A DNA stretch of 64,000 nucleotides from Adineta ricciae (taxonomy: Eukaryota; Rotifera; Eurotatoria; Adinetida; Adinetidae). Below are positions 1-64,000 of the stretch, piece after piece (the first letter of the stretch is position 1; each line of letters begins with the position of its first letter). The stretch lies in the NCBI GenBank assembly GCA_905250025.1, contig CAJNOJ010000071.1, forward strand, positions 366,999 through 430,998. The letters run 5' to 3'. The translations under genes and the position numbers were made by a program. The notes below the pieces were generated by a model. That model did not search any database. It was not told the origin of the DNA and was given only the letters and a program-made list of their open reading frames with translations.

Positions 1-3000
1 TGTAACGTTCGATTTCTTGTAATAAAACAACCTTCAGTGGTGAATGATCTTCGGACAGGATTTTCACTGTGCTTTGAAAATCGATCTTCTCAGGTAATTG
101 TTCTAATACACGTGTGGCCATTTCCATAACTTCATCTTCAGTCGATTTTTTACCTTGAGTTGCAACGACTTGCGGCTGAAGGGATAATAACGTTTCAAAT
201 AACATTCGTGCTTCACGGATTTGCGAAGCAACTTCAGCATTTGTATGTTGACCAAATGCTTCCGGATGATCAATGTTAGGCAAAACAGTTGCCACGGCAT
301 TCTTATACTCATTCAATGTTCCATCACGTGGTACATAGTAATTGGGTAGTTTTGTTAGTTTGTAGTATTGCATTTGTGGGTCGATAATTTCATCTTTGAA
401 TAGATCTTCGATATACGTATTCAAAACACGCATATCACGTGTATCTGTGACATGGCCACCATAGTTGATTTTAGCGATAATGAATTTCATTGCTTTCCAC
501 GGTGTAATATCATTATCACGTAAGAGATGACCCATAATTAAATTTGATGTTTCGAAGTCGGAATCATTGAATGAATAGTTGATGTTGAAGCCAAGTTGAA
601 GGAATTTCTTTCGTTCTAATAATAGTGAATGAAAAAAGCAGAGACAGAAGAGAAGACGTTTGTATTTCTCCGGATGAGGTTGACGATTTTTCTCCGCGAA
701 ATCCTGTTCATCGATGAGGCCATAGAGACGTTTCATGTTGGATTTGATACCTTTCGGCGGTTCAGTTGTTATTTTAATGCCAGATTGAAGAATCGAGATT
801 GGAAATTGTGGAGATGGCGACGATGATAACCATAATCGAAATTGTGGATGAACTTTTTCAACTGAAAGATTTTCCACGATCTTTTCCAGATCAGGCATCC
901 ACGATAAAGATAAATGACAATTGGCAAGAAATACCCATCGACCCTAGAAAGAATATATTCAATCAGTTAGCTGCTGGAAGATTTTTCAGATGATCTCTTA
1001 CCGCACGAACACCTTCGGCAATGTGTTGTGTAGCGATAGGTGCTTGTCCTTGACCAAGTGATAGTGGTAAGAAGTTCTTCTTGAAGTCCATTTTTTCAGC
1101 GAGAGTAGTCAGACTACCAGATGGATCGACACCAGGTGATAAAACAAAGATAATCGGCGACTTCGGTGTGGAGTCATCGAAAACGGCACTCAAATCAAGA
1201 ATAGGTGGTTCAACGAACTTCGAGCCTAGATTGTTCACAATAAATTTTTGTACGACGAATGGTACACGATCTGAACGTAAACTTCGAACAATTAACATCT
1301 TTTGTAATTCATTCACTGAATCCCATTCGCCTGGCATAGCTGTATTTTCTGGTTCGCTCGCTTGAAACCATTGATGCCAATCTCGTGGATATTGCTCGAA
1401 TGATTCGATAATGCCATGAAAATTTGCTAATTTAGCCAATTCAGTGATATTATCCCAAGATGAATCGGCTAACCATTGAGGATTGGGATTATCCATTTGA
1501 GATTCACGATCGAGAACCTACAATTGAATCATCATCATCATCACTTTACTTTGTCAAATATTATAATTTGGATTACTTACAATACCACCTCGTAAGAAGA
1601 ATTGATATTCGTCCATATTTATCTTACCGGCAGCTTCAAGGATTTTAACACACATTTGAAATGAAAAGAGCAGTTTATGTGTTTCGAATAGACCACGACA
1701 AGTGTATCTAAATGAAATGAGAAATGTTACAATCGAGTTTTTGTACGATTGACTTACTTATAAACAGCGTAGGTGTGAAAATCGTTCAGTTTGTTCAAAC
1801 GATCTTCAAGTTTATTTGATTTCTGACTCTTTTTTATGGAAATATTGAATAGATCGATGTACGCATCCAGGGAAAACTGATACATAGGATCGATTTTACC
1901 CAAATCATTGAGAACGAAGAAGAGAATTGATGCACGTTCAGCGCACGGTCGATAACTCTAAATAAATATTACATAATGATAAACAAATCGGTCTCTTTTT
2001 CTTAGAAAGAAAGCTTACTTCACGAGCAGCATCGATATCCTTCTCTGTTGCTTCAGATGTAATCAATTGTTCTTGTACCGTCTTTGCAGTTTGCTTCGAT
2101 ATTTCTAATGTTGATAAGAGTTCGTCATTTTCCAGTAGTGAACCTTTCGTTTCGTTCAATAATCGTAACAGTTGATCTTCCAGTTCCAGGAGACTCTTTT
2201 TACCCTTGGCAATACCACGAACCAATCGATCTTTGTCAGCTTCTAGTTCGGGCTTTTCCTCTCGGACGACAATACCAAGTAATTGCGATTCTAAACCTTG
2301 TTCTTTGACGGCAAAGTTAATAATATTTGCTTTCGAAGAAATTTCCGGAGCATAGAGTGGATTAGGTAATTTTGTCGTCATATAGAATCGAAAATCTTTG
2401 TGATATTCAACTTCTCGTTCACCCAATTTCATTATATCGACACCACCAACACGTTTAACTGCGCGAGTCAAAACAGGATCAAGTGATGGATCCAGTTCTT
2501 CCTTGACATTTTGACAAAGACATGGACGACCGCTGCGTATGCAGTTTTCAACAATGCGCATGTAATCATGGGTTTGCAGATCAAACACACACAAATTATT
2601 CGATAATTCCATATTTTTAATCCATTTGATAGCTTGTGCTTGAGGATCAATCATTCTGGAAAGAAAGCAACACAAATTAATTTCTTCTTTCAAAAACAAA
2701 GTTCAGAGAAAAAACTTACAATGGCCAACGTGTACCACGTGTAACAATAACACCATTTTCAGTCGAAAACGTATCTGATGGTAAACCTTGAATATTCCAA
2801 TCTCGTACTTGTGTTGGTATCGACAAAAAGTTGGCGAAGTTGAAATCTGGATTGCATGGTATAGTTAGTTTTCGAATTTCTTTAACCCAAATTTCGTTCA
2901 TCATACGATCACGGTACTGTGACAGAAACGGACCCATATAAGATAGAAAAGCAGCAGCTAATAGACAATCACCAGTGACATAGCCGATCTGTTGCTGAAG

Positions 3001-6000
3001 ATCGGCTACAGTTGCTTCCCAACGAACTTTTTCGCTAGCAAGACCGTTGATTAAACGAGATGCTTTGTCTAACATCATCTGCATATGTTCACAGTCACGA
3101 CGAAGCTGTTCTTTTTCAGCCATTTGTTTTTCATAGTTAGCACGTAGTTCATCGAGACGTTTCTGAGCTTCTTGGATCTGTCGTTCAGCGTCGGCAATTT
3201 GTGCTCGTTTTTCATTTAGTTCAGCCATAGCTGATTCATATCGATCTCGTTTCGGTTTGACAGTTTTGAAGATTTTCGAATATTGTTCCATGGCTCGTAC
3301 CCAGTCGAAGAGACCAGCAGCAGCGGTCGATACACGTGCTATCGATTAACACAAGAAAAACTCAAAGCAAGAAATGGTTTAGAATGATTTACCGATTTCA
3401 GCTGGAGCTAATGTAGGATCTTGCGTATATTTCGATATTTTCATAATGATCTTATCCGAAATATTGTCTTTGTCAAAATTGATCAAATGATTGATGAAGT
3501 TAGTATCACCTGACACGAAAGCATTCATAGACTTCATTGTTTTGTTGAAATCAACATACCTAATTGACGTTTCGCTTCTGCCCAGCTCGGTTCGGAATTT
3601 CTCAGAATCATGACAGCTTCAAGTGCTTTTTCGACGAGTAGTGGTGGTCGACCGTAACTTTTAACTTCAGTAATCGAACTCTTACTCAACGCTGCTAGAG
3701 CTGCATTGGCTGCATCAAGTGCAGGCATAGCTGCTGCTAAATCTTCTTGAGCAGCATTGGCGATCAACTCTGCTTTCTCTTCATCGACTTTGACACGTTC
3801 TTTAAGTTTCTCAACAGCTGCTTTGCTTTGTTCGACTTCACGTTGTTCATTAACAAGACCTCCTAATGATTCTTCACATTTCTTTTGTGCTTCATTAGCT
3901 AGGGCACGTTTCTTTTCGAGTTCGACGGACATTTGTGTAACTTGAACTTTTGCTTCCTCGATCTTTCCTAAGCCATTCGACAATTTATCTCGTGCATCAC
4001 ACAATTCTTTTCGTTTTTCATATAGAAGTCTAAGCAAAGTAAAAATAGTTCGAATACATTCATTGTCTTTTCTCTTACTTTCGATAACCAGTAGTCAGCT
4101 CCAAGAAATTACTTGGTGTGACATAATTTCGTCGCCGCATTTCATTCCACATCTCTTCTGAACAGTGATAAACTGAAGTATGCATTGTAGCAAATAATTG
4201 AGCAATAGCTGGACGGAACTACAGAGGAAAAGAAATCAAGAGATTAGATGGAATTTTACAAGCAGCTTTGCATATATATATATATGAGAGAGGGAGAATT
4301 CATACACGACTGGACAAAGAAACTTGAATCGACTGACAAGGGTACAGGCAACAACGAATAGTATCTTACCGTTGGAAACTGAGAATGTTTCGTTAGGAAG
4401 ATTAGAAAGAAATGTTCACTGTACTGAATTCAAAGAATAATTACCTTATCATCATTACTGAGATCGATTTGTGCGAGATAACGTTCGCCGACTTCGAGTA
4501 GAGCGTCTTGTGGCCAATCAGCAAACAGATCGATGGTCGTGCAATTGACAAGTGATGGATACATACGAATACGATTTCTAAACAAAATAGAAATTATGAG
4601 AGAACGACAATACCATACTAACTTACCGGAAAACTTCACCAACTGGACTCATACAAACGACAACGTGTAGATTTGCTTTGACACGATCGAGTAAGAATGC
4701 ATAGACTTCCTGAATGTTATCTTCATCGATTCCTTCTCTCTTCAACTCGCCAGACATATTCGTTTTGATTTCTTCAAGTTCATCAGGTCGAAAAAGATTC
4801 GGAACTTCACCTGAACTTAACATATTATTTATATCTTCGAAAAATGTTTCTTCAACAGCTTGTGTATCAACGAATATAAATGTTGTCTCGCGATTAGATT
4901 GACCTGCTTGTTTATACAAACGTTTCAAATCTTCTCGGAACTCAATTCGACGATAATTTTTTGTGATTTCAATTTTAAATACTGCATAATTACATATAAA
5001 CGACGATAATTTTGCCAGCGATTGTCGACCAGAGCCACCAATACCGATCAACAACATATTACCACGTGGCTGTCGGATGACACGTACGATACGCGTAATG
5101 TGTAGAATAGCATCACGGAAAAGAACTAGATCCATAGGTACGGTACCCGGTGTTTCATTGTATTCTTTGAGAACTTTTTCCATATGTGCTTTTAATTTAT
5201 CAAAATCAACCAAATCTTCATACATTTCATCTTGGTTACAGAAATCACCGAAAGTTGGAGGAAGACGATTTTGACAAATCGCGTGGAACGTCACATCCAT
5301 ATTAACACCTAACTTTTCAGATAGAATAATATAGAATTGCTCACGATCTTTATCGTCGTTCAGTCGATCAGCGAATACACTACAATAAATAATCATTTGA
5401 AAACTGTGGTCACTCGATATTTAACTCTTACCGAAAACATTCATGAATCCATAATCGAATCATTGTCTGTTTTGATGTGATCATTTTCTTTTCAGCACGT
5501 AGTAAGCCTTGAAAAACTTTGGAAATATCTCGTAAATTGAATAGATAGTAGATTTTCGTTGGTGTCGGTAAGAACTTTTCTACGATTGTTTCGTACATTT
5601 CAATTGTTGCGGTTGTTAATTGATCAGGTAAATTTTTAAATTCATCGTCGTAATCTTGTAAACGTTGGGAAATCATCGTACCGAAAATTCGACGGATTTC
5701 ATTTTCCTAAGAAAAACAAATATTCGAAACTTTAGCTTCGCTGTGTTCTGATGCGACAGATCCTACCGATGGGAATGTCATATTGATTAGATTGAACCGA
5801 CTTTGTAAACGTGGACTGATGACTGTTCGACCACCACCTGGCGGGCCCATACCAGCTAATACGAACATATCCTACAAATGTGAGATGTAAAACACCAATG
5901 ATACACTTCTTTCTCATTCATACTTTAACGTATTTCTTTGTTTGATTCTTTCGATCATACCAAAATCCAAAGTCAAGCCATAATCTTAATAATTCCAATG

Positions 6001-9000
6001 GTGGTTGAGAACCGTATTCATCTTTCGCAGGCATATTGAAGTCGTCCATAAAATTCAGTAATTTCTTTCCACCAATCGGAACATAGACACCTTTAACACG
6101 TTTTTCGACTCGGCCTTCAATAATTTCTTGGACTACATTCGATGATGTTTGAGCACTCATGTTGATAATCAACGTGGAATATTCTCGTGCATCCAATTCA
6201 GACATTACAGCATGCGCGACCGATGTTTTACCGGTACCGACAGGTCCAGTTAATAGAGATGAAAAGCCTTTTCTGATCAACGATGAGACTATGTATTTGT
6301 AACGAACTGTATCGACTGTCGGTACGATGATTTTGTAGAATGGAACTTCAGTATCCAATTTCCATCCGGAACGTAGTTTTTCTTCCCAACCGATCCATGC
6401 ACGTTGTTTATTGTCGACGTAATATTCAAAGACAGTGTCTTTATTTGGAATCGTACCTTCCAATTCTCGAATGAAAGTATCGATTTTCTTTCGACTTTCT
6501 TCGTCGACTGATGCACAAACCGACCAGATTGTTGAGAATAAGAAGAATAATTCTGTCAGACGACTGAAGTTATCCTCTTGAGCTGGATCAACATCATTCT
6601 CCTTAGTTGCAAGTGAATCAAATAGATAACTAAAAGAACGTACACCATTTAGTTCGGCAATAGGTACTAATTCTTTGCAGTTCTGTTGTTTAAATTGAAT
6701 GATTGGTTTCAAGTATTTATCAGTTAAATATGCTAGTGGTTCGTGAAACTCTTTGGGCTTCTGACTAATCCAACAGTTGATATATGGTCGCCATGAGAGA
6801 TTGTTATAATCGCAAAAGACGATACCACAGCCTACAAGAGAAAACTCTCGACTAGAAAGCATTTTCAAGGAATAAACATACGAGAAACGGTAGCAGGCGA
6901 TGCAACAGCCATATCACCAGTTTCGAAGAGAAGTGTCACTTGTTCGGGCATAGCAATACGTTCACCATTGGTTAAGGTCAAAATTTTGTTATCATCCATG
7001 ACGGAGTTCATCGATTCAATCCATACAGCATCGATCTGTTCAAATAGAAATCCATGAAGATCAAAGTCAATGAAAAAGAAGAAAATTCTGTCTTACCGGA
7101 CAGTCAAAAAGTATCCATTTCTGATCAGGCTTAGTATCTAAAACACTCAAGAGCATTTCAGCGGAAAAATTCACTTTCTGTTGTTGTACCTGAACAAGCT
7201 GTACGCATATTGTTCGAAAGAATACCATCGCACCATTCTCCAGTCGATAGATCCGATGCTCCGTAAAGTTCATTGATTGAAATTGCTTTCGCATTTATCG
7301 GATATTCTTGCACACGTTGAAATAACGAATCAGTTGCGCCATCTTGCGCCATTCTTGTCATTGCACCTTTCAATGTTTGCCATATCGCTGTTTTACCTGA
7401 TTGTGTACAACCAACTAAGACAACTGAATGTCGAGAATTTTTCGTTTCAAATAATTGAATGACTTTCGATACTGTATGATGAGTGCTTTCTAATTTGTTA
7501 GCTTTGAGATCAGCATCGATAGCTGCTTTGAATTTCGAATAATCGATAATAGGTGTTTCGATATCGGGAAATAGATCGGATACGATGCCATTGAACAAAG
7601 GCAGATCAGCTTCGGTCATTTTAGCGACATTCATGTCTTTCATAGCTAAAATAACCACTTGATCGTCTTTCAAACTCGGCGAATCACGTTTCTTTCGGCC
7701 AGCATAACGAAGTACAGCAGCCATAGAACGAAGACCAAAATCATAGAAATCTAAATGAAAGATTTCATTATAGACATAAATTCGTTGATTGTTTTTACCT
7801 TGTTTAGACAATTGTTGAGCACATAGCTGATAGAGTGTGTAGACTTTTGTAGCAAGGAGACGCGTATCTGAAAAACCTTCGCCGAAAAGGATAATTTCAG
7901 CAATGTAGTTGCTGTCTGGAACACACATTGAAATTGGACGGAACATAGATTTCAAGTTATCGGGGAGTTCCGTACGACCAGCATAACCTACAATGACAAC
8001 GAACACAACATTGCGTTTCAGAAAATAGGCAAGCATGAATTGAACTAACCAGGATTCATTGTAATGAACAATCCACATGACCAAACAAGATCGATATCTT
8101 GTCCTTGAAATGTAAACTTTCTCGATAATAAACGTTTGTCAACCGTAGCGAATGCATCATCTTCCGACATGTTTATTTTAGCACGCATGCTATTCTTAAT
8201 TTCATCTTGTAGGATCTTCATTGCATTTAAAATCGATGTAATCTGTTGAGCAACGACAGACAATACTTCAATATTAATTCTAAAGAGAAATGATCGATTA
8301 AAACCTTAATCGTCGGTTGTAAATTTCTTTACCGATTGAATTCATCGAAACAACCCCATGCACCTGTTTGACAATAACCCATAAACATACGACCCATCGA
8401 TTTATAATCAATCGCGTCTGAGCAGTTCGTAACGATGACATAGAATGCCATTGCTTTACCTAAATCTTTGACTGTTTCAGTTTTACCAGTACCTAAACAG
8501 ACAGCAAACAAGATAGTTCAAACGATTCTCCGAAAAATACGGTCATCCTACCAGCAGGTCCTTTCGGTGAACCACCTCGGCACAACGACAAAGCTATTGT
8601 CAATGTCATGTAACATCTAGTTAGAATAGATCGATTGGAACATAGAAAGCTCACATTGAAAATCTGAGGTCTAACCTGTCTGTCAATGGTGTAATGACCA
8701 ATCTTCCTGAATTTCCTAAATATTCACAACCATACCAAAATCTTCCAATCGCTTGTTCAATGATAACTTCGTCCTTTCGGATATAAAATCGTAATTGTTG
8801 TGCCCATTCAAATGCTTGTGCACTCTTTATTTGACTTTTAATCAAATCATTAATGACATCACGTGCATGAATTTCGATTGTAACTAATGACACAAGTTTA
8901 ACACGTTCAAGTCGAGTCAAATTTTTCTTGATCATATCAGTAAAATTTTTCAAGACAAGATGTTGCTTTTTACGATCACTACGTAGTTTTAATGGATTTT

Positions 9001-12000
9001 CACGTAAGGATTTCTCGACTTCCTCTGTCCATTGAATTTGACTTGCAGTGATACATGCTTGGCCAGGATGAGATTTCAGCCATTTCTCACGTTTTGTACC
9101 ACAATTTGCTAGATCGTGTCGACATGCGAGCACTTTGCGTTTGACGACTTCTTTCATCTTATTTTCGACATCGCGTAACCATTTCTCGACTTGTCCGTCC
9201 AAGGTAACCTAGGAAAAGTCGATTGGAGATGATTTCGCATAGAAAAGAAGATACTCACTTGACCATCGAATGGAACAATTTCATCTTCGTTTGACTTCAT
9301 TTCTGTTGCTACTTGTGGTCCATCTTTAGACGGTTTCGAAAGAGTTAATGTTTTGATGTTATCGAATAATTTCTTCATATGTGGCATAACTTTTAGTGGT
9401 TCTTTGGAACTACCTAAGATTTCTAACAGATCATCATTAGAAATGAAGTAGAATCGTGGAAATTGTCGACGTTTATTTTCCAAGTACATTTCAAGAGATT
9501 TTTGGATTTCTTCCAAGTTCGTATTCATATATTTTAATTCTTCTTCTACACCTGCTAAATGCGTACCATGAAACGCGTTTGGTTCTAGATTCAATGTTGT
9601 CATAACAACTTTCCATTTTTCATTCACTTCATCGAATAGGGCAGTTTCTTTTGCTAATTGACGACGAATATCTTCACCGTAGAAAATATTCTAAACAAAG
9701 AAAAATTGACGCTGTTGCTTTCGATTTGATAGAGTTTTACTTCGAGATATAGCCATTGTCGTTGAACATTCAACCATAAATCAGTTACTTCGTTTACATG
9801 AGAAATATCACGTTCCCATTTATCAACTACTTTAGCGAATGGTTTGATGAAACGTGATGCTTTAAATGTCGATAACGACATTTGATGTTCTTCAATAGCT
9901 TTGAAGATTTCTTCGGTCGATTTGATCTTAAAATGGCCTAGATGACAGGAAAGGTGTGTTTATTGGTCTTGTTAAGATCTATTTTACCTTTGTCTTTGTA
10001 TGGTACGACTTCAAATTCGACTTTATCCCATTGATCTCGAATTTTCTCGATGCCCCGTTCAATGGCTGCCTCTTTCTGCGCTGCTTCACTAACTTCATTG
10101 ATCAGTTGCGCATTTTCTTCAAAATGCAAGTCGATGATACTTTCCAATGTGAACTCTTCGGATGTTTCATCAAATTCTTTTTGTGATTCTTCTTTAATCT
10201 GTTGCCAATGACGATCTCGCATATCTTTATTATGCAGATCTTTCATCAATGGCATTGTTCGTCGAAATTGATCAACACGATTCTTTGTTGTATCGATGAT
10301 TTCCCAATTCTTCTCACGGTAATCTTTCGATAATTTGTGTAGTTTTCGATATTGTGATTGAGCATAATCTTCCATGACTTGTGTTTGAAGGTTACCGAAT
10401 GTTGTTGATTTCCATTTGTCAAACATTTGATTCCACTCAAGTGCCATGGTCCAGATGCCTTCTAATGCTTCGATCTCTTTTTCGAGGTTGATGATATCTT
10501 TCGATAGTGGATGATCAATGCGAAAGATGCCTAAGCCACGACGAAGTTCTTGTTCTTCTTCTTTCAACTTTGCTAATCGTTGTTTCATTGCATCTAATTG
10601 ACTAAGAGCCTCTTCTGGTGTTGTCGACGACGAGAATGGACCATTGGATTTGAATTCTGTAACAAGTTCCGTGACACTCTTTTTGAATTCTTCGGATTGT
10701 TGTAATAATTTCGATTTGAATTTCTCGCGGAGCTTCTTCAACATCTCTTCACTGTCTGTTAAGCATTGAAGATAAAATTGCCAACGTTCGTCCAGTTGGG
10801 CGAGCATTTGACGAGTCTGTCAAATCCAAACAGTTATACTTTCACTCAGAATTGTACTACAAACGATGACTTACACTATCGGGTACAGGTTTTTCATGTT
10901 TATCAAGTAGAGCAAATCGTTCACGTAACGGTCCAAATTTCGCTTCGTAGACTGGTACTTCTTGTTGTAAAGTTTCCAATAATTTCTGTTTTGCTTCTAA
11001 TCCATAGTGATTTTCCGGTACGACCATCACACTAAACAAAAGATCTTAGTTCGATGAATTCTGCTTGTTTGATCTTCTACTCACCTCGCACTGTTTTCCT
11101 CGATATAATTTGTCAGTTGTTGTAAACTATTCGTTGCTAATTTCAATAGAAGTGCTAAAAACAAGGCATATCATCTATTCAATTCATGCTTTTTTTTTCA
11201 TTCTTACCAGTCAATTTCGCTTGCCATTGCAGACAATGCACAAGTAAAGCATTTTTCAGTGGTGTACAATCAACAAGTACGAATTGAACAGTTGTTAATG
11301 TATCTCGTGATTGAACATTATTTGCTACTTCAGTGTAACGATTGATATCCGCATCAAATATTGATGCATCCGGAGCACTTTCTTCATAACGAATAATGAA
11401 GCGTTCTTTATCGATATCCCATAATTCTCGAACACCATTCCAAGTTGATTGATATTCATCGAGATGTTTTTCATTAGCATCGAGACCAGTAGCGATTTGT
11501 TTCTGAAGATATTGTTTAGGTTCATCTTTATTCAGTAATAAATGAAGAGGCTAAATCAAAGAATTTGTATCTTAGCAAGGATTCTTCTCTAGCTTACTTC
11601 TTCGTGCGTTCTCGCTTTGAGTCGATGAATAAAAGTAATCGCATTGGCAAGTTCGTGTTCACCGATATTATTTACGATACCTTTCAAAGTAGCAATATCT
11701 GGTTTGAAATTGATCTATTTAATGACAGAGATGAAGTCCGATATTTGAAATGAAAAACTATTTACTCGTGATAATGTTGTGTCACCCACAACTTTTGGTT
11801 CGAGAATAATTTCGATCTTGAATAGTGGTCCGGGCGCCGATTTTCCGTCACCAATGATTGCTTTGGACAGTTCTTGCAGAGATGTTTTGAAATTATATCG
11901 AATAGCTCGCTCAAGCCATTTGTCTAATTCAACAACGATGCGATTCCATTCGTGTTGAACATCGGGTGGATCATTTTCGAATAATTTGTGTGTTTCATCA

Positions 12001-15000
12001 ATTTTTTCGAGAATGACATTGAAATATTCTTGAATTTTTTCACTTTGTATTTTCCGAAATTCTCTCTACAATAGAAACAATGAATTTCATTTGATTCCAA
12101 TCGTGGATTCTACTTACCTGATACTCTTCAAATTCTAAATTTTCGAAGATTTTTCGCGAATCGATTTTAACCAAAAGTGTTTCACTTATCTTTTTACATA
12201 ACTTAATACAATCGCGATAAGATTCCTTATATTTATCGACATGTTGATTCAATTCCGATGCACTTATACGACAATCAATCGTATAGTCATGCGTCGGTTT
12301 CAACCATGTGATTTTATTCAAACCAGGTGCTAATTTCTTATCTAATTGTTTAATACGTTCTTTGAAGAGGACACGTTCGTGCGAATCGAGTTTGTCCAGG
12401 ATACGATTATAATCGCGGACGATTAACATAACATTTTCACGTGCGGTACGCAAGTCGTTCTTTCGCGTGAGAATTTCACTTGCATACGATGGAATTTCAA
12501 AACCAAGACGTTCCCAAAACTTGATTTCTTGTAACAGTTTCACCAGTGAGGCATCGAAATTCGCTTGTAGATAACCTTGATCGTTAATACGTTTGATCAA
12601 CGGACATTCGAGCCGTTTCGACGGTTCATTCTCGATATGGTACGACCATTCTTTGTATTGTCGTTGAATGAAATCATCCAATGCTTGTTTCACATATTCA
12701 TACTGTTGACGAATATCAGTTGAAATGCCAACGGTTGGAAGAAAATGTGCCATGTTTAGAAATGACATCATGCGTTCAATTCGTCGTTTTAACGTACGTG
12801 CCCAGAAAGCACTACCGGCATATTGAGGATGAAATCGTTCGAGTGACTGAGGAATCGACGAAGTTGAGATGATTGTTTGAATCGTTTGAAGGACATATTT
12901 GAATATATTGTATAATTCGACAGTCTTCTTATCCACTGTACGACGAATGGCCTACAATGCAGATTCACTTAGTCAACGATGAATCTTGAATGCCGTTATA
13001 CTTACTTCTCTAGTACTTAAATGGGTGAAAACATCGAGAACTTCCACACCTTGTTCGACTGTTCTCACTGCATCGAATGCGTATGTAATAACGTTGGTCA
13101 TTTTCACCCCGAGATCTTTCATTTCGGCCCGAAAACGTTCGTAAACGTCATGCCAAGTGGTTGCTTTAACATTCAGAATGATCGACTGCGATTTTCTCAG
13201 TTCCTGTAAGTTTCTATCGAATGCCACTTCGATATCTGTTAACATTCGATTAATGATTGGACCACGTTGGCCACCAAAGATGGGCAGTTCCGTTCGAGTA
13301 CCTTCTTCCCAACGTGCAAAATGCATTTGACATTCGCAGAGATCAAGTAAATCTCGGCAACGTTGGATGAACGCTTCGATCTGTGCAAATATTGTTGTTT
13401 TATCGAGACGCCACGGTTTAACAGAAAATTTCTCATGAAGATGTTGAGCCTTAAAAGTAAAGACTTTACAGGAAAAAAACAATTTCAGTGGTGTTGACAT
13501 ACATTATTATAAATTTCTTGCCATTGTTGACAACATTCGATACATTCGTTCAATACCTTTTGACTCGATGTGATTTGTCCATCGAAAATTTTATTGAGAT
13601 CAATGGCGACTGTACATCGTCGAATGACTTCATTGCTGAGCTACAAGACAATAATAAATAGTTAGAAGAGAAGAAGATTAGTCGTGCTTTAAGGTTTACC
13701 TTGCGAAAGAGCGCTGTTAGAATTTCCGGTCGATTATAAAATTCTGAATTGACCCAAATAACTCGAATCAACGAAACAATTTTCGGTAGAAGTCTCGGTA
13801 TTTCACTTGGTTTAGCATCAGCTAATTCGTGACATGGATCTTTCAAAGCGATCAAAAACGATAAATTATTATCAGCACGTTTGGTATTCGTCTGTAATTG
13901 TTCAGCTTGCTTAAGAAATTGCGGTAAATATGATGATTTGGCTTTTCGTAAGATTTCAGTTATATGTTTTATAGACGGTTGGTCTAATTGTTGACTAATC
14001 CCCACTAAATCTTGTGTTTGCGCTTTCCAAAATTCAATTTCATCCAATGGTCCACTATCATCACCAAGTGCTGATTGATCTTGAGAATTTGAAGCCTCTT
14101 TCAGTTGTCGACACCAGTAAACCATGGCTGATTCCAGTCGTTGAACTAATTCTTTATCTTTCGCAGCTTGTTCGACAGGAACATTATGACCTTCTTTGGG
14201 AATGTACAATTTCGTTATTCCTTCCATACGCCAACGAATTTCAGTTAATGTTGCAAGAAACCGATGTAGTTGAGAAGCAAAATCATTCTTAATTGAGTCG
14301 GGCCACATCTTATTACCGAAAAATAATGGAGCGTACAGGCCAGACATAACACGAAGAAGTGATGAAAAATGTTTACCACCGAAATTACCATATTGTACAT
14401 CACTAAAAACACGATAGACGAATAGATTGTTGATAGAAATGAAACTTACCGAATAAATTGTTCTTTTTCAGTAATTCGCATCGGTTGATTTTTGATGAAG
14501 TAGACTAAATGTGAGAACGCATTTGTCGGTACACCGTATTCGACACAGAGGCCAAGAACACGATCGATATAAAAGCACATGATACGATTTTCCGAATCAC
14601 TGAGAAATTCGCGAATTTGAGAATGAACTTCTTCCGTCCACATCTCTTCATCCAAACCGGGAAGAGTTACGAGCTTATGAATATATTCCAACTAGGAAAA
14701 CAAATATTCTTCTACTAGATTTTTTCAAGGCAAAGTCAATTTACAATATGATCCGTGCCGGATTTCACATTTGTTGGTTCTTCAGGAATTATTTCATTAT
14801 TTGTTTCGTCCAGTGCTGGCACGGATGGTGATGGCGGTTTCGAATGATTTACAGCTGCCAGTTGCGCGTCACCATTGGTAGTTGCATTAGGTTTTGGTGA
14901 CGCAAGTGCCTTACCCGATGTACGTCGTTCATTGAGCGCAGTTGCTTCACGTACAGATCCTGCTTTACTTCGAACTGATCGAACCGAACGAACTGATCCG

Positions 15001-15104
15001 ATACGTGAGCTGTGTCTCGAAGCATTATCAGCATTTGCTTCCGCTTGTGATTGTGTATCAGTTTTATCACCGTTCACATTAGTAGAACTTGCCTCGTGAT
15101 CCAT
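1..15104 (-). CDS. DNAH2: Axonemal dynein heavy chain, DNAH2-type (3' end beyond window)
   Basis: Motor subunit of an inner-arm axonemal dynein. I can follow 35 exons, about 4,360 residues, from ATG 15,104 to the window edge; only roughly the last 300 residues are missing. Exons, 5' to 3': 14745-15104, 14450-14691, 13700-14402, 13503-13640, 13006-13449, 12118-12951, 11766-12065, 11598-11714, 11208-11550, 11085-11154, 10875-11031, 9988-10816, 9741-9937, 9259-9690, 8676-9208, 8552-8616, 8333-8492, 8050-8279, 7190-7987, 7097-7137, 6882-7035, 5924-6831, 5767-5871, 5432-5706, 4627-5379, 4445-4577, 4079-4218, 3560-4029, 3393-3509, 2720-3338, 2019-2655, 1758-1957, 1581-1707, 1002-1517, below 943. 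Four P-loops are visible: AAA1 GPAGTGKT (8470-8560), AAA2 GCTQSGKT (about 7400), AAA3 GPVGTGKT (about 6230), AAA4 GIGGSGRQ (about 5040). The coiled-coil stalk and microtubule-binding domain lie at 2720-4029. The AAA1 stretch ([20 protein letters not shown]) fits DNAH2 better than other heavy chains. The first 120 residues are Ser/Arg-rich, outside the conserved tail. No frameshift or stop seen. Confidence 0.93.
4219..4444 (-). other. Unusually long dynein intron with AT microsatellite
   Basis: This intron is 226 bases, while most introns here are 43-60. It holds a short (TA)n run near 4270 and stretches with no reading frame that fits the dynein family. Joining the exons on either side gives a continuous AAA4-to-stalk sequence (NDDK then FRPAIAQLF), so no exon seems to be missing. 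Confidence 0.6.
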
Positions 15105-15847
15105 GAGAAGATGGAGACGAGTGAAAAATAATCACAAAGGCGAAAATGAAAATAGAATGCACTTGTTGCAATGTTTGTTTCGAGAAATTTAACGATTGAT
15201 CATTCGAGAGTTTTTCTCTATAGTTACAACTCCATCGTAGATACTTTCAATGGAAATCAAATCAGATGTCGCTCTATGTCAAATATGTCTGACAAAAGCA
15301 ATAGTGTTCGAAATTATCGATCTATACGCATCCAAACATGAAGCAGAAAATGTATCTTAAACAGTTGAATAATGTACGACGTATTCTCACTATCATTATC
15401 ATATTGACAACAGGATCATCTTATTCTGTGAATGATTCTTTCCAATTCACTCATTTCAAATGCTACTCTCATATCGTTATCGTATCTACTTTGAATAAAG
15501 AATACACAGCAGAGGATAATTCAAAATATCACAATCAAATTTTCAACGTTTTATTGAGGAAAAAAAAGACGATGCAAAACACAATTCGAACAAAATTATA
15601 TATTTGCGACCGGGTAAAAGTCATTTTGATTTGAAACTTTGTTGTTAATATTTGTGTCTAGAACATCCTTCTCCTAAGATATATTGTAAACTCATTTCCT
15701 TCCGTAATAAGACGCATGAGTACATCGTAACCGCCGAACCTTGGACTGTCTAAAAGAAACTGTAGCAAAGCAGGAAAGTTCATACGCACATGAACGACGT
15801 TTTGGCATGAGTTCGTTGATAATGAATGATCGAGCCGGAGACCGAAA

Positions 15848-15887
15848 CCTGAGAGAATCGTTTACAGTCTCAAGTTAGGGTCTCAGG
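15848..15887. other. Inverted repeat in a conserved spacer block, copy A
   Basis: CCTGAGA at 15848-15854 pairs with TCTCAGG at 15881-15887 around a 26-base loop. It lies in a stretch of roughly 110 bases that is nearly identical in copy B (24610-24649), although the flanking spacer has drifted. No family recognised. It could be a structured RNA or a protein site. Confidence 0.35.
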
Positions 15888-18800
15888 GTCAATACATCAC
15901 ATTATTTCACAATTTGATCTAAAAGAAAACAAGTAAAGGATGATTTGGGTCCATATCGATGATTATATACATATACATATACATAAGAAATAAATATCTT
16001 ATTTTTTCTCTATTAAGAAAACTGAATGCGTCGCAAGGGTAATAGCGGAGTCGAGCAACTGGCTGCGTGAAAAAACAGAACATAATAGAGCGGGGAAGAA
16101 AAGCGACATGACTATGGTTTTTTTGCTTTCCTTTCCATCACAGAGGTATTCTAGCTTTCTCGTTTCTGTCGATGTTTTTTGGTGTGTTGTTGTCAATTCT
16201 TTTTTTCTACACATACTCGAACGAGTCAGTTTTCTCTTTCACACTTACTTGAAAAGTTAGTACTTGGAAAAACCAAGCGCCAAAAAGAAACGACTAACGT
16301 TCATTTCATTAGTTATCTTTGTTGTTTATTGATTTTTCTTTTCAAGAGAAATAATTATGCTGGCGATGAAAGTCAATTCAATATCAAATGTTTTGTTTAG
16401 GAAAAGAAAAAGAAAAAGAAAAAGAAATGTTAGAAATCGGAGATTGAAAGAATAAAATATGAAAGAAGTAACAAATCGAGTAAACGAGAGAAGAATGTTA
16501 TACCTGGATGGAAGGAAAGATTTTAATTGCATGAGATATTTTTACTCTTCATCATTTAAATTAAGAATACAGTTGAGATAACAACATAAGGATGAACACT
16601 TTAGATATTTGAAAGAATTAATAGCTGCTTATGAATAATGATAAAATCTAAACTTAGCGATGAACACGAGTGCACAGAGATGTCGATAGGATATTTAATA
16701 AGTATAACTTCTGTGTATGTGTGTGCTTCTGTGTTAGAAGTATCAACTATTCATCGTCTCATATGTTTTCTGTCGTAGTATTTTCTCTTTTTTTTCTCTC
16801 TCGATCCTGGGTGACATAAAAACGTCTAAACTAGATTTTCATTATTATCATCTTGTTTTCTTCTTTCTTTTTTTTCTTTCCAAGCGAAAAAATAAGAAGG
16901 AAAAGGAAGAAAAAGAAGAAAAATATTCTGATCAAGTGCCTTTCTTTTTTCTTGCACAATGTTTTGGTGTATTCGCATCTCTCAACTAGATGACGTCAAT
17001 GAGGAGAAAAGCAGTGAGACTTATAGATACAAAATCTTTCCTTTTTTCCATGTAGAAAATAGCGTGTTTACCGCAAGAAAAGAGAAAAAAGAAGTCGACT
17101 TGTCAAAATGAGAACACTGTGTTTGAAGGAAAATATCTAGACATTTCTATAGAAATCATCTGGTCGGACGGCTGATTCTTTATATAATAGCGCGCTGTTA
17201 CATTCGGTAGAGAAAGACAAACAAACAGGAATAGAAACATCAGCGACGTCTACAAGAACTTTGCTCTTTACCAGTACCAAAATGTTTTCCTTTTCGGCAA
17301 AAGCAGGATATAACCCCATGATAATTCGGGCCAAGAAAAAGTACCGAAGTGCAACACATCTATCGTTCTAATACCAGATGTGCGCGAAAACATACCGAGT
17401 TTTATGCCCCAATTTGTACAGACTGACACCCGATTCCTCGTTTACCGTTATATACAAGAAATACATATATCTCATGGTTTGCTCTTTACTAACATATGGA
17501 GTGTGAAAAAGAAACTATGTCAAACTAAAGTGACCAAATTTTACTGGTTCTAGTTAAAACGACTACAAATGAAAATTGAATGGAACAGGTTTATGGTATT
17601 GTCATGGTACTTTCTGAAGAATCACAGCGAAGTCTATAGCTTTTTCTTTTTATTATTCCCCAACAAAAAGATGGTCTAATATATCCTGAAAGTAATGAGC
17701 GAGAGACAAGGTTAATGTTATGTTCATCGTAAATACTTCATGACTGCTATATCTCGAGCTTCTAAATAAAATTCGATACCTAATTGCTTATTTGCATAGT
17801 ATTCAACGCATCTTGCCGCTGAATCAAGTTTCAGAGATGATTGTATGTCGTTTCATCTGACTGCCGATTCAATCTAAAAACTAGTTTTCGTGTACGACTG
17901 AGTTTTAAACATTAACTTATGTCTCTCAACTGGAAATTATATTCTCGGGGATGCTATAGGTCACCCTTAGGGCGAAATTAAACGGCAGCTTTTTTAATAA
18001 CTCTCGCTGATATCCAAGGTAAAGACAGTTTCTTACTCATACTTACTAATGTACGAATGTAGTCAGTCGCTTGAAACAGTTCACATCGATTAATGACAGA
18101 TGAAAGAAATGATATCATTTACCTTTTTTCATTTCATGTATATAAACTATCTGATGTAAAGTGAAAATAATTTATGTAAGCATCGTTGAAGTAGCTGTCA
18201 TCCATGAAAAAACCTATTGATAACGACTAGCGAGAATAGAATAGACGGACGAGTCTATAAAATACTTTGTCTCTCACTTCTTTTGTCCTTTTTTCATCTT
18301 CGATGGCCCCTTCATATTCTTTTCTGATTTTTCTCTTTCTTCGCTTGTTGTTCTTACTACTAGTTGCTCTTTATCGTTTGGACGAGCAAGAAAAGAGGAG
18401 AAACGAGACGAATATTAACGTACTGTCAACCAATAGAAGACAACCAGCTGATGTATAATCAAAAGCAATTGGTTGATTTTGTTTTATTTTTCTGTAGGAT
18501 ACATACAAAACAACACAGTGTATGTACAACTATTAATGAAAAAAAAACTCAGATGATTAAGGCTATAGGAGAGGAAAAGAAAGCGGGAGGAAAATGGGAG
18601 GTATGCGAATAAATTTACTTATCCAAAATACACGCGAATGATTAGGAAAGATTTTATGCTTTCGAAATTATAATTGAGTATATTACTTTAGTGCGACCTT
18701 AGAGATATGATTGTTTTCGTTATCTACGAATCGGCAATGCAGAAACAACTCTTTGATGAACAGAAGTTTGATATCCTGGCCAAGTCTCCTATGCATGGTA

Positions 18801-20617
18801 CATGCAGCGAACTTGTTCGAAAAGTTACTCTCTGGGTTTTCCTTAAATATACACGGTTCATCAAGAAAAGTTCCTTCAACGCATGGTTGAGTTAGAGTTT
18901 TGTCTACTTGCTATTGATCAGCTTCGAGGCTAAGAGAAAGAAACTGATCTTAGACTCAACCTCATTTGTTTCGCAACGGATTTAACTGCTTCATGAGCTA
19001 GGATAACTTTTACGTGCAGTTCTCAAAGTGGTCCCTAATCATTAATAGTCAAAATGCATAATCGATTCTCCCATAAACTGAAAGTGGAAATTACGGTCAG
19101 CTGTTTGAGAACTCGTCGAATATCAGATGAAATCTTTAACTTACTCCTAAGTGCAGTGAGTATTTTGATTTCGATCATTCGTCCTACTTTAAAAGCATCC
19201 GTTATAGTTTGCTTTATACATGTATATCGTCTCTTTCTCCTAAATATATTTATGATGCATGTTTTATATGACCTAAGTGCCTTTTTTCCATTTGACACTT
19301 TACTTTTACTCGATTACTGTATAATGAAATCTAGTCTAGATATTCTAATGCAAAGTACTTTTTTTTGTTATTTTTTCTTCAAATTGAATCAATATGAATG
19401 TTAGACGAAAGATGAGAGGATGTCGATGGCGACCGTATGTAAAACACCTGACAAAAGTAAGCATCATTTCGAAGTGAAGAAAAGGAAAAAAATACGTCGA
19501 AACATACAGGGTTTATTTGTCTGTGCCGCTATTTACCAAATGAAAAGGGTGCACTTAAAGATAAAGGTATCATCAGCTGTTTCTTTCTTCGATATCTGTT
19601 CCCTATATCAATTATAATGATAATATTTCAATAGAAATAAATAATTAGGAAAAGTCGTTTTCATTAACAGTAGTCATCAAAGAAGCAAAACTAGGGAAAT
19701 GGAAACGTTATTTCGGAACAAAATTCATGACACGACTATTGACTCTTTACTTACATTGATTGATGTCGACAAGTCGGTATTCTGTTCTATTTCTCAGGTC
19801 ATAGATGCTAACGATGGTTGCTAAATGCTCTAAGTGTTGCATCAACGAATGTTTTCGAACTCCAGACGTAACTGTCGTTAGGTTGTACCAAACAGCAGAA
19901 TAGAACGACTAACTGCTGATTGTGTTCTGCCACAGTGCAAAGAGCTTCTCTGTCTTTTTCGATGCCTTTATATTCCCAGCAACAACGAACCCCCTCCTTT
20001 TCCTTTTTTTTCTTTCCCTCCCGCTCTCTCTTTTTCTACCCGGGCTGTTGTTTTAGCCGTCGATAAAAAAGAAAGAAAATATTTTTGCTTCGATATGTAA
20101 CTTGGTTGTTTTTGTCTGTTTGCTTCTTTTTTCTCTCGTTTTTTTTTCTTTTTCTTAGTTATATGTGTATTTTTCTCTCCTCCACTATGAAAAAAAAAAC
20201 ATTTTTTTCTTGACACAACGTCCATAGGACCCTAGGCCCACTCCTGACGAGGACGATTCGCGATTTAATCATGTTTGCTCTTTTTATATTATTTCTCTTC
20301 GCATTTTTTGCTTTCTCGCATCATCAATTGTATTATTACAGAAAAACATATGTTCGGCCGTACATATATGAAAAAATGAAGTAGCCAGCTTCCAACGTTT
20401 TCTCTTTAGTTGGACGCAAATTAGCAAAAAAATAACAAGCTATAAATATACTTATATGGTTTTCTTTTCTCCCTCTCTCCTTCGTCTGATGACCATTAAT
20501 AAATATCGAATTAATTCGACATTCTCTGACTTCATGATTGAATATTGTTGCTTTCTTTTTTACATAAATCGTGATAAAAAGAAAAAAAAATCGAGCGTCT
20601 CGCTTGCTTTTTTATTG

Positions 20618-20633
20618 CGTCGCTCCGGCGACG
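20618..20633. other. UNCG-tetraloop hairpin downstream of co-Smad A
   Basis: CGTCGC-TCCG-GCGACG forms a 6 bp stem with a UCCG loop (plus-strand sense). The copy B counterpart at 29449-29464 keeps the stem and has a TTCG loop. Both loops belong to the stable UNCG class. It lies about 200 bases beyond the co-Smad stop codon, in poly-T-rich sequence. Confidence 0.35.
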
Positions 20634-20824
20634 TTGTCTACAATAAAAATATCTTCGTTTTGCGGTAAATCATAGAAAAAGAAAAAAAATCGAGCGCACA
20701 GCTGCGCGCAACATATGTTTTTTTTTCTTTCTTTTTGTTTTCTTCACATACACTCACACTCAACCATTAGTTTCAGCATAGAGAGCATCAAAAAAAAGCA
20801 CACAAACATCCACTTTTTATCTCA

Positions 20825-22187
20825 TCAACTAGACGTAGTTGCTTGTTCTGGTTGGAGTTGTTGTAAACGAGTGTCAATAAGACGTAATGGTTCATTGATC
20901 AGAATTGATAACCAACAAGGCGTTGAAGTTATCTCTCGTTGACCGTATTCGAAACCCCAACCGAATTTAAAACTAACTTGAATCGCACATAATTTCGTTG
21001 AATCAAGGATTGTTTCATAAGTTGCCAATGGATCATGAATAAGTTGAGTGAAAATTGAGGCGTTGAAAATCGAATGAATTGATTGCCGAGGTGGTAGATG
21101 ATTAACTGTCGAATCATTCCAACCATTCAAACGATTGTACAACACCGATTGAACAAATACCGAACATGACCAAGACCGATTTCGAATTGATACATCACCG
21201 TTCGCATGTTCGATCAATTCAATACCTAAGAAATAAACGAATCTAAGTAAACATGTCTGAATAAATCAATGAAATAACTGGTATACCTCTACCGATATTC
21301 GCTCGAACAAGTTCTACACCTTTCTGTCGTTTAACATTTTCTAGCAATCCTAAACTAAATCGGTTTGTGAAATTTCGATATGGTGAAGTATATCCATCGA
21401 CAAAGATTCGCGGTGATGCTGCTCGAAATTGTTCGCCGACTTTATTACTATGTTCGTAGTAATTTATCGTGCACCATGAAGAGAGCATAGGTTGATTACT
21501 CCATTGTGGTGAATCTAAATTTGTGTCATGAGATCTTTGTTTCCAAGAAAGTCTTGTTCAAAATAACTTACAAGGATCAGGTGAATACGTCGAAGGTGGT
21601 GGTGTCGGCGGTGCATTTTCGTTGTTAATTCTCGGTTCAATAATCGATGGCAAAACTATCAAAGCATCGAGATAAAATTTTCAACGAGTCTTTTTTCTTG
21701 GCTCTTACCTTGTGATGGTACCCGATCATAATGATAGGGATTGATACATACATGTTTTTGATTTCGATTATTTCCCGAAGAAAAGGGATACCGACATTGA
21801 GGTGATGGAACTAATTCATGATAATTCTGTAGATCAGCAAAGCGCCATAAACGACAATAGACCACATGTGGAAATTCTTTTCGATAGACAATCTGTATAC
21901 GTTTATCAACAGATGGTGGAATTGTTATACATGGACTTGGAACATAAGGATTTAATAAAACTTTTGCTAAAGAATCAAGTACACCTATGATATGAAAGGA
22001 AGGAATTTTCGTGATTATACGAGAGAAGAGAATGAAACGTTTTACCGTCGGAATTTTTCAGTTTTTTTATAAGAAAATCAACAGCACGTTGACTGTGATC
22101 ATTGTCTTCATGGCCTTGTTTCCAATTGACGATTTTCGAACGTAGAACATGGAGATTGAAAGATTTTCGATCATGATAATCATCCAT
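20825..22187 (-). CDS. SMAD4: SMAD4-like co-Smad, copy A
   Basis: Common-mediator Smad, which in other animals pairs with phosphorylated R-Smads and enters the nucleus. Five exons (22046-22187, 21709-21984, 21572-21655, 21287-21514, 20825-21225) give 376 residues, much shorter than vertebrate SMAD4 (about 550) because the linker is only some 45 residues. The MH1 domain (residues 15-140) keeps the four zinc ligands (Cys of CITIP, Cys of QCRYPF, Cys and His of CINPYH) and the DNA-contact hairpin residues Arg, Gln and Lys (KRIQ, YRKEFPHV). The MH2 domain starts at SSWCTINYYE. The form GIELIEHANGDV matches SMAD4 (GDVW) rather than R-Smads, and VFVQS follows. The L3 loop is altered: FKFGWG where others have FVKGWG. 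The end, EQATTSS, is not an R-Smad SSXS tail. Start chosen as the first ATG giving an MH1 domain. Confidence 0.85.
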
Positions 22188-22658
22188 ATTTGCTTGTTGT
22201 TTTCGACTAATCGATAATACGTTATGTCTGTGGTATGTCAGAGCGATTGCGGAATTGCTTGGTTGCTAAACGATTATATACATTCTGATCATGTGAAAAG
22301 GAGAAAACAATTGTTTTCTTCTCCGTATAGCGAATCAATGTCTAATGCTTCCAACAGAGAAAGAGGAGAAGCGAAGAGAGAGAAAGACAAGTGTGTGAAC
22401 GAACGAGACGAGTCGCAATTAATAATAATTATTCTGCTCGTTTGTCTGATAAATCGCTTCTTATTGAAAGAGGGAGCGGCACACTTATTTCCATACATCA
22501 TCAAAGTAAAACAGCAACAACTTAACTCAGATATCGAACTACTTAAGGAAACAATTGAACGAACAAAAGTGACAAGTTCAAAAGACATCTGTTTTGCATA
22601 GTATCATGGATTTATTTTGTTTTGTTCAGCTAAAAAATTGCATTCAAGAATACATCAT
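22188..22658. other. Highly conserved block upstream of co-Smad A, open on both strands
   Basis: About 420 bases from 22,240 differ from copy B by only three substitutions and one indel, fewer than the coding rows I compared. A plus-strand frame at 22,224-22,601 (125 codons) has a hydrophobic stretch (IIIILLVCLINRFLL) and a charged, helical-looking end. A 99-codon frame on the other strand is also open. Two of the substitutions change an amino acid in the plus frame, so protein-level constraint is not shown. It could be the co-Smad promoter/5'UTR, a small divergent gene, or simply a young part of the duplication. No homologue recognised. Confidence 0.4.
22303..22318. promoter_or_regulatory. 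16-base perfect palindrome upstream of co-Smad A
   Basis: GAAAACAATTGTTTTC is perfectly self-complementary around CAATTG, about 115 bases before the co-Smad ATG. It is present unchanged in copy B at 31135-31150. It may be a dimeric transcription-factor site; no factor is assigned. Confidence 0.3.
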
Positions 22659-22659
22659 N
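22659..22659. other. Ambiguous base (N) at the repeat junction
   Basis: This is the only N I noticed in the window. Sequence to its left ends exactly where copy B ends at 31,491 (...ACATCAT). Sequence to its right resumes inside dynein exon 3 (compare 13,911). It therefore looks like a contig join or an unresolved junction. Confidence 0.9.
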
Positions 22660-23857
22660 TAGTTTAAGAAACTGCGGTAAATATGATGATTTGGCTTTTC
22701 GTAAGATTTCAGTTATATGTTTTATAGACGGTTGGTCTAATTGTTGACTAATCCCCACTAAATCTTGTGTTCGTGCTTTCCAAAATTCAATTTCTTCCAG
22801 TGGTCCACTATCATCACTAAGTGCTGATTGATCTTGAGAATTTGAAACATCTTTCAATTGTCGACACCAATGAACCATGGCTGATTCCAGTCGTTGAACT
22901 AATTCTTTATCTTTTGCAGCTTGTTCGACAGGAATATCATGACCTTCTTTGGGAATGTACAATTTTGTTATTCCTTCCATACGCCAACGAATATCAGTTA
23001 ATGTTGCAAGAAATCGATGTAGTTGAGAAGCAAAATCGTTCTTAATTGAATCGGGCCACATCTTATTACCGAAAAATAATGGAGCATACAAGCCAGACAT
23101 AACACGAAGAAGCGATGAAAAATGTTTACCACCGAAATTTCCATATTGTACATCACTAAAAACACGATAGACGAATATATTGTTGATAGAAATGAAACTT
23201 ACCGAATAAATTGTTCTTTTTCAGTAATTCGCATCGGTTGATTTTTGATAAAATAGACTAAATGTGAGAACGCATTTGTCGGTACACCGTATTCGACACA
23301 GAGGCCAAGAACACGATCGATATAAAAGCACATGATACGATTTTCTGAATCACTGAGAAATTCACGAATTTGTGAATGAACTTCTTCCGTCCACATCTCT
23401 TCATCCAAACCGGGAAGAGTTACGACCTTATGAATATATTCCAACTAGAAAAACAAATATTCTTCTACTAGATTTTTTCAAGGCAAAGTCAATTTACAAT
23501 ATGTTCCGTGCCGGATTTCACATTTATTGGTTCTTCAGGAATTATTTCACCATTTGTTTCATCCATTGCTGGCACGGATGGTGATGGCGGTTTCGAATGA
23601 TTTACAGTTGCCAGTTGCGCGTCACCATTGGCAGTTGTATTGGGTTTTGGTGACGCAACTGCCTTCCCCGATGTACGTCGTTCATTGAGCGCAGTTGCTT
23701 CACGTACAGATCCTGCTTTACTTCGAACTGAACGGACCGAACGAACTGATCCGATACGTGAGCTGTGTCTCGAAGCATTATCAGCATTTGCTTCCGCTTG
23801 TGATTGTGTATCAGTTTTATCACCGTTCACATTAGTAGAACTCGCCTCGTGATCCAT
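22660..23857 (-). pseudogene. Truncated 5' fragment of the DNAH2 gene (copy B)
   Basis: Repeats dynein exon 1 (23498-23857), exon 2 (23203-23444) and most of exon 3 (about 22660-23155), then stops at the N. Frames and splice sites are intact; the N-terminal protein differs from the full copy at several percent of residues. Examples are GHDIPVEQ for GHNVPVEQ and SALSDDSG for SALGDDSG. As assembled it could encode only the N-terminal tail (about 360 residues) with no motor. If the join is an assembly artefact, this is the start of a second, complete allele rather than a pseudogene. Confidence 0.85.
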
Positions 23858-26800
23858 GAAAAGATGAATACGAGTGAAAAATTATCACAAAGGCGAAGTT
23901 GAAAATGAAAATAGAATGCACTTGTTGCAATGTTTGTTTCGAAAAATTTAACGATTGATCATTCGAGAGTTTTTCTCTATAGTTACAACTCCATCGTAGA
24001 TACTTTCAATGGAAATCAAATCAGATGTCGCTCTATGTCAAATATGATTAACAAAAACAATACTATTCGAAATTTGCGATCAACACGCATCCAAACATTG
24101 GGCAGAAAAAGTATTTTAAACAGTTGAATAATGTACGACGTATTCTCACTATCATTATCATATTGACAACAGGATCGTCTTATTCCGCGAATAATTCTTT
24201 TCCAATTCACTCATTTCAAATGCTACTCTCATATCGTTATCGTATCTACTTTGAATAAAGAATACACAGTAGATAATAATTCCAAATATAACACTCAACT
24301 TTTCAACATTTTATTGGAGAAAAAAACAAGACGATGCAAAACACAATTCGAACAAAATTATATATTTGCGATCGGGTAAAAGCCATTTTGATTCGCAACT
24401 TTGTTGTTAATATTTGTGTCTAGAACATCCTTCTCCTCAGATATTTTGTGAACGCATTTCCTTCCGTAATAAGGCGCATGGGTACATCGTAACCACCGAA
24501 CCTTGTGCTTTCTAAAAGAAATCGTAGCAAAGCAGACAAGTTCATACGCACACGAACGATGTTTTGGCATGAATTCATTGATAATGAATGATCGAGCCGG
24601 AGACCGAAACCTGAGAGAATCGTTTACAGTCTCAAGTTAGGGTCTCAGGGTCAATACATCACATTATTTCACAATTTGATCTAAAAGAAAACAAGTAAAA
24701 GATGACTTGGGTCCATATCGATGATTATATACATATACATAGGAAATAAATATCTTATTTTTTCTCTATTAAGAAAACTGAATGCGTCGCAAGGGTAATA
24801 GCGGAGTCGAGCAACTGGCTGCGTGAAAAAAAAACAGAACATAATAGAGCGGGGAAGAAAAGCGACATGACTATGGTTTTTTTGCTTTCCTTTCCATCAC
24901 AGAGGTATTCAAGCTTTCTCGTTTCTGCCGATGTTTTTTGGTGTGTTGTTGTCAATTCTTTTTTCTACACATACTCGAACGAGTCAGTTTTCTCTTTCAC
25001 ACTTACTTGAAAAGTTAGTACTTGGAAAAACCAAGCGCCAAAAAGAAACGACTAGCGTTCATTTCATTAGTTATCTTTATTGTTTATTGATTTTTCTTTT
25101 CAAGTGAAATAATTATGCTGGGCGATGAAAGTCAATTCACTATAAAATGTTTTGTTTAGGAAAAGAAAAAGAAATGTTAGAAATCGGAGATTGAAAGAGT
25201 GAATATATGAAAGAAGTAACAAATCGAGTAGATGAGAGAAAAATGTTATACCTGGATGGAAAGAAAGATTTTAATTGCATGGGATATTTTTACTCTTCAT
25301 CATTTAAATTAAGAATAGAGTTGAAATAACAACATAAGGATGAATACTTTAGATATTTGAAAGAATTAATAGCTGCTTATGAATAATGATACAATCTAAA
25401 CTTAGCGATGAACAGGAGTGCACAGAGATGTCAATAGGATATTTAATAAGTATAACCTCTGTGTATGTGCGTGCTTCTGTGTTAGAAGTATCAACTATTC
25501 ATCGTCTCATATGTTTTCTGTCGTAGTATTTTCTCTGTTTTTTTCTCTCGCGATCCTGGGTGATATAAAAACGTCTAAACTAGATTTTCATTATTATCAT
25601 CTTGTTTTCTTCTTTCTTCTTTTTCTTTCCAAGCGAAAAGAAGGAAAAGGAAGAAAAAGAAGAAAAAAATATTCTGATCAAGTGCCTTTCTTTTTTCTTA
25701 CACAATGTTTTGGTGTATTCGCATCTCTCAACTAGATGACGTCAATGAGGAGAAAAGCAGTGAGACCTACAGATGCAAAATCTTTCTTTTTTTTTTTCAT
25801 GTAGAAAATAGCGCGTTTACCGCAAGAAAAGAGAAAAAAAGAAGTCGACTTGTCAAAATGAGAACGCTGTGTTTGAAGGAAAATATCTAGACACTTCTAT
25901 AGAAATCATCTGGTCGGACGGCTGATTCTTTATATAATAGCGCGTTGTTACATTCGGTAGAGAAAGACAAACAAACAGGAATAGACGCATCAGCGACGTC
26001 TACAAGAACTTTGCTCTTTACCAGTACCACAATGTTTTCCTTTTCGGCAAAAGCAGAATATAACTCGATGATAATTCGGGCGAAGAAAAAGTACCGAAGT
26101 GCAACACATCTATCATTCTTATACCAGATGTGCGCGAAAACATCCTGAGTTCTATGCCCTAATTTGTACAGACTGACACCCGATTCTTCGTTTACCGTTA
26201 TATACAAGAAATGCATATATCCCATGGTTTGCCCTTTGCAAACATATGGAGTGTGGAAAAGAAACTATGTCAAACTAAAGTGACTAAATTTAGCTGGTTC
26301 TTGTCAAAACGACTACAAACAAAAAAGTGAATGGAGGAGGTTTATGATATTATCATGTTACTTTCCGAAGAATAGCAGCAAAGTCTATAAATTTTTCTTT
26401 TTATTAATCCAGAACAAAAAGATGGTCTAATATATCCTGAAAGTAATGAGCGAGAGGCAAGGTTAATGTTATGTTCTTCGCTCACCCTCAAGCCGGACTT
26501 CTGCTCATCATAAATACTTCGTGGTTGTTATATCTCGAGCTTCTAAATAAAACTCGATACCTAATTGCTTATTTGCACAGTATTCAACGCATCTTGCCGT
26601 TGAATCAAATTTCAGAGATGATTGCATGTTGTTTCATCTGACTGCTTATTCAAACTAAAAGCAAGTTTTCGCGTACGACTGAAGTTTAAACATTAACTTA
26701 TATCTCTCAACTGAAAATCATATTCTCGGAAATGCTATAATTCACTCTTAGAGCGAAACTAAACAGCAGCCTTTCTAATAATAACTCTCGATGATATCCA

Positions 26801-29656
26801 AGGTAAAGACAGTTTCTTACTCACGCTTACTAATGTACGAATGTAGTCAGTCGCTTGAAACAGTTCACATCGATTAATGACAGATGAAAGAAATGATATT
26901 ATTTACCTTTTTTCATTTCATGTATATAAACTATCTGATGTAAAGTGAAAATAATTTATGTAAGCATCGTTAAAGTAGCTGTCATCCATGAAAAAACCTA
27001 TTGATAACGACTAGCGAGAATAGATTCGACGGACGAGTCTATAAAATACTTTGTCTCTCACTTCTTTTGTCTCTTTTTCATCTTCTATGGCCCCTTCATA
27101 TTCTTCTCTGATTTTTCTCTTTCTTCTCTTGTTGTTCTTACTACTAGTTGCTCTTTATCGTTTGGACGAGCAAGAAAAGAGGAGAAACGAGACGAATATT
27201 AACGTACTGTCAACCAATAGAAGACAACCAGCTGATGTATAATCAAAAGCAATTGGTTGATTTTGTTTTATTTTTCTGTAGAATACATACAAAACAACGC
27301 AGTGTATGTACAACTATTAATGAAAAAAAAAAACTCAGATGATTAAGGCAGTAGGAGAGGAAAAGAAAAGGGGAAGAAAATGGGAGGTATGCGAATAAAT
27401 TTACTTATCCAAAATACACGCGAATGATTAGGAAAAATTTTATCCTTTCGCAATTATAATTGAGTATATTACGTGTTATAATATACCTAAATTCAAAGAT
27501 GACTCTGATCTCTTTTATGAAAATACTTGAGTAGCTCGTCTCTACTACGACCTTAGAGATATGATTGTTTTTGTTATCTGTAAATCGGCAATGCAGAAAC
27601 AACTATTTGGTGGACAAATGCTTGATACTCTGAACAAGTCTCCTATGCATGGTATATGCAGTGAACTTGTTCGAAAAGTTACTATCTTGGTTTTCCTTAA
27701 ATATACACGGTTCATCAAGAAAAATTCCTTCAACGCATGGTCAAGTTAGAGTGTTTTTCTACTTGTCATAGGTCAGCTTTGAGACTAAGAGAAAAAAACC
27801 GATCTTTGGGAGTAGTGCATTGGTCTTACACTGAACTTCGTTTGTTTCGCAACGAATTGAACTGCTTCGTGGGTTAGGATATCAAAATGTATAATCGATT
27901 CTACCATAAAATGAAAGTGGAAATTACGATTAGCTGTTCGAAAACTCGTCGAATATCCGATTAAATCTTTCACTTACTCCTGAACGCAGTGAGTATTTCG
28001 ATCATTCGTCCTAATTTAAAAACATCCGTTATGGTTTGCTTTATACATGTATATCATCTCTTTCTCCTAAATATATCTATGATGTATGTTTTATATGACC
28101 TAAGTGCCTTTTTTCCATTTGACACTTTACTTTTACTCGATTACTGTATAATAAAATCCAGTCTAGATATTCTAATGCAAAGTATATTTTTTTGTTTTTT
28201 TTTTCAAATTGAATCAATATGAGTGTTAGACGAAAGATGAGAGGATGTCGATGGCGACCGTATGTAAAACACCTGACAAAAACAAGCATCATTTCGAACT
28301 GAAGAAAAGGAAAAAAAATACGTCGAAACACATAGGGTTTATTTGTCTGTGCCGCTATTTACCAAATGAAAAGGGTGCACTTAAAGATAAAGGTATCATC
28401 AGCTGTTTCTTTCTTCTATATCTGTTCCCTATATCAATTATAATGATTATATTTCGATAGAAATAAATAATTAGAAAAAGTCGTTTTCATTAAGAAGAGT
28501 ACTCATCAAAGAAGCAAAACTAGGGAAATGGAAACGTTATTTTGGAACAAAATTCATGACACGATTATTGACTTTTTACTTACATTGATTGATGTCGACA
28601 AGTCGATCTTTTATTCTATTTCTCAGATCATAGATAGTAACGATGGCTGTTAAATGCTCTAGGTGTTGCATCAACGAATGTTTTCGAACTCCAGATGTAA
28701 CTGTCGTTAGGTTGTACCAAAAGGCAGAATAGAACGACTAACTGCTGATTGTGTTCTGCCACAGTGCAAAGAGCTTCTCTGTCTTTTTCGATGCCTTTAT
28801 ATTCCCAGCACCCAGCAACAACGAACCCCCTCCTTTTCCTTTTTTTTTCTTTCCCTCCCGCTCTCTCTCTTTTTCTACCCGGGCTGCTGTTTTAGCCGTC
28901 GATAAAAAAAAGAAAGAAAATATTTTTGCTTCGATATGTAACTTGGTTGTTTTCGTCTGTTTGCTTCTTTTTTCTCTCGTTTTTTCTTCTTAGTTATATG
29001 TGTATTTTTCTCTCCTCCGCTATGAAAAAAAAACATTTTTTTCTTGACACAACGTCCATAGGACTCTAGACCCACTCCTGACGAGAACGATTCGCGATTT
29101 AATCATGTTTGCTTTTTTATATTATTTCTCTTCGCATTTTTTGCTTTCTCCCGTCATCAATTGCATTATTACAGAAAAACATATGTTCGGTCATACATAT
29201 ATGAAAAACGAAGTAGCCAGTTTCCAACTTCTTCCTCTTCACTTGGACGCAAATAAGCAAAAAAATAACAAGCTATAAATATACATATATGGTTTTCTTT
29301 TCTCCCTCTTTCCTTCGTCTGATGACCATTAATAAATATCGAATTAATTCGACATTCTCTGACTCCATGATTGAATAGTGTTGCTTTTTTTTTACATAAA
29401 TCGTGATAAAAAGAAAAAAAATCGAGCGTCTCGTTTGCTTCTCTATTGCGTCGCTTCGGCGACGTTGTCTACAATAAAAATATCTTCATTTTGCGGTAAA
29501 TGATAGAAAAAGAAAAAAAAATCGAGCACACAGCTGCGCGCAACATATGTTTTTTTTTTCTTTCTTTATGTTTTCTTCACATACACTCACACTCAACCAT
29601 TAATTTCAGCATAGAGAGCAGCAAAAAAAGCACACAGTCATCCACATTTTGTCTCA
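23858..29656. other. Spacer between co-Smad B and the dynein fragment
   Basis: Copy B of the 5.7 kb spacer at 15,105-20,824. No gene found. Indels against copy A and broken counterparts of its open frames argue against coding. It contains the second copies of the CCTGAGA inverted repeat (24610-24649) and of the UNCG hairpin (29449-29464). Confidence 0.6.
29449..29464. other. UNCG-tetraloop hairpin downstream of co-Smad B
   Basis: CGTCGC-TTCG-GCGACG: same stem as at 20618-20633, with a UUCG loop instead of UCCG, so the only change preserves the tetraloop class. Confidence 0.35.
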
Positions 29657-31019
29657 TCAACTAGACGTAGTTGCTTGTTCTGGCTGGAGTTGTTGTAAAC
29701 GAGTGTCAATAAGACGTAATGGTTCGTTGATCAGAATTGATAACCAACATGGTGTTGAAGTTATCTCTCGTTGACCGTATTCAAAACCCCAACCGAATTT
29801 AAAACTAACTTGAATCGCACATAATTTTGTTGAGTCAAGGATTGTTTCGTAAGTTGCCAATGGATCATGAATAAGTTGAGCGAAAATTGAGGCGTTGAAA
29901 ATCGAATGAATTGATTGACGAGGTGGTAAATGATTAACTGTCGAATCATTCCAACCATTTAAACGATTGTACAACACCGATTGAACAAATACCGAACATG
30001 ACCAAGAACGATTTCGAATTGATACATCACCGTTCTCATGTTCGATCAATTCAATACCTGAGAAATAAACGAATCCAAGTAAATATATCTGAATAAATTA
30101 ATGAAATATTTGCCATACCTCGACCAATATTCGCTCGAACATGTTCTACACCTTTCTGTCGTTTAACATTTTCTAGCAATCCTAAACTAAATCGATTTGT
30201 GAAATTTCGATATGGTGAGGTATATCCATCGACAAAGATTCGCGGTGACGCTGCTCGAAATTGTTCGCCAACTTTATTACTATGTTCGTAGTAATTTATC
30301 GTGCACCATGAAGATAGAGTAGGTTGATTACTCCATTGTGGTGAATCTAAATTTATGTCATGAGATCTTCGTTTCCAAGAAAGTCTTGTTCGAAATAACT
30401 TACAAGGGTCAGGTGAATACATCGAAGGTGGTGGCGTCGGTGGTGCATTTTCGTTGTTAATTCTCGGTTCAATAATTGATGGCAGAACTACAATAGATTC
30501 AAGATAAAATTTTGAACCATTCGTTTTCGTTGGCTCTTACCTTGTGATGGTACCCGATCATAATGATAGGGATTGATACATACATGTTTTTGATTTCGAT
30601 TATGTCCCGAAGAAAATGGATATCGGCATTGAGGTGATGGAACTAATTCATGATAGTTCTGTAGATCAGCAAAACGCCATAAACGACAATAGACCACATG
30701 TGGAAATTCTTTTCGATAGACGATCTGTATACGTTTATCAACAGATGGTGGAATTGTTATACATGGACTTGGAGCATAAGGATTTAATAAAACTTTTGCT
30801 AAAGAATCAAGTACACCTATGATATGAAGAGAAGCAATTTTTGTGATTGTACGATAGAAGAGAATAAAACGCTTTACCGTCGGAATTTTTTAGTTTTTTA
30901 ATAAGAAAATCAACAGCACGTTGACTGTGATCGTTGTCTTCATGACCTTGTTTCCAATTGACAATTTTTGAACGTAGAACATGAAGATTGAAAGATTTTC
31001 GTTCATGATAATCATCCAT
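29657..31019 (-). CDS. SMAD4: SMAD4-like co-Smad, copy B
   Basis: Second copy of the co-Smad, with the same five exons and exon lengths (30878-31019, 30541-30816, 30404-30487, 30119-30346, 29657-30057) and 376 residues. Differences from copy A are scattered single residues, for instance DDYHE for DDYHD, SSGHNRN for SSGNNRN, VEHVRA for VELVRA, HENGDV for HANGDV and IFAQ for IFTQ. The zinc ligands, the hairpin Arg/Gln/Lys and the FKFGWG loop are all unchanged, so both copies look functional. They are either allelic versions of one gene or recent tandem paralogues. Confidence 0.85.
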
Positions 31020-31491
31020 ATTTGCTTGTTGTTTTCGACTAATCGGTAATACGTTACGTCTGTGGTATGTCAGAGCGATTGCGGAATTGCTTGGTTGCTA
31101 AACGATTATATACATTCTGATCATGTGAAAAGGAGAAAACAATTGTTTTCTTCTCCGTATAGCGAATCAATGTCTATTGCTTCCAACAGAGAAAGAGGAG
31201 AAGCGAAGAGAGAGAAAGACAAGTGTGTGAACGAACGAGACGAGTCGCAATTAATAATAATTATTCTGTTCGTTTGTCTGATAAATCGCTTCTTATTGAA
31301 AGAGGGAGCGGCACACTTATTTCCATACATCATCAAAGTAAAACAGCAACAACTTAACTCAGATATCGAACTACTTAAGGAAACAATTGAACGAACAAAA
31401 GTGACAAGTTCAAAAGACATCTGTTTTGCATAGTATCATGGATTTATTTTGTTTTGTTCAGCTAAAAAAATTGCATTCGAGAATACATCAT
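31020..31491. other. Conserved block upstream of co-Smad B
   Basis: Counterpart of 22,188-22,658. The plus-strand frame is again open (31,062-31,433, 123 codons) and so is the opposite strand (31,121-31,420). It carries the same 16-base palindrome at 31135-31150. After 31,491 the sequence is unique, with nothing recognised until the exon at 31,601-31,915. Confidence 0.4.
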
Positions 31492-31600
31492 ACAGGAGAA
31501 ATCCATTGGACTAGAAAATACAAAGAACAGACAATCACTATTTAATCGAGTTGCACAAAAAAAAGTACGAAGAAAAAAGGTTTTTGTCCTATGTTCTATA

Positions 31601-31915
31601 CTAAACTAGATGATGGTTGTGATGCTGAATATGGCGTAAATGTGGATTCGGACGTGTGTGTTCACTTAAATGTTCTTGATGTACCAAATCAAGAGGTGGT
31701 GCGCTTGGTTTTGGATGATGTAAATCCATACGTGGCGGTGGAATTTTAGGTGGCGGTTGAGTTGGACGTTTCATTTGTTCATTTCTCGCTTGATTGAATC
31801 CAACATCCAAAGTTTCCGTACTAGCCATCGGAGCATCACAAAAAACACTTCCCAAACGACGATTGCCATGTTCCGGTGTTGCTAATGGTGCTGGTCGACG
31901 AAGACGCTGACCGGT
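31601..31915 (-). CDS. Alternative last exon of the receptor: proline-rich tail
   Basis: An open exon of 105 codons preceded by a good acceptor (CTTAG at 31,916-31,920, minus sense). It encodes a Pro/His-rich intracellular-type sequence with PPPKIPPP and SAPPL motifs, possible SH3/WW ligands. Splicing from the GT after HNE (exon end 32,247) keeps phase 0 and replaces the last nine residues of the short form. It could instead be the last exon of another gene, but no other upstream exon is seen. Confidence 0.5.
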   Translation of the reverse strand, partial: TGQRLRRPAPLATPEHGNRRLGSVFCDAPMASTETLDVGFNQARNEQMKRPTQPPPKIPPPRMDLHHPKPSAPPLDLVHQEHLSEHTRPNPHLRHIQHHNHHLV

Positions 31916-34884
31916 CTAAGTAGATTCATAGAAAAGAAATTCATATGATCTAATCTATGAAGTAACACAGCGAAAAAGCAAAGCAGGGTGGAAAGCATTT
32001 GATTGAATAGAGCTTTATTAAATTAATGCAACAAAACAAAAGGAATAGTAAATCAATCTCAAACACAACATTGAATTAGACGACTAGAATAATTATTCGA
32101 ATGTTAACAAGACAAATAACAATGACTATATTACAGAACAAATATCATTCAATGTGTAAGGTAAGAAAAGCGGTGAAAGAAAACAAAAGCAAGCATAAAT
32201 TAAAGCAAGGATAAGAAGCTTAGCTATCATATTCATAATAGAATACCTCGTTATGATCTCGAATTGGTTGCGATAATCTGTGATCTTCGAAAAGCTTTCG
32301 TCGATCGTCGAAAGATTTCGGTTCAAGATAAGGATTAGTTCCTAGATCTAAATGAATTGATTGTTGATGTTGTTCCTTTATTTCTTCGTAGAAATCATCG
32401 AGATTCGTACTTGTCGCATGAGAATGTCCTTGTTGTTTGATGAGAGATTCGCGATCGGACAGACCATCATGGATTCCTGATGAAGTATTCACTCGATGAT
32501 TGCTGGGTAATGATGGAATTATCGTTGATGATGATAATAAATGCGGATGTTCAATTTGAATAGGTTTTTGCGGATGATGATAATCAGTCGACGAAGCATT
32601 CAAATGTTGACGATGATCATCATCACTTTTCAAATATTTCATCGATGCAGCACGGCGACGTCTGAAAAATTATTATCCACGGAGATGAACAGAATGTTAG
32701 TTTATAAAAACAATTCAACTAACTTTGACACTCGAACAATGATCAGAACGATGACAATGAGTGCAACAACAGAAACAAGGCCGATTAAACCTCCAATAAC
32801 AATTCCTAGAAGAATATTATTTCAATAAATCACAGAGTTTAACCTCCAAGGATAGTAATTGTTATTATACAACATGTAAATGAACTCAATCGTATGTACT
32901 CACACGTTTCTCACGAAGAAATTAATGAAAAAAAAAAGTTCGATAGTTTGATCTTTTCTTCAGCTTTGTCCTACGCACTCTGTCTGTCAAGGTCATCCAT
33001 TAAATAAATGTGTGACGTAAGACTCGTAATCACCATTCAACATCAAAAGGCACAATGATGTTAATTCGCTCGTTACTTAAAGCTCTTTATTCTCTCGATG
33101 TCGAAATAAAATTTCCGTCGCGACAGGCTCATTGTTAAATTAACGTTCGACACGGAAGTTTATCCGTGTTCTAGGAGGAAAACGAGAGCAACAAAGCAAT
33201 ATTATATTTCCTCGGAAAGATTCATCAATCAGGATGATTGATTAGAACAGTCTTCATACAAAAAATATTTATTTTGCGTTCTGTTTAATTTCCATAGAAA
33301 CTCTCGTCTTCCCTATGTAAATACTATTTCATAAGGACTATTTACAGTTATTTTATGGTCTTTGAAGAGTTATTAAATAAGTAATATACGATTTTTCTCT
33401 TTTCATAACTTACCCCATTCGCGTTTCACCAATAGGTTTTGTCGGCGACCCTGATCATTTGTTTTTCTATCAGCTTCAAGAACCAACGGTGCATATTCTG
33501 AGATGCGAGAATCGACTAGAATAAATTAGCATACGCGTTAATGGTCTGTACGTGTTGATCATCATTCATCAACATTGACGTGATAGTCATAGAACATTTG
33601 TCTCAATTTAGCAGACAAAGAAGAAGGAGAAGTGTGTATGAAGGAGTTTTACCTTGAAAATAAAGTAAAAAATTGCCACCACCGACATGGTTTGTTTTCA
33701 ATTCAATTTCAAGAATTTCATTTCTCTGCTGACTAGTGATATTTGTATCGAGTAATTCATTTTTTGCTAATGTTCGTTGAATGTTTGGTTCATTGTTTAG
33801 TAGACGAATGTTTAATTCATGATAATATTCAATCGATTTCTCAAGCATAAATAAACGCAGACGCGATTCGCGTGTAATGTGTATTTGTTTTTTACATGAT
33901 AAATATTTTCCTACTGGATGAGGATAATTGGGAGAATGAAGAAGACCATGGTTGACTGTTATTCGTTCGAATGAACCATCTGAACAAATATCAATTCGAG
34001 GAAGATCTTCGGTTATACCTTCGCCTATAAAACACACGAGAGAAAACTGAAAAAGAATTGTTCTTCTCTCATCATTACCTGGTATACATGAATATTCGAC
34101 TAATGAAAAATTCGACATTTCTCCATATTGACATCCTTTTAATCTCGGTCGATCATAGGATTTGATTTCACAAAAATCTCCAATGCCACGATTCAATTGG
34201 CTGCTGCATACACTTCGATAAGCGTCAGGTACATAATGATTACAGAGCCAATACGTATCTTTGTTACATTTGAAACGTTGTTGATTTTCATCGGCTTGTT
34301 GCTTAATACTAATGCCAACCAATGCTAATGTTATGTGTAAACGATAAAATCTTTGACAGGATAATTTAATATCAATGGCATTCGGTCGTCGAAGAGATGA
34401 TTCACAGAGAAAGTCTTTTTGTTCATGTATGACAGGTAAACAACGATATTTAGTAAAAAATCGTACGGTTGAACCGCATGTCGAATTAATATGAAAACGA
34501 AAATGTCGTATTTCTACACTACATACTTGTTTCTGATTACATGCAAATAAGAGAGTATTTTTATTATGTATACTACATAAACTTTTGCCTGAACATTTCC
34601 CATCAATAGTCGATTCATAGACGACATCTTCGATGTCAATGACATATCCTGGCAGACATGATGGTAGCTTTTGTGAGATTTCAACGGTTGAGTCCAAAGC
34701 AGTCGGATCTGTACAAAACCATGGCGTTGGATTTGGATGATAAGCAAATGAGACTAGAATATCCAATTGAAATTTTGTAGGATTTCATTCAAGGATTCTT
34801 ACTTGGAGATAATAGAAGCAAAACTATTTGAATGTACATTCGACCTTGATGAGGATCGACACAGTGGGGAAATAAAAAACTCAT
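31601..34884 (-). CDS. Type I membrane receptor: two SUEL-like lectin domains, CUB, TM, long cytoplasmic tail
   Basis: Exons 34803-34884, 34079-34753, 33653-34024, 33414-33515, 32724-32805 and 32220-32661 give 584 residues ending at TAA 32220-32222. Alternatively a GT at 32,246 splices in frame to 31601-31915, giving 680 residues. A hydrophobic leader (MYIQIVLLLLS) precedes the mature start. Residues about 40-135 resemble a SUEL/L-rhamnose-binding lectin domain (spaced Cys, CNQKQVCSV, final YRC). Residues about 140-250 form a second such domain ending LVEYSCIPG. Residues about 260-375 are CUB-like (LLHSPNYPHPVGKY). A membrane helix lies at about 412-438 (GLIGLVSVVALIVIVLIIV), followed by a basic stop-transfer (KRRR) and a His/Ser-rich tail. 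Two SUEL domains plus one TM recall EVA1C, but the CUB domain and long tail differ, so no symbol is given. Ligand unknown. Confidence 0.75.
32014..32019 (-). terminator. AATAAA polyadenylation signal for the short receptor form
   Basis: AATAAA in minus sense, about 200 bases beyond the TAA at 32,220. It lies inside the 331-base intron that the long form would remove, so transcript end choice could select the tail. Confidence 0.5.
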
Positions 34885-35162
34885 TCGGGATGGATGTGAA
34901 GAAAAGAGAAGAGAACGCGCAGAGCACAGACAAAAATGAGTGAGCGATTTTAATTCGACAATGAATCAACCAATCGAAATCATTTGTTTTGAATTAGATT
35001 CTGAAATAAAAATAAAAATAATCAATGAAATATTTTTTCAATAAATTAACATTTTGTTATTTTTTATCCATTATGATTTATTCTTCTGGTTTTTGTCACC
35101 ATGGTACAAACATTATCAATGGTGATTTTCATTGCGATTAGCTTTGTTCTTGTTCATTCGAA
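34885..35162. promoter_or_regulatory. Divergent promoter region, receptor / CFAP99
   Basis: A 278-base AT-rich gap between the receptor ATG (minus) and the CFAP99 ATG (plus). Both promoters or 5' ends must lie here. No specific element recognised. Confidence 0.45.
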
Positions 35163-37628
35163 ATGAATAGAAACGCTAATACCTATAGTGAACTTTTCTA
35201 TCACTGCGTCCAAGTATTGAACGAATATACAGAAAATGTTTCGGAGGAAGTTTTCTTAGAGAATTACTTCCGAGAAAATCAAGTATTAAATTTCCTTGGA
35301 AACGCGTTCGATTCGAAGTCGAAGATGGTTTTTTTCGTGTTTAGGTTCCAAATGAAGCGTTTGTATCAACTATTTTATTCGATTGTATGCGTCATTCGAC
35401 ATTATTAAAAACAGTTATCGACATTTTTTACGCGACTGATGGTGTAAACGTACGAAAATCAGAGAAAAATATCTATAAAGGTTAGATAGATCGTGTTATT
35501 GCGAAAGATAAACCGTCAATATGTTTAGTGATCGCTTATTTGATCTTTTTCCAACTTGATACAATTCAAATGAAATTATTTCGTGGTTTTGTCAATTCGA
35601 TTCATCTAAATCGAATACATCAGGTAAGATTTGCCTTTTAGTCAAAGTCAAACTATGGTTTGTTTAGTTTTTAAAATTTCTAATCAATGAAAAACATCTC
35701 GAAGCGGTCGAAAGACAATGCATGAAAGTTTATGACGAAGAATATATGAATGGCAAAGTTTCAGGAGTGATAAAAACGTATGTTGTCAACGATTTAGTTT
35801 TGATTCCAAGAATCAACTTCAACATTTAGATATTTACCTGATTTGCGCGCCATCCTACTTGATCTTTCCGATGCTGTCGATGGACACATAGCTCCACGTC
35901 AAGTGCCTGATCCAACGAAAACGAAACCGTTCAATTTAACTGCACCAAAACCTCGAACTGTGCCTGTACCGAAAATAGTATGTTTTCTCGTTGTTGCTTT
36001 GACTTTTCTAAGTCTGCTTATGTAGGTACCACAAATGGAAAAATCTCGTCCCGTACCGAAAACGACGTATGGACCATCTCGCGAAGAATTAGAATTGGAG
36101 AAGATTCGAGAGGAAAACTACCGACGAAGTTTACAAAAACTTGATCAAACACGCGCATTGAGTGCCAATTTTATGCAAACAGAAAAATCAGCTAAAACTC
36201 AATCAAAGTTAAACAAAATAACGGAAGAACGAGATAACGAACTTCAATTTGAACATTTTCGTGCGAATTCACCACCTAAATCTCAAGTACAGTGTTCTTC
36301 TCTCATTCGATTTATTTCTTCTCTTCATTTCAGACCAACAAAATCCCCGTTAAACTGAATGTTGCCACCGTTTTAAAAGAAAGTCAACTGTATAAAAAAC
36401 AAGAAGATGATGTTCGCCGGCGTTTACTTGATTTCGAAGCGGGAGGCAAAGATGCAACGGAATTTCTTCAATGGCAACAAGCAATGCAAAAACAAGACTA
36501 TGACGAACAAATGAATGCTATTGAACGAAAAAGATTAGAGGGAAAGATGAGTTATGAAGAAGCGATTTTAGCACGACAACGATTAGTTGAGGAGAACCGA
36601 CGTTTAGCGGAAGAATTGAAACGTGAAACACGAGAAATTGTCGAAGAACATGTCAAAGACAAAGTTAAAGAAGAACAAAGAATGAAGTAAGTCGAAACAG
36701 AATTGATCATGATTGGAACGATTTCCAACTTTCATAGACAACTGATTGATGAAGTTGTTGCCGGACGAGAAAATGCTAAACTTGCTCAACAGAAACTTCA
36801 ACAGTACAAAGCGGATTTTGTTAAACAATATAAAGAAGACACGAAACAGATGATGAAACAAGCACTCGAAGAAGTCAAGAAAATAATCGCAGAAACTTAC
36901 ATCAATTCCATTCTTTTCTTCTCTTTCCTAGGCCGAAGCGGAAATGCGGCAACGTGCTGAATTAATTCAACAAATTCGTGCACTCGAATCAGTGCCTATT
37001 GATCGATGGAAACCGGTTGATTTAACAACAGTTGCTGGACACGGTGTACATGATGAAATGTCTATAGCAGAACTCCGAGAACGTCTGGAATTAGTCAAAC
37101 TCGAACGGGAGAAAGAACGTGAAAGCCGACGCGATCAAATTGTTAAAGATAAACAAGTAAAAGAACAAATGATCACAACATCCGTTCAAAATATAGTGAA
37201 ATACCGAAATGAATTGAGTGCTCAAGCTGCAAAGAAGTAACTATTCAACGATATTACGAGTTTTACAATGGAATCACTCGGTGTTTTTCTTTTCATTCAC
37301 TAGAAAACACCGGCAAGTGAGTGCACCGTCTCGAGCCGAGCAAAATCCTGAGTTAGAACAACTGAAACAAGATATTGAAAATAAAAAACACCATCGTCTA
37401 TCCAAACAACAACAGACGCGTGACACTCTTGCTTCACTCAATGTAAGATCGGTACCATCGACCGGGCGTGCTGCAACTTTCGTATGTTTCCTCTTCGTTT
37501 TGTATTCCAACACTATCTCTTCTTGTTCCTTGTTTTAGCGAGCAAATCCAGAATGGAATCGTTTTGATCAACTAGAAAAATCGTACAATAAAACACAAAA
37601 ACGTCTTGCTCCTTCGCTCATTGCCTAA
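35163..37628 (+). CDS. CFAP99: CFAP99 (cilia- and flagella-associated protein 99)
   Basis: Eleven exons (35163-35282, 35345-35480, 35529-35623, 35668-35777, 35830-35977, 36026-36286, 36334-36686, 36738-36873, 36932-37236, 37304-37481, 37539-37628) give 643 residues, and all phases agree. The N-terminal 250 residues are helical and globular (HCVQVLNEYTENVSEEVF, VIAYLIFFQLD). A proline-rich PFNLTAPKPRTVPVPK segment follows, and the rest is long charged coiled coil. I recognise the family from this order and from phrases such as LARQRLVEENRR and DEMSIAELRERL. It is an axonemal protein of motile cilia; its exact function is little known. Exon 8 uses a weak GTCAAG donor, chosen because it restores phase and the family sequence. 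Confidence 0.82.
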
Positions 37629-37763
37629 TAAACTTCCTTCTTTTTCTTGTAATTCAATGTTAACAAATATATTTTTTCTAACGTAAACTATATCGATGAA
37701 TGCATATGTGTTATTTTGTTCTGTTCTGTTCTTGCAAGTATGAAGAAAAAAAATATCGACTAC

Positions 37764-37837
37764 CACCTCTGGTGGGGATCGAACCCACGATCTTTGGATT
37801 AGAAGTCCAACGCGTTAATCCGCTTCGCCACAGAGGC
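37764..37837 (-). tRNA. tRNA-Arg (anticodon UCU)
   Basis: Minus strand. The acceptor stem is GCCTCTG/CAGAGGT (first pair G-U), with a D arm GGCGAAGCGGATTAACGC, anticodon stem-loop TTGGACTTCTAATCCAA, and a T arm with GGTTCGATCC. Anticodon TCT is at 37801-37803 (AGA on the plus strand). No intron. It lies between the ends of CFAP99 and the tubulin gene. Confidence 0.95.
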
Positions 37838-37910
37838 TTCGAGAAAGCTTTCACAAATGTTCGTTGTAAACATAAATTTTTTTTCTTCAAAGGTTCATCA
37901 CTGAAACTAC

Positions 37911-39550
37911 TTATTGATTATCGATTGATTTGTATTGTTTAATCAAATCATCAATTCGATTGCCGGCTTCGCTAATTTCTTCATAAAACAAACATTAAAT
38001 CACTTGATAAAATGAACTACGGAGGATAAAACAAACAAACCGATCTCCTCCATTCCTTCGTCAATGAACCAATGAATAAATGCTCGACGTTGAAACAATT
38101 TCTTAAACGGTTGTAAGAAATAATCAAATCGTTGCACTATTCCTGTATGATTCGATATTCCAGTCACGGAACGTGGAAGACCTTTTGGTGGAATATCACA
38201 ATGAGCGATTTTACACTAGTATATCAAAAGAAATGAATGAAACATTTACCGTTGACTTGATGTTTACGCACATTATTCGGAATCCATTGTATAAAACGGT
38301 GATTCGCCTTTTCAGTCGCGAGTAGATCATGGAGGAGTCTCATTGATAACGATTGTCATCGAAAGACGCCTGTTGCTGTCAAATATTTGCCTTCATGTGG
38401 CTGAATGGCTGATATTCGATGATTTTTATCGAACATCTGTTTTACAAGAGATTGCTCAGTTAGATTTTGATAGGAATTCGTTTGAATTGGTGACAATGAT
38501 GTCATTAGAAAATGAAGTGCAGGAAACGGAATCATATTCACAGCTAATTTACGTAAATCCATGTTTAGTTGTCCTGAAAGAAGCGTTCTTGTTTGATTTC
38601 TATTGAGAACGTTCAATATTTTTACCGGGAAATCGAAAACAAGCGGTAACACCGATCATAACTTGGGCTAGAATTTGATTGATATCTGTATCATTTGCCG
38701 GTGGAAACCGAAGAGTTCTGTGTAGGATTTCGAAGAGAGCGTCATTGTCAAAACAAAACGTTTCATCCGCATTTTCAATCAAATCTAAGTTAAATTTCAT
38801 CACTTTAATTCACTTTACTCGTATCTTACGATTCATCGTCAGTACAGCATTGTATGGGTCAATCTGAGAGAAATAACAAATGAACAAATTAATCTGTCAA
38901 GCACGTTTTCAACGTACAAAAACTTGAGACATGGACAACGCAGGAACAATTGAATAAGATTTGATTATTCGATCAGGATATTCCTGTCGAATATGATCAA
39001 GTAATAACGAACCCAATCCTCCACCACATCCACCCCTTATACTATGAAGAAATTGAAAACCGTGGACTACATCACATTCTTCAGCTAGTTGACGAATTTT
39101 TTCAAGTAATTCCGGTAGGATTTCAGCCCCTGAAACAATCCATACCTAGTTTTGTTCACCATTTTAATTCTTTCTATTCCACCTTCAGTGAAAAATCCTT
39201 TAGCAAAGTTATTACTGGCACTCATGTTGCCATTCACTATCAAATCTGGTCGAAACAACTGTCTATACATAGAATTTCGAATTTTATTCACAGAATATTC
39301 ATCTAAATCCGTAAAAGCCGATCGCGGCACATATTTTCCCTGTGTAACTTCAGTAAAATAGACATTTATTCGTTCAAGTTGTAAATCACTATCGCCATGA
39401 TACATTCCCATTGAATCGATTCCATGTTCGTGACAAACATATTCCCAAAACTGATCTTTGAGTTTAGAGAAGAAATTGCTCTATTTAACTCACTTTCTCT
39501 CCTATTGAATTGCCTACTTGTCCAACTTGAATCGTAAATATTTCATGCAT
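37911..39550 (-). pseudogene. Divergent beta-tubulin with one in-frame TGA
   Basis: Eight exons (39494-39550, 39183-39450, 38924-39129, 38830-38863, 38626-38784, 38272-38573, 38041-38215, 37911-37978) join in phase to 422 codons plus stop. The protein aligns throughout with beta-tubulin: MHEI start, HGDSDLQLERINVYF, GQLNMDLRKLAVNM, WIPNN, CDIPPKGL. A TGA at 38356-38358 stands where beta-tubulin has the Gly of VFRG, a single-base change from GGA, and removes the last 108 residues. The GTP-binding signature GGGTGSG reads RGGCGGG. The acidic C-terminal tail is absent (ends KSIDNQ). No other frameshift or stop is seen, so the lesion is recent, a sequence error, or read through. No 43-60 base intron could remove the TGA without also removing conserved sequence. 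Confidence 0.8.
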
Positions 39551-40053
39551 AGATCGAACAAAATAAATAACAAAATGAATTACTATAGAAACAAAGATTG
39601 GCCTTGATGCCTCGATATCGATAAGAAGTTTATCAACTGCAAGTTTTTATACTCTTGTCGAATTGACCCTCATCTATTGGATGGATATACAGAAGAACAC
39701 ACAATAGGCGAAAAAATATCTGCAAGAAGGAGAGAGAACGAAGAATGTCAGAGGTGAAGACCGGCGACGAATAAACTAGTGAAAAAAAAACGAGAGAAAT
39801 ACACAGAACGAAACAAGCGCAACAGCATTACTTCTATTCGTATTATAGGAGGGTCACATCTGGTGTCACAACGACGGTGCATAGACCATCATTCCGTCAT
39901 ACTGTTTGTTTTCTGAGTCGAGAAGAGAAAAAACGTTATTTTTTTGGACTTAAATATTTCATATCCGATGTGTTCTCGTTTTAAGTAATAAACACATATC
40001 TACCTTTCTCTCCACATACACATACACATATATATATATATTCGTAACCACTT
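39551..40053. other. Divergent spacer, tubulin / TBC1D25
   Basis: 503 bases between two ATGs facing apart. AT-rich, with a (TA)n run at 40028-40042. Nothing else recognised; presumably it holds both promoters. Confidence 0.5.
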
Positions 40054-42468
40054 ATGCCTCCAACTAACAATAACAAAATGCATACATCACATTCACCGAC
40101 ATCTTCAATATCACTTGGGACTGATGATTACCCTGAATGTAATAACAGTGATGAGGTAATTTGTGTTTACTCTTTCTCGTTTCCTTCTTTATAATAAACA
40201 AGAAGATAGTATCAGGTGTGTCATACAGCTGAGAGAGATTTCGTCAGTATCGATGGTGAATCACTAGTGCACACGTACATATATATCACATTTCACAATG
40301 GCGTCGTTTCTTTTTTCTTAAAGGTTGCGTCTACATTTACTTCAAAACTTCACTATCGTCAACTTCAATCCGATTATCGTTTACCAAATGTTGTTGTTTT
40401 TACTATTTCGGTGAGTTAATCGAGAAGGAATCATTTGAAAATCCAATCGATTCTGTTTTAGTTAAACGAGTGTAACTTGTGTCAATTGAAAAAGAAATTC
40501 TCTGTCGATACTCAGTTACTATCCTATTCATTTCTTGTTCGTTTAATTAATCGAACATTTAACTTGCGTTCCAATTTCACATTAATTGCCAAAGAATCTT
40601 CTTCGTTCCGATGCAATTTTCCTGTCACTGACGATTTTGACGTCGATGGCTGTATAATGAATATGACTGAAGAAATCGATGACGAGAATAAACAACACTC
40701 AACCTTAGAATTTATTGTTTACAAATATCCTCGAACGAAAGATCAACTTCAATATGATTCAGATGATTGGTGTATTCTAGACGAAAGTTCCAGTACTGCT
40801 GAGCGAAAAGATGATAATTTCGAAATTATTCCCATCCAAAACGATTGCATCATAGTAACAGTGAAACCGAAAGATCAACGACAAGAATCATTTCTACAAA
40901 AAGCAACAGGTAAGTCATCGTTCGTGCACTTGTTGTTTCTCGATCGAAATTTTTTTTTCTAGGCTGGTTACATGGCTCAGTAAATTCTTCGTCGAACAAC
41001 TGTGTGACGAAAAAAGAGTTTCAACAAATGTTAGATCCATCCACTGGTCGTCTACTTGATGAGCAACTTTTTCGACAACGAATATTTGATCATGGTTGTG
41101 ACGAATCCATACGAAAGATAGTCTGGTGTTATCTATTACGCGTCTTTAATGAATCAATGACTAATGAAGATAAAAGTGAATATACTCACCGGGCGAAAGA
41201 ACGATATAATGAGTAAGATTACTAATTAGATAAACGCAAACCTATATTCATGCGTATTCTAGAATGAAACAAGCCTGGCAGAATCGATGTAAGCAGGGTG
41301 ATGTCGAAATTACAACATTAGATAACCTAATTCAAAAAGATGTACGACGTACGGATCGTTCTGTGAAATTCTTTGATGATAAAGAAAATTTATCATGTCA
41401 AAAGTTATTCAATATACTGATGACGTACAGTGTTTATCATCCCGAGCCCGGTTACATTCAAGGTAAACTCTTTGATCGCTCTAGTACAATTTCAGAATGA
41501 GTTTTGCTTTGCTTCTTAGGAATGAATGATATGGTCTCACCGCTTTTATATGTGATACGTGACGAAGCATTAACATATGCATGTTTTTGTTCACTTATGC
41601 GTTATATGAGCCCATTGTTTCATCCCAACGGTAATGCCATGAACCGACGGTTGAGTTTATTACGAAAGACTATACAGGCGATTGATATGGACCTCTGGAT
41701 GAAGATTGAACAGTGCGATATTGGTGAGTCTCGTCGTTTATTCGAATCTTTTAGGAATTTTCGGCCTTTCCAGGTAATCTGATGTTTACTTTCCGATGGT
41801 TATTATTGGATTGTAAACGCGAATTTCCATTCAAAGATATCTTTCGTGTTTTTGAAACCCTTTGGGCATCATTACCAATCGATACGTTCGAATTCAATCA
41901 TGATAATACATTTTCGGATCAAGATGATCTTTGTCCATCATCATTATGTAATCCACATCGTTCATCATTCATGTCATCGATATCGAACACAATTTTATCA
42001 TCACGTTCGTCTTCACCGACATTAGAAGATACACGATCTCAACATTCAAGTCTCGATGGAGGAGATTCGGGTTATCGTGATGAACAACTACCCGGCACAT
42101 TCGATCTGAATCTCCGTTCGAATAGACTCGATAGTTCTTGCTATCTAACTGCATCGACGAATTCCAATTCAATATTAAATATATCCTTAGGAAAATGGTT
42201 GACACACTTTTCCTCGATCGATACCGATGAACAATATTCCGATATGTTCACTATCTTTCTTTGCGTTGCATTACTCGAACAAAATCGTTCGTCAATTATG
42301 CAAATGTCACGATTGAATACTGACGATGATGATGATCACATTGGTTCGTATTTTACTCGTCTTGTCCGACAGCATGATGCTCGACATGCATTACAATTAG
42401 CTCGAAACTATCATCGTCAATACGTTCTTTTTCAAATGCGCGTCAAACATTTACTCACTGAAAACTAA
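40054..42468 (+). CDS. TBC1D25: TBC1D25-type Rab GTPase-activating protein
   Basis: Seven exons (40054-40155, 40324-40410, 40462-40909, 40963-41212, 41263-41462, 41520-41723, 41774-42468) give 661 residues, close to human TBC1D25 (688). The N-terminal region up to about residue 215 would correspond to the PB1-like part. The TBC domain spans about 240-610 and is split by a Ser-rich insert (SSRSSSPTLED), as in TBC1D25. Both catalytic fingers are present: the arginine finger in IQKDVRRTDR and the glutamine finger in YIQGMNDM. Further family features are WRYLL-like WCYLLRVF, RWLLLDCKREFPF and the closing FLCVALLEQNR. In mammals this GAP acts on Rab33B/Rab34 in autophagosome-lysosome fusion; the substrate here is inferred. 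Confidence 0.85.
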
Positions 42469-43605
42469 TTCTCCTTTTTTCATTGTCGTCCTCTATTTAT
42501 TCATTCTCTAGTCTTTCATTTGCTCATCTATTTCTGTATATGGATCATTCTTAGTGGTTAGTACTCAATCCATACTGGATCTCTTTCAATATTTGGTGAA
42601 CATTCTTTTTTTAGAAGTAACTCTCAACCTTTAACGTTTGTTATTTGTAACAAACCAAAAAAAATACGTCTTTTCTCGTTCTCTCTTTCGTTGAATAGTG
42701 TATAAACACAAGTATATGATGGTTTGTACGAATTGTACACGATTCTCTTTTTTTTAATGTCAGACATATAACGAATAACCAAAAACAAAAAAGAAATACA
42801 TTTGAATAAAATTATTTTAAAATAAAATATGTCATTTATTTGACTATAACATCACGGGATAAAGGTGAATGACAAGATATCAAAAGATAAATAGAAAAGA
42901 ATTTCTGCTATGGTCATACGCTTGCAATTGATAAGAAAAATAAGTTTAGTTTGAATTTTCACTGCTTAACCTCAATTCACTGTAACGAATGAAGAGACTT
43001 TCGAATGAGCAAAACATACGTTCAAATTAGGTATCTAAATGATTTTCTCGTTAAATCCAAAATAATGTTCGTTAGAATAGCATTTATTTCAAAGTATCGT
43101 AAGTTAATTATTTCGTAAACATATGACTAATTCTTTATCCTTGAAAACTTTTTTTATCAGTCGTTTACCTGTACATGTTTCTTAAAGATTCTCAACGAAA
43201 AAGTACATTCCTTATCTATTTCAGTTCATAGGAACACAGTCACACATCTACATTCGAATTTCGATGTTGTATTTTGCTAAAATCAATAGTCGTCACTCTG
43301 AAAACATTCGACGTCATTAAACGCCTTCGAAATTGAAACGTGCCATTATGTGCCAGATGTTTCATTCTATTGGCAACATTGATCGAAATGTTGTTTGCAT
43401 AGATATATGTGTATTTTATGAGCCGATTAAAAGTAGAAAGAAAGAAGAAACCTCAACAGAAATAATAAATAATAAGAAAGAATTGACTAACAGAAAAGAA
43501 AAGAAAACGGTAGGTTTAACAAAACGAAACAAAGAAAGAGAAAAAAACAAATCACAGTTCAATACTTGAAAACGTTAGATTCGAGACTGAAGAAAATAAA
43601 CGATA
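42469..43605. other. Convergent 3' spacer, TBC1D25 / VPS13B
   Basis: 1.1 kb between two gene ends. AT-rich and poly-T-rich, with AATAAA-like motifs near 42,805-42,830. A 78-codon plus-strand frame at 43,333-43,569 is Lys/Glu-rich low-complexity sequence without a homologue; I do not call it a gene. Confidence 0.6.
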
Positions 43606-46600
43606 TTATTGACGAATAAGACGGTATAGAGCAAGAAATTGATGACGAAGACGTGAATCAACATAGAATGAAAGATCATTAAATTCTAACAATCCCGACG
43701 AATCAGGCGATTCATTTAATTCAATATCATTCAGTAGGTAATCTCCATGTTGATGTTCATCGTCTTTATGATACACAATTAAATGTCGATTCTTGGTTAA
43801 TATCAAGATTCCATGTTCAATATTGTGATGTTCGAGAACATAATCTAAGATATCAAGTATATCATCTTGATTTTGCGCTATTTGACACGAATGAGAAAGT
43901 TTAAGATAGCTAATTGTTGTGTTTATACGAGCATCTTGCTCTAGTTGTCTATGTCGTCGATGTGGAATATTCATTAAACCAGTTCCATAGAGAATACCTT
44001 GACCTGTTTGTGATATTAGTTGAGCAACACCACCAACTGGTTTAGCAACAATTCCCACAAGACCTTTACCAACACCGGATAGGACAGTTGTTGTAGCAGC
44101 TTGAGAATCATCTCGATTACGAAACGACGCTAAGGGTTGTTCGGCTAGACCGGCAATAGCACCTAATAAACTCAAACTAAATAATTCAAGACCTTGTAGA
44201 AGGCCACTGGTCATTCCCGTTGGAATTTGTCGACAAGTTTCTTCATTGCGCGTTGTATGCTCGGAATCCATCGCTAATCGATCCATATTTCGTGCCACAC
44301 TATTCGCGAATGTTGTTACCGATGTTAATGTACCTAGACAAGGACAAAAAGGTGTCTTCACTAGAAAGCAGTTTGTCATTGTTTTTATCAATTACCAAGT
44401 GAAAAATGTTTCAATAGACTTGTAGCACCTTGAGATATACCAAACATGAATCCACTTGGGCCTTGTCTCATTCCAACGTAAGGTAAGTGAAAGAGATCAT
44501 AGATACCATCGGTTATATTACGGATGAATACAGATGGATTACCTGAAATAATGGGAATTGCAAATAAAAAGAAGTTTTTTGTTATCAAAGGAATTTTACC
44601 TAGTAAATCGAATGAACCAAGTAGAAGCGGTGATCGTGTTAATAGAGACATAAGATAATGTCTAGTTATCAATGTTAATAATTGTTTGTTTGTCGAATAA
44701 ATCGTATGTTTTTGAAATTTATCTGTAAACATAGGTAATTGATGGCAACCGATATAAACTTTCATCGATGCATGTACACTGATAACAATGTCAATTGGTC
44801 CTATGTATAAAGATTCGCAAACAAATGGTGTTCGGAGGAGTTTGTTTTCGATTAGTTCAACTCTTGGATCATTTTCTTTGATATATAAGGGAGTAGCTAA
44901 ATCGAGCGGTAAAAGATGACTGAAGATCTTTAGTAATGCATAGACATAATGATCTTCGATGTAGACATCAAATGGCTGAATTTGAAAGTCGATTTTAATA
45001 AAACGGTTGTTGATACGATGGAAATGTACTGCAAGAAACTTTGGTTCATTATGATCGACAACAATTGGTCGTGAAATTTTATGATTGTGAGATAAAGAAT
45101 CAAATGCTGGAAATGGATCTTCTGTGACTGTTGTATCAATCGACGATGACGAATTTTGTCGATGATGATTAATCACTGACGAATGGGATCTAAATCATCA
45201 AAAAAAGAAACAGATTTCAGTTTGACCGATTATTAAAGGTCGTCGGTTCTTTATCAGCTTGTTATGAAAACAAGGCAAACGTTCTATCTCATCGATATCG
45301 TTATCAAATCATATTTTTCCATTCGTATTTACATGACCTCTTTTTATGATGACATGATCATGACCGAGATAAGTACGTTGAATTTTCGAAAGAAAACAAC
45401 AACAAGAACGGACGAAAGTTTTCTCTCGAACTTACTCGGCGCGTTCTTTGGGTTCGTAAACATTCGCTTTGGTTTTCGACACGCGTTTCTCGTCCTTTGA
45501 CATCAACACAACGGGAAAATCATAGTTATCCTTTGGACTATAACACTGATTATCGATTTGTAATTGATGGATCGCACAGAAGAGTTGCTGTTGATGTAAA
45601 TAGGGCACAGTATCAATAAAACGTTGATAAAATAACAGATTCGTTTTGTCGATTGTTAAACGAAGAATCTCGCGAAATAAACAGATGTCACTTAACTCAT
45701 CCATTAATGATACCGAGATTTTGTTGATAGCAAAATTCAATTGAATTTGTCGATGATTCGCTTGATTGTATTGTTGATGCCAAGCTTTTAGATATTGATT
45801 AGTAGCATTTGAAGTATTTATCGCCAATGTTCGTTCTGACATTGATGAACGATAGTGACGTGGAATGGTTTCCGATATGACAGTAGTTCCTGGTAGAGAG
45901 AGGTAACTAGCATTGCCCATTGAATTGGTTTTCGTTGGTTTCGGTGTTGGAGCCGTTTTAGATGAACGTTGACGATGGACAGGTTCGATTATCAACGTTC
46001 GACTTGCGAATAACGAAACTGGTAGCGAACGAATTAGAACATCATGTAAACCAGGTATTGGAAGGAAAACATCTTCGAATTGTGAATCTATCTTGATCGG
46101 TCGACTCCATGGTACACTCTTTGTAGTTGTTTGTTGAAAATAATTTGTCATTAATTGAATAATATGATTTGGCTGTTCGTTGGGTAGAAACTGTGCGAGA
46201 TAAAATCGTGAACCATTCACTAAATTTTGTAGTGTATTCACATTCGAATTCGCTGTTGTCGATTCCGATGAATCGATTCCGATAAAAGTAGATGAAAAGG
46301 GCGGAATGATATGTGACATTGAAGAAAGATTTTCTAGTCGACATAATAATGGACATGCGCAAGAGTTGACCACTTGAAGAAATGCCCAAGTTGGGTTGGA
46401 ATGAACGGTTAGTTCAATTTGACTGGTTGGCGTTCGTATTGACTGATGGATGGAAAATAATTCACCACGCAAACTTTGAAATGCTGCTGATTTCGGTCTA
46501 AAGAGAAAAAAAACACGAAGCAAATTCGAATTGAGATGAATTTTTCTTGTACTTGATTTGATCATCTTTGTGAAACAGACAACAACATTGTCGATTGCCA

Positions 46601-49600
46601 TTGTCATCAACTAACGGAAATATTCGGATGGGTTTTGATAAATATTGTTTATCATTGTTGTCCGATTGAAATAAAACATAATAATGAATATCTGTCGATG
46701 GTACACCTTGGAAACGATACAACGGAAGGTTTTCGTTCGCTTTAATTTGAAATGAATTGTACGGATAATCAATTGCAAGTTGTTGCTTGGAAATCGGCAA
46801 AATCAAACAAGATAACAGATGATTTGTTCGATTGCAAACTTGATATTTCGATTCGATGGTTAAAATATGTGTTTGATCGAGATATTCATGTCGAACATGG
46901 CAAATAAAATAATCGTTATTCGAAGATTTAATAAAATATAAATCGATCGAACCATTTGTGTACAAACGATTATTGATCAAAGTCGATGGATTAATCATCG
47001 GAATATTTCGTACGAAAAGATCAATTGTCTGACATTGAATATGTTCGCCATCATGCGGATCGATGAGAACGAATTGAATTTGACTATATTCGAATTTTGA
47101 AAGACATGTCAATTCCGACGAATGAATATATACATGATTATGGCCAGCATTTGCATATAAATGGAAATTAAATGGGGTGAGATTGTTTATCAATGTTGAA
47201 GGTTTAAATTGAATTAAAATGGTGTTTAAATGGGAATAAAGACGAAGGGATTCGAGACGACAATCGATGGAATTCGTAGTCATTAAGGTTGGATTGATTA
47301 CTGAGAAAGAAAAACATCAATCTTTAGTTGAAGTCCGCAATATACTTACAAGGTGGAGTCTTCTTTGGATGATAGTTTACTTGAGGTTCGATTACAACGG
47401 GTCCATTAGCGCTGATAGTTGGATTCAGAATGTCATTCGTTTGTTCAATCAATGGCACGGGAATTCCATCTTCTGCTGGTTTAACTTTCAAATGTTCTTG
47501 TCGAAGAAGATCAAGAATTGAATACGATTTCGAGCTCAATGCTTGAAGTTCTAATAAATAATCAAGTAATGAAACATCATCGGAATGAGTCTGTTCGATT
47601 CTATCCAATGACAAATAAGATTGATTATTTAACTGAAATATACATTCAGTCAATTGTTCCGCGTCGATCTGTTGCAATCGATGTTCGTACACTTGATTGA
47701 TATTGTCCAGAATGACATCGTAATAATATGTATACAAGCCATTTGATTCTAGTACGAATTGCTTCTCTTGATTCAAATGTAACAAAACTGATTGTGTTAA
47801 AAACGATCGATAGATAACAATCGGTGTAAACACGATACAAGTAAAATTATCCTGATCAAATAGATGTATCCATATGGAAGATTGATCACTAGTTGAAATG
47901 ATTCCATCTTGATTCAATTGATCAATGATATATTTATGTGAAGAATTCCATTGGATGTATTCGATATCTTCTCTAGTTTGTAAGCAACTTGCATAGGTTT
48001 CGTAGGCTAGAATCGAAATATCGACTTGTCGTGAACCGACACTCAAGTAGAGTTTTAAGTTTATGTCAATGTTACAAAGATTCTTGAAGATTAGTTTGCC
48101 AAAGATATGTAGATGACGACGAATTTGATGTTGATCGTATTGAACTTGTAAATAGAATAGATGTGGACTATTTTCGAATTGAACAATAGATTTCAGATTG
48201 TTATCGGAATGATGAATATTGATTGGTGATGAACGATATGGATCGGATGAGAAGTGTTCGAGCGAGAATTGAATTAACATTTCGTTCGTATGAATTTTAG
48301 ACCAAATGAAATCTGTTGTTTGCGAAGATGGAAGAACGAGAAATTTATCATTGGTATCATATTGTTTCAAACCAATTGAACAATTCAAATGATTAGTAAA
48401 CAGATAGTACGTGTAATAGAATGATTCATCGGTTTTTGTCAACGCTAAAGCTACAATGAAAACTTCAATGATCATCATAGGATGATTTCGGTGTTTTACC
48501 TTCTTGTGTTTGTTGATTTAAATCTAAAACTTTGATCATATCTGATCGAATCCATTGCTGATAAAGAATATTGATCAAATGACACAACGATTGACTTAAT
48601 CGGATATTGATATGATCGATGTCAAAATGCAATTGGCAAACAAATGAGGTTTTAGCTGAACGAAACAATTCATTATACTTTCCGTTATTCAAATCGAATA
48701 CTTGGGGAAATGTTGTTGATACACTTGACTTCGATACGTCAATGAATAGATTTAAATTGATCAGAGCTGGTTCGATACAAGAACGTTTTGTTAAAAAGCG
48801 ATACTCTAATGCTTCGAGTGAAAGAATCGTTTCAATACTAATTGTTTTCGTTTCGAGACGTTGACTATAGTCAAAGGAAATATTGTCTAAATGTAATGTT
48901 AAAATATCGTGTTGACATTGACCAAGAATCGATTGAAATTTGGATGAAGATTTTATTTTCTAGAAAATGAACATAACCAAGTTCTTCTTTTGTTTTTCAA
49001 AAGCAGAAAATGCATTACCGGAGGATCAATCATGAAATTGACATGAATTGTAGCAATTTTAATAGTCATTTCAAGAGATGGTTCATACCGTTGACTCTGT
49101 AGGGAATCAATGCGTGTTGAAGCAGCCAAGGAATCAGCTTGGTTTATAATCGACGAAGCATTCACCAAAACAACACGCCACATTTCCGAATAAGGATTTT
49201 GTCCGAGATCATTACTAAAATCCAGAAATAGAGGTTGACCATCGGTCAATTCAAATGTTTGCCATGTAACAAATTGTTTAGTACCAAAATGCCAATATTG
49301 CATTAGACATTCAACCTAATGATAATCCATATTTACAATCAAAATTTATCGAAAATAAAACGAATCCTACTGTTTTAATTCGGTGTGGGATGACAACTCC
49401 GGTTAGATCATCGTGAAATGGTAATGGAAGTATATGACATTTAAGAATCGATCTTCGTTCGGGATATTTCCATGTCATGCATGATGCTAATGCATGATGA
49501 TTAGTTGTTGTAAATGATATTTCATTTGTATTAGGCAAATCATTGGAGGATTGAAATAGACATTTCATTGAACCATTTCTTAAATCATCAACAGATATAA

Positions 49601-51555
49601 TGTCATCTTCGACATGTTCGTTGATCTGTAAAGGTCGAAATAAAGCTATGGACACGTCGACGATTGTTCGGATTTGATTGATAACTGTGATTAAATATGC
49701 TAAAATATTGAAATCGAGTTTACCAGTCAACGAGGAAAATTCTAAATGAAGCAATGAATATGTTTGATGATGGTCGAGTTTTAACGTTGCTTGACATGGA
49801 TAGATAAGTAAATGGTGATTCAAACGTGCATGTAAATCATTGACAATCAAAGAAAATCGCGTCATACGTACATGACGATCATAGTGTAATGTAAAATGAA
49901 CGTCCGATAGCGATAAACGTAAGCATTCATCCCAACTCAGAGACATTTTCGATGTTGATACTTTGACTTTGCGAACACTCGATACTACCGATTGACCATC
50001 GAGTGCAGTTGTACTTGTAGGTTTATACCGTTCGACAATAATATCTAAAAACAAGTGCACAATATTGGCGGATGGACAATGAGTATGATGATAAGTTTAC
50101 ATACTGGCTTTTTCGACAATGAAGGTAAGGAATGGTACATGAGAAGACTTATTGGCAAGGGATTTTGTCATCTGAAAAGATATAATTTCAAATAAGTTTT
50201 AGAAAAAAACGAACTCTTCCTTACTTTGTATTGTAAACTAATTCGATCGATATCAATTCCAGCGAAGAGGATCGGTGTTGGTGTATTGTTGTTATTATTA
50301 TTATTATTCATCAATAGTGGATTCTGTTCTTCCACGCGAGCTAGTTTATTTTCTTCTATATTTAGTTGTTGTTCATTAGGCAAAACCTCTGAATTATTTC
50401 CATCGACGGATGGATCTTCCTCCTCTGTGAAAAGTGTTGTTACTGATGGTACATAAGACCATGCCCATGAAATCCAACCGGGTTGTGCAGGATTTAATTC
50501 TACTGTTTTCTCTTCAACTGGTATTAACGGAGGTAAGGAGGGTAACGGAGGTGGAAGTGCCACAGGTGACGGCGGTGGTGAGAGTTCTTTCGATGGTACT
50601 CTCTTGAATTCTTTCAATGGTTTATCGCCGTTCGAATTAATTTGTTGATCAATCAGTAGCATGATATTTTCTATCAAACGCATTAACATCGATAGTTGAT
50701 TATCAACAATCGAAATTTCAATATTTGCGCAGTAAAAACTTAACCGTGTTTGAATTGGTTTCGTATTCAATTGTTGATAAACATTCGCATACGACATTTG
50801 GATACGGCACTCACATGAACAGCGTGATAATAGAGGAACTTCATATCGATGAACTTTACCATTCAAATCACGTTTATCTAAACATAATGTTATATCTGGT
50901 AAAGAAATCAAACGTCGTAATGATAAATCTTGTTGTGTTAATTCAATGAATGCCTTCGCCCAATTTTGATTAGCAGCATAGCATTGCGCTGTTCGTGATG
51001 ACAATGATATGACGATATCATGCTCGATAAATTTCACCACTAGATTATTAACAACAATCTGAACATTGTTGAGAATACGCGCAAGAACCGTTTGGACGTA
51101 ATTAGATTGCTCCGGCGTTGCTGGTTGCTGCTGTTGGATAAGTACTTGATCTGAATTGATTTCATTCGAAGTGGACGATGGAAAATCATTAGTTGATGTG
51201 CATTCTTTATTTAAAACAATGACAAGTTCAATTTGATTGATAGTAACAACGATGGGTTCGGAATTTATTCGAATCCACGGAATCTATGACAGAAGAAAAA
51301 TTTTCGTTTATCTTTTTCACGACATAGTCAACTTTCTGTACATACATGAATGCGTAACTCATGAATAATTCCACTTTGAAAGACAATTGGAAGGGTTGGA
51401 ACTAGTTTTTGAATATTTGCTAGACGTAATTCAAGATTGTAAAAAACAACATCACCACCCCATAGAGATAATTGAAAATCTTCTCGACGTAGTTTTACGT
51501 ATTGATCAATATACGATAGGAGCCATGGTGTTATATATGATTCAAGTTTGAACAT
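43606..51555 (-). CDS. VPS13B: VPS13B/COH1-type bridge-like lipid transfer protein, shortened
   Basis: Twelve exons (51346-51555, 50225-51283, 50105-50171, 49371-50044, 49019-49315, 48500-48959, 47350-48450, 46553-47300, 45436-46497, 44600-45189, 44396-44542, 43606-44333) give 2,380 residues, all in phase. The N-terminal chorein domain is clearly VPS13B (LWGGDVV, SGIIHELRIH, INSEPIVVTIN). So is the C-terminal end (TLTSVTTFANSVARNMDRL, LLGAIAGLAEQP, GVGKGLVGIVAKPVGG, SQTGQGILYGTGL). Human VPS13B is about 4,020 residues, so roughly 40% of the middle rod is absent. The proteins form grooves that move lipids between membranes; VPS13B acts at the Golgi. A Pro-rich and an Asn-repeat segment lie near residues 250-340. 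No stop or frameshift seen. Confidence 0.88.
50285..50312 (-). repeat. Trinucleotide run coding poly-Asn in VPS13B
   Basis: A run of GTT/ATT (AAC/AAT in minus sense) codes eight or so consecutive Asn residues in exon 2 of the VPS13B gene, next to a Pro-rich stretch. It is probably length-variable. Confidence 0.7.
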
Positions 51556-52578
51556 ATTTTATACCCCAAATCAACATCTAGAATAAAAATATGTTTGCTT
51601 TTTTGATCGTATGACAGACAGTAGAAGAAAAAAATAAACATGATATTTTCATCTTGCTCTTTTCACATGACTGAAGCACACCAGCTTGTTGATAAAACAC
51701 TTTTTTATATCAATATTTCTACTCTTAATCTTCCGTAACTGCTCCACAACAAGAGTCGATTTTTCTGTTCGATGATTTAGTACAAGATAGAGATGCGATT
51801 CCATCGAAACAAAGATTTCGGGCTGATAAGATCAAGTTTGTGGTTATCGACAAGTACTGTGTCATCACAAAGATATGATAATTCAAAGGTGTACCCTTTT
51901 CCCTACTCTTGATTCATCGTCAATAATTTGAGAACTTCATCATCTAGAAAAAAAGAAAATATTCTTATTGGAGTGCAGATATGTATTGAAATTGTTGAGG
52001 AGACTATTATGCTTGCAGGCAGACCTTCAAAATCGGCTGATAAAAAGAAAAAAAACGCATTCAATTTGACAAATATATCATATTGATAGAATAAAACATC
52101 TACTAAACCGCTACCTAAACTAATACAGATCAGTATACAATTCAGAATACAGCTGTAGAGAAATGAAATAGATAATATTTCTATTGTTAATCAATACAAT
52201 ATGTTCCCTTTGAATATTCTCTAAAAACTTCAATGTAATCAATAATTCTATTGGATGATATCTTCCGCCAATCCTAATCGAGCACTCAGCTCTTCATTTT
52301 GATGTTCAATTACACTGCCATCTATCAAAAAGATAAATATTAGAATAATGTAAATTTTCTCGAGAAAAATCTTTTCAAATTCAATCGATCTTTTTTTTAC
52401 AAAATCTACTTTTTACCTCTTGACACAGTATGCATATTGACCTAGTGTATACACGAATCAGTAGAGGTCAATATCACAAACAATTTCAATATGCCGACCA
52501 CCACCTCTCTCTATTCTTTTAATCGCCTGTTGTTTGTTAGTTTTGAATAATATTTCATTCGATTTGTTAGATTTAATA
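51556..52578. promoter_or_regulatory. Divergent spacer, VPS13B / R-Smad
   Basis: About 1 kb between two start codons facing apart; presumably holds both promoters, including that of the downstream six-gene cluster. AT-rich. A possible two-exon, 30-residue minus-strand frame (52417-52435 and 52248-52321) is noted among the findings but not called. Confidence 0.45.
52569..52570 (+). other. Splice acceptor AG just before the first R-Smad ATG
   Basis: ATTTGTTAG precedes the ATG by 9 bases. A second TTTGTTAG lies at 52539-52540. Either could accept a spliced leader or close an intron in the 5'UTR. Confidence 0.4.
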
Positions 52579-54222
<1,644 letters not shown>

Positions 54223-54430
54223 TGAAAGGAAGAAGATTAGGTTGAACAAAATGAAAGTTCATTCTTTTGTCAGATATTTTCACATTTAATCTTTGTATTT
54301 GTCGTGCGGTTTTAGTGTTGTACTTGTTTATTTCGTTCATTTATTTATCATATTCACTTTTTTTGTACATACATACACATGAAAAGCCAATCATTCAAAC
54401 ACTAACATTATTCAAATAATATTTCTTTCT

Positions 54431-54432
54431 AG
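54431..54432 (+). other. Candidate spliced-leader acceptor before eL42
   Basis: TTTCTTTCTAG ends here, 39 bases before the ATG. No upstream donor is needed for a coding exon, and the gene itself is intronless, so trans-splicing or a 5'UTR intron are the two explanations. Confidence 0.5.
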
Positions 54433-54470
54433 ATTTTGTCTTTCTTCTCCATCGAAAGAACAAGTACAAC

Positions 54471-54791
54471 ATGGTTAACGTACCAAAAACACGTCGTACC
54501 TTTTGCAAGGGTAAAAACTGCAAAAAACACACCTTACACAAAGTGTCCCAATACAAAAAAGGCAAAGACAGTGTTCATGTTCAAGGCAAACGACGTTACG
54601 ACATGAAACAAAAAGGTTATGGTGGTCAAAAGAAACCTGTGTTTCATAAGAAAGCTAAAACAACTAAGAAAATTGTTTTACGAATGGAATGTACGGAGTG
54701 CAAATTCAAAAAACAATTAGCCATCAAACGTACTAAACATTTCGAATTGGGTGCCGAAAAGAAGAAGAAAAATCAAGTTATCAGTTACTAA
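54471..54791 (+). CDS. RPL36A: 60S ribosomal protein eL42 (RPL36A/L44 family)
   Basis: A single exon of 106 residues, full family length. It has the zinc-ribbon pairs CKGKNC near the N-terminus and CTECKF near residue 75, and the conserved [17 protein letters not shown] core. The Pro in KPVFHKK is the residue whose change to Gln gives cycloheximide resistance in yeasts; here it is the sensitive form. The protein sits near the E-site of the large subunit. It has no intron although its neighbours have six or more. It follows the R-Smad by 250 bases and precedes the next gene by about 200. Confidence 0.97.
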
Positions 54792-54981
54792 TCAACGACA
54801 AGATCACAACAACAACAACAAATATCGTTTTCATCACTTGTTTTGTTTTTGTTTTCTTTTGTTACGTTGATCGACAAGAAATCACAAACGAATTTGTAAC
54901 ATCATTACTTGTTTGCTAATTAAAAGAAAAAAAACAGAAGAAAAGGAGAAACTATTGATAGTTATTTCGTTCTTTTTTTCT

Positions 54982-54983
54982 AG
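54982..54983 (+). other. Candidate spliced-leader acceptor before the 351-residue gene
   Basis: TTCTTTTTTTCTAG, 14 bases before ATG 54997 and 192 bases after the eL42 stop codon. Confidence 0.5.
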
Positions 54984-54996
54984 ATATGAATATTTA

Positions 54997-56345
54997 ATGT
55001 TGTGTGATTCACCTTCAATCTCATCAGCTGATGTTCTACAGCCAACACAAACTAATTGGTCAATGCCGCTTTCAACTGTGAATAATGAGAAAAAACAATT
55101 ATCATTTGTTTATCAACCTGGCGTTGGACTGTACGATAAAAGGCAAGTTGAACTCGATCAAGACTCACAAAATACATTGACAATAGCGGATGATAGTGAA
55201 CATCTACAGGTAACCATGAAATCGTTTTTACGAGTGATATTAACCAACAGAATTTTGTTTATTTTAGCTATTGGAACATTCTTCGGTAGACACATCGGAT
55301 GTTGGCCAGTCAGCATCGTCCCATGATCTGCAGAAGTCTTGTTTACGACCAGAAAAACTATCCGTTGTTGATAAAATTCAATGTTCATCAGATAAAAGAC
55401 ACTCTCAGATAAAATCCAGCAGTGTAGATATATCACCGAAGTAACTTGAAGAACATTATTTATTTTCCGGGAAAAAAAACATACAAAGAATCTACTTGTT
55501 TATTTAGTCAAGAAAACAGTCAAAAACGAAAGTTAAAACAAAACGGACTGTGCAGTAAGAAACTTCGACAATCGTCGCCATATAATGCCACGACAGAATT
55601 AGTAGCAGGTATGCAGAAGTTTTCCTTTCCATGTCAGACAAAAATAAGAATTGACGGCTTTTCTTAGCACATCCGATGGAAAGTTCAACGACGGAAAAAA
55701 GTTTCTTAAAGGAAGCGTCAACTCGTGCAGATATGGAATCAGGTGCAACTGAACCATCAAAATCCAAACTACGATCGAATCGTACTGACCACTCACAAAA
55801 GCAGCCTATCACAACACTCATTAAAAGTTTGTACTATTCACCATTGATAGCTAATCTTGTTTTTTCCTTATTGTTATTAGATGTTCCATTGGTGAAAAAA
55901 TTATCATTCGAACATCAGAAACGAGAAATACCTCCGGCTGACGATGATGAAACTGCAGTTCCATCTCAGGGTCTACTGCTTTGTCCAAAAGATGAGGCAA
56001 GTAAAAAGAAAAAGAAGAAGAAAATTGCGCCAACGATCACTTCAAGCACGTACGTTTTGTTGTTAATTTGTGGTACAAGACGTTCTGGTCTTTTTTCTTT
56101 TCAGAGAACTACTGGATGACGATTCAGTACTTGATTCAATACTTTTCAATGAAATGCAATCAGTTCAGCAGCAATGGCAACAATTTTTAACGTTGACTAT
56201 GGAAAAAGAATTACATATCAGCCCATCCGATGGCAAACGCAAAACGAAATCGAGTAAATTTCAACGTACAAGCGAATTTTTGGCAGCTTATGATCATCTC
56301 TACGACTTTGAAGGGATGAAACACTGGTATCCAACATCAAGGTGA
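54997..56345 (+). CDS. Unrecognised Ser/Lys-rich protein, probably nuclear
   Basis: Six exons (54997-55209, 55268-55440, 55508-55608, 55668-55826, 55881-56049, 56105-56345) join in phase to 351 residues. I do not recognise the family. The first 240 residues look disordered and rich in Ser, Lys, Gln and Asp. There are basic patches that could be nuclear localisation signals (SQKRKLKQN, a run of seven Lys near residue 260). The last 80 residues look folded: acidic LLDDDSVLDSILFNEM, a helix with VQQQWQQF, then an aromatic-rich end (AAYDHLYDFEGMKHWYP). Coding status rests on six exons with matching phases and good splice sites. It lies between eL42 and the second R-Smad. Confidence 0.65.
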
Positions 56346-56511
56346 TATCTTGGATCAGATTTATTATTTTTCTGCTCATTCTTTTCTCTCATATTTTTTT
56401 TTTGTTTTTTTTTTGTATATTTGTCCGCGACCTTTCTTTTATCGAAAAAAAAGAAAATAGACACTAATATGTATATAAACGAAAGTAAACGTCAAACGAT
56501 TTATTTCTTCT

Positions 56512-56513
56512 AG
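56512..56513 (+). other. Candidate spliced-leader acceptor before the second R-Smad
   Basis: TTTATTTCTTCTAG, 12 bases before ATG 56526 and 168 bases after the preceding stop codon. Confidence 0.5.
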
Positions 56514-56525
56514 ATAGCTAGGACT

Positions 56526-58314
<1,789 letters not shown>

Positions 58315-58635
58315 ACAAAATGAAAGTGTGGATTTGACTTGTCGTCCTCTTCTCTCTTTTTTTAGCTCTCTGTCAATATTTCTAATCTGGGTTCTACACC
58401 ATCTCGCAAAAAAACCGGTTCTTTACTCTAGCTGAAAATTTGTCTTCTTGTTATCTTGCTATGTGTTTTCTCTTCTTCTTTTTTGTTGCACGCGTGTATA
58501 TAGATTTGACATTGTTCAACTAAACAACAGGTATGACTGTTAATTGTTACTGGCTCTTTTTTTAGCGTCTATACTTGGCTACTATTATTATTATTATTTT
58601 TCTTTCTTTTTGTGCTATGTACATACATATATAAA

Positions 58636-58641
58636 AATAAA
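58636..58641 (+). terminator. AATAAA signal of the second R-Smad
   Basis: AATAAA about 320 bases after the stop codon and 31 bases before the FKBP12 acceptor. Confidence 0.5.
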
Positions 58642-58671
58642 AGATATAGACGAATTTTCTGTTTCTTTTGT

Positions 58672-58673
58672 AG
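58672..58673 (+). other. Candidate spliced-leader acceptor before FKBP12
   Basis: TTTCTTTTGTAG, 23 bases before ATG 58697. Confidence 0.5.
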
Positions 58674-58696
58674 AATAGTTCATTTAATCAAGAAAG

Positions 58697-59315
58697 ATGT
58701 CATCAGGATTCAAAGTTGAAACAATTAAAGAAGGAAACGGTTAGCTTGCTTTTGTTTGCGTGTGATTTATGAAAGTTTGCGATTGTAATACATTAGGTCA
58801 AAGACCAAAGGCTGGACAACGCGTAACTGTTCACTATACAGGTGAGAGAATAGAAGAAGGTGAAGGATTGATTTTCGAAAGTTAACCTGTAGGTACATTA
58901 ACAAATGGAAAGAAATTCGATTCATCACGTGATCGTAATCGACCATTCGAGTTTACACTTGGACGAGGGTGAGTATCTAGAAATAAAATTATGTTGACAG
59001 AAAAAAACTGACATTTATTTTTTATCTTATCTTCTTTTAGTGAAGTTATCAAAGTAAGTGAGAAGAAGAAAAACTCAAATGAAAATTGCTTCGGATTTGA
59101 ATAGGGATGGGATCAAGGTGTTGCTCAAATGTCAAAAGGTGAACGTGCTACGCTGACATGTCCACCAGATTATGCTTATGGTAAGAAATGATGGTTTATA
59201 GAAATGAATTTTGAAAAAGAAACTCATTTAACTAGGTTCCGATGGTGTCGGTGATGGATTAATTCCAGGCAATTCAACATTGATTTTCGACGTTGAATTA
59301 CTTGATTTCAAATGA
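58697..59315 (+). CDS. FKBP1A: FKBP12 peptidyl-prolyl isomerase
   Basis: Six small exons (58697-58739, 58797-58841, 58893-58968, 59041-59053, 59105-59180, 59236-59315), one of only 13 bases, give 110 residues, the size of FKBP12 (108). The binding-pocket residues of FKBP12 are present: Tyr in VHYTG, Phe-Asp in KKFDSS, Phe in PFEF, Val-Ile and Trp in GEVIKGWDQG, Tyr in DYAYG, Ile in GLIPG, Phe in LIFDVELL. The loop after DYAYG is one residue longer, and His87 of human FKBP12 is not kept. No signal peptide, so cytosolic. In other animals FKBP12 binds the GS segment of TGF-beta type I receptors and holds them inactive, and it also binds ryanodine receptors. Its position next to two R-Smads is notable. 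Confidence 0.93.
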
Positions 59316-59428
59316 ATGGATGAAGCTTAAAGCAAAATATTTCAAGAAAAGAACCTCTTTTTTATGATAACCATGCTTTTTAAAAGAATGACAAAGTCTT
59401 TAGCGCAATTCTGATCAACGATTTTCTA

Positions 59429-59434
59429 AATAAA
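59429..59434 (+). terminator. AATAAA signal of FKBP12
   Basis: AATAAA 114 bases after the FKBP12 stop codon and about 58 bases before the next acceptor. Confidence 0.5.
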
Positions 59435-59490
59435 CTTATTCTGCCCCGTTTGCAATTTTAAATCACTCGTTAAAAGCGATCATTTACTCT

Positions 59491-59492
59491 AG
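59491..59492 (+). other. Candidate spliced-leader acceptor before SCCPDH
   Basis: TTTACTCTAG, 12 bases before ATG 59505. Confidence 0.5.
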
Positions 59493-59504
59493 ATTTCGAA
59501 AATC

Positions 59505-61274
59505 ATGTCAAATCGACTTGATGTACTTATTTTCGGTGCGACTGGTTATACAGGCCAGTATGTCATCGAAGAAATGGCAAGAAAAGGAAGACAGTTTGGT
59601 TTGAAATGGGGTGTTGCCGGACGAACAGTAGAGAAACTAAAACAAGTCCTTCAGCAAGCATCCGATGTGACAGGTGTTCAAATGATTTTGAGTTAATCGA
59701 TAGACTATCTAATTGGTATTGTTCTCTAGGTATTGACAGCCTGACTTCAACTGTCGATACAGTGACAGCGAATATCACTAATCAACAGTCATTAGTCAAT
59801 ATGTGTGCACGAACGAAAGTTCTAGTCAATTGTGTTGGACCCGTATGCACTAATAGGCGAGAAAAACAAACGATTCTAAATGGTTTTTTAGTACCGACAT
59901 TATGGTGAACCAGTAGTTCGAGCTTGTCTTGAAGCACGTACACATTATGTTGATATTTCTGGTGAACCACAAGTAAAGAACAGAAGTGATTGGTACTTGA
60001 TATTTGATAATTTTCGATGGTACAGTTTCTAGAAACAATGCAACTTCGATATGATAGCCAAGCTGCCGAACGCGAGGTCATAGTAGTTGGTAGTTGCGGT
60101 TTTGATTCACTCGTTGCTGATCTTGGCGTTGAAACTATTCGGCAAGAATGTGAACGAAACAATCTTGGTACACATCAATGCAAAAATATATTATAAATAT
60201 TACTTCCTAGATTTTGCTTAGACATCGCGTTGACTGAAAGCTTCCTTACTTTAAAATACGGAACAATAACAGTATGGGCAGTACTTCTTGACAAAGATCA
60301 AACGACCGATGTTCATCTTTTTCTTCAAGGGTGGGTTGATTCATTATGCAACATGGGAATCAGCTGTCTATGGATTTTCTCACGCTAACGAGCTGAAACA
60401 TCTTCGACGACAACTGTTTCCGCAAAAACTACCCTATCCGAAAGCTAAAATACATAGGTATCGGATCTGTATGTGAATTGAAATAGAGTTCACTTGTCGG
60501 ATTCGATTTAGAAATGTAGTCTTTCAAACAATGATCCAAGGCCAACCAATTTGGGCAGTACCATTTCCTGGTAGTGACAGATCTGTTGTTCAACGAACAC
60601 AGTATTTCAATTACACAAAACTAAACAAAAAACCAGTTGAGAAAACATTTCTTTATTAAAAATACCATTGAAAATGTTTAATTTTAGGTTCGCTTTCAAG
60701 CGTATTTACAACTACCATCGTTGTTTTCAGTTGTTAAACTAGTCTTTTTCGGCTTAATATTTTCGCTTTTGGCAAAATTTAAATTCGGAATCCAATTACT
60801 GCTCAAAGTATTCCACAGATTAAAATTCTCAAATTCTTTCTTAACTTTCCTTTATTTTAGTTTCCCGGTTTGTTTTCCAGTGGACTGGTAACTACAGAAG
60901 GACCAACACGACAAGATGTAAATCGTAATAAAATGTAAAATTATTGAACATCCTTGTTTTCTTTAGTGTGAACATGCAAAATTTAAAATGACATTCCTGA
61001 CACATACAGAAAATAATCAGAAACTGATTCATGAATTTGTTGGACCTGATCCAGGCTATCTAGGTACATCGAAGATGTTAATCGCCTGTGCAGTCATGTT
61101 GATTAAAGAGAACGAGCGTGTATCAGTGAAGTAAAACAATGTGCTCATTATATGCGTAACCTTTGATTATTTTCCTTTTGCAGAGGTGGAGTGTTGACAC
61201 CAGGTGCAGCATTCGGACACACAACTATAATGGATTTCTTGGGAAAAGAAGGACTTACATTTACCAAAAAATAG
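59505..61274 (+). CDS. SCCPDH: Saccharopine dehydrogenase-like oxidoreductase (SCCPDH)
   Basis: Eleven exons (59505-59673, 59730-59842, 59892-59972, 60026-60167, 60222-60271, 60330-60457, 60512-60635, 60688-60807, 60861-60917, 60967-61130, 61184-61274) give 412 residues (human SCCPDH 429). The N-terminal Rossmann fold has the dinucleotide motif IFGATGYTGQYV, then NCVGP, YRHYGEPVV and HYVDISGE. The C-terminal half matches SCCPDH rather than true saccharopine dehydrogenase: GSDRSVVQRTQ, a hydrophobic segment VVKLVFFGLIFSLLAKF, EGPTRQD, and the end GGVLTPGAAFGHT. SCCPDH is found on lipid droplets and membranes in mammals; its substrate is not known. Exon 5 uses the second AG (60,221), because the first would give an immediate stop. 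Confidence 0.9.
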
Positions 61275-62531
61275 ATTTTCATAATTCTTTTTTATTGATT
61301 TAATCTTCTTTTTTCCTATGTGATTAAAAGGACCGAGAATGAAATGAATTGATTTGTTCATTTTTTCAATTTATTAAATACTAGCGAACTCCTCTACTAG
61401 TGCGTATCATTCATTTTTTAATCAAAGTAATTATAATATTATTCTTTCAAGTATTGATATCCTTGGACTGAAAATAGAAAATGACGTGCACTCAAGTGAC
61501 GCGTTGTATACAACTGATTTGAAACGATTCAAAGAAAGAATCTTTTTTTCTTTGAGTGACCAAGAGTGTAAAAATTGGCCACAGAGAACACACCAAACCA
61601 CTGGCAAACTGGCATTGATGTAGCTGCTCGCGTCGTAGTCAAAAATTCACGGTATTTTTTGACCGTCACTCGAGGAACCAGAGGATTAGATGATAGTTTA
61701 AGCATGGCAGCAATAGGATTAATCTTCCCTTTTATATTTCTTGTCATTTAAAAAAACACGGCACTTGCAACAATGCCGGCGATGACGTTTGTGGCCAATT
61801 CGAGCATTTAAACTAAAGTTAAAAAAGTTCCACAAGATCAGCTGAATAAAACTAAGAGAATAATGAAAGATTGCATAAATACTATCTATTGTTTAACGAA
61901 CACAAGACTTAACTGTTACCTATTTCGCTTCCCGGTTTGTTTTTCGGTGCATTAGCAATTAAAGAATCCATTTTAGAAATCTTTTTATTGATTCTATTTT
62001 CTCTCGGATGAGTCGACGCATTGATTGTATGAAATCTATTTGTTTTTCTTATGTACAATCATTCGGAAAGATGTTTGCTTGATATCTTTTTCTTTATGAG
62101 TACAATGTTGTCTAACTTATAAACTAAAAGTGCTTATCAAATATTGATCAATTGTAGAAGGACAAATAATATCGTGAATAAATTGTAACGACATTTGAAC
62201 TTCGTCAAAAAAATTGATTTCCCTCGAGTAACATATTGTTATAAAGTACACGGAAAATCTTTTATTATTCAATATCATTAGTTATTCGAACAACATAATT
62301 CTGTTGATTTTACAATCAAAAAGAAAAAAATTATTCTATAGCGAAAAGCACGTGAACTTATTATTTTCCTTTGATTTAAAATACCTATTGAACCCTTGGT
62401 CTTACGAACGATAGAATTCAAAAATAAGTTAACCGTTTCGATAGACAGATAGATCGTTTTACGAGACATGAATAAAGAATCTATACGAATATGGATCATT
62501 TCCATCTTTTTCTCATCGTCATACATTAACA
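61275..62531. other. Spacer after SCCPDH
   Basis: 1.26 kb, AT-rich. It holds the SCCPDH 3' end and, at about 61,570-61,980, a decayed fragment listed separately. An 8-base inverted repeat (CAAAGAAA/TTTCTTTG) lies near 61,530. Nothing else recognised. Confidence 0.55.
61570..61980 (+). pseudogene. Decayed SCCPDH 3' fragment
   Basis: Plus-strand pieces resemble exons 7-9 of the adjacent SCCPDH gene in order. RVVVKNSRYF recalls RSVVQRTQYF; GLIFPFIFLV recalls GLIFSLLAKF; AFKLKLK just before AAGTTCCACAAG recalls the exon 8 end before GTATTCCACAG; and CTTCCCGGTTTGTTTTTCGG (61929-61948) is close to the start of exon 9. Stops and gaps break it up. A worn-out tandem copy is the best reading, but the match is short and by eye. 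Confidence 0.35.
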
Positions 62532-63420
62532 ATGCAACAAAGTCGATCCTATGCACAATTTTCGAACGATTACGATCATGTCGTTGTAGACAATAACAAT
62601 TCGAATCCTCATTTCACACCAAATGATTCTGGTATAAGTTGTGATGAGGATGAAAGTGGTTTTTCGAATGGATTTGATTTCGATACTATCGATCCCATTG
62701 ATTCATCGACAATAACAATCACTGATGATGGTATCGTTTGAAAAGATCTAAATGAAAAACAAGAATTTGTTCTTTTATTTTTTAATTTTGTTTCAGCTCA
62801 TAGAGCAGCAGTTATTCAAGATGATGACAAGAAATATTTCTGTGACAATACCGTCTGGGCTTGGCATGGCGAATTCGGCCGATTGGTCATGGCAACCGCT
62901 ATGACATACAATGTCGACTATCGTCTTATACCATATGAAGCACGGTTCATATGTCCACGTGTATTAAATGCTTTCTATTCATTGACGCAATCAGAGAATG
63001 CCAAAGCACAATTTAAATGTGATACGTGTGGACATTGTTGGACATCAATGCGTGCGCGTTGTACATTCTATATCTCGAAACCTAACGAAGGCGGTATCGT
63101 TTTATTGAGACTTTACGCGCAACAATGTCAATATTGTTATTCAACTGTTCATCCATTGTGGTATTTCGGTAATTCAAAGCTTTCTCCCATTAGAAGAAAA
63201 ATAATGATTTGATTTAGATGAAATATGTCGAGTGATGAAAAAACTAGCAAAGACAATATGTGAATGTTTCTTTCCAAATTCTGTTTCGTCGAACTATTGG
63301 GATATAACTCATAATGGTACTCAACTAGTACGACGTTTAATCCAACGAAAAGGAAGTATGAATTCACAACATTATTCTGCCCTGTGCGAAGCATGTCAAT
63401 TTCATTCATGTTATTCATAA
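62532..63420 (+). CDS. RTP-like 3CxxC zinc-binding protein
   Basis: Three exons (62532-62730, 62797-63168, 63218-63420) give 257 residues. The first 70 are acidic and Ser/Asn/Asp-rich, probably disordered. Residues about 75-257 carry the 3CxxC zinc-finger arrangement: FKCDTCGHCW, then QQCQYC, then a C-terminal LCEACQFHSC. The order, with a helix VMKKLAKTICECFF between, resembles receptor-transporting proteins (RTP) more than ZAR1. Vertebrate RTPs carry chemoreceptors to the cell surface and end in a membrane anchor; none is seen here, so membrane trafficking should not be assumed. RNA binding as in ZAR1 is an alternative. Confidence 0.7.
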
Positions 63421-64000
63421 GAAAGAAAAAGTTGTTGTTTTTACTGATTTCCAGATATTTATATTCTTCTTTTTTTTTCGATTTTTTTCTAATGATGATT
63501 CTTTTCCGACAGTTTCCTTCTGTATAATAACTACATGATGATGTTTATGAAACAAAGAAATATATTTAGAAAAACATACATAGTGAATCAATGTTGTTAG
63601 ATGTGCAATTCTTTGATTTACGTACAAAAGTTTGACCGCTCGTATTGAAACTGTTGATTCAATATTTATTGTAGAAAAATATTCTACTGAATACTTTATT
63701 GGTCGTATTTAATAGAATGAAAGAGAGAAAAAGATTCATTTCGATGATTCATCGTTGAATACAAGTCAATTTAATAGGCATCGATATTCAGAAATCAATA
63801 GAGCATAAAATAAATCATTTCTAACATTCAAGTACTTCGTTTTGTTCCTATTGTAAGAAGACAGATTTTTCTTGTCATCGAGATAAACAACCGTTACAAT
63901 GAGCGAATGCTTTTGAAACGGTAATCGAACAGTTGGAAACATTTCTTTCGTTTTTTTTTTATTTAATCCGTTATGTCAATGTCATCCGTCCTCTGTCAAT
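63421..64000. other. Right-hand spacer
   Basis: 580 bases of AT-rich sequence after the RTP-like gene. No open frame with recognisable content; presumably its 3' end and part of the next intergenic region. Confidence 0.55.

Follow-up and report, generated by a model that had tools for sequence, protein, structure and literature searches.

False haplotype (heterotype) duplication is a well-known fault in assemblies of heterozygous diploids, in which two alleles of one locus come to lie next to each other, differ at the level of heterozygosity and meet at an assembly gap. A related phenomenon has been described in bdelloid rotifers, whose assemblies contain linked homologous blocks known as 'tandem arrays' and 'palindromes': two tandem cases are given for Adineta ricciae, and the 2013 assembly of A. 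vaga held 25 linked blocks, two of them tandem and 23 palindromes (PMC5916493, section 9). The same section takes linked homologous genes to indicate that these animals have evolved without meiosis over the long term, and records that some of the collinearity breaks falling at Ns were suspected to be scaffolding errors. Here, we have analysed a stretch of 64,000 nucleotides (the window) from A. ricciae, carried by the scaffold that we call C71, together with a second scaffold of the same assembly, C215. The locus resembles a false haplotype duplication in what appear to be adjacent alleles, with heterozygosity-level divergence, a join at a gap and one gene truncated at that join. It differs in that the second allele would have been removed from C215, where an N stands in its place, leaving the total copy number right and the placement wrong. 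With the linked blocks of bdelloids it shares the presence of homologous gene copies on one scaffold, the difference being that here the homologous scaffold with a reciprocal gap has been identified, which points directly to an error. Judged from these sequence comparisons, the tandem duplication is very probably a false one that arose during assembly, with two alleles placed in tandem, and not a new gene duplication.

The direct repeat and its junction

When the window was compared with itself by BLASTN, a direct repeat was returned at 13911-22658 and 22664-31491, in four pieces of 88.0-94.2% identity. Global alignment extended this to 13907-22658 for copy A and 22660-31491 for copy B, where 8212 aligned positions are identical and 453 mismatched, with 41 gap events, which corresponds to 94.8% identity excluding gaps (the repeat copies and the flanks considered below are given without strand). 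Both methods bear out the two head-to-tail copies proposed in the initial annotation; its description of them as a few percent apart is to be corrected to ~5%, with only substitutions counted. In the last 214 kb of C71, which was the portion of the scaffold examined, no other direct repeat of similar size was found. Copy A is continuous with the left flank and would be the allele of one homologue, and copy B is continuous with the right flank and would be the allele of the other. The boundary between them had been placed on the only N of the window and this is indeed the case: the sole non-ACGT base is at 22659, with the last base of copy A directly on its left and the first base of copy B directly on its right. 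We read this N as a scaffold join between two contigs that represent different haplotypes. Sequence running continuously from one copy into the other, as would be expected of a real tandem duplication, is interrupted at this position. Considered on its geometry alone, the repeat would also permit an ordinary tandem duplication within one chromosome, of sufficient age for the copies to have diverged by 5%, with C215 merely incomplete, but under such a model the junction still coincides with the only N present.

A direct repeat adjoins five of the six single-N junctions examined, 22659 included, compared with none of 300 random points, and two exact repeats, 192 and 195 bp long, are among them. 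Other single Ns in this assembly mark unmerged overlaps. In the convention of the scaffolder SSPACE, a negative gap estimate is written as one N. The literature searched, including the available portion of PMC8110574, yielded no statement of this single-N convention. As a separate observation, a telomere-type pattern, TGTGGG, was matched 28 times, with overlaps, across six contigs; the control for this is the same repeat in another phase, and we base no conclusion on the pattern.

The homologous scaffold

The left flank together with the first 75 bp of copy A (3206-13981) is allelic to C215:18000-28776, with 95.75% identity over 10780 columns. After the counterpart of window position 13981, this left part of C215 ends at a single N of its own, C215:28777, and its final 221 bp are identical to C71. 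Directly after that N, from 28778, C215 is allelic to the right flank of the repeat (32150-41144), with an identity of 94.7-94.9%, or 95.1% without gaps. Apart from its first 75 bp, the repeat is therefore absent from C215 at the N. The left flank, the repeat and the right flank are thus each present twice in the assembly, but both copies of the repeat are on C71. Between copy B and the right flank lie 658 bp (31492-32149) that are present only on C71; they have no match longer than 13 bp in the 20 kb of C215 examined and none elsewhere in a genome search made with 30800-33200, and may represent the part of the other haplotype that was not assembled. Searched against the genome as three pieces, copy A returned only itself and copy B, a match to its first 71 bp where the left part of C215 ends, and short matches of 71-92% on a further scaffold, C48. 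Copy A and the right junction were searched as shorter pieces; C215 was not among the matches listed for long queries despite its ~95% identity. The Smad genes of the region follow the same distribution, with two neighbouring genes each having one copy on C71 and one on C215; the Smad within the repeat has two copies on C71, and its best match on C215 reaches 44%, or 48% over a short stretch. Within the 75-bp overlap, the left part of C215 has no mismatch to copy A and three to copy B, all within the first 13 bases of the latter. This overlap and the 221 bp that are identical to C71 count against a false duplication, and mean that the ends of the contigs do not give clean haplotype sequence.

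These arrangements are best accounted for as follows. The animal would be diploid at this locus, with homologues that are ~5% different, and four contigs would have been assembled: the left flank with copy A and the right part of C215 from one homologue, and the left part of C215 and copy B with the right flank from the other. The scaffolder would then have joined the left flank and copy A to copy B and the right flank, and the left part of C215 to its right part, writing one N at each join, with the outcome that C71 carries two alleles in tandem and the homologous C215 carries none. We infer which of the joins are the true ones, and would attribute the scaffolder's choice to a negative gap estimate output as one N. 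When properly rejoined, the contigs cover both haplotypes completely except for a gap of 658 bp, and overlap once, by 75 bp. The error would go beyond one redundant contig, amounting to a partner swap between two scaffolds, and the order on each haplotype would be dynein, Smad, next gene. Half depth relative to the flanks would not be expected from such an artefact, because both homologues were assembled separately. The earlier suggestion that two haplotype contigs were scaffolded end to end gains support from the lack of the repeat on C215 at its own N, from the allelic level of divergence described below and from the nature of the single Ns.

Reciprocal unequal exchange would also leave part of this pattern, since it duplicates a segment on one homologue and deletes it from the other. 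In that case, the tandem duplication on C71 and the deletion on C215 would both be real, representing the two products of an exchange in an asexual lineage, and copies A and B would be former alleles. The copy numbers fit, with two repeat units on C71 and none on C215, and an exchange between homologues likewise predicts that the copies differ by the allelic divergence. Such an exchange would delete the exact complement of the duplication from the other homologue; the repeat is missing from C215, but at an N and with offsets of 75 bp at one end and 658 bp at the other. The deletion side is unlike the duplication side in that 658 bp are missing and 75 bp are doubled. Furthermore, each junction coincides exactly with an N, so that neither is crossed by assembled sequence, and single Ns elsewhere mark unmerged overlaps. 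We consider this explanation very unlikely. If it were true, a clonal lineage would have kept both products of the exchange: one chromosome on which former alleles of a Smad gene, a dynein start and a miR-125-like gene lie in tandem, and a partner in which a deletion cuts the dynein.

If the false duplication is accepted, the locus illustrates that homologous genes can become linked through a scaffold join. It also suggests a cheap test, which is to search the homologous scaffold for a reciprocal gap and single Ns for adjoining repeats. The gene order would need to be corrected, as would any counts of Smads, dyneins or microRNAs that treat copies A and B as separate loci.

Divergence between the repeat copies

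The divergence between copies A and B equals the allelic divergence at the same locus. Pooled Ks was 0.141 for the two copies compared with 0.136 for the flanks of C71 and C215 (z 0.24), and the identity of 94.8% between the copies compares with 95.8% for the left flank and 95.1% for the right. These values can be set beside the Ks of 0.135-0.14 given for homologues of A. ricciae (PMC5916493, section 7). If the repeat were an ordinary duplication, the match to allelic divergence would be down to chance, and C215 should carry alleles of the duplicate where it instead has a gap.

Since the genome does contain ohnologous scaffolds, of which C48 is a likely example, we also considered whether two ohnologues (old whole-genome duplicates), as opposed to alleles, had been scaffolded together. 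C48 matches the locus only in short pieces of ~65-93%. Within the 30 kb of it that was examined, two dynein exon frames have no match and the Smad matches reach 32-52%, so a close copy of the Smad in the repeat is not present there, and the C48 row could not be meaningfully aligned. The Ks of 0.14 between copies A and B also contrasts with the ~1.27 given for ohnologues of A. ricciae (PMC5916493). With C48 far too diverged and the two copies far too similar, we rejected an ohnologous origin, the probability of which we regard as vanishingly small.

Genes within the repeat

A dynein heavy chain gene, encoded on the minus strand, runs from the left flank into copy A, with coding exons 1-3 at 13688-15104 and exon 3 at ~13688-14410, where the splice limits are those of our own model. 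The gene extends leftward with DHC_N1 and AAA modules, Pfam DHC_N1 matching 13553-14467 (8e-40) and AAA_7/8/9 lying further left. In copy B, exons 1-3 occupy 22660-23857 on the minus strand with open frames, and the splice model ends exon 3 at 22660, directly at the N, confirming the earlier proposal that the boundary cuts the dynein inside this exon. Across 358 codons, the dynein starts of the two copies have a Ks of 0.116 and a Ka/Ks of 0.20 with no frameshift; in the exon 1 frame, 11 codon changes are nonsynonymous and six synonymous. Given that Ka/Ks is 0.08 in frames further along the gene, constraint on the dynein start appears to be somewhat weaker, which is a point against the false duplication. 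Decay of a truncated copy is expected after a real tandem duplication, without strictly defining one, but the exons remain open in copy B, and none of the compared coding exons in either copy contains a frameshift or a stop. An ordinary duplication would have to have retained these open frames, at a Ka/Ks of 0.20, in a headless dynein start, and taken with the evidence above we judge it to be extremely improbable. As it stands in the scaffold, the dynein start of copy B would belong to no gene, yet its frames are open.

A putative miR-125-like hairpin lies on the minus strand of copy A (15821-15892), with a fold z of -4.2, and an identical hairpin is found on the minus strand of copy B (24583-24654). 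Its 5' arm carries an 18-mer which we take to be an exact match to miR-125b. The available part of PMC12256650 does not name miR-125 in A. ricciae.

The Smad gene is modelled with five exons on the minus strand in both copy A (20825-22187) and copy B (29657-31019), and in each case the model is intact and encodes 376 aa, with Pfam matches to MH2. Between the copies, Ks is 0.165 and Ka/Ks 0.06. A stop codon near 21560 in the frame of copy A was considered as a possible defect and rejected, as the splice model places it in a short intron with a GTAAGT donor and a TTTAG acceptor. The gene had initially been labelled a co-Smad, which is doubtful: its best matches are to Smad5 in MH1 (4e-43) and Smad2 in MH2 (2.4e-41), whereas the best Smad4 match, in two stretches, reaches 6e-27. 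By these match scores, the protein is closer to Smad1/2/3/5 than to Smad4, and looks like an R-Smad rather than a co-Smad.

The repeat in the scaffold and its homologue

Scaffold C71 is 430,998 bp long, in an assembly of 130.5 Mb and 1033 contigs, and the window (C71:366999-430998, GC 35.5%), which forms its final 64 kb, has an N at 22659 as its single non-ACGT base. On either side of it lies a direct repeat, copy A (13907/13911-22658) being followed by copy B (22660/22664-31491). Their end-to-end alignment has an identity of 94.8% (8212 identical and 453 mismatched positions, with 41 gap events), and their junction coincides exactly with this N, so self-alignment and the position of the N bear out the direct repeat that the initial annotation described.

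The homologous scaffold, C215, reveals the nature of this arrangement. C215:18000-28776 aligns with window 3206-13981 over 10,780 columns at 95.75% identity, with the first 71 bases of copy A (from 13911) identical to C215:28706-28776. A single N follows at C215:28777, and from C215:28778 the match picks up at window 32150 and continues at about 94.7-94.9% through the end of the 20 kb compared. Since both flanks match, C215 represents this region on the other homologue, and it lacks the repeat exactly at its own N. When the genome was searched with copy A in pieces, and with the entire repeat pair, there were no further copies beyond this 71-bp end and short matches (71-92% identity) on C48, the ohnologous scaffold. 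At the protein level the Smad encoded in the repeat matched both copies at 88-99% per exon, and its best matches on C215 reached 33-48%. In this search two other Smad genes nearby each gave one set of matches on C71 and one on C215, in conserved order. The assembly thus holds the left flank, the repeat and the right flank twice each, as expected of a diploid, but with both repeats on one scaffold. We conclude that the two copies are alleles which mis-scaffolding has placed in tandem, leaving the homologous scaffold with the reciprocal gap. Among biological readings, the main one still to consider is that homologues underwent a reciprocal unequal exchange and that both of its junctions happened to become Ns, which we regard as highly improbable.

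Once their partners are swapped, the four contigs tile both haplotypes completely, leaving a single short gap and a single short overlap. The end of copy A is equivalent to 31491 and the right part of C215 starts at 32150, leaving a gap of 658 bp, a segment that a genome search placed only on C71; the left part of C215 runs 75 bp beyond the start of copy B. Over these 75 positions C215 shows 3 differences from copy B, all among the first 13 of copy B, and none from copy A, and the last 221 bp of this left part of C215 are identical to C71, following 1000 columns of which 65 differ. These mismatches to copy B and the 221-bp identity speak against a clean picture. Considered together with the end of copy A, which is unusually similar to copy B (99% over the last 300 columns), they point to contig ends that would sit where the haplotypes are hard to distinguish, as expected of such assemblies. 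Identity rises to 98.7%, compared with 94.8% overall, in the final 450 columns of the alignment (about 22210-22658, and the copy ending at 31491), which lie upstream of the Smad start; this could reflect either promoter constraint or haplotype mixing at contig ends.

Single Ns elsewhere in the assembly were also considered, the window and 43 loci examined providing six junctions marked by a single N, besides one run of 18 Ns. A direct repeat abuts the N at five of the six, C71:389657 (window 22659, where copies A and B meet) included. The exact repeats on both sides of C71:309913 (192 bp) and C48:176866 (195 bp) are unmerged contig overlaps. At C110:226849, 160 bp compared on the right are 98.8% identical to a partner beginning 202 bp left of the N, and at C71:313475 a repeat of 369 bp at 96% abuts the left side only, its partner lying 3.7 kb off, making this another doubtful join. 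The interval C71:313106-317571 around this N has tandem repeats at about 314324-314752, in a 10-kb stretch of low GC (30.7%). The sixth junction, the reciprocal gap at C215:28777, has no abutting repeat, and the 18-N gap has no abutting direct repeat of that kind. None of 300 random C71 points with no N within 10 kb abutted a direct repeat of at least 100 bp, in a control run by megablast at a larger word size than that of the junction test and on points that are not independent. This small sample suggests that single Ns in the assembly mark joins of overlapping but unmerged contig ends. The 2018 A. ricciae assembly is described in PMC5916493 as built with SSPACE and SSPACE-LongRead; section 17 of PMC7943196 does not state the scaffolder used for A. 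ricciae.

Divergence between the copies

Divergence (Nei-Gojobori) places the two copies at the allelic level. Ks between copies A and B was 0.165 +- 0.028 for the Smad (377 codons counting the stop, which the estimate excludes; Ka/Ks 0.06) and 0.116 +- 0.023 for dynein exons 1-3 (358 codons; Ka/Ks 0.20). Between C71 and C215, nine long minus-strand frames across the dynein gene span, three of which Pfam names as dynein, gave 0.141 +- 0.011 (2008 codons, Ka/Ks 0.08), with one in-frame stop skipped and some intron sequence possibly included; the remainder of dynein exon 3 gave 0.133 (73 codons) and the right-flank frames 0.123 (370 codons) and 0.104 (146 codons). When pooled, Ks was 0.141 for A/B versus 0.136 for C71/C215 (z 0.24), and PMC5916493 gives mean values for A. 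ricciae of 0.135-0.14 for homologues and 1.27 for ohnologues. The proposal in the initial annotation that two haplotype contigs were scaffolded end to end is therefore upheld, both by this allelic-level Ks and by C215 lacking the repeat at its own N. Ka/Ks of the dynein start (0.20) exceeds that of the rest of the gene (0.08), to a considerable extent owing to exon 1; even so, in a headless start left by a real duplication this old, Ka/Ks would probably approach 1. Neither copy shows a frameshift or stop in its coding exons.

The ohnologous stretch C48:176000-205999 is collinear with the region, carrying the gene of right-flank frame 33606-34784, at 54% protein identity, along with two Smads (32-52% identity); four short conserved pieces of the repeat each occur there once. 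Neither two of the dynein exon frames nor a close counterpart of the repeat's Smad were found within these 30 kb. C48 shows a single rather than a double copy of the repeat's conserved pieces, but it says little on the genes.

Gene content

The Smad of copies A and B (20825-22187 and 29657-31019, minus strand), which ends in TTSS, matches receptor-regulated Smads better (Smad5 MH1 4e-43, Smad2 MH2 2.4e-41) than Smad4 (6e-27). It looks like a divergent receptor-regulated Smad, and its earlier labelling as a co-Smad is doubtful. Further Smad genes lie at about 52879-53837 and 56911-58138 (plus strand), roughly 22-27 kb right of the Smad of copy B, with counterparts on C215 and C48, so that at least three diverged Smads cluster in the region.

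A 72-nt miR-125-like hairpin occurs at 15821-15892 and 24583-24654 (both minus strand) and at C48:185260-185331, with an exact 18-mer of miR-125b, CCCUGAGACCCUAACUUG, on its 5' arm. It is 91.7% conserved in the ohnologue, with fold z of -4.2 in the window and -4.8 on C48, and is absent from both the gathering-level Rfam scan and a scan of 15300-20800 at E<=1. No let-7 or miR-100 motifs (up to two mismatches) were found in the window or the C48 and C215 stretches; a single weak miR-100/10-type match lies far upstream on C71. Between 43.6 and 51.3 kb lie several long frames that lack Pfam matches; among them, frame 50171-51283 (minus strand) weakly matches the VPS13 N-terminal region, its 7e-16 falling short of the curated cut-off. 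A tRNA-Arg (anticodon tct) at 37764-37837 (minus strand) is both the only tRNA and the only gathering-level Rfam match in the window.
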